From Apostichopus japonicus (lineage: Eukaryota; Echinodermata; Holothuroidea; Aspidochirotida; Stichopodidae): a stretch of 64,000 nt of DNA. The stretch is from contig NC_092569.1 of assembly GCF_037975245.1 (NCBI RefSeq), positions 15,869,501 through 15,933,500 of the forward strand, read 5' to 3'. The position numbers were made by a program, and so were the translations under genes. Positions 1 to 64,000 of the stretch are shown here, one piece after another (position 1 is the stretch's first letter; each line of letters starts with the position of its first letter). The notes beneath the pieces were generated by a model, which was not told where the DNA came from, searched no databases, and worked only from the letters and a program-made list of their open reading frames with translations.

Positions 1-2699
1 GTGTCCTCCGAACATGATCTATGGAAACTGCACTTGTGAAGCAACATGTGAAGATCCCAAAGGAGAGTCTGCTTGTAACAGTACCTGTTTAGGTAGCACG
101 GGCTGTATCTGCAAAGCTGGATTAATGCTGAATGGAAGTGACTGTATCAGTGCGAGTAAATGCAGCTGTTTCGTTACAGAGGCCGAGTTGGTTATATCGG
201 TGAGTGCTGTGACATCTATTTAAATGTAAGATGACATTTCTTATGGATATTTGAGCACAGAATTAAATTTTATCTGACAACTATTTTTTTCTTCCAACCT
301 AAAATTTTACATATGATCTGTTTTAGAATGGAAAAACATACGTTAACGATAACTGCACCCAGAAGTGTTCCTGTAGCAATAACCGACTGATCTGTGAAGG
401 CTACAGATGTGATACCAATGCTGTGTGTGATGTCGAGAATGAAGTACGAAAGTGTTATTGTTAATGATGGATACGAAGGTGACGGTGAAACTCGCGAGTT
501 ATTGTATACAGACTGTCAGGAAGTTTATGACGCTGGACAAAGACAAGATGGGGTTTATACAATCATGCCTACTGGATGGCCTGGTTTACCATTCAACGTA
601 TCTTGCAAAATGGAAAACAACGGAGGATGGACTGTAAGTCTTGAATGAAGCAATATCAATATTTCAAGTATGCTTTTGTGAGTTTTTGTTGATTAAGTAT
701 ATTGTAGACGGTAATGCACAAGTCAAAGTCCAAGATTCTGTTTTCGGTTTGGTTGCACTTTAATAATACCTCACCAGGTATTCAGTGTATCGAAATTGCT
801 TTAGCGGAAGCAATGTGTGACAATCCTAAAATTGCCCACCCCCTAAAGTAAACAAAAACAAAGAAAAGTCTTACATATGTCTACTGAAATAGTATTCTAT
901 CAATATATATTCGTGCGTTGTGTCTTAAATTAAGTTTGTCTGCTAGCATGCTTCACGACTCTCATCATTATCTTTCTTTTATTATATTTACTTGCTATCT
1001 TTTCAGGTGTTTCAACGTCGTACTGATGGCTCTACGAGTTTTGATCAAAACTGGGCTGCGTACAAGGACGGGTTTGGTGACAGCAGGAACTTATGGCTAG
1101 GAAATGAAAAGCTTCATTACTTGACGAACCAAAGAAACTACAAGCTTCGCTTTGACATCACTACTTCTAGTGGATCGGCTAAATATGCTGAGTATACAGA
1201 ATTTCAAATCGAGTCTGAAAGTACCAACTACACAATGAATAAACTGGGCAATCACAGTGGAAATACAGGTTTGTTACATGTTTGATATTAGAGCCTTGCC
1301 TTGGATATTAGGTCAAGTTAAAGTTCCTAGTATGTTCACAATAAACTTCATGCGAAAATGGTCGCCGAGGTTTCAACACATCTTGATATTAAATATTACC
1401 TACAAAATCTGTAAAAAGTACAGAAACCCTTACAAAGAAGGTTTGATGAAACACCCCCCTCCCCATCCTCACCCTCTTTTCAAAATTCACGCACAAAATT
1501 TCTACGGTTGTATATACGAGATAATAATCAAGTTTATAACTAATGTGAAGAACCATTTTTACATTCACCAGTTTTGGTGTTGTAATATTTGATGCGCAAA
1601 GAAGGTTTTGTCGCGGACAGGATTTGAGTAAGTGATCTTCACAATGACAAAAAAATATCGTCCCATCTGGACCCGTTACTTTAAAGAAACAGTACAGTGT
1701 TAGATATTATTGTATCATCTTATCAATTGGATACCGGTGGTATCATTTACAAAATATTAAAGTAGTCTGACAAGCCGATGAAAAAGAATATGTGCGGAAT
1801 GAGCAAGCACCAGTCTAAGGACATGACATATCATGGAAGAAAAATACGACCACATATCTTCACAGAACCATTAACAGAGAACGAAGGTTTCCAGTAAACG
1901 CATACTACTAACAGAATAATGTTTCTTACAAGATCTGTGAAACAATTATACGAAGAAGTGCCACACACCTTGTTTGAAGACAAATACAACCTAAGAAATA
2001 GATACAATTACAATGTGAAAATAATAACTAAAAACTAGTTAGAGGAAAGCCTAAGATTTAGTTCTCATTTACAACCAAACACATATTGACTAATTTAATC
2101 ATAATATTTAATATAATTAGACAATACTAGTTCCTGCAGACAAGCCTAGTTTTCTTAGTAAACATCATCCATTTAAATTCAATTCAATGGTCACCTATAT
2201 TGAGAAGAAAACCTGATTAAAAGAAAGGACAATAAAGAAAAAATCAACTCATGAAGTATTTAACTCAAAGTGTACTGTAAAACTTATTTTATGTCCCAAG
2301 AAAAGGTTTGCAAAATATAAAACAGGATACTATGTCTATTGTTTAACTACCAAGTATTAACCACGGATGTTTCTTGCTGTTTTCCATCACAGGTAATAAC
2401 CTCTATCGTAACAAAGGAAAACAATTCAGCACGCATGAACGAGACAATGACGAATGCGAAACCTTCAACTGCGCAGAGAAGCACAAAAGCGGCTGGTGGC
2501 ACTCGAACACTTGGTGCACTATTTGTGATAGTTATAGCTATTGCTATTATTTCCAATACAGCAGTAGCTGCAAGTCATTTTGTACGCTTGGCAACCTCAA
2601 TGGTGTCTACAATGGAGGCAACGGAGATATGATCTCCATTTATAATAGTTTATACTACACCCCCAGTTCGTTGTAATGAAAATTCGACCATCCTCTTGA
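1..2699 (+). CDS. Fibrinogen-related multidomain protein (TIL, VWC-like, EGF-like, fibrinogen), 5' partial, frame disrupted
   Basis: Secreted-type FReD gene entering from the left edge. Exons: 1-199 (reading from base 2), 327-633, 1007-1268 and 2393 to about 2699, with GT-AG introns and matching phases (0,0,1). The first exon encodes a trypsin-inhibitor-like cysteine-rich module (starts CPPNMIYGNC). The second has a short VWC-like cysteine stretch (NGKTYVNDNC), the start of an EGF-like motif (KCYC, then NDGYEGDGET) and the fibrinogen start LLYTDCQEVYDAG to GGWT. The third has VFQRRTDGS to HSGNTG; the fourth has FSTHERDNDE and NLNGVYNGG. Two frame breaks are visible: an extra T at about 461-462, giving a stop at 462-464 inside the EGF-like motif, and a shift near the C5 run at 2660-2664, so that the family ending VVMKIRPS lies in another frame (2670-2696). 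The EGF-like motif also has R where its last Cys is expected (ETR). This is either a young pseudogene or a gene carrying assembly indels. A cysteine-rich insertion lies in exon 4. Confidence 0.8.
2504..2573 (+). other. Cysteine-rich insertion inside the fibrinogen P-subdomain of the first FReD gene
   Basis: FReDs normally run from GWW through a single Cys straight to (S/T)NLNG. Here about 22 residues with four extra cysteines are inserted between GWWHSNTWC and TLGNLNG, following a C-x2-C-x5-C-x8-C-x3-C pattern that includes the usual Cys. The same pattern is recognisable in the minus-strand copy near 38.3 kb and the fossil exon near 4.4 kb, so it is inherited and not a local error. The intact FReD at 9.8 kb lacks it. 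Confidence 0.7.
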
Positions 2700-3625
2700 G
2701 TTGATGACGGATAGCCTGTCATGTGATTTCCTCGAAACCATTGTGGAAAAATGAGTAGTAAAATGAATAGATAACTTTTTTTTATGAGAAACTCAAATCA
2801 ACTGGATGAAACGAGCACTTGGTAGTATCTGAAAAAAAATATATGAAATTATGTACCATCCTCGAGGATTTTAACCTCTCAAGAAAACTTTAATGGGTTA
2901 TAATAATTGGTCAAATGTGAGTCACAGATTGAGAAACAATAAATCTTCATAAATCTTCAGATACATTGTTGAAAATTCCTTTATTTGCAATAAGTATCTA
3001 AACTAATTAACCTTTCAAATGCAATGAATATGAATAAACAACTGGAACAGGATCATATATGTGTCTTTAATAGGTTCATTGTGTTTATATCCCTAAAGTA
3101 TAGTAACCAGCGGGGCGAGTTTTGGAAGCTCGCCCCCCCCCCCTTCAGTCAAATGTCTCGCCCCCCCCCCCCCTCCAATGACATTGGTGGCCAAAGAAAA
3201 TATTGGTCGAAAGTTACAAAGTGCATTTAAGACTCAGTTAAAACAGTTCGCGGTTGACGTTCATCCGTAATTGACCGGAATTCTCAAATTTATACAAGCC
3301 AATTGCGTCTAAAGTATTATCCTATCATTTTGCTTTCTGTTATCGCTACGGGGCCCTCGTCCCCTCCCTTCGTCACACACGTTTCCTCACAAGATAACCT
3401 GCAACCATGTTCGTTATACCATGTGTATGTTTATAACTTACTACCATCGTTAGTTATATCGACCGTACGCAGGTATTCCAATATTGTTACTTGGAAGCTG
3501 CAGCATGATATATTACGTAATTTCAACATCGCCCGTGTGAACTCACACAGACCGATCAGTCGTTAGAATACGCTCAATCAGATTTAATATATTAAAAAGG
3601 ATGGACTATGGCGCTGAAAAACATG
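2700..3625. other. 3' flank of the first FReD gene, no gene seen
   Basis: A possible polyadenylation signal AATAAA lies at 2938-2943, about 240 bases after the reading frame ends. Two poly-C runs near 3132-3143 and 3161-3173 follow GCTCG/TCTCG words, which looks like transposon-derived sequence. No coding exon was recognised. Confidence 0.5.
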
Positions 3626-4345
3626 GGTTGGTTGCGCTTGCGTGACTATTGACGCCATAGGGCCAAAGTTCACAGATCTAATAACCTTCAACACATTACT
3701 GTGGCCATTACACTTATACCGAAATAACAAGCGTTTTGCAAACAACTCATGGACCATAAGAACGATAGACTTCAAACTTGGTGAGTGTGTGCCTTGAGAT
3801 GGGTTGTAGTACATGTGGAACTAACGGAGTCGTCATGTAGTAAGTGGTCAGAGGTCAAATAATACACAACGCATATTCAATTAAAGTTAAATGCCAAATA
3901 TCACGTGATCAAAGGAGGTAAAGGTTACCAACGGTCAAATTTTGCACGTAGCAAAATGACCTAGACTGTGTATTTCAAGTTTGAAGTCTAGGATATTTCG
4001 GTAGCTAAAGTTCATTGCTTAACACACTTGCTACAAATTCAGTAATAACAACCTGTTCCCTTTGGTTGCATGTACATTCCAAGCGTTAAGTAGCTCAAAG
4101 TGCTTTCCCAGTGAGGAAGGAATATATAAAAGAGTGCATTGTTTGAATGAACGTTTACATGTGTCTATATACCCAAATATGAGGATGAGATTTGCAACTC
4201 CACGAATTGCTTTCTTGCGTTGTCTGTACGATGGCGCTCTTGTAGATTTGAAACAACACTACTTTGGAAAGCGTACGGAGAAAATCATGAGGTCTTTGCG
4301 TTTCCAGATCAACCTTTCGTGCACTGTAGGGGCAAATGTTTTCAG
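3626..4345 (+). repeat. Inverted segmental duplication, copy A
   Basis: This segment matches, in reverse complement and with moderate divergence, 37520 down to 36893 and then 35030 down to 34935. Shared words include TATTGACGC, GATCACGTGATATTTGGC and the stretch around CAAATATGAGGATGAGATTT. Copy A is uninterrupted where copy B carries a 1.86 kb foldback element. It runs into a fossil FReD last exon, so it is probably the old intron 3 of a FReD gene. Confidence 0.85.
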
Positions 4346-4590
4346 CACACCTGACCGAGATAATGACACATTTGGTAATTTCCATCATAAGCATGAGACT
4401 GTCGGACTGGATTATTATTGTTCGCAGTGTGATGATCCTGGTGGTGTATGTGATCAGTTTAATATCAACACTTGGCTTTCACTTTGTACAAGCAATCGGA
4501 AACTACAATAGAGGCACTGCGGAGAAAATGTTCGCGGACTATGCAGCCAACATTCAATACATTGATATCAAAAATCACCCATCCACGTGA
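4330..4590 (+). pseudogene. Fossil last exon of a FReD gene
   Basis: After an acceptor-like TGCACTGTAG at 4320-4329 the sequence reads GANVFSTPDRDNDTF, the usual start of a FReD last exon. A cysteine cluster C-x2-C-x6-C (CSQCDDPGGVC) then corresponds to the cysteine-rich insertion of the gene at 2.5 kb. After a stop at 4509-4511 the family-like GNYNRGTA continues in another frame to 4590. The conserved GWW is not preserved. No other exons of this copy were recognised nearby, so it is a decayed fragment. An open frame from 4062 that runs through it is not regarded as a gene. Confidence 0.65.
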
Positions 4591-4965
4591 AAGATAAATA
4601 TATCTTATTTGCTTATCGTCATTAGGATTACACTTATATTTAGAATGGAGTTCAATTAACCTACTGAGCAGACCTGAGCAGCAATGATGAACTTGATGAT
4701 TTCTCTTTCACGTCAAACGTCTTCAAGTCGATCGATATGGACTGGTAACTTATACGACGGATTCTTAATTTTTTAATTCTTAATTTGGTTGAACCAACAA
4801 TTTACAAAGGGTTACAATATTTTATTCATTTAATTTTAAACTTGTTAATTTTTTTGTATGATTCAGCATTGTTACGGACCTACCGCTTCTTATAAGTCAC
4901 TCTAACCAAAGTTCTCCAGTCCACGTGAGAGTCTGTACAGGTTTAGTGCGCTTAAGTATTCCGTA

Positions 4966-5268
4966 CCGGCGCGTAGCCAAGGGGGGGGGGGCGAAGGGGC
5001 GACCGCCCCCCTTGAGCATATTTTTTGTGGATGTTTTTATGATATCGCTAGTAATTTCAAAATAGAAAATCCTTAAATGTAACTTACAAGGCCTAGGAAG
5101 TGCCATTTCCAGCGATCTGGGAGGCATTTTCGGCCAAAATGTTCTTGTGCGCTTCGCGCCAACACATGGTGGCGCTACGCTTAGATAGTTTGCAGAGCCA
5201 TATACACGGCTCTGATAGTTTGCCTACAGGTGCGCCCCTCCCTTGCCAAATTAATGGCTACGCGCCTG
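4966..5268. mobile_element. hAT-like MITE (303 bp) with 8-bp target duplication
   Basis: The ends are inverted repeats around GGCGCGTAGCCA. The flanks are ATTCCGTA (4958-4965) and ATTCCGCA (5269-5276), an 8-bp target duplication with one mismatch, the length typical of hAT elements. The interior shares a stretch (CATTTCCAGCGATCTGGG to CGCTTAGATAGT) with the element at 15239-15638, so both belong to one dispersed family. No transposase is encoded. Confidence 0.7.
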
Positions 5269-5276
5269 ATTCCGCA

Positions 5277-7193
5277 ATCGGGCAAACGGCCACGTGACTA
5301 CTTTGGAAGTATCCGGTGCTTTCGTTGTTGTTCGTTGCGCACGTAGGCAGACATTATTTTGCTAGGGATGTAGGGACGGCTCAGTGCTCAGATGTATACT
5401 ACACCCACTCATGGGAATTGCCATCATTTAGCAAAGCGTTAACTAAAACTGGCACGGTCACTCAAGTACCTTGTTGATTACATATCTCTCGTATAGAGTA
5501 ATCTGCAAATTCTTCTTAATTATCTCAGCACGGCAAGGACTGTTCCTAAAGAAGCAAGGTAGGCGTAAATAAGTTATATTCATGCATGTACGAATTATGT
5601 GTACTGTGATGAGGAAATTCTGAATTGTTCATGTAAGGTAAAGCCATTCATATTCCAAAGTGATTGTCTCTGTAAGGTTGAGTAGGGGATAATAACGGCA
5701 TATACATATGCAATCTCCTGTTCCGCTATACGGAAACTGGTTAGGCCTATGTGACCTCATGTTTTCTTTTGTTGCTTCCATTGTCTATTAATAAATGGCA
5801 TATTTGATAGATATACCCATGATGTTGTAAAAATATAGTACTGTGTTGCTGCCGTAATGCGACAGTTTGATTTACGCAAACTAACGATTTACTGAACAGC
5901 TTATAAACCATATGATTGCTGTAACATGCAGGAATGTCTGTACTAAACCGACTGGCCGTGTACGTACTTGATAGGCTACATATACACATGTATGTTGATG
6001 TACTAAAGCTATGTGATGCACCAAACTGAGCCTCGTCCTTGTGGCACCGCAATGTCTACTCTCCTGGGATAGGCATACGTCATTCCCAAGTGTAAATTTA
6101 TACAATAACTATTATGCATCCATGTATAATGTAATTATGATATGTAGGTTAAATTTTGGATCGTAAGAACTAAGTATGTAATGTTTGATTCGGTGCTAAA
6201 AGAACACAATCGTTTTTGTTGTTTTACAGTCTATAGATTCGAGGAAGCCAGTTTTAGAAAATATGTTAAACCAACTGAATACCTGATAATCTATAGGCTA
6301 CGCCATGATGAATTTTTCGTAGAGTATCGATTCTTTGTCTACCAGTCTAAGTTCTATCAAGCCGCTTCATGTATCGGTCATGTCGAGTCGAGTCATTATC
6401 AGTGAAAGTCCTGACTCGAGTTTATTTCATGACTAAAGCCAACGTTGGCATACTATCTCTAGCTGCCAATGCTGAAGAAATGTATACTTCCAGTGCGCAC
6501 TTCACCCTTGAAAATAGAAACATATCGAGTTCACCTAATTCTTACAGCGACCCGTATAGGCTACCTTACTCTCGACCCCCCCCTCCCTTACACCTCGCGC
6601 TAACAATGATACAAACAGTCTGACGGCAATGTTCTTCCAGGTGTACAATCAGAGGGAGGCTCAATTACTCTTTATTGTATAACATTAAGCTTCATTGTTA
6701 ATATCTATTAATATAGCAAAATGAATTCCGAGACTTGCTTATTATCTACTTTTTTCTAAAGAAACATGATAGAGGTGTAATCCACACCTAATCTGTATTT
6801 TTTATGTGATGTTTTTCAACAATCATTTCTTCGTTTAAGTATTGGAATTGACAAGCATTAGTTGATTAACATTGATAATCAGGTGTGGACTGAGAAACTA
6901 CCGTTATTAACTTAAGTCTGACAACAAAGGAACATTCTCAACAATTTCTGTAAGCTGAATATCTTTAACATTATAGAAATATGACAAGCATCGACATCTT
7001 TCATTTGTGATGATGCGCTATGACATATCGAAAATAACATAATGCTTGACAAAAGCCATTTTCTTTTTGCCGAATGTGTGCATCCTTCTTCCATAGAGCA
7101 AAGGAAATCAGCTTTACTTATTTCCATGTTTGTGTGAAACAAACTAAGAAGTTGCTAAATTTCAAATTCCTTTGTGATCTTTTCCACAGACTG
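5277..7193. other. Intergenic, no gene seen
   Basis: AT-rich sequence between FReD units. Only short unsupported frames and a few C runs (around 6578) were seen, with no recognisable domain, RNA gene or element boundary. Confidence 0.5.
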
Positions 7194-9937
7194 ATGAGAT
7201 ATATAAAGAAGTCCATAATTATGAACATTTTAGTGGTAATTTTGGTTATCTCAACACTCTCTGGCCACGCTACTGGTAAGTAAAACAAGTTCATGCACTC
7301 AGTGAGTTATTATGAAAACGTTAGGCCCCACGAGGATCGAAGGAATAAGTTGGAAAAGAGAAGGTCTAATTAATACTAAAATGCCTCATGGGCTCAAAAT
7401 TCAGGAAGAACATGATTAAACTTTCATCTGCTCCCCCCCCCCCCCTTCATATACTTGTTCCCCTTCTGTCATCCCTCTTCTCCTAACGCGCTCACACCTC
7501 TTTACTAAACAGTTTCCTGTTTTTGTCCTTCTGCAGTTAATTCCCTACCCTTAAACCTCTTTTGTACCTCTAACATCAATCTCTTCTGTGTTCACCCTGC
7601 TATGTAACCTTTCTGTATTCTGTGCTTGTACTTTGTCCCTTGTTGTTTCTGTTGAAGATCCTGCTAGGATCGAAAAGTCAGACATTTACACATTCTCTTA
7701 CACAGTCTCTTGAGTGGATAAGCAGTTTGCTAACAGTTTTCGTTTTATGTATATTTTATACTAAACATAACCTTCATTATTATTATAATTTGCAGTCAGA
7801 TTTGATATTACAATCACACATTACACACATTAGATAATATATAGTCTTTTTTGGATTATATGCTGAGTATTAATATTTTTCTTTCAGGGGAACTTTTACT
7901 CACCGACTGTCTCGATGTTTACAATACCGGTTTCACCGAAAGCGGTGTCTTCTCGATTCAACCGCCTTGGTCCGATTCTTCGTTCAATGTTTTCTGTAAT
8001 ATGTCAGATGGAGGTGGCTGGACGGTAAATGCTTTCTCTTAAGTTGATAATAAGTTGTGATTAATGAATATTGACCTACGTATTGCAAAGGTTAATACAC
8101 ACCAATATGAATCTTAGAAAGGGAGGGTTAATATTAATAATGAAATTTTTTGATCATCGCTATTATTTGCTATACAAGCCCGTATCCTATATTCTATATA
8201 TCCATGTTTAGACATAATTCTGTATTCTGTACTGCAGGAGAACTGTATCATATGACGAAAATTCTTCTACTATTTTTACCCCGAACTCTACAGTTTTTCG
8301 GATTTTCTTTGTCTCAGTTCATTTTCCTTCATTTTATGCTTAGTATATAAGGCTTTAATATTTTTTTTTTTTTTTGCACAAAGTCGTTTGCTAGCTATGA
8401 ATCCTAAACACACCAGTGTGAAATCTACTAACTGCCACGCCCACCTCACATGATTTCTTTACCGCTTTGTTGCGCCTACCTGAACGTGATATTCGAACAG
8501 TCGACTTCCAAACTCAATACTACTTGCGCTTGCACCAATACCAAATTGTAGCCTACGTTCTTTCGACCATGGAGGCAAAAACTGTTTTTACCTCCATGGT
8601 TCGACGAGCTTCGAGTGGTAACAAGTGGTAAGTTGGTGAACGCACTCTTGAACGGAAATTCGCTTAGTGTGTCATAAGTCCTGATATCGACATATGTCAG
8701 TCAAATTAAATGATGATAGTCATGAACAACGTTTAGTATCAGATATATTTCAGTTCTTATGGTATACTATAAAAACTTAAGTTCAAAGTTAACGTGATTT
8801 GCTTTTCCAAATTATAACATCAGGTGTTTCAACGACGGATAGATGGATCAGTAAATTTCACTGTCAACTGGGAGGGTTACAAGGAAGGATTCGGCCAACT
8901 TGAACACGAGTTCTGGCTGGGTAATGAGAAACTGTACCGTTTGACTAACCATGGCGAGTATCAACTCCGCATCGATCTGGTGAGCAGTGAAGGGAAGCCT
9001 TACTACGCCAAGTACGACTTCTTCCGCATCAACAATGAAAGCGATTACTATCGGTTATCCGGTCTCGGTGAATACAACGGAAATGCAGGTTTGTCAAATT
9101 GCTAACGCTTGAGTAGATACTTGTTAAAGAAAAGCCACGAAAAAGATCACAGATTTGACAAAATGTTGATTTGGTAATTAAGCTCTGTAAAGATATAAAC
9201 TGATTTTATTGTTCTTTATTGAATTTGTTTTGAGGTTAATGTACCTTGATATTGAAGCAACCTCACATAGGTTTCTGAAATTAAAATCAAAGAAAAGCTT
9301 GTGTCAATTCTCTATAATTGCCCAATTGTGTTTATTTGTTTTCTGTGTGCAAGGCGTAGGAAATATTTTGTTATCGACTTGGTACAATTTATAGTTGCAC
9401 ACATTCTTATGACGTCATGTGAATCAACACAGTTTTTCCAACTTTTGTCAGATATTGACATTTCTACAACTTCGATATAACAGATGATGCTTTAATATTG
9501 CGCGTAGGCTGTACAACTTTGTAAACATTGTAACAAGTTCAAATAGTTTTGAAAAGAAGCAGAAGACATAACTTTCTTTTTCAATAAGAAGTGTCATTTT
9601 TTTTACTCCAGCTTTTTATTTGTTTATTATTCCCATATTTTCAATACTTATAGTGAGTGGAATAGACCCTGATCAAGCGGGTTTGCGACCTCATCTGAAC
9701 CAAACTTTTAAAGCTTATGATTTGGATGACAACAGCTTCCCTGTTCGTTATTGTGCGAAGATCTTCGAAGGTGCATGGTGGTTCAATGCGTACTGTGGCA
9801 ACACAAACCTGAACAGTCTTTATCCTGAGTACATCTTCTGGAATCATCTCCCGGGAGAAGTGTTTACGACTAATAATATCTCATTCACACAGATGAGTAT
9901 TAAACCTAGGGTACACCCATCTAATAATAAAACATAG
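7194..9937 (+). CDS. Short secreted fibrinogen-related protein (FReD only), four exons
   Basis: An intact FReD gene with exons 7221-7275 (or from an upstream in-frame ATG at 7194), 7888-8024, 8824-9088 and 9654-9937. All introns are GT-AG with consistent phases 1,0,1. The product is 246 residues (255 from the upstream ATG). Exon 1 encodes a signal peptide (MNILVVILVISTLSGHA). The fibrinogen domain starts ELLLTDCLDVYNTG and continues with GGGWT, VFQRRIDGSVNF, FWLGNEKL and a DxD-type calcium-loop candidate (YDLDDNS). CAKIFEGAWWFNAYC and NLN follow, and it ends in MSIKPR. The four cysteines expected for two disulfides are present. Several N-x-S/T sites fit secretion. It lacks the TIL/EGF part and the cysteine insertion of the first gene. 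Family role: extracellular recognition of glycans or microbes; the ligand is unknown. Confidence 0.9.
7640..7735 (+). repeat. Dispersed repeat related to the palindromic unit at 10.3 kb
   Basis: In intron 1 of the intact FReD gene, the words GAAGATCCTGCTAGGATCGA and GTGGATAAGCAGTTTGCTAA recur in the same order at 10350-10450. The 95-bp module is probably the tail of a retroelement; its family was not identified with certainty. Confidence 0.55.
8564..8603. repeat. Perfect-looking short hairpin in FReD intron 2
   Basis: CGACCATGGAGGCAAAAAC faces GTTTTTACCTCCATGGTTCG across one base. The arms are about 19 bp and nearly perfect. It may be a minimal palindromic element or an RNA hairpin. Confidence 0.65.
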
Positions 9938-10271
9938 TGATAAGAACAATATTCCGAATGTGATTGTCAAAGCAAACCAATTTTTTTGTCTTCTAGGTTT
10001 TGCTATGACTCAATGATTTTATATATTTGATTATTTTTCTATCTCGTGTTTCATAGAATATATTCTGATAAAGTCGTCAATGCTTAGGACCCAACCAGCT
10101 TTGTGCACTGAGCAACAAAGATATCATTGAGCTGTATGAAACACGCTTAAAGTCATTTTGTAAAAACATGGCAGTAACATAATCAAACCAATGTATCATT
10201 TTACTTTTGTTATTTTAAGATTTATGTTTATATTTTAATGATAAGCGAAAGAGATTACCATATAAATATTA
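9938..10271. other. 3' flank of the intact FReD gene
   Basis: No gene seen. An AATAAA at 9926-9931 overlaps the last codons of the FReD gene; no convincing downstream signal was picked out. Confidence 0.4.
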
Positions 10272-10460
10272 TGTGTAAAAGTAGGTTGGCCTGACGTTTC
10301 GATCCTAGCAGGATCTTCTTCAGAGTCTTCTTCAGAGGCCTTTAGCCTCTGAAGAAGATCCTGGTAGGATGGAAACGTCAGGCCAACTTACTTTTACACA
10401 TTCTATTACACATGCAGGCTCTCTAGTGGATAAGCAGTTTGCTAACAGTTTTATTTTATT
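10272..10460. repeat. Long palindrome built from a dispersed repeat end
   Basis: The left arm 10272-10339 and right arm 10345-10400 are near-perfect inverted copies containing CTGACGTTTCGATCCTAGCA and its complement. A nested TCTTCTTCAGAG duplication lies at the centre. The right arm continues with GTGGATAAGCAGTTTGCTAA, as in the copy at 7640-7735. This looks like two repeat copies joined head to head. Confidence 0.75.
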
Positions 10461-11150
10461 TTTACTAATAATGGGAAAATGACATTTATGATGTCTTACC
10501 CACACCTGCGTATAGTTATTGTTTATGAGGACATGTAGAAAAGAAACTAATTTTTTTTTTTTTTTTTTTTTTAAACTAGCAATGCCAGCAGACGTAAACA
10601 GGAACGGTGGCAATGTGAGAAAACATTTTCACGGATTACTAATAGAACTGTAACCTCAAAACGTGGAGATAAAAAATTCGGCCATCTTCTTGAGAATATT
10701 TCAACCTGTTATAGGGTAATAGTCACAGTATATATACCAATCTTCCCTCTGCACATCTGACCAGCAGTTATGAAACTATTTTGATTTTCCACGTTAGGTG
10801 CGGCGAACATTTTCAAGTTGCAGAAAAGTGACCGAAAAAGATGATTACACTAAATAAGTTGTTAAGTTACCAATATTTACCAAGTATAGGCCATTTGGTA
10901 GTCAACCCTTGGCAATATATGAATCATAAAACCTTCATTTTTTTTTTAAATGATACCCAACAACAGCCGTTTTGAATCTTTTTTTTAAATTCATGTGGGA
11001 ACACCATTCAACTTCAGTGTGCATAATGGTAATTTCATCACAGTGGTGAAACATAACTAATAATGCGCTATATTTTAATATCTTCAATGTAAAATACGAA
11101 CAGAAAACACAACAGCCCAGAGTTTGTGATTTCATGTCACGTGTTTTGCC
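10461..11150. other. Intergenic, no gene seen
   Basis: AT-rich, with a T run at 10551-10572. No domain or element was recognised. Confidence 0.5.
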
Positions 11151-12720
11151 AAGTTTTGATTGCATATGACCTTTGACTTTCTAATACAATTCTGATGCTC
11201 ACTAAGGTGAATCCTATACGATATAGTTGCGTACTTTTGGAGTCAACATGTTCACTAAGGTTTTCAGAACTTGACCTCTGGTGACCTGAAATGACCTTTT
11301 AGCCCTATAAACACTAACATGTCCTTGTACTCAGTTTGGTGAATACACATCAAAATATGAACGTTACTCAAGCTCTTTTCTTCAATATTTATCTGATTTA
11401 CAAGTTTTTTTCCCCTTCGGGTTGCCTCTTATGACCTCGAATTACTGTTGACCTGTACGAAAATCGCAAAGCTTCTCGTGCGAACCAAGGTAGATCCACA
11501 TGTACATTACAGTGTAAACTGAACGATCACGTTTGGTGTTGGCCATGGGTTTTACCAATAATATTCTTGTATACTCACTAAGTATGGCAGGTCTTGCCAA
11601 GTTGGGGGGGGGGGGAAGGGAGGGGGAGGTGTTGCTGATCAGCTGACAACCCTCAAAAGGTTGAAAGATACATTTCAGCTCAATTGATAAATATTTTGTA
11701 CAAACACAAGAGCACATCTATCGGAGCTTATATTTAGTCTTTTCAAGAAGCTAATACACGAAAATGATTTTTTTTTTATTATAATTTTCACATTTGCCAA
11801 ATTATCAACACGAAATATTGAAATTGTATAACAGGTTTTTACGACATCAAATTCCTCGTGTTTTAAATTCAACTTAGTTAACATATAAACTGATTAAAGA
11901 AACCGCACTGCTTAAAACTTGTCTTAGCGTTTCGGTGATTGCTTTTAATTATAGAGATGGGAATTTACCAGGGGTAGCGTGGCCGGGTGGCGTCGGAGGT
12001 TTCATAACCAACCCTTTTCACGGATTAGAAATAAATCTTCCCATCGTTAACTCAAATTAAAACGTGTTTGTTATTAATCACGTGACATTTTGCTGAAAAT
12101 TAAGGCATAAAAAGCCCCAGTTTTGTAGAAATGTACTTCAAAAGACAATCACCAGAGGCTAAATGATTCCTTGCCAAATTTATATGAAAACATTTAATGG
12201 AAATTGCATTACAAGATACGACCTCTACTGACCTCCAATGAAATGTGATCTCCACAGAAAGCTATCGCTCCTTGTATTATTTTACGGTGGATCCACCTAC
12301 CTTCTTAGAAGTACAACCAGGCTTTATTATTTGAGTTGGTGTGTTTACAATGTATTTAGAATTTGACCTCGGTTGAACCCAAATGACATTTGTCCAATAT
12401 GGTTCTTGTACTCACTACTGTGGTCCAACGTACCAACTAATTTATCCAAGCTTTAATTTTACAGTTATCGTGTTTACAAAGATCGTTGAACCTTGACCTA
12501 TGTTGACCTCCAATTTCTATAAAGATCTTGTATTAACTTCAGTGGTCCCAAATAACACGTTTGTTGTTTCACTCAAGCTTCGCTTTGCAGTTATCATCTT
12601 TACGAGGCATTTCGGTTTTGATCTCAGATGACCTTTGACCTCCAGCAATTGCAATAGGGTTCTTGTATCTACCAAGCGAAATTTAAATACCAAGTATATC
12701 CAAACTATATCCAAACTTTT
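11150..12720. repeat. Diverged tandem repeat, about 125-130 bp period, rich in TGACCT
   Basis: Segments that combine a pair of TGACCT-like words, TTCTTGTA(C/T), CTCACT..GTGGTCC and CAAGCTT..GTTATC..TTTAC recur. The TGACCT pairs near 12235, 12363, 12492 and 12617 are 125-130 bp apart, and older copies are visible near 11165, 11275 and 11435. The units are strongly diverged and contain no gene. Confidence 0.6.
12629..12641. promoter_or_regulatory. DR1-type nuclear receptor motif (sequence match only)
   Basis: TGACCTTTGACCT is the exact complement of a direct repeat of AGGTCA with one-base spacing, the consensus for RXR/HNF4-type receptors. It sits in a diverged tandem repeat where related pairs recur, so it may have no function. 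Confidence 0.25.
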
Positions 12721-12766
12721 TTTTTTTGAGAGTTATAGGATTCTTGCACACAAGAAACGTGCATCT

Positions 12767-12768
<2 letters not shown>

Positions 12769-12813
<45 letters not shown>

Positions 12814-12834
12814 CTATATATATATATATATATG
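12769..12834. repeat. (TA)n microsatellite
   Basis: An almost pure TA dinucleotide tract with few interruptions; reading frames through it only give isoleucine/tyrosine repeats. Confidence 0.95.
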
Positions 12835-15238
12835 GGTATGTGGTATGGGTATGGTCCAAAACTTCATAAAAGACAGCACGTATGACGTCACAGTCTTACA
12901 GTCTTCCCCAGTTTAAATTTTCCATCAAATACTATGTTGCACCGTAAAGAGCAGAAACGTAGAGAGAAACCACCGACATTTAGATATATTAACGTGTTTA
13001 ACCGGAACGCGCGTGAACAAACATACATATTATATTCTAGAATGGCGCCATAGAAAACGTCTCGCTTTCTTATGCTGCCAGGAGAAATGTCTCTCTTTGC
13101 TCTGCTTTTCGCCACGAGTCGGAAAATGTAACTTCGAATTTCATATCTCACCAGCTCTAAACACATCTTTTTCCATAGTCATTTCAAGTAACGGAAACAA
13201 GTTGTATCAGGTATAGACACCTTCCATACGTAACAGCTGTCCTCGACGTCAGCACTATTCAGTTCTTGCAAAATAGTCAACATAAATAGCGCCATCATTT
13301 TGGTGAGACGGCTTGTCGTAAAGACGTCTCACATATCCAAGCCGAATGGTCTTTGTTGCACTCCGTTGTTTCTAAATAACATTATTTCGCATTGATTTTC
13401 AGGCCATTTGTCACATTGTGGAACATTTATGACAATGTGCTGCCATCAGATGGCGATGACGTAGAACCAGAATGACGTAATCCAGCTGCAAACGGCCATG
13501 TCTGTAACGAATGAGCATAAAGGGCATTGTTAATTGTTTATAAATAACAAGCAAACATGTATCGTATAATACTGTGTAAGTGACAATAATATACTAGGCT
13601 CAATGAAGGTTACTGTATGAGAAAAGTAATGTCTTGTGAGACGAATGTGGATCTACTGTGATGCATGTTATCTTTGTAAATAGCCTACTGTTCAATCTAC
13701 GTGGATTTATTTCTTCTTAATCCTTTCCTATGTTCAATTTCAATCCCCAGACATCACCGCAATGGTCGTGAAAATTCTGATTGGTCGTTTTAATTTAAGT
13801 TTCTTAATAATTTAAATCAAATATTTTACGTGGGTAAATGCTTCTCTCTCATATTCCATAGGACATTCGATTAATATTTATCGTTGTTTTAATTTTATGA
13901 TTACAGTGGAGAAACATACAAAGGATCCGTTTTTACTCTCATGGTCCCTATTCCCTTACTTACCGGAATACTACTTTATGCCTCCTACTCCCCCCTCACC
14001 TCTACCCCAGTCACTCAAGATATGTCATTACTCCATTCAAAACGTAGTAAGTGTGACAATTATATCCGATATGCCTACATGAATTGACTTGCTACTTGGA
14101 TATTATCAACAGCGCAATAGCATCACATATTTAACTCATGTATCGTACGCGTACACAAGTCCCGGTTTCCCGGTAGTAGGCTACTCTGTACAGTGTGTGA
14201 ATATACTACGTTCGACTCAAGGTTGGCAATGCTTTGAGCGCGTGGTGGCTGGTTCCCTTGAATTGTACGAGACGCCAAGACCAGAACTCATGAGCCCGTA
14301 TATTGTAAAACAAAAACAAGGTCAATCACCGACCATTACCACTCATCGACGATTTCCGACACAAGTTCAATACAATGAATGATAAGCCTATGTACGTAAT
14401 AGACGTCACAAGTTAAACGAAGGTCGCATCCTGTTTGATGATTGGTCGTAGAGATTCCAACGCTAGTTTAATTTATTTATTTATTCTCTTCTTATTTATT
14501 AGATGTGGGGGGTGGGGGTTAAATTTATGGCGGATACATTATCAGTCTGTGACAATCAATAGAAGCCACCCATGCATGACTACTGCAGACCCAGCCTAAA
14601 CGAAACTTTTCTTATCTCCGATTCAGTATAATTAATATAGTTTTCATAACACAATGTGACAGGTTACGGTGAAAATCTGGCGAAATGTAAACAAAAATGA
14701 AACGAATTTCCTGCAACACTTGAGCGTCATTTTCCAAACATTCTGAACTAAATCAGCTGGCTGGCTATCATAGCATGCTTGATTACGACACCCTCAAATA
14801 TTCACCTTCCGTCTTTAAACTGGTTTTATCAAGAGTATCAAATTGTAACGTTTTGGAGTTACGTAAACTTTCTCGTATTGTAAAGAAGAAAAAAAAAAGA
14901 CTTGGTATGCAAAAGAAATCGAATTATTTATCGAAATAAATTATCGAAAGAATTGTGTTAGCAAAAAGCTATAAAATCTAAATTGTTATAGTTGATGTTT
15001 CATTTAGCCAGTAACACTGCAGAGACTTACTATCTTACCGAACGGTGACAAACAGTTTGGTTTCGATACACTGCAAATATTCCTCCCTCTTTAAATTGTT
15101 AACGCCCACCCGCTCCCTCCCCCACACACCCAACTATTAGAACTCATTGTTATGGGCCTCGTTTTTTTTTATCTTTTTTATCTATAGTCGATTTTATTAT
15201 TGTCGACATTAACCCTTTGCGAAGTACTACCCATATTA
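12835..15238. other. Intergenic, no gene seen
   Basis: AT-rich sequence with short C runs. No exon with a recognisable domain and no clear element boundary were found. Confidence 0.5.
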
Positions 15239-15638
15239 CAGTGGCGGAGCGTCCATACAGTCAGGGGGGCGGATGCCCCCACCCCCCCCCCCCCCCCTGA
15301 CGGACTCAAATGGACTGCTGGCGCCCTTTTCAGCTGTTTACTTATTCGCGATTATTGACTTTTTTATTGCGCTCTCATCTACCTATTGACATTTGTCACA
15401 TTTTGTTGGTGTAATTTTCTGACAAAATGCTCTAACATCTATTTATTCTTCGTTTATCTGTAAATTAGAAAGGCCCGGAAAGGGTCATTTCCGGCGATCT
15501 AGGGAGTATCTTTACTCAAAAAATTTCTGTACGCTCCGCGCCAACTTGTGGTGGCGCTCCGCTTAGATAGTGTTGAAAGCGCCCCTACAGAACATTCTCG
15601 CCCCCCCCCCCCGAACAATACCCCTAGCTCCGCCACTG
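15239..15638. mobile_element. hAT-like MITE (400 bp)
   Basis: The ends read CAGTGGCGGAGC and, at the other side, GCTCCGCCACTG, a terminal inverted repeat of the type seen in hAT elements. The flanks share CATATT (CCATATTA before, CATATTTA after), an approximate 8-bp target duplication. The interior has long C runs and shares with the 4966-5268 element the stretch CATTTCCGGCGATCTAGGG and CGCTTAGATAGTGTTG. It is non-coding. Confidence 0.75.
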
Positions 15639-17604
15639 CATATTTACATTTCAAATGATCAAACAAAGAAAATATACCATCATGTGATATTCTTTTTTCC
15701 CCTAAAATAATGTCTATACACTGAACTGTCGCATAATTGGGTGATTCCATTTGATGTGCAAAATGTTGTCGCATAGACATTTGTCATGATACTAAGTATT
15801 ACTTACATACGAGAACCAGAACAGATTTGTTTGAAAGTTCGAGTGTTTTAGCCTTTTTCATTTACTTTTGTTTTCACTGTGTTAATTTACAATACCATAA
15901 CATGTGATACGACAATAATTAGCCAAAACTAAAAATAATATCGAACAGAGAAAAACCTAATTTTACATGAAAAAATTATAACAATCCTTGATGTTGCATA
16001 ATGTGGTGCTTTTCCTTGATTATAAATGATGAACATCCAAATTGAGAGCGAAAATTAAAATAAAATTCGTGAGAATTTTGGATTTTTTTTTTTAAATCTA
16101 CAGGTATAAATATATTTTTTTGTCATGCACTTTTTTTTTTAAATCACAGGATTACCTTTCCTTTTTTCCATGTTTAATTAACTTGTGCTGCATTGTTATG
16201 GGGAATTTACTAAATAACCGTTCGGTTATTTACCAATAGTAACGCCAGAGTCCCAACATAAGGAAACGTTATGAAAACATTGATTACGACATAATTATTT
16301 TTACGTTTTGACTGAGATGTGTTTATCATTTATTTCAGTTATGCTGAAAATCGAAGGTCTCGAAATCATCTTTCCGAACAAAATCAATGAAAATACCAAA
16401 CTTTATTTAATTAAAATTCATTGAATTTATCTATTGAATTTGTTCTGTATTTTCTCGCTAAAAGTACTCCGATGAATTACAATCTGACTTTGAGATGTAC
16501 ACAGTCAAACATTGAAAGTTAATGAATTAATTCTTAATTGTAGGGAAAATTATATAATATGGTAACACTCCCTTCTTAAATCACTTTTGAAACAAGCTGC
16601 GATTTTTCTGTTTAAAACGTGACACTGAAAGTTGTTAGTGTGAACCTGGGTGAATTACAACACAGCAATATTAATTGTGACACAATGAAAATATTATTAA
16701 ACGATATCTGTAACGTAAATTGCATATTATGAAGACCATTCAGTATCACAGAAAATAAATATTGTTTCCACACGAAGTCTTTTCTGGACCGTCCAGTGAT
16801 ATAGTCGTAACTTCTATGTGTCAATTGACTGAATTATTTATGTAATTACAACTTATTATTTACGTATTATTTAATGTAATTGTATATGTTTATGACGGTC
16901 GCATGCTTCCATACTGCAGCAAAATTATGACGCAAAGTACATTTCTTTTGAAATGGTTTACTCGTGTACATTAGTGAGTCATGTCTTCGTTGAGCACAAC
17001 ACAACATGGGTAACGATTGTATGGTATGAACGTAACGCAATATTACTAAATGCCTGAAATGCGATCGTAAATCATGAAAGGCTGGAACCCCTTTCCCTCC
17101 GACTTCCCCATCCTCAAATGTATTATTTTCATTGGATAAAGTATTACAACTCTCTGTTATGGCGCTCTATTTGCGTTATCCTCTCATCTGTTTTGGTGTA
17201 ATAATTGTTTCGCTAATATTTTCGACTACAGTCACGTGACAATGCTAAAAATGTTTCTTTGAGCAGTCAAGATTTTGTTGTCTGTTTCAAATATTAAATA
17301 GAAATATTGAACAGCATTAATGACAAATTTTGCAGATTGATAAAGCCTGCGATTTATGAATTGTGTTTGCGACGAAATAGTTAGGCTTTATTGAAATGAA
17401 GTATATTATCGTATCATATTATCGGTATTCCAATATAGGCAAATTTTAACATTTAATATCAGCAAAATCAACGCCATACGCTGTTATAAAAGGGGATTAA
17501 TTGTTGTCTACCTTCTTGGCTGAAATCTACTAGCATTATACGTTCAATACAATAATTAATTTATTCATTCATAATTGTTTAGCTATCACGTTGGTAAGAG
17601 AAGT

Positions 17605-17606
<2 letters not shown>
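15639..17606. other. Intergenic, very AT-rich, no gene seen
   Basis: Nothing was recognised on either strand. Confidence 0.5.
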
Positions 17607-18480
<874 letters not shown>

Positions 18481-18699
18481 GTAGTAAGCTATAAGTCCAT
18501 ACTATTAGTACTTATTTTTATTTTCAAGTATATATATATAGTTACGTGTTGTACTCGTTTTCACTTTTCTCGTGCAGTTATTTCGCATAGTACTAGTAGT
18601 ATCAATTCTGTTACGAGATTGAATACCCGTCCCCTCGTATTTTCAAATTATTATACTCTAGCCTGTCTGCTTAAAAGAGTCTGCAACATTTCCCCCTGC

Positions 18700-18790
18700 A
18701 TAAATTATAACATAGGAGTGCAACCGGAATTTACGTCATTTACAATATTTAAAGAATATCAACATTGCCCCCAAAAATAGCAAAATATGT
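18700..18790. repeat. Older diverged copy of the same segment
   Basis: CGGAATTTACGTCATTTACA and ATATTTAAAGAATATCA, followed by a C run, parallel CGGGATTTACATCATTTGCA and ATATTTAATGTTCATCA in the two young copies. The unit is therefore a family member and not unique DNA. Confidence 0.5.
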
Positions 18791-18945
18791 CAAATATTGG
18801 TCACCTCTGCTTAAACTCTTTACTAATATTTTAATAACACTCTATAACGTATAGTTATTCTGAGTGAGCCATTTAACTGTCTATTTAATAAAGTAATAAC
18901 CATTTATCATCACTACATGGCGTAACTTATGCCTCTGCATAGGAA

Positions 18946-19182
18946 TTGCTTAGATGACTATAGACGAACGGGATTTACATCATTTGCAATATTTAATGTT
19001 CATCATTATTACCCCCCCCCCCCCCAAGAAAAAAACAATCTACAGGAAAGCACTTTGGAATATTTCTCGTAATATTTTAGCATTTTCAAATTTGGGACCA
19101 ATGCTGATGACCTTTGAAAGGCACAGTCGTAATTGGTTAGAGAAGCGACGGTCTGACCATTTATCAGATAGGATTCGATATA
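18946..19182. repeat. Direct repeat, copy 2 of the 236-bp segment
   Basis: Matches 18048-18283 almost base for base, with a C run two bases longer. Downstream the copies part: copy 1 enters a TA tract and copy 2 does not. Confidence 0.9.
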
Positions 19183-20302
19183 CAGAGCAATACAGGTAGT
19201 CATTAAGATATTAAAGACGTAACAAACCGCAACAAGCCTACACCGAAGTTAGAATTTATCGAATTACAAAGGATCTCGTGCAGTATCTCAGCCAATCGTT
19301 GCATTTTAGATTTTTTTTTTTCGTTTTTCTTTTACCTTCGCTCTTTCTCACTAACATGGTTGACGAGAGGTTATTATGTCCTGATAGTTAATTAGTTGAC
19401 GTTTGCCTATAATCATACCTTGAGCTCAACCCTCCCCCGCAGACTCCCCGGGTGAAATGCTTGTAGCACGAGATATGTAAACTTGTAAGGGGCATTGTAC
19501 TACAAAGAAAACTTAACGGAGACACAAACCAGTAATTATTAGTCTCTTTGTGATAAAGATAACTTCAAAATACAGTTATGAAAAATCTGATTCAACTTAG
19601 GAGACAACAAATTCTAAAATATGACATCATGTGCTTAAACTATCTTTGTTTTCTAAGTCCATTGTTTGGTGTTTTTAGTTTCTATATTTGCAGATGGGTT
19701 TAGTAAACGCTGAACCTAAAATATGGAACCTCTTTATATAATATCTCATGATTAGAATGGTGCCAGGATCTACACTGTTTACATTCTATCTTAAAAATAT
19801 GTAAAGAAAATATATAGATAAAATTAAAGGTTTCCGACTCTAGCGGTCGTATGACATCACATATTCACGAAACGACACTGTTCTCAGACGCGGCCTGTAA
19901 ACCTAGATATCTTCTTAGCCGTTTGGGAGGGGCGGGAGCGAGGTGGGAGGGGGGCTTTCTCTTCACAAAGATCTCCGTCTTATACGCCAAAGTTGATGGT
20001 TGGGGCTGTGATCTCCTTTAAGATCCTTTTAGAGGGTTTGTATAAATGATACAGGCATTTGGCATTTGCGCCGGAATCCTTTTACTGTTGTTAGATTTTA
20101 AATGTTGTTACGTCACCCTGAGGTTCACGTTCCTTACCAACTAAATTCGAATCCGCAATATATACAAATTATCGCCATCCACCACGAATTAATAGTACTA
20201 TTCAACACTGGTTATGAACACTGGGTATCAACATTTTGAGACTATACAGTATTTAAACTATTCAAAAAACATTTGTGTAAGGCACACCGATTCATGGCTT
20301 AA
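19183..20302. other. Intergenic, no gene seen
   Basis: Contains a short G-rich stretch around 19926-19955; no recognisable coding exon. Confidence 0.5.
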
Positions 20303-20851
20303 AGGTCTACGGACACTTGGCCAATTTGTTCCATAATCAGTATATTTGTTGTGTGTGATAAACTCATTCAAAACTTCTTTGAAAATATTCGAAAAGCTCT
20401 TTTCGTTTCAAGATATACACATTTGAAGTTTTGATTAATCTGGTAAAACTCATAAAATATGTGCAAAGTGGTACGCTCATTAGCATTTCTCTTATTTTAA
20501 CCCCTTATTACAAGGCCACATATTTCATTTGAATAATGCGATGTTCCTCTTTTCAAAGAAGACAATAAAATATTTCAAAATATCGCCAAAAGGGTTCAAA
20601 CTTGTGTTTCAGTGTTCCTTGTTGTAAAGTTGTAAATACATTACAGAAAATTAAGCAGTCATACCCTATAGTACATCATCAATGTGCATAATTAGCTATT
20701 TGTTTATTCATACATGAAACAAGAATTATGGTAAGACTAGTAAATGGTCATATCTTGATGGATTTTGATGGGAACTGCAGCTATTTCATGATTTCTAATG
20801 CCTTAATACAGTGATTAGGACAATGCTGTTCCTATACGTGTCCGTAGACTC
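20303..20851. mobile_element. piggyBac-like MITE (549 bp) flanked by TTAA
   Basis: Terminal inverted repeats contain GTCTACGGACAC (left) and GTGTCCGTAGAC (right). Both ends abut TTAA (20299-20302 and 20852-20855), the target duplication used by piggyBac elements. No transposase frame is present, so this is a non-autonomous copy. Confidence 0.75.
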
Positions 20852-20855
20852 TTAA

Positions 20856-22667
20856 CAGCGAGTAAAAGAAGAGTGGGCAAAATTCGTCATTTCGGTTGTA
20901 TCATTGTAAGACTGAAATACAGTCAATAAAATGTGCCACATACAATTCAGATTCAAACAAGATTTATATTATTTGAATATATAATTTGCAATGAATAATG
21001 TTGGCGTTTCTGTAATGTTTCATATTGTTTATTTTCGTTTTGTTTAATTGCAAATAATAACAACACAAACCTTCAATCACGGGAGACATAAAAAAAATAT
21101 AATTTTTATATGGATTTATCGTCATTTTAAAGATGATGTGGGAGTTTAATTTCTTCCGAAAATTAGACAAATAAGAAATAAAGAATTTAAGTAAAGACCA
21201 ATTACAATTAAAAAAATATTAACAATACTCAGAAAGCGGCCTGTGTTGATTTTTTAATTAGTAAATTGCCATATAAAAATTGAAAGCAACGAAAAGTATT
21301 TGGGATAACGTTATATTTGATTTGCAAAGGCGGCAAGAGAGTTTATTTGACGGATATGGGGGAGGGAAGGAGGCACAAAGTTGCCGGGACAAGTGACTTT
21401 CCTTTGCTGCATTTACAAAATCGAATCAAAGCTTTCCGACAAAATGGATCCGCTTTGTATATTAGGCCTATACTGCAAGTTTTAGTGATTAACTAATTTG
21501 AATTTAATTTTTCAACAAAAGGTCACTTTTTTTTAAGTAACAAAAGACACTGTTTATTTACAAGTAAAAAGAAGGGGGAGTACTTCTCATGAACAGAAAG
21601 GGACACTTGCGGAACATGAAAAATTGCATTTGTTATGTTCTTCGAAGAACTTTGGGAGTACATGCTTCATGTGGCGGTTCCCCACCCCACCTCCCCCCTC
21701 CTCCCGACCCGGTTCCGACGACCGACCCTGAAAGTTGTAGCTTTATAAAGAATGAGTTTTATATGGGCAGTTGACTTTATATACGCTCTCTACATGCAGT
21801 AGTACAGTTAATTCACAGATTTTTCTTCCTGTTTCCAATCACGATAGGCACAAATTCTGTGGTGTTTGTGTAGGCGACTATATATAGCTGCATCATACGT
21901 CCTAGATATTAGCAGACTTTTTCAAATTAATTGAGGTAGCTTAAGACACTTTACCCTTTCTTCCCACAAAACCCACAAATTCTCTGTTCGTAACCATACC
22001 ATGCCGACGGTAAACATATTTAGTGAAGTGCCGTTTAAGTAACATCTGGTTTAACTCTGTTCTATAGTCTTGGCCGCGACACCAATATACAATTTATATT
22101 TTTGCCCAGACAGTTTAACATTTTCCCTCTTCCATCAAAATCTCAACAATCCGCGCCATTTATATAAAGATTCAACACAGGCGCGCTTGCTAACATGTTA
22201 AATCAGTAAACTTTACTTTTACGTTTATTCGTTTTCGGTATGTTCATTTTTGAAAACAAGATCACAGATGAATACAAAAAAAAAAAAAACATCACCTTAA
22301 CTTTCATGTTTTCTAGAAAAGTAGAGAGACAAAAAAGAAAAAGAAGAAAAGCCCATTGTGTTACTGTTTTGGGATGTATTTTTTTTACTGCATTGAATTT
22401 CAATGATTTTTTTATCAACTACTCCGGCACTACATATAGGAGCAACACAATAGTAATCAACCTATTAAATCAATCTTCAATGAATATTTCCAAATGTGTT
22501 ACGAAGTTATACCCTACTAACAATTGTCATGAGTGTAAGTCATTTGTTTTCTAGCTACTCATTGAAGTTATTTCATTAATACCCTACTGATGTATAGCCA
22601 CAGAAATATCCTATCGTCATTATAACGACAGACATTAAGAACTATAAAATAATCCAATCAAACTTAC
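20856..22667. other. Downstream side (intron) of the bHLH gene; no exon recognised
   Basis: This follows the donor site of the bHLH exon on the minus strand. A second coding exon, expected to encode a short tail beginning TWPF-like in TCF21/musculin relatives, was looked for and not found; it may lie left of the window's visible signal or be diverged. Confidence 0.45.
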
Positions 22668-23249
22668 CAGCTTTACTGGATGAACAGATTCCTGTTCGTT
22701 TTCATTCTGTAGTATTCGCTGAAGATGGGCAATGTAACAAGCAGCTAACCTTAAAGTATCCAATTTAGACAATTTGGTATCATCGGGTACCCACGGCAGA
22801 CTTGTTTTCAGTTTTGTAAAAGCTTTGCTCAAAACTCTCATTCTACTACGCTCTCGTGCGTTAGCTGCGTTCCTCTGCGACGGCTTAATCGGCGCACGAG
22901 TTCGCGAACTCTTCTTCGAAACTCTGCCGCCGGTCAGTTTCTGTTTCCGCCTCCGTCGACGGGTCGTTTCTGTTTGCTCCCCTGTCTTCACTCCCTTCGG
23001 ATGAACCTGATCCTTCTCCGTCCCACTTGTCTCCTCCGACGAACTTGTTGCAAAGTCTCCATCTTGTCTCTGAAAGTAATCGAGATCTATCTCGAACGCT
23101 ACATCAATCGTATCATGGTCAACCGATAGCGAAGTTTTGAAACCATTGTAACCGAACTGTTCCGCTGTGAATGTGTGAGAATGTTGCGATAGAGGCTCGC
23201 CGAGCCCGTTCATGGGCATGGCGTAACAAGCTGCTAGCTCCGATGCCAT
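22668..23249 (-). CDS. TCF21/musculin-family bHLH transcription factor, first coding exon
   Basis: A 194-codon first coding exon starting at [15 protein letters not shown] (ATG at 23249-23247, good context GAAATGG). It ends exactly at a GTAAGT donor (22667-22662) in phase 0. The N-terminal half is acidic and serine-rich. A basic cluster RRRRRKQK lies at residues 97-104. The bHLH domain spans about residues 125-180: basic part [20 protein letters not shown], loop [18 protein letters not shown], helix 2 [13 protein letters not shown]. The [18 protein letters not shown] and [19 protein letters not shown] signatures are those of TCF21/musculin, and the break after VHPVKL is where those genes have their intron. 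It should act as a nuclear E-box-binding dimer with E proteins, in mesodermal or coelomic cell fate by family analogy. An open frame continues upstream to 23396 but is probably 5' UTR with a possible acceptor (GAAAACAG) before GCGAAGG. Confidence 0.92.
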
Positions 23250-25590
23250 TTCGGAGTGTAACTGCCTTCCTTCGCCTGTTTTCAATAATATAATAATAAT
23301 AAAATAGAAACAACAACAACTAGGGTCTAGGCCAATAGGAAAACAGAATATTGTTTGATCAGTATTTCTATGCGTACATTTCGTGACTACTACCACAAGA
23401 TAAAAACACAGTCAAACACAGACAAATTCCATGCGTCATATTTATAAAAATAAAAATAAAAAAATTGCACGATGATCCAGCAATCCGCAATACTTGTATC
23501 TTTCTCATAGATGAAGTGATATGTAAAGCAATCGTATTATTCCAGTGACAGTTCCCGGGTTGAACTAGGCGTAGTCATTTCAGCTACTGCCAGAAAACAC
23601 TCCGTATATTATCTGTACGTAAATTGTTTCGATCTGTTTTCGTTTCAGATTCAAAAAAGTTAAAGTCAGAGACCGCTAAATAAACGACAAAATATGCAAA
23701 AGTCTCTAAATCGGTGAAGTGCCAGATTTTAAAGGAAGAAATTCATGCTCGTGTGTAATTGTTTGTGAACTGATCAATTGTTTTAAGTCGTTATCTTTAT
23801 AACGATTAACCACGGCCCTATTGCGTACGGTCAAACACGTGACAAACACGAACAAATTCGTGTACAAGGTCAAATGCTAATTTCTCCTCTGTAGTTCGTA
23901 AAGGGCAAAAAATGTTGCATCAAAACAGTTCCTTTAACATTTTAGTATAAATTTTAACACCTTTCAATTCCATTTGCTCACTGAAATAATATTTGATGTT
24001 TTCTCCAACTCTAATCATTTAAATGTTACAGTTGACGAAGCGTTTAAACTGGCACTACTGTATTCAACATTCTTTAGTTAACACTTCCCAGTTGTATTGT
24101 TGCTGGTCCGTTTATTGCTAAGAAGGTAATTGTTACGCTTTGATGAAAAATACTGCATATTTGTCTCTCTACTTGCATTTAATACAATGAAGCTCGTAAC
24201 TTGGATATCTGGATTTTTTTTATTTTAAACTATATTTTAATATCATTGTTTAAAAATTTGACAAACAATAAAAGATATTTGCTTGGAGATCGTCGTTTTG
24301 TAATTTAATAGCGGCGTTGGCCGTTTCGTAAAGAAACTTCATTGTTTCTCGATATGCAAAGGCTGCAGCTGTTACACATAATTAAATAGGAAAACAAATT
24401 TTCAAGAAAACTTGAGACAAAACAAAATTTCAAAGGAAAAACAATATAATGCACTTCAAGTCAGTCAATATGTTTGAGCAAGCCGTATTCCAGAAATTCA
24501 TGGGCAGAAGTCGCTTGGCTAATTTATTTGTTTCGCTGCTGTAAGATAGAAATGACCTCTGAAATGTTTTCGGTCTGCGCTGATCAGCAAATAAACACGT
24601 GAAGGAAATTGTTTTAGGTAGTTTCTACTTGCCTTTAAAAACTATCTCTCTAACGTTTCCTTGTAACTTCCCTGTGTTTGCTCTTACGTAAAACGCTATT
24701 TCCTGTATTGTTCTATGACATAATCTTCTTGGTGTCATTGAGAAACATGGAGAATGGTTTCATTTCCAATACGAAAACAGAAAAAAAAACGAAGATTTAA
24801 AAAAAAAGAAGATTGGCATCCATTTAATAAATATCAAACCGCGGGATATCCAACATTGGGGAACAAGAATATAAAAGTTAAGTGTTTCGGTGACATTAAA
24901 AATAAGGATAATCCGTTCATATTTCGAAGAAATTGAAGAAAATTCGAAGAAATCGAAGAAAGTTCGAAGAAATCCACAAAAGGTCCAACTATTGACAAAA
25001 CCATGGAATAGAAAACATAAGACTTTGTTAAGCTATAAGCTGAGGCATTTGATAAGGTAATGTTAACTGGTCGCCATAAAAGCGCAAATAAAACTGGGCG
25101 GTGCGGAATTTGAGAGTTTGCAACCGAGGGAGAAATGTATTTCCTCGTGCACCTTATAAAAAACCAGACATAAAAGAAGCAGTAAGAATTAGTATTTCAA
25201 AAATTTCTTGAGCAAAATCCTGAACTGAAGAATCACTGCCCGGCATTGAAAACAGGGCACAAATAGTTTTGATGAGCGAACGAGGTAGCTTATTTCGAGG
25301 TTATCCCGACTGGTCTAGTCTAACCTGGTCTAATCATTGCAATTCCGCATTACGCGTCGGAGAGCAAACGAGACCGGTTAAAGTTTTAAAAGAAAAGTTT
25401 GAACGCTTCAGCACTCAAAGTACGTGGTGATGGTGACCTTAAAGAAATAAAACCAGGGCAACGGGTGACATGCCCTGTCAGAATCTAGCCAATTGAACGT
25501 GAGTAATTTGGTAGATTTTAGGCGTTGGGGCGGGCATTCACCCGAGTGAAATGAGAGATTGACATACGGAAGTCTCTGAAGGAGCGAATG
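23250..25590. other. 5' flank of the bHLH gene, no other gene seen
   Basis: AT-rich. A short run of imperfect TTCGAAGAAAT words lies at about 24921-24975. No promoter element could be assigned with confidence. Confidence 0.45.
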
Positions 25591-25594
25591 ATAA

Positions 25595-25671
<77 letters not shown>
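25591..25671. repeat. (TA)n microsatellite
   Basis: A long TA dinucleotide tract with one early interruption. Confidence 0.95.
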
Positions 25672-25674
<3 letters not shown>

Positions 25675-26039
25675 CTAAATGTTGTCGTTGTGTGCAAAGT
25701 GCCGTTGCTATGGGGTTTTACTATTCTTCTACTACTTTATATGTGTCACCATATTTTGGTGGAGAAAAAAAGAACTATAAGAAACCAGATTCTCTAAACA
25801 GAAATGTTGTCTTCTGATATCAGAGATAAGGAACGTAAAGCCCGTTATAGGTACATTTAGAAGCGGATCCAGAGGGGCGGAAGTACACTCTACCCCTCCC
25901 CCACCTTTCAACACCACACATACAATAATAGTAAGTAGCATGTACTGTTTATTTAACTTTATAGTCATTTATAGCCTAAATATTCTTAGAATGCACGGTC
26001 CATCTTAAGCATCAAATTATATTTTTCCGTAATGTTGAA

Positions 26040-26770
26040 TCCCGCCCCCAGTATCCTCTACCTTAAAGTCGGTCCAGCTTGTGGGAACTATTGCTCCCGA
26101 GCCGACCATGAAGCGACAGTCGGTCCACATCGTGACCAAATCGGGTCAAGTTTAATATTCATCGTGGCGACGGGGGCTGTCGCAGTTGATTCGGGTCGTG
26201 ATTGTACTAGTGCGGCTGTCAACAACTCGACTCCGATCCGACTCTTATGTATAACCAACGAGGAAGCGTTGTCAAATCAGGTAATGGTTGCAGAAAGTCG
26301 AAATGGGCGGCCCCAAGTATGTGTGTATCTATTTTTAGATCCTCCTGTAAGCAGGAAATCGCGAAGAAGACACCATTGGCTTATCAAAGCCGCAAGCTGA
26401 CCGAAGTCAGTCTCTTACATTCATATTTAACGTCCATGATTATGAATTGTCAATTGTCAACAACTCTGTAACTGGACGACATACTTTTAATCTTGAAGTG
26501 ACTCGAACTCGGGACCTTATGATTGAAGGGCACCGGCGTTAACCACTGAGCTAACACTCGGGCCCTGTTGGACTAGTGTGCAGGAGATTAAACTGTTGCG
26601 TCGAGCTAGTGTGCGGCTAACCTACGATTCAACTGCGACCCGGCAACGACGACCCGACTTGGTGGCAACGAGTGTCTCCAACTCATCCCCGAACAGTGAG
26701 TTGCGTCGGGTCGCAGTTAGTGGGAATCCGGATCGCAATGACTCAGTATGTAAAGCTATATCCGGAGGTT
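26040..26770. repeat. GC-richer repeat block interrupted by a SINE
   Basis: Base composition is clearly less AT-rich than its surroundings, with many CGG/TCGGGTCG words on both sides of a SINE (26399-26567). Words such as GTCGCAGTTGATTCG on the left and the complement of a TCGCAGTTGAATCG-like stretch on the right suggest an inverted-repeat element that the SINE entered. Frames through it have no domain match. Confidence 0.4.
26399..26567 (-). mobile_element. tRNA-derived SINE, copy 1
   Basis: On the minus strand it reads GAGTGTTAGCTCAGTGGTTA (A box TTAGCTCAGTGG at 26543-26554), then a B box within about 26498-26514 (CCCGAGTTCGAGTCAC). A body with GTATGTCGTCCAGTTACAGA and a tail with AGAGACTGACTTCGGTCAGC follow. 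The same order occurs on the plus strand at 41537-41735. Confidence 0.8.
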
Positions 26771-27112
26771 AATTTCTACCAAACGTATGTAATTCGCCAT
26801 ATACCGAGGTGTATGTCTGCAATGTGTGTGAATGTGTGTATGTTTGTGTGCGTGTACATATGTATGTATATATGTAGGCTATGTGTCAATGCTGAAAGCA
26901 TGGTTGATTTACCTCTGTATTCCGGTTTGCACTAAGTATATTATTACAGATTAAGTACTTACACATATTTAGTACTGTATATACTTTCCATATTGCATTT
27001 ATTAACATATGAAAACAGACTTGACATTGACTGAGCTCTGACCATAACGATACGCCGATATGTACATAAACAAATATAACAGGCACATATTATGTTTTTA
27101 TCTTTACCTTTA
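26771..27112. other. Intergenic, no gene seen
   Basis: Contains a GT-rich stretch around 26818-26876 (TGTGTG/TATGTATG words). Confidence 0.5.
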
Positions 27113-27163
27113 TATATATATATATATAGACATATATATATATATATATATATATATAGAAGC
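27113..27163. repeat. (TA)n microsatellite
   Basis: TA tract with one GACATA interruption. Confidence 0.9.
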
Positions 27164-28088
27164 GTTTGTTTAGTTAATTTAATATTGTGTCAAAGGTTGT
27201 GTTTTGGAGGAATATATATGAAAGGCACCAAATTTTGTAACATTTATTCATTTACATGTTACATATAATAGAATAAACGTTTTGCTATGTAATTCTTAAT
27301 TGGAAACTAAACAATCACGCCTGAATTTCGGGTACCCGTAAACCCATACCTATAGATCAAGTCCATCGAGTTCATAATGTTTGCAGGTCGACTTTTGCAA
27401 AGATGAAGCTGCAAGCTTGACCGAAACATTTAACTCAGAGCAATAATGAAAGTAATGTGTTTATAAAAATCACAGAACATTCAGGTCGTTTGGAAGGGTG
27501 GAATACATGGCCGTCACCGGAAATGAACATTCACTTCTAAAGACGGATCACATTTTGTCCATCAGTATGGAGCAGGGCTATACCATTACTTGCGGTTCGT
27601 AAGGTGCTTTTATTTCCCCCCCCCCCCCCCCCCTTGTCTTGTCAATCACCATCAGTTACAAGATACCAGTGTTGTCCCTATCAGAACAATCAAAACACAC
27701 AGTATCAACTTTATTTCCGCAAAGCAGACTTAATTGACAGACTTAATCAGCCGTAAAGTCGTTGCTTTGTAACTCAAAGCTTGTGTACATTCGGCCTAAT
27801 CAGGTGAAAAAGTGCTGAACTGTTAGAGATGGGATGTGATGACAGCCAACTACACCATTTTGGATTAAGAATTGTGAAATTGAGAAATGTTGTTGTAATC
27901 CGCAACGACTTCAAAACTGAGCAAGGCCTCTTCGAAAGAAACTCAATGCCTTATCACTTGTTAGGGAAGAAAGCCTATATAGTTACATATACGTACGACC
28001 TTAAGTGTTTCCCACCCGATAATTCCTTAACAGGTGACAAACAATATTATGCTCAACGTCTTTTGATTATTAAAATGTTTAACATTTA
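27164..28088. other. Intergenic, no gene seen
   Basis: Contains a C run at 27617-27633. An 86-codon open frame at 27829 has no recognisable domain and is not supported. Confidence 0.5.
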
Positions 28089-28096
28089 GTTCTATG

Positions 28097-28195
<99 letters not shown>

Positions 28196-28196
28196 C
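28097..28196. repeat. (TA)n microsatellite
   Basis: A TA tract of about 100 bases. It ends directly at a short tRNA-like stretch (28194-28222). Confidence 0.95.
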
Positions 28197-28222
28197 CGTA
28201 CCACTCGAGCGAAGTGATTCCG
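28194..28222 (-). mobile_element. Fragment of the tRNA-like head of the hammerhead-bearing element
   Basis: On the minus strand GAATCACTTCGCTCGAGTGG then TACGGATA closely matches the A-box side of the element at 34.9 kb (GAATCACTGTGGTCGAGTGG then TACAGACT). The fragment stops at a TA tract; no B box or ribozyme core is present here. Confidence 0.5.
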
Positions 28223-31200
28223 TTTTGGCTACAGGTGTGTCAACGCCTATTAACTGGCAACTGGTGCTTTCGAATCATAAACGAAAAGCACTTCGACTTC
28301 ACGGAACTGATCACTCTTAACGGACTTTTCACTATTTTCGCAAAGATATCAAGGAATTTATCAGTGTCAACGCACAAAATAGTGCCAAGCCTTGAGGTAG
28401 GCTAGCTGAACCCACGTGTATGGGAGGAGCCTAATTTGATGTTTAATCCCCGTGAATAGCCTATTCGTTATCGTGATAAGAGGTCATATTACCGTATAAA
28501 AAACAAAAACACACAAAAACATACCACTTTGACACAAACTTGACTCTGTTATTCATAACACTGTATGGGTTTCTAATGAACAATTCGAATGGCTTAAATT
28601 GGATGAAACGTTTTACAAAAAAAAGATAAGAAAAACACGGTTATTGAACAATTTCCAACACACCCTTGACGTGCGTTATATGATTCGCTTTTGTAAAATT
28701 CAATGGGCTATTTTAAATTTTAACCGATTGAGTTCTGAGTGCAAACATCTTGTACATTGATCATACGAAATATCCCCCGCCGCCCTTCACCTCTACCCCG
28801 TCATTCCAAAAAATGAGGTCTTTGATTTACCGAACCCTAGTGACTGAAGGAGATCACTTTTCAAGTGGTTTTATGACGATTCGATATTAACTGTCATTAG
28901 CCTCTTTATTTCACCTCGTTCACCTAGTTTTAAGTAATAGTTTATGCTCTTAAAACCGAGATTTTACTCTTCAACTGAAGTCAACAAGAATGATCTGGTA
29001 TCTTTCAAAGTAGTTAAGGGTAAATCAAAGACAGCATTAGGTCTACTCAAGTGGCAGATACGTCAACAATCCGAATCGAGACTACAGATTTGACTTGACA
29101 ATAGTCATTTAATCCATGGGAGTTGCTAACAACTTCCTGTTATTACTAGACTATAGCTAACAATAGTTATCGATCGTTATTATTAATATGTTGATTTTGT
29201 ATGTTCTTCTCTGGTTATTGTCACAGTCGCAAATATAAAAAAAAAAGTATAAATCCGGTTAGTTCCAACGATTATCATCAAGACATGCGTTCTCCATATG
29301 CGGCACCCGAAAGCGTAATCGCCATACAATATTGCACTAGTCGGCTATTCCGATGAATTAAGGTGTATCTATTTATATATGATCTCTAGAGTAAGACAAA
29401 AATATGTCACCAAACAGGAATAACTTGGGCTATTTTTCGAAAATTATTCGCGTATAAATTCAACGTGGTTGTTGACCATTCCACATCATTACATTCCACA
29501 CCCATTTAATGCACGCAATGCCACTTTTATACAAATTATAACATCTTTCTCCGATGTTCTCGTACGTTGTATAGACGGGTGCTTGTTGAGCTGGCCCTGT
29601 CTCTGCCCGGTTCCCTCCTGTCTGGTGTCACTCTGCTACATTCTGGGTTGATAAACGACGTTTCTTGTTTGTGTGAACCGATAAATAAAGTTTCAACTTT
29701 GACGAGGAAATCCCCGGTTTGTTGGGGTGAAAATTCTTACGGTGCATGGCCGAGCGATGTGAGTCACAGGCTGAGCACGGATATCGGAAAGGCTTTGTGG
29801 CATGTGGAATATGAGTGGATATTAACAACGACTGTCGCTAAAAATGAGATAATGCCAATGACTGAGTCTCTTAAAGAGATTGCATTTCATGGTGGTGACG
29901 AAAACAAAATAGGTTAAGAAAAGAAAAGTAAATGCATGACCGCGTGAACTATCATGCAAAGTGTGAAAATGTGAGTATTTGTTTTATAGATATGCATAAC
30001 ATAATCTGATTTACCCGGCTAAGCTATATACACAGGAAAATACTTTTTTTGGAGGTTTGTTTCTAGTTTCTCATGGTTAAATGTCTCCGTTTATTTATAC
30101 TTATTATATTTGAATTATTATTATTATTTTTTTCAATTTATGTATTATTCCTTTGGCCATGCATCCGAAATTACTGGTGCGATTTGCTAAACTGTCATTT
30201 ACAGACTACATTTCAATGTACCGTGTGTGTCATCTAAGGGTTATATGGTATCCATGCATTGTGACGCATGCACTGCAAACTACAGTTACGGTACACAGGG
30301 AGGGAAGTTGCACTGACAAGAACCTGAAAGTTCGTGACCTCCTTCTTACTAAACGGGGTCACTGGTCCATTCATTCTCAGATCAGTGACACTCGACCGTA
30401 ATCACACAAAGCTAAATGGTCCCTTGAGCAACAGCTGGGGAGGGGGGGGTGGTGGAAATACTCCTGTATTCTAGGTATACGATCATAAATATACTCATAA
30501 TCGGTAGAAACGAATCCATCAATTTGTAACTTGTCTGGAGTAATTTCTTGAATGAACAATCGATACAGGGAAATTAATGACTGAGCAAATACATGTGTAG
30601 GCTGGCTCCGATCGCCATCTCGCTGAACAATAACGCTTGGGCGCTTTGAGAACTAACTTATCTCTGTGTAGAGGTTCTTCTGCGAAGAAGTTACAACTAC
30701 TAAGTCTGTCCTATAGGCATATCTGTGTTTTGCCGAGATCAAACGTTATGTTACTGCTGGCATTTACTGCAGGCCCGCGCTAATGCTAACAACATTTCTG
30801 TTATCCTACTCGTATAGCAATATAATTGATCCGAAGATATGACTGGTTGCTACATTTGGTTACAAAACAATTAATGATGTCATAATGTCCAATTCAGTTG
30901 CAAATGTTATGTTCTTCTTTCTCACATATTTACATCACATATATATCCGAAAATGCGGAGATATGGAATTTTCAAACTTTTGAGATTCTAAATACAGAAA
31001 CATTCTACTGTTACATAGAATAGTAGTTAAGCAAACTTTCAAATGTTATGATATTTTTAAGAAACACAAGAGGTTTATTATAGTGAAGGAATGCTTTCTT
31101 AATAACATTTGTCATTATGAGATATCGCAGAACAAGTGTATTATGCATTTCCTGGAGGAGGGAGGGTCTAAGCCACATAATAGGTTATATTCAACGAAAT

Positions 31201-31322
31201 ATATATCTTCGAGTTAGGGACAAGTTATATTTTATGATTAGGTTTTCGAATAACAGGTTTGAATATGTTTTTCAACCTCCTTAACATTAGTGTAAGATAA
31301 GAATATGTTATGCACTGGTATA
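28223..31322. other. Intergenic, no gene seen
   Basis: About 3.1 kb with no recognisable exon, RNA gene or element end. Short frames around 29.5-30.4 kb lack any domain signature. Confidence 0.5.
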
Positions 31323-31381
31323 CAGGGGCGGATCTGGGGGGGGGAGGTTGGGGCTTTAACCCCATCCTAGATCCGCCCCTG
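31323..31381. mobile_element. Tiny hAT-like inverted-repeat element (59 bp)
   Basis: CAGGGGCGGATCT at one end faces AGATCCGCCCCTG at the other, with a G-rich middle. GGTATA flanks both ends (31317-31322 and 31382-31387), a probable target duplication. Possibly a maximally reduced MITE. Confidence 0.6.
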
Positions 31382-33419
31382 GGTATATATCCCTTTAGTT
31401 AACGGTATTAGTTTGAGTTTCCTTGCGTGTTGTTACAATCCCTAACATTTGTAAGGGTGTTGAAATCCCTATTAGCATTCAATCTCGATGGTGTAAACAA
31501 TTCTTTAGTCAGTATTGTTGTACTCTATATAGTTACACAATCACACCATGACGATGACTGTGTAGAGATCGAGAGAATGAACAAATGAAACCCGACAAAG
31601 GTTTCCCATTCTTTGTTCTTTGTTATTGTTTTGGTCGAGATGAAAACGTTAATCCGACTCGCCCAAAACAATAACAGAGAACGGGATACTTTTTTTGGGG
31701 GGGGGGGGGGGGTGGGGGGGCTTAAATTTATCATATCTGGGAATAAGCCAACATTTTCTTGAATAAGAACAGATTGTGTGAATATTTACTATACAATTAG
31801 TACTGAATGCGATTTTTGACATTATCAGATTATCTTTTCTTTCAAAACTGGTTCGGAAACTCTCTATTTAAAGAAGAATTAAATATCAGTTAAAATTTTG
31901 AATTGTTGCTTGTCCATCGACACTGCAATTCGCAGAAAGCTGTAGAGGTTTCCAAGATAATTGGGAACGCGTTCCTTTGGGTACGATAAACTAAAACTTC
32001 CACGTAACGCTGTCGCCAAACTAGACAAGATTTGAATTCTGTGAGAAACGTGTCATCGTTCAGTAAAAGCAGGTCATATATAGTAAGGTCATTGACCAAG
32101 TAACGGCACCATCTTGCTCCTCTAACCTAGAAAGTAGTTTCGAAGTCAAATAGATATTCATAATTGATGGGGGTTTTTTTTTTCTTTTACAACTTTTCAA
32201 CTTTTAACTAATCTGGTTGAACAAGACAAAGAGCAACAGAATGAAAATGTAACCAAAGTGACATTAAACCAACCCAGGAGTAGAAGAAGAACAATAAAAA
32301 ATAGGAAGAAATAAATGTACTTGATTAAAGGAAAATATCTTGCAAACTTCGTATGATGCAATCACTATGAGTTGGCGACCTACACTGGTATATTCTTCTT
32401 TGGCAGAAGTTATTTGTATTTCATGTTTAATAGTTTTTAGTTTTTCTTTGTTCTTTTAAGGTTCTTTTCAAACACGCGCACTTACCCTGATGTTCTTCTA
32501 GTCAGTGGCGTGCGCAAAGAAGAAGAAGGGGGGGGGGAGGGGTGGAGGACACCACATCCCATCGTCTGTCGGAGGGAAAGTTTTCAGTCGATCGGGGGAT
32601 TTTTTGCATTCACCGTAGGTTGAATAAGACTACATACTACGTGTGTGCACCCCCTCCTTTTTCAAACCCACCAACACAAATTACTTGATTAGCGCATCAA
32701 ATAATTATTATCTATTCATACCTCATAATGCACCATTTAACGTCTATATAATTATGTACTTTCTTTCTGGGTGAGCCCCCCCCCCCCCCCCAGACACCTC
32801 TACATTTAAAAATCGACTTCATTGTAACCATAAGTATGTAGCGACTAGTTTATTTAACCAATCACTATTTGTCAATGAAGCTTATTGCGACGCCAGAATT
32901 TGAAGTATATTATACATTCCCCATTTTTTATAACTTGTTTATCTTGTTTCGATCCATACATCAATGACAAGTTTGTCTTTTACGAATGGATTGGATCCTT
33001 CTTCGTGTAAGACGACGTCCCAGTCTAACCTGTACTAACCTTTTGAGGTAATTTTTGCACTTATCAAGAAGTTGCTTATTTTAGAAACCTGTGTGGGCTT
33101 GAGTTCCATTTGAGAAGTTAGGAGGGGCCTCAGCATAAGAGTATCTCCTATATACGCGAATGAACTGAGCGAGCTATTTGTTTAACACGTACGTTATCTA
33201 AAGTCTCAAAGAACAAACTTTACGAACTTCCCAAACAAGAAGCTCTCCCGCTACGCAAATGTGGTACAAACGTAATCATATATGATGCATGCTTTATTAG
33301 TTTGGTAAGCAGCAGAAATATTTTTTTCTTGGACTCAATTTATATCAAGTCAGAGGAATATTTTGTACATGAACCTTTATATCAATGGAAAGGGTTTTTA
33401 TTTCAAATCTGATAAGTTT
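31382..33419. other. Intergenic with simple-sequence runs
   Basis: G run near 31697-31719, a hAT-end-like CAGTGGCGTGCGCA at 32503 without a clear partner, G-rich stretch at 32529-32545 and C run at 32777-32791. No gene seen. Confidence 0.45.
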
Positions 33420-33987
33420 CACTAATTTTGGTCTAATTATGTATGTAAATATGCATATTAGGCCCCGAAACTGCTTCATTTGGAATACATACTACCAATA
33501 GTAATAAACCTTTTGTTTTTGGTATATTTTATGGTACACTAGTAATAGCTAACATATTTCCTATCATTTGAGGCTAAAGTTGTGTAAATTCGTTGGCAAA
33601 TGACCGAGATATAAGGATTTTCATAAGAACATGTATGTAAATTAGGCTCCTAAATAGCTTATTATGGAATACCAATAGTAATGAACTTTTTGTTTTGATG
33701 TATTTTATGTTGAAATATTATTATCTAAAATATTTCCTATCATTTGAGGGTACGATTATGGAAATTAGTTGGCAAATGACCGAGATATAAGGATTTTCAT
33801 GAGAACATGTATGCAAATTAGGTTTCCAAATAGCTTATTTTGGAAAATATACTACCAGTAATAATAAACATTTTGCTTTTAGTGTATTTTATGTGAAATA
33901 TATTATCTAAACTATTTCCTATCATTTGAGGCTAATATTGTGGAAATTGGTTGAAAATGACCGAAATATAAGGATTGTCATAAAAAC
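33420..33987. repeat. Tandem repeat, about 180-bp period, just over three units
   Basis: TATTTCCTATCATTTGAGG recurs near 33555, 33731 and 33913. Each is followed by GCAAATGACCGAGATATAAG, AACATGTATG and TAATAAACxTTTTG-like words. Units are moderately diverged. No gene. Confidence 0.85.
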
Positions 33988-34024
33988 TGGGGGACACCGC
34001 CTCCTCCAGGAGGGGGGTGTCCCC
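33988..34024. repeat. GC-rich hairpin directly after the tandem array
   Basis: GGGGACACCGCCTCCTCC is followed at once by AGGAGGGGGGTGTCCCC. It can fold into a stem of about 17 bp with a minimal loop. The contrast with the AT-rich array beside it is sharp. Confidence 0.65.
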
Positions 34025-34635
34025 AAGTTCCCCCCAGGGGGTGTATACAATACATAAACAATACACGTATAAACAATACACGTATATACACGCACACGTT
34101 CACCGTACTGATTTCTGCAAATTGTTCTTACAATGATTGAGGGCGCTGTGCCGATATTCATTGCTTTACCTTTGTAAGGAAGCCTGTTAAGAACATAATA
34201 TTTAATATAATTTTTTTTTTAAAGTCAATGGTTTGCGAGATATTATTTGTTTGTGAAAATGAAGATTCCGATGATGATTCAATTGTCCAATTCTCTATAG
34301 CCAGTGGCAACATCTTAAACACAAGTTACTACAAGAATTGCAAAATATTATTCATTTCATCATATAGAGAAATTTGACAAAGAGTAGGGGATTACCTCTT
34401 CCCGTGGGTAAACTTAATGAAGAGAGTTATCCGTTCTAAACGCTAGTAGAACAAAGGATGCAGAGTCCACTAACCCCCTTCCATCAAGTTATTTGGCCTA
34501 CTCCTTACCACTGAATATGTCAACTTTCAGATTCAAATAATGAATCGAAGCAATACGAGTTTTTATCAGAATGTAGAATTTGGAGAGGCAATGATATTCT
34601 TTAGTGTTTTACAGTCTCCTTTCAACAGCTTTAGG

Positions 34636-34704
34636 TTTAGCATATACCGCACAGTGATCTATGATATCTATACATAGGTTTAGCATGTACCGTACAGTGT
34701 TCTA

Positions 34705-34707
<3 letters not shown>
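34636..34707. repeat. Two direct copies of a 40-bp unit
   Basis: GGTTTAGCATATACCGCACA with TCTATGATAT is repeated as GGTTTAGCATGTACCGTACA with TCTATGATAT, immediately before a TA tract. Confidence 0.7.

Positions 34708-34770
<63 letters not shown>
34708..34770. repeat. (TA)n microsatellite
   Basis: A pure TA tract directly beside the hammerhead-bearing element; frames through it are artefacts. Confidence 0.95.
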
Positions 34771-34773
<3 letters not shown>

Positions 34774-34934
34774 AAGAATAACACACCAGAAAAATTCCAC
34801 TTCACGACCGGTTTCGTCCTTTGGGACTCATCAGGCGAAGGTGGGAATCTAACCCCCGAATATTGTGTCACGATCCGAAGTCTGTACCACTCGACCACAG
34901 TGATTCTACTGGAACACAGTATAATCACAGTAGA
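34771..34934 (-). mobile_element. tRNA-headed short retroelement carrying a hammerhead ribozyme
   Basis: Read on the minus strand, an A-box-like TGGTCGAGTGG (34897-34887) is followed 42 bases later by a B-box-like GGGTTAGATTCCC (34855-34843), the spacing of a tRNA gene. The hammerhead core follows directly, then a short body and a TA tract. The right side abuts the inverted-duplication sequence at 34935, where a fossil FReD exon would otherwise begin, so insertion here probably removed that exon from copy B. It could be a SINE or a Penelope-like or retrozyme-type derivative. Confidence 0.6.
34797..34844 (-). ncRNA. Type I hammerhead ribozyme (minimal, PLE/retrozyme style)
   Basis: On the minus strand the core CTGATGA is followed by GTCC-CAAA-GGAC (perfect helix II) and CGAAAC. 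ACCGGT then closes a very short helix III, and the GTC cleavage triplet follows. The flanking strands CCACCTTCGC (5') and GTGAAGTGG (3') pair to form helix I of about nine pairs with one bulged C. All invariant core positions (CUGANGA, GAAA, NUH) are present. The self-complementary ACCGGT fits the dimeric hammerheads known from Penelope-like elements and retrozymes. Confidence 0.85.
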
Positions 34935-35030
34935 ATGCGCTGAAAACATTTCCCCTACAATGAATGAAAGGTTGATTCTGTAACCGCAAAGACGTAATGA
35001 TTTTCTCCGTTCGCTTTCTAGAGTGGTGTT
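34935..35030 (-). repeat. Inverted segmental duplication, copy B, distal piece
   Basis: In reverse complement it matches 4268-4345 (words TGAAAACATTT, GAAAGGTTGAT, TGATTTTCTCCGT). It is separated from the rest of copy B by the foldback element and ends with the GGTGTT target duplication (35025-35030). Confidence 0.8.
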
Positions 35031-36892
35031 TACGGAATGCCAAATGTATCAAAAATGTCCAAAACTATATAAGCATGTCCAAAAAAATATAAGCATGTCC
35101 AAAAAAATATAAGCATGTCCAAAAAAATATAAGCATGTCCAAATTTATATAAACATATCGAAACTAATATAAGTATGTCCAAAAATAATATGATCATGCC
35201 CAAAATAATATGAGAGTGTCGAAAAATTATATGAACATGTCGAATGTAACTGCTAACTTCAACTTTTTAGTGAACATTTTGGCATCTGAATTCACGCCAT
35301 CTGTTGCAAAATATCCAAAAAAATATAAGCATGTCCAAATTTATATAAACATGTCGAAACCAATATGAGTATGTCCAAAAATAATGAGAGCATGTCCAAA
35401 ATAATATAAGAGTGTCGAAAGACTATATGAGCATGTCCAAAATATAAAAAAGTGTCGAAAAATAATACAAAAGTCTCGAGCGTAACTGCTCGATTCAACT
35501 TATAATGAACAGTCAGGCGTTTGAATTTTACGCCATATGTTCCAAATATCAAACTTTTTATTTTGGTATGCTGAAAACAAAAACACCATATCCAGCGTAA
35601 CTTAAGACGATATACAGTTCATCCATTACCGTATTAGTGTGTGTGTTAATATTTTAATGATATTTCGATCAAGAACGATTTTATTTTCGAGGAAATATTA
35701 GTTGAGTTGTTTCGTAGCGCGAGTGATCAACCTGTCCCCAAGGTGCTGTAACTATCAGTGAGTTTAATACGAAGAACCACTGTGTCCAACATTCCACGCG
35801 GTTTAATCAATAATATGTAGTTGGCGAGTTCTTCCCACGTTTCCATCTTGAAATTTAGTTAAAAGGTGAGAGTGAAGATTAAACGTTGAATACCCCTAAC
35901 CTAGGCTTATTTTTTTTTTAATTCTGGGCTAGTGTCCGACTTCGCCTGGTAACCGTAATTAAGTGTCACAATTTTCCGTTAAAAAAGTAACACATATAGT
36001 AGTTCATTTTCACTGTCAACGTACGCATGTGTGATAACTACTGTACGTTGTTAGCGCTTGTGCATGTTGTACGTACTTTCGCACGTGAACTTCTTTGCCT
36101 TCGCAACAATATATGAATAATCTCAGCACCTCTAGGCAGGGCGAAACCACTCACATTACGTAGGGATGTAAAAAGGAAAAATGTTAGGTGATGGTCTTGT
36201 TTTTACATATTTTGAATTATTTGCGTCACAAAAACAGAAGAATGTTTCAATAATATATTGTCATAATGATAACTATTGTGTCAGTTGATACAAATTACCT
36301 CCAAAGAAGGTATTGTAAGCTAATTTTTTTCGACATACCAATATAAAAGTTCGATATTTGAAACATTTGGCGTGACTTCAAACGCCAAAATGTTCATAAC
36401 AAAGTTGAAGTTAGCAGTTACACACGAGACTTTTATATTATTATTCGACACTCTCATATAATTTTGGGCGTGCTCATATTATATTTTGACATACTTATAT
36501 GTGTTTGGACATGCGCGTATTATTTTGGACATGCTCATATAGTTTTGACATGTCTATATAAATTTGGACATTCTCATATAAGTTTGGACATGCTTATATT
36601 TTTTTGGATATTTTGCAACATATGGCGTAACTTAAAACGCCAAAATGTTCAAAACAAAATTGAATTAGGCAGTTACATTTGTCCCTCTTGTATTATTTTT
36701 CGACATTCTTTTAATATGTTGGACATGCTCATATAGTCTTTCGACACTCTCATATTATTTTGGACATGCTCTTATTATTTTTGGACATACTCATATTAGT
36801 TTCGACATGTTTATATAAATTTGGACATGCTTATATTATTTTGGACATGCTTATATTGTTTTGGACATTTTTGAAACGTATGGCATGCCGTA
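35031..36892. mobile_element. TU-like foldback transposon with arms made of short tandem repeats
   Basis: Two inverted arms, about 35031-35575 and 36340-36892, flank about 760 bp of non-coding middle. The outer ends read TACGGAATGCCA and, reversed, TACGGCATGCCA. Each arm is made of roughly 20-bp repeats of the type ATGTCCAAAATAATATAAGC plus ATGTCGAAA variants. These are organised in two larger units that share ACGCCATATGTTGCAAAATA and TAACTGCTAACTTCAACTTT. GGTGTT flanks both ends (35025-35030, 36893-36898). The build resembles the TU foldback elements described from sea urchin. No transposase is visible, so it would move in trans. Confidence 0.85.
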
Positions 36893-37520
36893 GGTGTTGT
36901 TTTAAATCTACAAGAGCGCCATCGTAAATACAACACAAGAAAGCAATTCATGGAGTTGCAAATCTCATCCTCATATTTGGGTACGAACGTTCATTCAAAC
37001 AATGTACTCTTAATAAAGTACTTCCTCGTTGGTAAAGCACTTTGAGCACTTTTAAGGTTTGGAATGTACATTGAACCAAAGGGACAAGTTTGTTATTATT
37101 GAATATGAATTTGTAGCAAGTTTGTTAAGCAATGAACTTAAGCCACCGAAGAAATATCATTAACTTGAAACTTGAAATAAGTTAACCACGCAGTCTACGT
37201 GATTTTGCTACGTGCAAAATTTGGCCAATGGTAACCTTTACCTCCTTTGATCACGTGATATTTGGCATTTAAACTTTAATTGAATATGTGTTGTTTGTTA
37301 TTTGACCTCTGACCTCTTACTACATGACGACTCCATTAGTCACACATGTACTACAACCCATCTCAAAGCACACACTCACCAAGTTTGAAGTCCATCGGTC
37401 TAATGGTCCGTTTATGCAAAACGCTTATTTTGGTACACGTATAATGGCCGCAGTTCTATATGGGTAAGTAGACCTGTGACCTTTGTCCTTATTGCGTCAA
37501 TATTCACGCAGGCGAAACAA
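36893..37520 (-). repeat. Inverted segmental duplication, copy B, main piece
   Basis: The reverse complement of this segment matches 3626-4262, including the CTCATCCTCATATTTGGGTA, GATCACGTGATATTTGGC and CATGTACTACAACCCATCTC regions. It lies downstream of the minus-strand FReD pseudogene just as copy A lies downstream of the plus-strand FReD gene. Confidence 0.88.
37303..37315. promoter_or_regulatory. DR1-type motif in the duplicated flank (sequence match only)
   Basis: TGACCTCTGACCT is an exact direct repeat of AGGTCA half sites (complement) with one-base spacing. Copy A keeps a slightly changed version near 3848-3858 (GGTCAGAGGTCA). Functional use is unproven. Confidence 0.25.
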
Positions 37521-38240
37521 CCAATGCCTTAGCACGTACCCACTAATGTGTTATTACCTACTTGTGTATGAAGTATTGGTTCATATTGTTATTTTGGTGT
37601 ACGTGTAATCGCCACAATGCTTTTGTGTGTGATTTGACCTTTGTCTTTCACTACCGGGCTCACGACCCGCACTTGTTTCGCTTCGCGACCCATGGTGAGA
37701 AAGCGTTGCTTCATCAAAATATGTGTATGATTGCATGTATGCTCGCCAGTAATAATCTTGACCAGAGTAACATTGGTGTAAGTTCCTTTCTTTTAGTTTA
37801 AGTTTTCGTTGATTGTATTACTATTTCTGCTGGGAATATTAAAGAAACGAGAGGTCAAAGCTATTTGGTCTTAAATCCACTCCGTGTTTAATATCCTATT
37901 GCTTTCTGACAGCATATTTGTTTATAAACACCAAGAAACTACGAGTAAAGAAATGACGCGAGTGTTGAAATGAATTTACGACATTAGTTATCTACGTGGA
38001 TTCGTTTGAGCAGTCTCTGTCCACAATTATTCAGGTTGGAGAATCTTACTAGTAAATAATGCATAACTGAGTTCCTATTTGTTTTTAGTTTAGTGTCACA
38101 GTGATATATGATGTATCGATCATTCTCAAGAGCAAAAAAGCAGGTAAGTAGTCATAAATTCATAGCTTGTCAACTCAAAACACAAATACATTCAGAACAT
38201 TAGATAAAAACAACATTGTTAAGTTATTCATTTAACATAG
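37521..38240. other. 3' flank of the FReD pseudogene, no gene seen
   Basis: Around 37565-37640 a second, diverged version of the TATTTTGGT(A/G)(C/T)ACGT to TGACCTTTGTC stretch of copy B recurs, so part of the flank is itself duplicated. An open frame at 37562 has no domain. Confidence 0.45.
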
Positions 38241-40610
38241 TTGATTAACAATCATGTATCTGCTCCATTGTAGTTTCCATTTAAGTTATCGTCGGTGCAG
38301 AGGGAGTGGCAGTTACTGCTATATCAATCGATTGCAGTGATAATGAGTATTTTTGCAAGTAGGACACCGATAATCCGAGTGCCACCAACCGCTACGGTGT
38401 CTCTCAGCACAGTTGAAATTACTGCAAGCGTCATTGTCACGGTCATGCGTGCTAAAGCGTTTGCCTCTAAACCCTGTGAAAGTATTCCCTGTGTTAAAAA
38501 AGGAGAAGAAAGGAATTGTATGCTTGAATATGCAACAATAAGAACATATGGTTTCCGACCCTTATGTTTACATAATGAATCCAGTGCTTAGAATTAGAGA
38601 TACATGTTTGAGTTGAATAGCATATCCGTCATAATGTTATAGTAATTGCAAACTAACATCCCAACGTAATCTTATGGCGGAATTGAATAATAGAAGTTTA
38701 ACTAAACTTATGCAAAGAACTTAAATATAGGAATTTCGTCATAACCCCTGGCTCATATATACACTTAACCATTCTTAACTATAGTTAAGAAAATGCTTTG
38801 GCTATGAACAGGCATATTTTGGTAGTGTGTCATTAGTCTAATGAGATGTGGATGTTAGCACCTGGCTTAAATCCTGACGAAGGATGTCCAAAAATATAAA
38901 CCTCTTTAACTTCAGACTCACATGAAGGGCATCATTGTTTTAAAACCGCACTTTGAGCAGCAGTGCATTTTGTACTTCTTTTACCGTTCTGGATTTTGCA
39001 AAACTCTTACATTTCTAGTTCTGCTCATCTTGTGTCAGTACAGTTCATTACCTAGGTGATTTCAGGTTAGTATGTATTTATCGAATGAGGCAAGTAACAT
39101 AAAAAAAACAATTGACACTAGATTTTATCGACAATGGAAGCACGATCTTACGTCGTTCTATTCCTTGTTTATACAACTGACTGGACCAATGCGCTTCCAC
39201 CTCCCTGACTGCGCATACCATTTCATTGCTGCGGTAGCTTTCAAGTTTTCATAGCTGCCGGAAGGTTATCTATTTGATATCGTATATTGTTGAAACCGAG
39301 ATGTTATTGACAACTTCACATTCCACATTACACAATAACTGTTAGTCGTATTTAGAAGTAGTGTAACTAGCATAGAATACGTTGCATGTGCCAAAATTAT
39401 GGTATATTTGTTTTCATTTCATTAACTGGTCAGAATTGAGAAAAGTTACAAATATCTTATTTCGAGGAAATTGTAATACACTTGTGATTAGACGAGATTG
39501 GAGATACAAAAGTCAACTGTATATATCGCCAAGAATTCGATAAAATAGGCAAAAATAAATATAGTTTAGATAAATTCATCCTAAACTGTCACAGTTATAA
39601 TGATGAAGAGAAGTAAACTTTTAAAGCTACAAGGGAGAAAATATTCCAAAATTTTGGTACGAAAATGGTTAGAAAAGTCGCCACTGTTCCGTCATTCATC
39701 AGAGTGCGAACATCGCTCTCTCTGCCTAAGGAGAATTCTCCATTAAAATATGATCATAAAAAAATTAATGGGCACACGCTTACTGTGGGAGAAAAATACA
39801 CAATGAAGTAAGAAACAAACCTATATTTCCACTACGGGTGCCAAGTTTAGTTATCATGTAGTTGTTGGTCTGAGACTCTATTTCAAACTCTGTAAATTGA
39901 GCATACTTATGCGACCCATCAGCAAGAGAAATGTTGAAGCGAATGGTGTAGTCTCTCTGATTTGTCAAGTAATGAAGTTTGTCATTTTCAAGCCAGAAAT
40001 TACTTTATAGATCGCCAAATCCTTGTTTATACGTAGTCCATGTTTGGACGAAGGGAATCGATCCATCATTACGACGTTGAAACACCTAAGGGTGCACAAA
40101 AAATTGAAGAAATCTGAACTAAAGATTACACAGTATCGGATAAGTGTGTGAAAAAGAAAAAAAAGGTTATTATCAATCAAAATAGAGACAGACTCTTTTC
40201 TGAGAAAAATTGTAGTAGAAAATATAGACTTACAAGTTGTTTTAATATTTCTAGCTTATAAATTTCTCTCCACCAAAAAAATGCATTCATATTTTCTCTA
40301 TAGTTAAATATATTGCCAACGTTATAGTTAAATGTTGATTAAGATGTACGCATATTTGTTGATCGGTATTTAAAAAATGTCAACGTTTCTTTGTATATCT
40401 TAGTCCTGAAACAATTCCTAGTCCTAAAACCAAATACTTACAGTCCATCCTTCACCATGGTTCATCTTACATGTTACATTGAACGCAAAACCAAGCCATC
40501 CGGATTGCTGGATGATGTAAACACCGCCTTGTGTATAATGCAAGACGTCTAGCATACGTATCCGAGGATAGTCAAGTAAACGATGTGAGGAAGTCATTAC
40601 GACTATATTA
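38241..40610 (-). pseudogene. FReD pseudogene, paralogue of the first FReD gene
   Basis: Exons on the minus strand: about 40610-40442, 40085-39821 and 38473 to about 38241, with donors GTAAGT and GTTTG and acceptors CTTAG and TCACAG in the family positions. Recognisable pieces are GGVYIIQQSGWLGF, KMNHGEGWT, VFQRRNDGS, HYLTNQRDYTIRF and FSTHDRDNDA, then RSGWWHSD. Defects: the first domain cysteine is replaced by Tyr (LLDY for TDC); an in-frame TAA at 40007-40005 replaces the residue aligned to E in the intact gene; a two-base loss before 38320 brings a TAG at 38321-38319; and a further stop at 38254-38252 follows NGNYNGADT. The last exon has the same cysteine-rich insertion as the gene at 2.5 kb. 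It is closest to that gene in exon 3. A plus-strand open frame at 38295 is only its antisense. Confidence 0.88.
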
Positions 40611-40630
40611 ATGACGTGAAAGCCCTGCAT

Positions 40631-41535
40631 AGAACATTTATGAACAAACTGGTATATTGTGTGTTAAACACTTTCAGTTTTTTTCAGCGGAAACTGTTTT
40701 TTTTGTGTATATATCTGGCTGAAATATGGACTTATTTGTAGGGTTAGTAAACGTTTGACACAATGGTCACTGAGATGAAAGTCTTTGTTACCATCTCACT
40801 GTTCAAAATTACTGGAGTTTGTAAAATTCAAGTTCAAAATGCACTGATCGGTGTAATTGCCTTAAATAGATTTCGAGACAATTTCAGTCTTTCTTTGCAC
40901 ACATGCATGTCAATCCAAAGAGGTGCAATTGGTTATAGTGTGGTTCAAAGTTTGGCCTAGTAATAAAAGCGTAATATGTTAAAAGCATCTTTCGTATGTA
41001 GTCTAATATCTCTTCGTAGAGGAAGGATATGTTGGTTTAAAGGTAGGGGTATACTGGTTATCAATCATTCAGCAAGTACCATAGCCGGCTTCAGACCGAA
41101 TATTCAAATTGCCAGAACATACAGTGTTTTGGATTGTATTGTAGTTCGATATAAAGAACATGCGGGTTAGGGCTGGATGGGAATACAACCAATGTCTGCA
41201 TGACGGAAGTATTCCAAGCACATAAAGACGTAATGTTCAAATACATCGTTGAAAAAGTTGGTTTGTTTACTTTTTATTACAATTTAGAGTTCTGAACAGT
41301 CTGTAGGATATATGTGTGGTTAGCACATCATTTGCACCTTCATAACTGACGACAGCGGACTGTCAAATTAACTGACTACGTTATACTTTACATGGTAAAG
41401 ATTTCATCACTATGGTAGGCCCCAATGCTGTCTCGTGCTGTATAGCATACTGCAAAATGCTCTTAAAATATGCTCAAGATTTTTCTCTTTTGCTTTGGCG
41501 ATATTTGCAAACTGTTAATACAACTCTAGATAGTA
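40631..41535. other. Upstream of the FReD pseudogene, no gene seen
   Basis: No signal-peptide, TIL or EGF exon of the pseudogene was found on the minus strand here, so its 5' part is missing or unrecognisable. Confidence 0.45.
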
Positions 41536-41536
41536 A

Positions 41537-41735
41537 ATTTGTGGAGTGTTAGCTCAGTGGTTAACGACAGATTCTTTCAATCATGAGGTCGTGAGTTCGA
41601 GTAACTCTAAGATTAATGTATGTCGTCCAGTTACAGAGTTTTGACAAAGTGATAACTCATATACATGGACGTTAAATATGAATGTAAGAGACTGACTTCG
41701 GTCAGCTGGAGGGCTTTGAGGAGGATCTAAAATAC
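41537..41735 (+). mobile_element. tRNA-derived SINE, copy 2
   Basis: A box TTAGCTCAGTGG at 41549-41560 and B-box-like GAGTTCGAGTAAC at 41593-41605 are followed by the same body (GTATGTCGTCCAGTTACAGA) and tail (AGAGACTGACTTCGGTCAGC) as the minus-strand copy at 26.4 kb. It continues to GGAGGATCTAAAATACATA. Confidence 0.82.
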
Positions 41736-42340
41736 ATATATACATAAGTATCATTGACAATGCGCAGCAGAATACTATGCATAAGTTGCACGTTATTCTA
41801 TTATGTACAGTGCATACACAAGCATTTTGACGTAATCGTTGTTTGCATCTGGAATATCAAACTTTGACCTCCTTAAAAGAATATCAAACAATACTGACGA
41901 ACGGGTAATTCCATTAGCTTCGTTTTTAGATGTTTGTTGTATTTGTTTACTGTATTCATGTACGTGTATTACGTGTATTTGCAGCCCTACAGTCAGTGGA
42001 GTAACAGGTAATTTTAAGCTTAAAATTTATGTACAGGTTATAACAGGTTGAATCGTATGAGTTAGCTGATATTGTTTATTTGTAATATTCTTGCTTGTTC
42101 GTTATTTGGTGTAGCAGAATTGTACTGTGTACGCATTAACTCATATGAGACTACATCTGTTTGGCTCAGATACAATTCGAATGCGATTTGAAATATATGG
42201 GTTGTATTTCGGTAATTGTTGTTGCTAAAGTTGACGACGTTTACCATATTTCAACCAGGTGAAGACAGTTATTGTATGTATTTTCTATTATGGGTAATCT
42301 GTAAACAAAATAATGAAGTTGCAATGTATTTGAGTTGAGT
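41736..42340. other. 5' flank of the IFIT-like gene
   Basis: No exon was recognised. No clear interferon-stimulated response element was seen on inspection. Confidence 0.4.
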
Positions 42341-42348
42341 TATAAATA
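42341..42348 (+). promoter_or_regulatory. TATA-box candidate of the IFIT-like gene
   Basis: TATAAATA lies 39 bases before the ATG at 42380. If used, the 5' UTR would be only about 10 bases. A branch-like and pyrimidine-rich stretch ending in ATCATAG just before the ATG suggests instead an acceptor with a non-coding first exon upstream. The two readings exclude each other. Confidence 0.3.
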
Positions 42349-42379
42349 CGCTCTGATATCACTTTTATTAATCATAGAC

Positions 42380-45300
42380 ATGGCAACGACAGAAAACTGG
42401 TGGCAAAACTTACCTTGCCATTTTCATCCATCATGGCGTCTGGACGAGATAACGAATCTTGATCTCCTACAACTGAAACGCAAAGCTCAAAATAATGCAG
42501 AAGACTCGATGGTAGTGGAACACAAGATATATCAAGCCTTTCTCGAGTATCCGTGTGGGAAATTCTGCAACAATAAGAAACCTAGTCTTACTAAAGCCCT
42601 GAAATTTCTCGAGCAGGCGGACGAATATATAACAAATACTTTAAGGGAAAACAACGAAGCTAGGATTGGCTACGGAATCGTGATTAATTGTTTTCGCATG
42701 TGGAAAGATCCACATCGAGTTAAATATGAAGATACATTGAGAACTCTGAACGAAGAGAAGGAGAATTTCCCAAAACACGAACATTACATATTTGCTACAC
42801 GTGCATACAGTCTTTCCCGTTTGGGGCCAAAATGGATCGAAGAATCACAAGTATTTTTTGATAAGGCATTGAAAGGATATCCCGATAACTGCCAGTGGCT
42901 GTTCGGAAAGGCCTTGATGTTCGGAAGAAGATCACGACTATCAATTGGTAGAGATGGTTGGACCAAAGATGCCATTAAGAAAAAGCAAGAAAACTTGAAA
43001 TCGGAAAAGGATATATTGCAAACCATATTACAAAAAGAACCCGATAATAGTCTTGTCAAAGTTTATATCGGTGAAGTGTTATTACTCTTAGGTGAGTCCG
43101 AGGATGCAGAGTTATATATTGCAGAAGCTTTAGCATGTAGCCAAAATGATGCCAAAGTTGCTGAAAAGGCAGGTTCAGTTTATAGAAAACTTGGCAAAAT
43201 TGATGTTGCGGAAGATATTTTTGAGGACCAACTTACATGGAAGGAAACATCTGAGGCGCATTTTCAGCTGGGCAAACTTAAGAAAGACCGCGTTAACACT
43301 AAAGACACAACTAAAAGTGAGGAATATCTTAGACAAGCCTTAGTTCATTTCACCAAAGGACATGAAATAGATCCTGCCCATAACCCTTGCTTGATAGGAA
43401 AAGCTGAGATGACAGCAAAAGTTGGATATTATGAAAAAGCTAAACATGTATTCACAGATATATTTGAACAAGAAATGAATGGTATGCTATCTGCTGGAGA
43501 TAGTCTATATGTTTACACGGTTGCTGCAAACTTAGGCCAAAGGTTACTTGAGAAAGTCTTCGACATGGACGAAATTGTCAATATCTACTACAGATTCCTT
43601 ACCCTTTGCACCATTCCTAAAAGAAGAAAACAAATCATTAAAAAATTAAAAAAAATAAGCGAAAACGTAAGCTCTGTACAATTTCAACTGTATGCAGTAT
43701 TCAAAATGGCGGAACTGAAAAGACGTTTCGGTTCCTACTGCGAAGCAATACAACTTTACGAGCAGTTACTCGACCTCAAGAATGGTGACGGAGAGCTCGT
43801 TAAAGTAAGGGAGATCAGAACCGGATTGTCTCTTGCACAGGCGAAGAAAAGACTCAACGAAGGAATTGCAGACAATAAGGAAGACGTACTGGAAATATAC
43901 TCATTGGTTTCCTCAACGATCGAGCAAGGAAGTCTCGAGGGTAGCTATCTATTTGCAAAGGCAGCTGAAAACCTACGTTCGATTTTTTTTCACATAAACT
44001 TAGGTATCCCTTGTACACTTGCACGGATAAAGTTAATCCTAGACGAGAAAGTCGACATATTGCATGCTGATTTTGAAGTAAAAGGTGACGACGATATCGC
44101 CGAAATGATTCATATAGACATGAAAAGGGATTTAATTAGAAATCTGGTGGAACAATTTTGCACTTACGATACTGGTCTTGCAGATAAAATGCAAACGAAA
44201 AACGACGGTTTCCTACTGAAGGTTTACGGCTCACTAGAGGGACTTCGAAGAAAACGCTTGGATTTTGAGTTGGAACTCTTCAAGGCCCACATCGATGGCA
44301 AATCATGGAATGATAATTGCGCGCATACGGCAACCGCAGTACTTCTACAATCAAGGGTAATACTGGACCATGCTATTCATTTATATCAGGTAAAAATGTC
44401 ATGTTTTTTTTTTCTAAATGAAACAACTCGAAGAGAACTACATTTGTTGAAACAAATCTGCTTTATATTGGACCAAAAACCAAGATAAGCATATGAACGT
44501 AATGTACTTTAACCTCTAAATGTTAAGCCTCTACAACTCAATTTGTCAACACTTGTGCATGACAGCTAAATTAAATATTAAACGAGGTCCTACCAAACTG
44601 CTAAAAAGGCTGTTTCGTCATTTCAATATTGACGAGATATGACTGCACATACAAAAGAGGGTACGTGTTGTTTTTCGATTGAATATGGTTGTCCTAACAA
44701 TATAAACTCCTACCTGAATGTAATCACATAATAAACAGTATATTTTTAATTCAAATCATATAATGTTCATTCACAAGAGGGAAGTATATTTATACTCCTA
44801 AATTAGATAGAAGTACTTCGAAAGGAACCAGGGCGTTCCATCTTTCCCATACATTTCGATTGGAAACAAGCATCTGTGGACAAGGAAACTACGAAGAAAA
44901 AGCTACGTGGATGGTGTGCGAGTGCATTTCCAGAATATAGTATGCCGCCAGACGTTTTTGAACATCTGCTCCAGGTAAACACTAATGTATAAAGAGAAAA
45001 GTTCACTGTATAAGAATTATCGCATATACTACAAAATGCTTAATGCTTGGAACGCTCCTTATCGCTAAATTGTCGACGAGGCCATTTTTCTCCTCAGTAT
45101 ACAGGCCTGAATGTTAATGTTACCACTGGACTAGCCTGAATGTTAATGTTACCATTGTACAGGCTTGAATGTTAATATTTACCATTATACAGGCCTGAAT
45201 GTTAATGTTACCATTGGACAGGCCTGAATGTTCATGTTTACCATTATACAGGCCTGAATGTTAATGTTACCATTGCACAGGCATGAATTTTAAATGTTTA

Positions 45301-46567
45301 CCATTGCACAAGCCTGTATGTTAATGTTACCATTGTAGAGGCCTGAATGTTCATGTTACCATTGTACAGGCCTTAATGATACTGTTACCATTGTTCATGC
45401 CTTAATGCTAATGTTACCATTGTACAGGTCCGAATGTTAATGTTACCATTGTACAGGCCTTAATGTAAATGTTACCATTGTACAGGCCTGAATGTTAATG
45501 TTACCATTGTACAGGCCTGAATGTTAATGTTACCATTGTTCATGCCTTAATGCTAATTTTGCCATTGTACAGGTCCGAATGTTAATGTTACCATTGTACA
45601 GGTCCGAATGTTCATGTTTACCATTGCACAGGCCTGAATGTTCATGTTTACCATTGTACAGGCCTGAATGTTAATGTTACCATTGTACAGGTCCGAATGT
45701 TAATGTTACCATTGTACAGGCCTTAATGTTAATGTTACTATTGTACAGGCCTGAATGTTAATGTTACCATTGTACAGGCCTGAAGTTAATGTTACCATTG
45801 TATAGGCCTTAATATTAACGTTACTATTGTTCAATACCATTGCACGACACTTATTATTGAAAGAAGAAAGGCTTCACCAACTTACTGAAAATAAAAGTTA
45901 CTTTGAATGATTAACTATGTCGCATTTAAGCACAGTAAATTATACAATAATACGGTCCTACAGTCCATAACATCGATAACTCGCTAAAATAAGCTCGATC
46001 GAGTATGTAATTTCACTTTGAATTGCTAAAATGTTATTTCAGTATATAACAGTATGAAGTTTTGCTGTTGAGTATCATATCAATTTGTTTTGTCGCATTT
46101 CACGTACAACTGTGCCCGTCCCCCGCAAACGCAAATCCCGTTCGAACGAAAAATGTACAAATATGAACTTTGGAGCGCTCATTTGATGTCGTACATGACT
46201 GATATTATTTGATACATGGATTTTCATATACACCCAAGTGAACACTACTGATAGGGGTGGGGAAAATTAACCATGAAAGTTGTACATAGGGACCTGGATG
46301 GATTTCCAGGTCATGTTTTTTTCTGCAGTGAACAATATGGTTGGACTTTAGACCACGCGGTGTTTAATAGAAAATGTCTGGATTGAGATAATACATAGCT
46401 GACTGAGTACGTCATAGTGTAAACTAGCCAATGATGTCATTTTCTTTTACATTTCTGACACTCCCATATAGGGACTTAACCCAATGACAAACCCTTGCAA
46501 TAAAAACGCCCAAAAATGAATATTCATAGTCACGCTCGTCTCGCCTTGAATACCCGTGCACAGTGCA

Positions 46568-46641
<74 letters not shown>

Positions 46642-48305
46642 CAGCATTACAAGCCCCGCCCATTCAACCAATCGGGATATACAATGAGGCAATATATACA
46701 TTATTCATTGCGTTGGCTGGACAATTGACAGCTGTGAAATTGACAGTGGAAATGCGACTCTTTCATTGAAGCAAATTTATATGTCAAGTTCCTGATTAAG
46801 ATTTGACTTAATGATCTGTGTGTTAGACAAAGTATAGTCCTGGCAGCCAATTTATTTTGTGCACCTCAGTTGTTAAGAGGGCCGACTCCCAAAGCATTAA
46901 AGAGATGTAGATGTACAACCTTCCAATGGCCTATTGCATATAAAAATTATGTTGATATGTTGTACCTACAGATATCTTATAACTAGATTAGAATGATATA
47001 GAAGTGAAGCTGTAATTTGTGTTCAAAACGGATTCAACGTACGTTTGGTTTTCATTGTAGACTATCAATTTAATAAATAGTTGTTAATTCATTTGTTCAG
47101 GTTCAGCCGATGTACGATAGCAATAACATCTGGCTTGCTGCTCTTGGAAGTTTTTCATCGGCCGAGAAGCATAAATCTTATCAAACAAGCGAAACCTTCC
47201 TATTAAAACTAAAAGATGAAACCAAACCACCCATTTATATTGCGATTTCAGAAATAATTGAAAAAAGCAATCATGAAGTGGAAAGGCTGTCGCTTTTCTT
47301 TATGGAAAAGTGCAAAGGTATGTGAAATCCAACTTCCGATGAATATTCGTGATAGATTCATTCTTGGTAATGAAGCCATGATTGTGGCGTACAAGCTTAC
47401 ACGAATCATTTAGAGTACTGATTAGTTTTCTTGTCCGTTTATACCCAATGTATAATCTAGGCATCACTCACAAAGCACCATTTGGTATCTAAATATATAT
47501 TTTGCTTATGGTGAACACTCTACGATGCACCTCCATCAAACATGTGAATCAGTTGTAACTACCCAAGGCCCTAAAAACCTCCTTGACGTCTTCATTCTCT
47601 CCTGACCGTAAGGTTCATACCCGCACCTAAGTCAGTATGGGGAAGGGGGGGGGGCTTGTTTAATTCCCCTGATGAAATATTGTACGTTACATACCTCACT
47701 AATTCTTATTGGGTTTTGAGTTGTTCACTACAAAACGGAAATCTTAACTGAGCTGTTGATTTTTTTGCTATCACTATATACTATAGATCTCTACCATCGC
47801 CGTCTTTCAATATTGGTTAAGACACGTCATGCAGATAGCTTTCCTTGATATGTTACATACCTTTTCTACTTGAGTCATTAACATACATCAAATTGATTTT
47901 GGACCTTGACATTTCATTTCTGGCACCTTATACGTTTGTCTGTGTGATCCCGTAGTACAGCCTCTGAAGTATAGGTAAAAATATCTTAACTTTGGCGATA
48001 TTTCCAGTATGATGACTCCCGTAATAATCAAAATTCCACAATTCTTTAAACGAGTTTTATTTTTTGGGGGTGGGTGTTTGAACCGTAAAGCAAACTCCTA
48101 GATGACAGTATGTTTACGCCTAGACAGTCCCTTTGTCTTCCCTCCGCATTCATACCATACAATTTCTCTCTTTTCTTTATTTTTAGAAATCGAAAACTAC
48201 ACGGGAGAAACTACATGTTCATTACTGGAACCGGTTACCAATTTAACTCTCAACGAAAATGATTCTCCTGAATTACCACAAGGCACCCCTGCGAGCTTTC
48301 GTTGA
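42380..48305 (+). CDS. IFIT-like tetratricopeptide-repeat protein, four coding exons
   Basis: The coding model joins 42380-44389, 44807-44974, 47101-47317 and 48187-48305. All introns are GT-AG, phases 0,0,1 agree, and the total is 838 codons including the stop. The ATG at 42380 ([15 protein letters not shown]) is preferred; the frame is open upstream to 42335 but has no earlier ATG. Helical TPR pairs recur through the long first exon, for example [13 protein letters not shown] (residues about 72-84), [19 protein letters not shown] (about 152-170) and [20 protein letters not shown] (about 220-240) and AELYIAEAL. The EYP(x)G start, the spacing of the repeats and the [18 protein letters not shown] region resemble vertebrate IFIT proteins, cytoplasmic RNA-binding antiviral effectors. 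It is much longer than the usual 470-490 residues, with a C-terminal extension from exons 2-4 of unknown function. RNA binding is inferred only. Confidence 0.82.
45098..45842 (+). repeat. 29-bp minisatellite in intron 2 of the IFIT-like gene
   Basis: About 25 imperfect head-to-tail copies of a 29-bp unit: GTACAGGCCTGAATGTTAAT followed by GTTACCATT. Variants (CATGCC, GGTCCG, ATGTTTACC) alternate in blocks, indicating expansion by unequal exchange. There are no spacers, so it is not a CRISPR array. Confidence 0.95.
46573..46640. repeat. (TA)n microsatellite in intron 2 of the IFIT-like gene
   Basis: A long TA tract ending in TTTATATACAG; frames through it are artefacts. Confidence 0.95.
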
Positions 48306-51270
48306 CTTATGGATGAGTTATACTAAAGCTCAACTACGCACTGTCTACCAATTGACTGTGTATTCATTTACCGTATCGATTAAGTGTTTGTTTACCTTCT
48401 TATATCTAGATTTCGATTTAGATCAACGGCCTTTGGATGCACAAGAACTATTGCGACCATTGTTGCTTAACACTATTTGATGTTTTTTTACAAATTCAAT
48501 GCAAACTTTACACGCTTTGCACATTCATCATACTGAAATGTCATGTCGTGTTGTTTTGAAGTAGTTTATCAAGTGTAAAATAGACTTTGTCCTTTTAGAG
48601 TACCTGAACAACATTAATTACGTCTCATGTACAGAATATAGTAAAGGATATTATACAACGGAATTATTTTATCCGGTAGCATGTTTTAAATTAAACTATA
48701 ATATCCCTCGGATAAAATAGTCAGAGGGAGATTATGCAAAGTCACACCTGTATTTTACTGAAAATACGATATATTTTGACAGTGTTAACCCTTATCAAAA
48801 CTGTATTAATTAATAGTTTATATTTATTTATCTTATATTTGATACCCCTGACAAAAAAATAAAACAAATGAAAAAAATCTATTGATTTGAGTCGGTAGTG
48901 AGCACCTTTCCTTCCAATTGGATATTCTTCTGACATTACATGAATATATAGAGCAATGAGCTATCAATAACATACAAAGAAAGTACGAACGTTAATTAAA
49001 TGAATTCAATATGTATTTCCTCCTTTTAATTTGTCTCTATAACGGATTATCAACAAAGTCTAACATTTGTCAATTTTACCAGTGATAAGTAATATTACTT
49101 ACTAGTTTTTTGTTCTAGTGAAATTCTTTTTTGCTTCCCCTTATTGATGAAGGATGCATTTGGATAGGTGGTTAGTTGTGTTTTTATGATTTTGAATTAT
49201 ATTTATATTACTTTTAGTATAGCGCCATCTTTATCTTTGCGACCACTCAGATCAGTTAAATTGTTTTTGTTACAGTTTGTTTTTTCAATGCAGCAGCATC
49301 GCTTGGTTTAGTTGCGAAAATTTAGCCTTAATCTTGCTCATTTTCTAACCTTTGAGTGTGATTGTCTGTGAGTATTAGTATTTTTCCACTGCTTAGTTAG
49401 GATTACAAAATTGCCAATCACAGTTATTATTGGCCAGTTTGCGCTGTGATTTTGAGAGGTGCCCTTATGTTTTTATCCCCCATTTTATGTATTACTGTAT
49501 ACCAGTTCCGCTACGTTCCAGTATTACATTGTTGCTACGGTTTGTGGGAATTATGCAAACTTGGGCTTACACGTTACCTGGTTGTTAGGGGTTTGCTTCA
49601 GTCGTACAAGGTTGTTTATTGTGGTATTTCTTGGTATCTTTATTATTGCAAGTACTTCACATCTATGCTTGGGAATTCTATTTACCATCACAACTCATTC
49701 AGTATGTGTCTTTACCTTGGGCTTCCAATTGCGTGATATTTAAACATCGTTATACGTAACATTCCCTACTTTGGTTCGTTATTCTCGAATTGAACAAGAC
49801 AGGTAACATTTGAACGCAATCGAGTTAACAACATCCTGCAAAAAGTTGCAAGCAAGAAATGTTAATCGTATTTATCCGCAACAAAGGCACTTATAACGTT
49901 ATTATTGGGGCATGGAATTAGTATATGCTATGGCCGTGTATGGCATATATTAGGTGTTTTAGATTATGATAAACCAGGGCCAGGAAATCGACTAAGCAGG
50001 TTTTAATAGACCGGATGGAGTTACATTTTCTATGATAGACTATAGGCCTATATATATTCATTATATTAATCGTTCACGAGGCCTTCGGTGCAAATCACTG
50101 TATGTTCGTATAATTTCGCTAACCAGGCGAGGATACCGTAACGTTAACATGTAGTTCAATTGACCCATCACTGTCCATGACTCTGTGAATTCTCTGTCAC
50201 GTCCGAAACAGGCGTGGCTCGTGATTGACAGCTTAGTTGTGATGGTTTTAGTCATCATTTAATATTTGATATTGCAGACACATATGCGTGTTAGAGTTTT
50301 CTTTATTAACATTACACAATGTAGCCTAGCCTTGGTCTACGTTAAGGGACCAAACGCCGAACTGGCTTCTTCGTGAAAGATAAAGGGGGTTCCAGCAACA
50401 AAGACCCCTCCATTGAATATGAACAACTAAATAACGTTGACCTTCACCACGAACTATAATTACATGTGTTTGTATACAAATACAGCTTTGTTTTGGGGTT
50501 GGAGGAAAAATCGGTTACATGGCTGTATAGCGCCCTCAGTTTTTAGCGTGAGGAGAGCACAGGTGGTGTTTACATAATTTCGTTATTGACCAGTAAGTAA
50601 GTGATAAACATTATTATTATATTTCTTCGGAGCATTAGCTACCAACAACATTGTTAGGCTATCCACTGTACATTAGTTGATGAATAATCATGTAAATTAT
50701 GGAATCGATCATGAAATTAAAAAAACACTATTTGATGTCTAAGCTTTAACTGGCGGTTGGCCCTCTTGTTTTTCACTAACACTATTCAAGATAATGATGA
50801 ACGAATCTTCACCTCATTGAATCTGAGATTACACCACATACTAGACTAGTCATAGCTGAACATGCTCTCTAGAGGCTTCTCCATTGTAAGTTTCCATTTA
50901 GACTGTCAGTGTTACATAAAGACTAACAGGTCCTGCTGTACTGGAACCGATTGTACTAGCAATCAAAATCACAATTAAAACATAGTTCATGTGCCACCAG
51001 CCGATGCTCATAGCTAGTAAAGTAACTACTGTTGCCACCTGTTACACAAGTTACCGTGTTACGAACATAAAGCAGTAATTACTGATGCACGGTTGTGGGA
51101 CAGGAACAGTAGTAACATGTGTTACAGGTGGCACCGGTAGTTACTGTACTAACTATGTGTTTGATGTAAAGGAGGTACGGTACCGCTTCATTCCAGTTCA
51201 CACTTCTCTTTAAATCACGCCAATTATTCATGTCGAGAACGAAGAAAGGCCATGTTCGGGTTTATCCATA
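48306..51270. other. Downstream of the IFIT-like gene, no gene seen
   Basis: A polyadenylation-signal candidate AATAAA lies at 48858-48863. Hydrophobic open frames at 49.45-49.74 kb have no domain signature and overlap in two frames, so they are not called. Confidence 0.45.
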
Positions 51271-51687
51271 TGTCTACCTATGACATAAAACGACTTGATA
51301 CGACTTCATTTTAGAATAGCGTATTAAAGAACTCGCATTCAATGAAAACGATATCTTTGGGGGAAAAATTGCTTATTTAAAAAACGCATATCGACACCAA
51401 GGATAACATTTGCAGTTACGTAGCAGTCCCAATAAAAGGTGCTCGATTGACTCTTCGTCAATGTTGCAAAAGGAACACAGTAGAGATTCTGACTTCCCCT
51501 TTGGAAACAAAAGTCTATTGGTACCTAAAATCCTGTGATGGAATCTGAACTGAGAAAAATGGAAGCTTGGATTCAGAAAGGGTGCTCCAAGGAATATTAA
51601 AGATGCGACGCCAGTCGTGCTCGGTAATGTCAAACAAAACTATGTTGCCACTTGTGAATGGCGGTAGGCGGCCTATAGTTTCTTTTA
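51271..51687 (-). mobile_element. L1/Tx1-like LINE remnant, C-terminal part of ORF2
   Basis: Minus-strand reading includes IKETIGRLPPF, DITEHDWRRIFNIPW, FRFHHRILGTNRLLF and the zinc-finger-like CSFCNIDEESIEHL. A final HLLWDC then follows in a shifted frame, giving C-x2-C..H-x4-C as at the end of L1/Tx1-type ORF2. Frame breaks and stops show it is dead. It continues at 52802-53330 beyond an inserted MITE. Confidence 0.75.
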
Positions 51688-52801
51688 TGCAGGCGTCACA
51701 CTGTCGCGAAGTTGACACCAGATGGCCATACGAATATGGAATTTGAACTTCGCACGAAGATGGCCCCGAACTTGGTCAACAGCCAATCAACAGCCGAAGC
51801 AAGTACGATGCCTACAGAAGGTCACACGATGGCACCCGAACCACACACGAAGGCAACACGAAGATGTGCATTTCTATTTAAGTAGTTTACCCGCAGGACA
51901 CACGAATGCCACACGAAGGCCACACGATGGCTACAAGACGACGTATTGATAAGTACATTGTCGAATGCTAGAAAGGCAAATAGCAAGAAATGACAAAGTG
52001 AAATAAAATAATGCTTTCTTATTGTAAGAGGAGGTGCTGGGCCTGTAAGAAGTGCTCATCATGTTCTCTGAGGTACATCAAAAGAAGCAATGCTGCTGCT
52101 TTCTTTTTCCTGGTTGTCTCATCACCAAAGTATGCCATTCTGCAGGAACTGAATTGTGGTTAGTTGTAATTGTGATTGTAGCTTTGGGAGTTACACACGC
52201 CTCTACTGTAGAGTTGCTTAGGACTGTCTGTGGAAGATTCTTTGAGGCTGGCCTTTATATGTCCACGTTACCATGACACCTGGGAAACGCTTGAGGTTCA
52301 CAAATTCGGCTGTCTTCGCCGACACCGTGGTCCCATCTCGATGTCATCGTAATATAATACGATGGTTACTCGACGGCATTGCGAGGGCTTCACGTATTCG
52401 TGTTACCTTCATAAGACAACCGGGCAGCTTCTTGTTTCCTTCGTATTGTCTTCGTGAGGCGAAAATGCCCGATGGCACCGATGATCACACGAATTAAAAA
52501 CGAAGATGACACGATTTGATAAGATGCCCTCACGATGGCCTTACGAAGGGCAAAATGGTCACACGAATTCAACACGAAAACGAACCTTCGCAAGGTCTTC
52601 GGGCAATTTTTTGGCATGCCAAAGATTTGGCCACCACTCACGAAGTTGCTGCCGGAGCCTGAAAAACTCCACCGGCGGTCATACGATGGCTTAAGATGCC
52701 CTCACGAATGGCCCGATGTTTTTACGATCAGAGCCGAATTTGAACATTTTCTTTATCGTGTGTCCATCTGATGTCAACTTCGGGACAGTGTGACGCCAGC
52801 A
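51688..52801. mobile_element. PIF/Harbinger-like MITE (1114 bp) inside the LINE remnant
   Basis: The ends form inverted repeats TGCAGGCGTCACACTGTC and TGCTGGCGTCACACTGTC, continuing through CGAAGTTGACA(C/T)CAGATGG. TTA flanks both ends (51685-51687 and 52802-52804), the 3-bp T(A/T)A target duplication of PIF/Harbinger elements. The subterminal 200-300 bp on each side are packed with short CACGAAGG/CACGATGG words. No transposase frame was recognised. Confidence 0.78.
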
Positions 52802-53330
52802 TTAAGATAGAGTGGGTAGCAGAATTGAGAGGCTGATTAAGAACGAATACACCTTTCAAACAATTCAGAAGATGGATTTGAAAAGTTAACATTACTACAA
52901 CCAGACCTCCTCCATTCAATTGGAATGACATTAATTAAGCCCCAATAAGTTGTAACCGGGAAAGCACTTTATTTGCAAAAGCTTTACAAAACAGAGGAGC
53001 TCCGTTCACGTCGAAGAGATCGCCCACAAATAAAATCCCTTCTCTATACAAAATACTGTTAAAACCTACATTTACATTCATGCGTAAGTGAGAGTTATTC
53101 CACATATATTCATATCCGAAAGAGTCCGTGGGTGGCATATACGTGATGTCACACCACGCCACATATATTTGTTTAATAAAACCTTTCGAATGTTTTTGAC
53201 ATCGGATTTCTGACAATTGCATTAGAAAAAAAAAAACAGTGTTTAACCAAAAGGTAGTAGGTATAGATCGAAGAAAACTTTCCACGGTCCATCCATATCA
53301 TTTGTTTAACGGCGGACCCAGGTGCAATTC
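52802..53330 (-). mobile_element. L1/Tx1-like LINE remnant, part upstream of the MITE
   Basis: Minus-strand frames give YMWNNSHLRMN, ILYREGILFVGDLFDVNGAP, then in another frame GLINVIPIEWRRSG and ATHSIL. Past the MITE the frame resumes as KETIGRLPPF. The order (WNNS, GI-FVGDL-DVNG, GLINVIP-EW, HRILGTNKLLF, C2HC) is that of a Tx1-like ORF2 C-terminus. Confidence 0.75.
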
Positions 53331-53844
53331 AGACTTTTAACAAAACATTCAATGTGAGGGGAACTTTTAATCCCCCCTCACCTAAACAATCTATTATCGA
53401 TCGATTAATCGATCGTGTCTAGATTGCCATATGACTACACTCCCAAAGTGTTTGATTTCTGAAATGACTCCATACCAGAAGGACCAGAAGGACCCATGAA
53501 CGATTCTGAATGATTTAAGAGAGGGTATGAACGGTAATTTCACGATTTTGGTGGTTCTTCATAGTGAGCTAGTGTGATTTCTATGGAAAAAATGACAGAT
53601 TGAGTTTCGTAATTGTTTGTCTTGTGGCGCAACTAATAAAAACACAATTTTGTCATACAAAGGTGATAGTAGAGTACTGCATGAGAGCCCGTATCGTTTT
53701 ACGTAGTGCAATTGGTACTATTAGTATTACGTATGCTACGTATTAATAACAATCCTAGGGCGATACAGACAGTGTTGAATATGCTTGTGTGGCGGGTTTT
53801 ACATCCAATTCAAAGGAGGTATACCTGGCGGCGAAACAAATCCA
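53331..53844. other. Spacer between oppositely oriented LINE remnants
   Basis: No gene. Includes a perfect short palindrome around ATCGATCGATTAATCGATCG at 53396-53416. Confidence 0.5.
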
Positions 53845-56700
53845 GTTAAACAGAGCCGCTTAGATTTTGTCTTGGTTTCATCCGGATTACTTAATACTGT
53901 CAGTGTCAAATTCATTATTAACAGCAAGCCATAGGACTGATCATTCATTAATTAGCACATTTTTTAATTTAAATAAGGTCACAACAGGAAGAGGATTGTG
54001 GAAATTTAATAACTCTTTACTGAAAGATGACTACTATTTTACGATTGTTAAAGACACAATTGCCACAACTAATGATGAATATGCATGTTTTCCGTATGTT
54101 CGAGAGAATATTAATATAATTCCCAGAAAGGATATTCAGTGCGTTAATAATGATCAGCTGTTCTTCGAGATGCTTCTTTTAAATATTAGAGGGAAAACAA
54201 TTTCATACTCTTCATACAAGAAAAAGGTACAAGATTGCATGGAAAAAAAATAACTCAAACATGAAATTGACCGAATACATTCGTATTGTAATGAAAGTGA
54301 GGATACAAGAAACTATATTGATGAGTTAAATCGTAAGCTTCAGTCTATTCGTGAGAAAAGACTCCAAGGATGTATGGTAAGGGCCCGTGTGGAATGTTCT
54401 GAAGAAGGAGAGAAACCTTCAAAATTATTTCTCAATTTAGAAAAAGAAACCATGTTAGTAAACTCATTAGTCACTTGAAAATATTAATAATCAAGATATT
54501 TATGACCATGATCATATACAGAGAGTAATTTTTAATTTTTATCAACATTTATATAGTTCTCAGGATGCTTATTTAAGAAATGAAGATCTACAAGAGAAGT
54601 TTGGTCAAAGTGTTATAAAATTATCAGTCAATGAGTCTAGTAACCTTGAAGGTCTTTTGACTTATGAGGAAGTTACTTGTGTTTTATATGAAGAACAACA
54701 AATCTCTTGGCTCTGATGGTTTTACTGTTAAGTTTTTAACAAATTTCTGGAATGATCTTGGTCATATTTTGTTACGGTCATTGAATTTCAGCTATGAAAA
54801 TTTGTTATCGGTTACACAAAGGCACGGTGTCATCACCCTAATTCCTGAAGGTGATAAACCTCGTTTTTGTTTGAAGAATTGGAGACCAATTTCACTGCTT
54901 AATGTGTCTTATAAAATTGCATCTTCCTGCATTGCAAATCGTATGAAGGCAGTTCTTCCTAATATTATTATTCTTTCAACCAAAGTGGCTTCCTCAAGGG
55001 TCGGTATATTGGTGATAGAATTCGTACAGTGTATGACAATATTAATAGCCTTGAAGAAGACCAAACGCCAGGGATTTTATTTGGGATTGATTTTGAAAAG
55101 GCTTTTGATAGTACTCCGCCTTTTTATGTTCGGTCTTTCCATTATCCAGTGGTTTGATACTTTTTATAGTGATATGTATTCCTCTGTTCTTGTAAATGGC
55201 TTTTCATTTCTATTGATAGTGGTTGCAGACAAGGAGACTCTTTGTCTCCATATCTCTTTATTTTAAGTGTAGAATTATTGAGCATTCTTATTAATAATGA
55301 TAATTCTATCCAGGGTATTGATATTGGAGGAAGCTGTTATAAATTTGTTCAGTATGCTGATTATACAACCTTTTTCATGCACGGGGATGAAATATCTTTT
55401 AAAATGTATTATGAAACAGCTCGATGATTTTGGTTCTTTGTCTGGGCTAAAAATAAAGCCTAGCAAGTCTCTTCTTGTTAGGTTGAGGAGTTTGAAAGGG
55501 TCTTCGTTTCCTTTTAATGAAAAATATAATATATGTTGGAATAAAGGTGATGAATTTACACTATTGGGGATTGTTTTTAATACTAATCTAAGTAGTATGA
55601 TTGATAAGAACTATGATAATGCACTGACTAAAGTGTTAATATTTTAAAGATGTGGGAGAAACGTAATTTTACAGTGCTGGGTCGCATTACCATTGTTAAA
55701 TCTTTATTATTGCCTTGTTTTAATTACTATATTATGACGCTCCCATTACCCAGTCCAGAGTATATTGAAAGATTACACTCCATGTTTTTTGTTTTCCATT
55801 TTGTGTGAAAAAATAAACCAGACCGTATAAGTCGGTAACAATTAATACAAAGATACCCCGATGGGGGATTGGAAATGATAGATGTTTGTAAACATTGTAT
55901 TGCTCTTACGATATTTACGTTTGAACATTTGTTGAAGAGCAAGAGCTCTAGTTTTGTCTTCTGTATTTTACGTAGGTGCAATAAAAGTATTAAATCTTTC
56001 TTTGATCATAGGGATTTTTATTTGAAGTTAGTGAGTTCAAAAATCTGTAATCCTTTTTGGAAGAACCTTTTTGAAACTACCCATAATTTAATTCATGATG
56101 TTTTCTCTACTATTGACCATGATATTCACTATATTAAGATTGATAATTTGGAATAGCAGTTTATTTAAAGTTGGAAATAGCCCAGTATATATTACAAGCG
56201 TTGCTATGACAAGGCGATTTGATTAGTTATGGTACTTTTTATACTTTTGATAATTTAACTCAAGATTTCATAACATATCAACCAATTTTTTGGAGTATTA
56301 TGATATTATCAGCTATATTTAAAAAAATGGAAAGGTTTATCCAATGATACAATTTTAAGGGTTATTTTTCCTAATAATAGTTATATAAATATAATATAAA
56401 TACTCTGCATGCAAGTGCTTCTTTATTTCTCTAAACAGTTTACAATAGATTGCTGGAGTTCTCAGGTTATGAGCACAAATCCTATATTAAGTGGTGCCAG
56501 ACTATTGATATCAGTTAAAAGGATTGGTCTCTTTATTGTTTCGTCCCTTTTCGGTGTTCGAGTGACGTTAAAATTAGATGGTTTCAACATAGTCTGTTGC
56601 ATAGGATTATTCCAACTAACAAGTATTTGCATCTAATAAAAGTTATCACTTCTGATAATTGTGATTTTTGTCAATCGAAATAGATCGTCGCCGTTATTAG
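53845..56700 (+). mobile_element. L1/Tx1-like LINE remnant: endonuclease end, reverse transcriptase, C-terminus
   Basis: It starts within the end of an AP-endonuclease (RLDFVLVS, then SHRTDHSLI). The reverse transcriptase follows: KNNKSLGSDGFTVKFL, LIPEGDKPRFCLKNWRPISL, FGIDFEKAFDS and GCRQGD-region remnants, then SPYLFILSVELLSILINN and QYADYTTFF. It ends with FGSLSGLKIKPSKS, LGRITIVKSLLLP and a degenerate CDFC. At least six frame breaks or stops are visible. The catalytic YADD box has become YADY, so the enzyme is inactive. The 5' end is truncated. Confidence 0.85.
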
Positions 56701-57180
56701 TAAAGACAATGCCTAAGAAATGTTATGGACCTTGAGTAAGTTTAATACCGAAATCATTAATGAACATTGGACTACGGTGAATAAGAGGACCCAACGGAAA
56801 CATATATATAAGACTTGCTCAAATTCACGTCACGATCAGACGAACGAGAGCTTAACGTTATTAAGAACACAAAGAATTTCCTTAAGAAAATGTCTGTTAT
56901 GATCAATTAAAAAGACCGAATGTAATCCGCGTATTGAAGCAATCCTGTTTCATCTCCAGCAATATAAATGTTATCAAAATGACAATTAAACAGTTGTATA
57001 CTTGTTGTGTTGTTTTGTTGTATTGTTTTTTTGTTTTTTTTTTATTTACTGGCTATTATACCCAGTGAAACTGCCTGATCCAGAGGGAGATTATATTTTA
57101 CGGTGGAGATTTTCATAAAAATTGTTTTAGTTTTATTTTTATTTGCGTTCTTGTGTTCGTGTCCCCAGCGGCACTACAGA
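56701..57180. other. Intergenic, no gene seen
   Basis: T-rich stretch at 57000-57050. No recognisable exon. Confidence 0.5.
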
Positions 57181-58490
57181 CGGATATGGTCAAGACTTTT
57201 ATTGGAGGCTGGGTAAGGGCTTGGCTACCATTATGTTATTTCAGGTTAATATATACAATTAACTTGATTTTCTGTTAATCAGATCAGATAATATCACTTG
57301 AACACCGGCTTTATAATCACCCCATGCATTACCACACAAACACACACTACACGTTTCAATTCCTGTGTCGTGACATAAAACACATGCAGTACTTCTTGCC
57401 CTCATAGGAGTGTATATGGTTGATGGATACCTTTTTGAACCAATATCGATTTAGAAAAGGACAGAATGGTAAATAAAAACTATAACAAAGTAGAACAAAG
57501 TGAGGTGGCCGACGTCGACAGTGTTTTCCACAACTTTGAAACGCCAACATAGAGATAACATGGCTTGATTCTGATTTGTAAGGTCAGCACCATCGATATC
57601 GTTACGGTACTGTACCTGTACCATCATTACCAATACAAGGTTTACTGAAACATGAGTATGTTGGAAGTTCTGGCCATTGTTTGGGAGCCCTGGGTCAATC
57701 TACAAGTGGTAACACCTCCTTAGCGAGAGCCTGTAGGGCAAAACCAACCGTAGCAGCAAAACGTATGATCGTGTGCATTTGTTTATTACAGTTAACCTTC
57801 CGTCCTTTTTTAACCTCAGTTTAAGTACATATCCGCTTCTCCGCGTGTACCTTGAAGCTGATTTACTGGAGCCAAGACATGATATTGCTCTTCTATATAA
57901 GTGTTTGTTCTCATCAAAGTACAGTTTCTCTTGAACAAATAAATAAAGCCTAGCTGTGAGTAAAACAATTAGTCAGTTCTCACAGCCATTAATGAATAAA
58001 CTAACTGGTGTATTGAACACAATTGAAGCTTTATTAAAGACAATATGTTTCCTTCGATTTTTGGTTACCATGGAGAGGCATGACTATCGTGAGATTAAGA
58101 ATGGTTTTGTTAATATATCTTTGTTGCAGTTGCCAATGAATTAATTTTAAATGGGTTCAGATGAGAATCACACCTTATTAAAGACTTTGATTTTCTTCAA
58201 TTTTATTGAAAGTGAATAACCGAAAATATCATTTCATTTATTACGTTGTTGAAATCTGATTGGATGATATATTTCAATCTTTACTGCTGTCTGTTCACAA
58301 GAGTTTGAGCAATAATTAATCAACGCCATTCATGAATATTCTGAATGGTATATTGAACACAAAAGAAGATGTATCTCAATACAATATTTTCCCTTCGATT
58401 TTAGCTATCATGGAAGGGAAGGCTTCTGAAAATATGATTTAAGATCAGCATACTCCAGAAAAGTTTTTAACACTAAGCTACGGTGGTATG

Positions 58491-58493
<3 letters not shown>

Positions 58494-58568
<75 letters not shown>

Positions 58569-58580
58569 AATATATATATT
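58494..58580. repeat. (TA)n microsatellite
   Basis: TA tract beginning after GGTGGTATGTA; copy 2 has a shorter TA tract at the equivalent place (60296-60333). Confidence 0.95.
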
Positions 58581-58599
58581 TGTTGTACACAATAAACCC

Positions 58600-58990
58600 T
58601 AACAAAGAGGAAATTTCGACCTGCACAAAAGCACTCAAAGCGAAACGTGCCGAAAACCACGCTAAGGAAAAATTGGCTGAATTGATGCAGCTAAGCTTGA
58701 CCAGCAGTTATCTGCTGGTTGGCAGCAAACACTACCTCCAAATTCATGGCACTGCAATGGTTCCAAGATGACACCGTCTTTTGCCAACATCTTTATGGGA
58801 ATCCTCGAAAAAGAATTTCGATCTCGACAAAACTTGAAACCACACACGTGGTTACGTTTCATTGACGATATCTTCATAATATGGACCCATGGCGAGGCAA
58901 ATCTAAAACTCTAAAGATTTCTCTGGACACGACGTTCACTTCCTGGACACAACTGTGGCCCTACAAAATGGTTCACTCAAAACAGGCATG
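58600..58990 (+). mobile_element. Penelope-like reverse transcriptase fragment, copy 1
   Basis: Frames give ELMQLSLTSSYLLVGSKHYL, QIHGTAM, then after one shift MTPSFANIFMGILEKEF, KPHTWLRFIDDIFIIWTHGE. The FIDD box contains the paired catalytic aspartates. The order is that of the RT of Penelope-like elements. Later the frame breaks near 58910 and DVHFLDT-type sequence follows in mixed frames. It is a dead, truncated fragment. Confidence 0.75.
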
Positions 58991-59050
58991 TTCAATAAAG
59001 TCACGAACAAGCTTGAACATAAAGTTACTTCAAGTTGCAAAATATTGCAC

Positions 59051-59879
59051 CAGATTGCACCTAAGGACCCTTAATTAATCTAAAATTTCTTAGGAGGAAC
59101 CATATTCCTCATAGACCCCTCCCCATTGATGGCATTCATTCAAATAAACATCGTGCCTTCAAATTAAGTGTTGTTTCTTCCTGTGCCCCCAAGTTTGAAA
59201 TGTCTGGCGACGCCACTGCCTCACTCCCTCCTTCCCACAGTATGTCTTTCTTGAATGTAACTGTTCTTTGTAAATTGTAAATGATCACACAATTTTTAAA
59301 TTTCAGCATCCTTACTTTTTAGTGGAGTGGATCAAAATGGGGAGGAGACATCCCTTCACGTGAAACCCTGATCACTTGGTGCCTGGTTTTCAGACAGTGA
59401 TATGAAATAAATATTTTCAAGAAATCGCAACCAATAAAATTGACTAAGGCAAGAATATTACTGAACCACACTAGTTTAGTAGAGTGAGATAACACGTTAT
59501 TTATACTGATTGACCGTGATAACCGAAATGATTGGTATTGCTTGAATCTGTGCAGAACACATCTTACTTTTTATTGTAAATATTAATATTGAAGCAAATT
59601 AAAAATATAACAGTAGAATGAAACGAGGAGTTACCAGGACGTCGATGCTGTTGAGGGGCGAATTCAGCACTTAACAATCATCCTTATATATGAGAGATAT
59701 AAAACTAAAATTTTCAAGTAACTTTCAACATATAGTGTATAGATCCGACATGCTTTCTCCACGTCCTTTAAACACGTAATGGAGTGTGCCATGAAGCTTC
59801 CTTAACATCACATCCGATCTTTGCAAATCGCTCACACACGATGCCATTAAGCGTAAATGTATCAATTTCATAAATGTTT
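59051..59879. other. Spacer between the duplicated segments
   Basis: No gene seen. GGCGACGCCACTGCC near 59207-59221 resembles a hAT end without a visible partner. Confidence 0.4.
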
Positions 59880-60290
59880 AAATTTATTTTTTTAAACGGA
59901 TATGGTCGGGACTTTTTATTGGAGAATTAAGTGAGGTGGCTGTACGTCAACACTATTTCTAAACTTTGAAACGCCAACATAGAGACAACATGGCTTGATT
60001 CTGGTGTGTATGGTCAGCACCATCGACATTTCATTTATTACGTTGTTGATATCTGATTGGATGATATGTATATCAACCTTTACTGCTGTCTCTTCACAAG
60101 AGTTTAAGCGATAATTAATCAACGCCATTTAATGAATATTCTGAATGGTACATTGAACACAAAAAAAGCTGTATATCAATACAATATTTTCCATTCGATT
60201 TTAGTTATCATGGACAGGCACTGTGGCTTCAGAATAAATTATTAAAGATCAACACACTCCAGAAAAGTTTGTACCACTTAGCTACGGTGG

Positions 60291-60338
<48 letters not shown>

Positions 60339-60411
60339 AATTGTTCGATACAGGTGATAAACGCCGACAGTGGAATTACGACCTTCCTTACCGGTTTAGA
60401 ACCTCTGGACA

Positions 60412-60450
60412 TACAATCAGCGTCCATGGCCTAGTTGGTTAGGGTGTCCG
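60412..60450 (+). mobile_element. tRNA-like stretch, SINE head candidate
   Basis: ATGGCCTAGTTGGTTAGGGT then GTCCGCGTG has an A-box-like TGGCCTAGTTGG. No B box follows because the sequence runs directly into Penelope-like DNA. Present only in copy 2 of the direct duplication. Confidence 0.4.
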
Positions 60451-60454
60451 CGTG

Positions 60455-60870
60455 AGGGAATTTTGGCCTGCACAAAGGCATTCAAACCGAAACGTGGCAA
60501 ATCACCCACGAAGGAAGAATTGGCTGAATTGATGCAACTAATCTGGTATTTGGCAACAAACCGACTAGCTCCAAATTCATGGCACCGCAATGGGTACCAA
60601 AATCACACCGTCTTGTGCAATTTTTTTGATGGAAACCCTCTTGAAGGAATTTCTATCCCGACAAAACTTCAAACCACACACGTGGTTTCGTTTCATTGAC
60701 GATATCTCCATGATATGGACCCATGGCTAGGCAAATCTTAAACTCTTCATTGATTACATAAACTCGTTTCATCACACAATCAAATTTACTGCAGATTTTT
60801 CTGAATGTGACGTTCACTTCCTGGACACCACTGTGACCCTCAAAAATGGTTCACTAAAAACACATGCATA
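60455..60870 (+). mobile_element. Penelope-like reverse transcriptase fragment, copy 2
   Basis: Reads CTKAFKPKRGKSPTKEELAE, ELMQLIWYLATNRLAPNSW, then in other frames FIDDISMIWTHG, FIDYINSFHHTIKF and DVHFLDTTVTLKNGSL. The FIDD aspartates and the DVHFLDT motif are recognisable. Several indels and a TAG within the conserved THGE region mark it as dead. Confidence 0.75.
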
Positions 60871-63583
60871 TAAATGCAATTATTATATAGTAAACATTTT
60901 ACTGATTTAACTTTGGACACTCCCTCACCTCTTCTACTCCTCGTGCACCACCCCACCCCCTTCTTCCCCTCTTACATCCCTTCACCTCCTTCTCACCCTA
61001 TTACATCACCCTCTTCCTTGAACTCGATAATCTTGTTCATTTAGTTACTTTAATTTTGAAGCCGTGGTTGCTTCTATCAAGATTGATTATTTGAACACAA
61101 TGATCAGTTTAAAGACACACTTGACGATAAGCAACCCTTTGTCGTTCATTTTAATTGTCATTCATGGTGTTTTGAGATAATCGGTTTCAAACTCGTGTGG
61201 GCGGCCATTGTACTCTCAGTAGGATATATCTATTGAGACAGAAAGGTTCCTTTAAATTGGCCATTGAAGTGATTCAACAAGCAATATATAAACTCAACAT
61301 AATACGGTATAAACTAGGAAGGTTTCTGTATCTCTTTAGATTATTACATTTTTTTTTAAATTATTATTATTACCACAAGCATGGTAAATCTACTTTGAGG
61401 TAAATATATCTAATCTTAAAATTTTCTTATAAAGTTTCCATATTGATATTGTTGTGGTTATATGGCCTTATTACTGCTTTGCATATAATGAGCAAGGTTC
61501 GGTCGTGTTAATTAGCCAGATGTGCAGTGGCCTTAAAACAAATATCGTTATCGCAGTGAATTGGCAGTTTAATAATTAATCATAGGAAGCGCGTGTCACG
61601 TACGATTGCCAGCTTAGCTTCATAATATGTTGTTCGTGCAACAACAAATGACGAATCATAGAAAGGATGAGAACGCAGGTTGTCGTCGTCGTTGTGCATA
61701 CGTTTCGTGACACTCCATCGAGTGCGGTTAATTAGGCTATATATATTTTTTATTACGCAGTGGCCAACTATAGGCTTGTAATAGGCTATAGGCTAAAACT
61801 AGCTAATTGTATCTGCCAAACTAAGTAGCTGAATTAGTAGGCCTGAATGTTACAACAATTATAATCGAGTTAACGGAGCTGACGAGTATTCAAGATCAAA
61901 AGAGCACTGACAAAATACCATAAAAAATACAACATTTTTAAACTTTTTCTATTTACACTGAAAGGGAAGGAGCAGTTGCTCCCTCCCCCACCACCGGCTA
62001 CGACCCTGAGTTGAAAACTTTTATCTATGCTTTTGCGGTCTTGGAAAGTGGCGAATTTAGGGTGCACGTTATACAAGGGTAATTAATTGTGGTACGAGAC
62101 CTGCAGAATTTGATAATGTACGCGATTTTGCGGTTACTGGCTATATTTGTCATTTTGATGAGTGCTGACCTCAGACGTCTGACGTTTTACCTTATTACGT
62201 AATTGGTAAGGAATAGTTTGCGAAACGCATCTACGCACACATATGACCATGTTTGACGTTTACCAGTATATGAAATACACATCACGGGATAATTTGGTGG
62301 GCTAGGTAATGCGTCCTACCTAACCGCATACACGCCATCACCATCTTATATATTCCCTTTGCCTTCGGAAAGGGATAAGTAAAAACGACTCATGTTAATA
62401 GATTGTTCCTAACTATATATAGATACTAGATACCAAGAGCTTAAAAGAAAAGGTTGTGCTTACAAAAGAAAAAACATAATCTAACAGTTTTTGTAGTTTC
62501 ATATCTCCAAAGTTTCGAAGGGTCTGCCTAAGTTTATTGTTCCTGTTGCGATTACAATGAAATCATGTACGACATGAGTTTTGATGATCATCATAATTTC
62601 TTCGTTGATGGCATGCACAACTAGTCAACCACCATATTCAAACATTCACCACGTCTTCGTGTTCTTTTTGTTTATTTATTGTATTCTATATGCAGCTTGT
62701 ATTGATATGTAAATTAAATTTCCAATCAAAATGGGTCTTTACATCTTTTATCACGTCGGTTGATTGAGAAAGAGTCGACAATGCCGGTGAAGTTTGCATT
62801 AATTTCCATGTATAACTAGAACACAGTAGGAAAACGTTTTTATGGGCATATTTTATCGATCTTATAATCGATATTTGACAATATTGCTAGGAAATGTATA
62901 CAAACGACACTTCTTTCTTTGTAAAAAAAAATGGATGATATTATATGAAACCAAGTACAAAATGATGTTCAAATGAATCCGGTAGAGTAACTTTTTATTA
63001 ATACGAAAGCGTATATTGAGCTTAAAAGACAAAGCATATTACCATTAACAATGGAATATGAAAGTAAAAGATGGAGATATAGAATTAATCATAATGATCG
63101 GTACACGCTAATATGATATGTAGGAGTTGATTGCTAAATACAAATGCTGGAGTTTTTGCATCTTGAGGTCAAAACAAAATCCTGATAGAATTTTGTTTGG
63201 TACACATTTTAAGTTTTCAAATTCGGTTGTATTTGTTAATGTACAGTAAAGTGAATGATGTCATCACGGCAATTGAACTGAACAATCTTCTTGTTTTTAC
63301 ATATAATATTAAACTTGCATATGCACAGAGAAAAATAACATTTCCACAAAATGGAAACTTGCATTTTGATGAAAGTTTAAATGCTGACAACGTCGACAGC
63401 CAAGCAAATGTTTAGACTGTGGCCTATCGGGTTTATGGATAAATCGAACAGGATATTTTAATAGATACAGCAAAGGTCTCGATTTGTTTTCCATTATGTG
63501 ATTACTGCAGACCACGTATTGTAGACCACCCTGGAAAAAATGAAGGGTTTAGCAAGTCAAAACAGGCATATTCATTCAATCAG

Positions 63584-63585
<2 letters not shown>
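60871..63585. other. Intergenic, no gene seen
   Basis: About 2.7 kb. Pyrimidine-rich stretch at 60925-61015 (CCTCTTCT/CCCTCAC words); otherwise AT-rich with no domain-bearing frame, RNA gene or clear element end. Confidence 0.5.

Positions 63586-63655
<70 letters not shown>
63586..63655. repeat. (TA)n microsatellite
   Basis: Pure TA tract of about 70 bases. Confidence 0.95.
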
Positions 63656-63657
<2 letters not shown>

Positions 63658-64000
63658 TATCAACCATGTTTGCTGTCTTTGCATTTAAAAACTGTTTGCT
63701 AAATAAAACCGGTCGAAAGGAACTAAGCACTCATTGCTTTAGGATGTTCACTAAATTCCAATAATGAAGAGATGGTATTTTCTTCCCGACATTTAGTTGA
63801 AAATATGTTACACCTGTAAGAGTGGTAAATATTCTATATTCCCTTTAATTAGGAAAAATCATGCATACATTGGCTATGAGATTTATATCAATTTACCTAC
63901 TCTATTGGGTTAAGACAATTCTACGACGTTTGTTAAAAATGAGATACAAATCCATGTGTGCTATGAACGAAGCGCCATTATATCAAAAAGTTAATTGTTA
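63656..64000. other. Right window edge, no gene seen
   Basis: AT-rich sequence without a recognisable exon. Confidence 0.4.

What the first reader, a model, noticed from the sequence alone, without database searches (positions are those of the whole stretch)
34771..34934. Hammerhead ribozyme fused to a tRNA-like head
Seen directly on the minus strand: full core CTGATGA / GTCC-CAAA-GGAC / CGAAAC, cleavage GTC, and pairing strands for helix I. Immediately 5' are A- and B-box-like blocks with tRNA spacing, so helix I starts where the B-box arm ends. Established: minimal hammerheads with tiny helix III occur in Penelope-like elements, retrozymes and some SINEs. Inference: this is a Pol III-type short element that may process its own RNA, perhaps as a dimer through ACCGGT. 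A matching head fragment at 28194-28222 suggests a family.
Basis: partly seen in the sequence, partly recalled or inferred. Interest (0 to 1): 0.82.

Follow-up and report, generated by a model that had tools for sequence, protein, structure and literature searches.

The report
Retrozyme fragment with Penelope insertion footprint
The self-cutting RNA motif is real, but it is a broken piece of a longer, many-copy jumping element whose insertion scars resemble those of a resident Penelope retrotransposon, which hints at the enzyme that moves this little-understood class of elements.

Summary
In detail: Rfam type I hammerhead, 38.6 bits (cut-off 34), at 34800-34840 minus, with A- and B-box-like blocks 43 nt apart just upstream. 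The reading changes. This is not a stand-alone 164-bp SINE but a truncated copy (34773-34912) of a 341-bp, tandemly repeated, non-coding element: a metazoan non-LTR retrozyme. The genome is almost certainly Apostichopus japonicus. An exact 35-nt ribozyme string occurs 161 times, 0 for the reversed control. Copies run through the cleavage junction and end mostly at about +50 or +75-88 nt after it, then (TA)n. A resident Penelope-like element (RT plus GIY-YIG) has (TA)n at 45-59 or 81-83 nt after its GAAACGTC in 20 of 21 occurrences. In both families head-to-head inserts mostly use one site per arm (retrozyme 15 of 17; Penelope 9 of 9). Purified anole Penelope protein starts reverse transcription internally at two sites and extends both DNA strands (PMC11167929). 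Penelope-driven mobilisation is therefore likely, though no shared tail sequence was found. The Pol III boxes are suggestive only; no tRNA model matches. Cleavage, transcription and circles are untested.

The parts
34773..34912 (-). Truncated retrozyme copy: monomer positions 234-341 (34912-34806) followed by 1-33 (34805-34773)
34887..34897 (-). A-box-like TGGTCGAGTGG
34844..34854 (-). B-box-like GGTTAGATTCC (reference monomer GGTTCGATTCC); its last C is the first base of extended helix I
34800..34840 (-). Type I hammerhead ribozyme, full core; cleavage predicted between 34806 and 34805
   Evidence: alignment shown there
34807..34812 (-). ACCGGT, minimal helix III; self-complementary, 6 bp in a double hammerhead
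34790..34794 (-). TTTTT; the matching run is the only one of 4 or more T in the reference monomer; Pol III terminator-like
34707..34770 (.). (TA)n that follows the 3' end of the copy, as after most examined copies
28195..28258 (-). Second, old fragment of the same element (monomer 211-265, 72%), followed by (TA)-rich 28174-28093

Best explanation
34773-34912 is a truncated copy of a 341-bp non-autonomous retrozyme: each full monomer holds Pol III-type A and B boxes, a type I hammerhead and no gene. Shown by sequence: many near-identical copies, tandem and inverted arrangements, mostly intact ribozyme cores, inserts that run across the cleavage junction, two preferred 3' ends (about +50 and +75-88 after cleavage) followed by (TA)n, and two ends at similar distances plus (TA)n in a resident Penelope-like element (PLE). 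Inferred: tandem copies are transcribed (perhaps by Pol III, perhaps by read-through), hammerheads cut part of the RNA into monomers that a tRNA ligase closes into circles, and the PLE protein takes multimer or circular RNA, cuts (TA)n DNA on both strands, and starts reverse transcription inside the RNA at one of two sites, often one site per DNA end; the two cDNA arms then join head to head.
For: Family: 161 exact 35-nt ribozyme matches, 0 reversed. 20 of 20 loci fetched from the RF00163 list (59 listed hits) carry this monomer. Unit 341 bp, tandem. Core intact in 94 of 107 copies. 3' ends: 54 at 44-58 and 41 at 75-88 of 119 chains from 76 loci; (TA)-rich within 40 nt in 48 of 54 and 33 of 41, 92 of 119 in all, against 1.9% of random 40-mers of the window. 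68 of 92 chains in the first 56 loci cross the cleavage junction. PLE: RVT_1 plus GIY-YIG in 5 of 7 ORFs scanned, in one of them RVT_1 under Pfam's cut-off; 20 of 21 non-overlapping occurrences of its GAAACGT(C/T)GTG motif in 16 examined loci have (TA)n at 45-59 (10) or 81-83 nt (10); of 42 genome matches to its 3' end, 22 stop at +44 to +52 and 20 reach the query end at +81, one of these being the query itself. Head-to-head pairs with both arms classed: retrozyme 15 of 17 discordant, 8.5 expected, P 0.0012 (14 of 16 if the near-duplicates L047/L088 are merged); PLE 9 of 9 discordant, 6 with both (TA) distances measured and 3 read from query ends, two of the 9 near duplicates. Neighbouring chains: 27 head-to-head, 1 tail-to-tail. 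L079: two monomers and L080's monomer 341/341 identical on different contigs, L079 with (TA)n on both sides: recent activity. PMC11167929 (main text): anole PLE cuts AT-rich DNA, extends both strands, starts RT at two internal sites that bound a 30-40 bp optional tail; here the interval is 28-37.
Against: Retrozyme and PLE tails do not align significantly (195 of 2000 shuffles as good), so shared recognition rests on geometry only. The PLE has the GAAACGTC|GTG half of a hammerhead, but no CTGANGA box was found near it by regex or eye and no Rfam hammerhead at E up to 0.5 in six loci, so its cleavage site is assumed. Of 27 PLE-type loci fetched, 8 lack that motif, 3 (L103, L104, L107) have it without a (TA) run downstream, and L120-L122 form a subfamily with another geometry. 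The 20 matches that reach +81 may run on; C13:25224416 does (next (TA) run 3080 nt away). Tandem neighbours within a locus are the closest of all copies in only 9 of 44 one-way comparisons, though closer than usual (median 15% of other copies as close or closer). Loci were picked by similarity, not at random; BLAST ends next to (TA)n are uncertain by some bases. The window copy itself ends at 33, in neither main class. No RNA data.
Confidence: 0.78

Rival explanations
1. A stand-alone Pol III SINE of about 120-165 bp with a tRNA-like head and a ribozyme, moved by a LINE.
For: A/B boxes 43 nt apart; both boxes exact at 40-47 nt spacing in 53 of 106 copies, a run of 4 or more T just after the ribozyme in 97 of 106. 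Many copies are truncated to about this size.
Against: Copies continue upstream into the previous monomer and repeat at 341 bp; 11 of 11 fetched loci found with only positions 88-218 reach at least the A box and 9 of 11 run to the cleavage site. No tRNA match. Two fixed 3' ends and double-arm inserts are not a usual LINE/SINE pattern (general knowledge).
Confidence: 0.07
2. A satellite DNA that spreads by recombination in (TA)n tracts; end sites reflect AT-rich stretches of the monomer, not reverse transcription.
For: Tandem multimers; (TA)n next to most ends; positions 44-50 are TATATAT and could recombine with (TA)n.
Against: Would not explain 5' ends that vary while 3' ends are fixed, 27 head-to-head against 1 tail-to-tail neighbours, one site per arm, nor the similar two-site pattern in the PLE.
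Confidence: 0.08
3. As the best explanation, but moved mainly from RNA circles, as in the published retrozyme model.
For: Inserts longer than one monomer (up to 866 nt) and identical tandem monomers in L079. In the circular fold helix I (pair probabilities 0.82-0.97) and stem II (0.98-0.99) of the ribozyme form. PMC7229834 results show such circles in other animals.
Against: In the same circular fold the CUG of the core is paired elsewhere (0.86-0.88), so the predicted circle is not in the active form. Unlike neighbours in L027, L039, L072, L082 (about 90%) fit heterogeneous multimer RNA; L080 is as identical to L079 as L079's own monomers are to each other; PMC11167929 finds unprocessed RNA to be the main PLE substrate in vitro.
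Confidence: 0.33

Closest known systems
Metazoan non-LTR retrozymes (PMC7229834: results parts 1-2 of 3 and discussion read)
   Same: Type I hammerhead, 170-400 nt non-coding unit, tandem copies, GC under 50% (here 41.6%), coexistence with PLEs.
   Different: Has A/B boxes; [quoted passage not shown] Here the insertion footprint does. Helix III is shorter than in most invertebrate retrozymes described there.
Schistosome Sm-alpha / Sj-alpha SINE-like elements (passages only in PMC2770079, PMC4918200, PMC8490949; original 1998 paper not held)
   Same: Hammerhead joined to a tRNA-related sequence in a dispersed repeat; the related S. mansoni element W36.2_W001 is 335 bp.
   Different: Sm-alpha carries a full tRNA detected as such (Gln in the text, Glu in the Fig. 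7 legend of PMC4918200); here no tRNA model matches. No sequence comparison made.
Newt and axolotl hammerhead repeats (PMC7229834 results)
   Same: Very short, palindromic helix III, dimer form favoured, about 330-350 bp units.
   Different: No boxes or mapped insertion ends in the parts that I read; no sequence comparison made.
Penelope-like elements, anole PAc (PMC11167929: abstract and main text read; supplement not seen)
   Same: AT-rich target, two internal RT start sites 30-40 bp apart, both DNA strands extended, tandem copies, hammerhead near the start sites.
   Different: PLEs encode RT and GIY-YIG; the retrozyme encodes nothing. In vitro no start-site difference between strands was seen; here paired arms mostly use different sites.

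Membership tests
Metazoan non-LTR retrozyme | Type I hammerhead with intact core | tested here: met
   (94 of 107 copies)
Metazoan non-LTR retrozyme | Monomer of about 170-400 bp in tandem copies | tested here: met
   341 bp
Metazoan non-LTR retrozyme | No coding capacity | tested here: met
   longest stop-free stretch of the tripled monomer 85 aa
Metazoan non-LTR retrozyme | No LTR, PBS or PPT | not tested
   not searched for
Metazoan non-LTR retrozyme | Expressed as linear and circular self-cleaved RNA | not testable with these tools
   no RNA data
tRNA-derived SINE | Internal A and B boxes at tRNA spacing | tested here: met
   (both exact in 53 of 106 copies)
tRNA-derived SINE | Recognisable tRNA head | tested here: not met
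tRNA-derived SINE | Boxes conserved above background | tested here: inconclusive
   mean minority frequency 0.027 against 0.041, but 640 of at most 5000 random block pairs as low
tRNA-derived SINE | Target-site duplications | tested here: inconclusive
   window copy only; 89 of 2000 shuffles as good
tRNA-derived SINE | 3' end shared with a LINE | not tested
   LINE ends were not searched
PLE-mobilised element | Two internal RT start sites 30-40 nt apart, downstream of the hammerhead | tested here: met
   28-37 nt apart; similar in resident PLE
PLE-mobilised element | AT-rich target with both strands primed | tested here: met
   (TA)n flanks and head-to-head pairs; priming itself is inferred
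PLE-mobilised element | Sequence or structure recognised by the PLE protein | tested here: inconclusive
   no significant tail similarity

The most novel reading that the evidence does not exclude
Each monomer is a complete Pol III mini-gene (A box, B box, TTTTT starting 12 nt past the cleavage site) whose transcript cuts off its own terminator, while read-through RNA is taken by the Penelope protein, two molecules of which prime the two ends of one (TA)n break at two different fixed RNA positions. The retrozyme would then be a true PLE parasite that copies the spacing of PLE RNA, not its sequence.
Probability: 0.28. Interest if true: 0.86.

Novelty: new variant of a known kind. Interest (0 to 1): 0.72.

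Why it matters
How animal retrozymes are transcribed and which retrotransposon moves them is stated as open in a 2020 review (PMC7761336, section 9), with PLEs named as a strong candidate in PMC7229834 (discussion). Here one genome holds both, with young copies and a similar two-site, (TA)n, double-arm insertion footprint. That turns a suggestion into a bench-ready test. The one-site-per-arm rule would also be a new constraint on how PLE proteins work; I did not see it in the main text of the paper on the purified protein.

Tried and rejected
Stand-alone SINE: rejected on the 341-bp unit. tRNA head: not supported by RF00005 or ARAGORN. Schistosome or bivalve origin: my first guesses from memory, dropped when assembly size and chromosome lengths matched A. 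japonicus. Viral and prokaryotic collections: 14 loci, 15 matches to the core string; in all 15 a GTC lies 5' of the core (type III layout, by eye) and I saw no tRNA-like head; a pattern joining B box and core found 0 viral contigs. Weak head/tail-like matches at 58486 and 60290: not matched by the monomer at E 1e-3, not counted. TSD of the window copy: 89 of 2000 shuffles and 64 of about 2000 random pairs as good, not claimed. Empty site against the related repeat at 4285: none found. Circle against multimer: unresolved. Shared PLE/retrozyme tail sequence: not found. Compensatory pairs: almost none.

Mistakes found on checking: the distance from GIY-YIG hits to (TA)n was measured on the wrong side for 7 minus-strand loci (11 of 20); one search gives 13 of 20 within 1 kb. 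In one search the stem II pairs were numbered one base off and printed as 0.0; one search has the right pairs, and shows that the core CUG is paired in the circular fold. In one search L030 and L080 were dropped as overlapping fetches; they are different loci that share an identical 200-mer (L080 compared). Tail-to-tail pairs were first sought only within 80 nt (0); within 700 nt there is 1, in L054.

Full report
What is there. On the minus strand at 34800-34840 lies a complete type I hammerhead, the only gathering-level Rfam match in the window (38.6 bits). Upstream are an exact A-box match and a B-box match with one mismatch, 43 nt apart; one pair in the window, none in 100 shuffles.

Origin. 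After four busy answers the window's own genome could be searched: 671,581,487 bases in 35 contigs. The paper on Apostichopus japonicus (PMC10344927, passages) gives 671.63 Mb, 34 scaffolds and chromosomes of 18.21-46.02 Mb; here C23 has 18,203,763 and C16 46,036,110 bases. The species is inferred from this agreement, not named by a tool.

The unit. The query 34771-34934 gave 998 first-look candidates, 40 scored, 47 matches, mostly 91-95% over query 23-162. Around them lies a 341-bp unit, tandem in some loci (L032). Numbering starts after the cleavage site of the L032 monomer: TTTTT at 12-16, TATATAT at 44-50, A box 249-259, B box 292-302, ribozyme 306-341. The window copy is 234-341 plus 1-33. 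An exact 35-nt ribozyme string occurs 161 times (80 and 81 on the two strands), none for the reversed pattern; the window copy, with a shorter loop, is not among them. The whole-genome RF00163 search scored 74 of 66,307 candidates and listed 59 hits, 50 of them over the cut-off; all 20 loci that I fetched from it belong to this family. Other hammerhead families in the genome are not excluded.

State of the ribozyme. Of 107 full copies (61 distinct) in loci L023-L098, 94 keep CTGANGA, GAAA and the UH cleavage dinucleotide; helix III is ACCGGTC in 95 of 107. Helices hardly vary, so covariation says little: one double change in helix I (CG to TA) and one in helix III (CG to GC, a new palindrome). 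In 31 loci chosen by the whole monomer (L079-L098) or by positions 88-218 (L126-L136), mean minority frequency is 0.003 in the CTGATGA box, 0.017 over the ribozyme and 0.041 elsewhere; the A/B boxes (0.027) do not stand out in a block test (640 of at most 5000). RNAcofold's best dimer is the double hammerhead with a 6-bp helix III, -34.3 against two times -15.1 kcal/mol; the monomer's best fold is not the ribozyme fold. In the circular 341-nt fold helix I and stem II form, but the core CUG is paired (0.86-0.88).

How copies end. From 76 fetched loci (L023-L098) I chained 119 stretches: 54 end at positions 44-58, 41 at 75-88, 10 at 24-43 (the window copy is of this kind), 14 elsewhere; (TA)-rich sequence follows within 40 nt in 92 of 119, against 1.9% of random window 40-mers. 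5' ends are scattered and 68 of 92 chains in the first 56 loci cross the cleavage junction. So the RNA that was copied had not been cut there, or had been closed again: an uncut multimer or a circle. One search lists 29 head-to-head pairs (some loci twice, some arms under 50 nt); with both arms classed, 15 of 17 use the two different sites (P 0.0012; L047 and L088 are near duplicates, 14 of 16 without one). Counting neighbouring chains only, 27 are head-to-head and 1 is tail-to-tail, within 700 nt.

The partner. GIY-YIG hits (37 from 150 scored of 626 candidates) led to ORFs with RVT_1 and GIY-YIG: 5 of 7 scanned have both (in one RVT_1 is under the cut-off), 1 has GIY-YIG only, 1 has none. 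Past the ORF, about 130 bp in L119, stands CGAAACGTC|GTG. I fetched 27 such loci (L099-L125, some overlapping). In one search I examined 16 of them: 24 motif occurrences, 21 without the overlapping L112 and L123; 10 have the next (TA) run at 45-59 nt, 10 at 81-83, and 1, inside a tandem in L119, at 3080. Of the other 11, 3 have the motif without a (TA) run downstream (L103, L104, L107) and 8 lack it; among these L120-L122 are a second subfamily that ends differently. From GIY-YIG hits in general, 13 of 20 have a (TA)8 run within 1 kb downstream, against 16% of random window points. A genome search with the 213-bp 3' end gave 42 matches from 40 of 78 candidates: 22 stop at query 176-184 (+44 to +52) and 20 reach the query end (+81), one of which is the query and at least one of which runs on. 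Head-to-head PLE pairs: 6 of 6 measured are discordant, and 3 of 3 more read from coordinates; C16:5773 kb and C16:5961 kb look like duplicates of each other.

Literature. PMC11167929 (main text) reports for an anole PLE: AT-rich cleavage, extension of both strands, RT starting internally at two sites that bound the optional 30-40 bp tail, and unprocessed RNA as main substrate. PMC7761336 (section 9) says that metazoan retrozymes lack promoters and any motif that reveals their partner; PMC7229834 (discussion) names PLEs as a strong candidate. In the listed rows (10-20 each) of searches I saw no paper on a retrozyme in a sea cucumber or on shared retrozyme and PLE ends; the library holds open-licence papers only, and I judged from titles and starts of abstracts.

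Template. L079 holds two monomers identical over 341 bases and an inverted arm identical over 169; L080 on another contig holds the same 341 bases. This shows recent movement and fits a circle, but because L080 is equally identical it does not prove one. Between loci the median identity is 92% (4553 pairs). Elsewhere tandem neighbours differ by about 10% (L027, L039, L072, L082). Over all tandem pairs the neighbour is the closest copy in 9 of 44 one-way comparisons, with a median of 15% of other copies as close or closer: closer than chance, but not always the nearest. Multimer RNA fits this at least as well.

Transcription. Both boxes are exact at 40-47 nt spacing in 53 of 106 copies; a T run of 4 or more follows the ribozyme in 97 of 106. 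TTTTT is the only such run in the reference monomer. A Pol III transcript from this promoter would stop before the RT start sites, so mobile RNA must read through or come from another promoter. That is a real difficulty for a simple Pol III model.

Verdict. It is a retrozyme fragment, and the family carries a footprint like that of a resident PLE. New variant of a known kind.

Noticed in passing
window 10271-10459 and 7648-7748: Imperfect inverted repeat with minimal hammerhead-like motifs (CTGAAGA ... GAAACGTC) on both strands; no Rfam hammerhead hit at E up to 5.
   Followed up: partly
window 26384-26559 (-) and 41544-41719 (+): Two 86.5% identical copies of a 178-bp tRNA-type SINE with A and B boxes; no ribozyme seen.
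   Followed up: no
window 34936-37526 and 3622-4349: Dispersed repeat with an internal array of about 20-bp units; the retrozyme copy sits at its end.
   Followed up: partly
window 45095-45833: Minisatellite with units of about 29 bp, judged from self-match spacing.
   Followed up: no
window 42317-44485, 22635-23408 (-), 9572-9934: TPR protein ORF of 723 aa, a bHLH ORF (TCF21-like by recall) and a fibrinogen C domain.
   Followed up: no
L001-L011 (viral contigs): Hammerheads of type III layout a short way upstream of an ATG, several with a GTCTTCAAAGACAC-like hairpin before them (by eye).
   Followed up: no
L120-L122: A second Penelope subfamily with CTGA(A/C)GAAG...CGAAA motifs and a different distance to (TA)n.
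   Followed up: partly
L059: Retrozyme copy whose helix III palindrome changed from ACCGGT to ACGCGT, still self-complementary.
   Followed up: no
G000:C11:4174027-4174545: A retrozyme ribozyme (+) and the 3' end of a Penelope copy (-) lie about 300 bp apart, 3' ends facing each other; letters not fetched.
   Followed up: no
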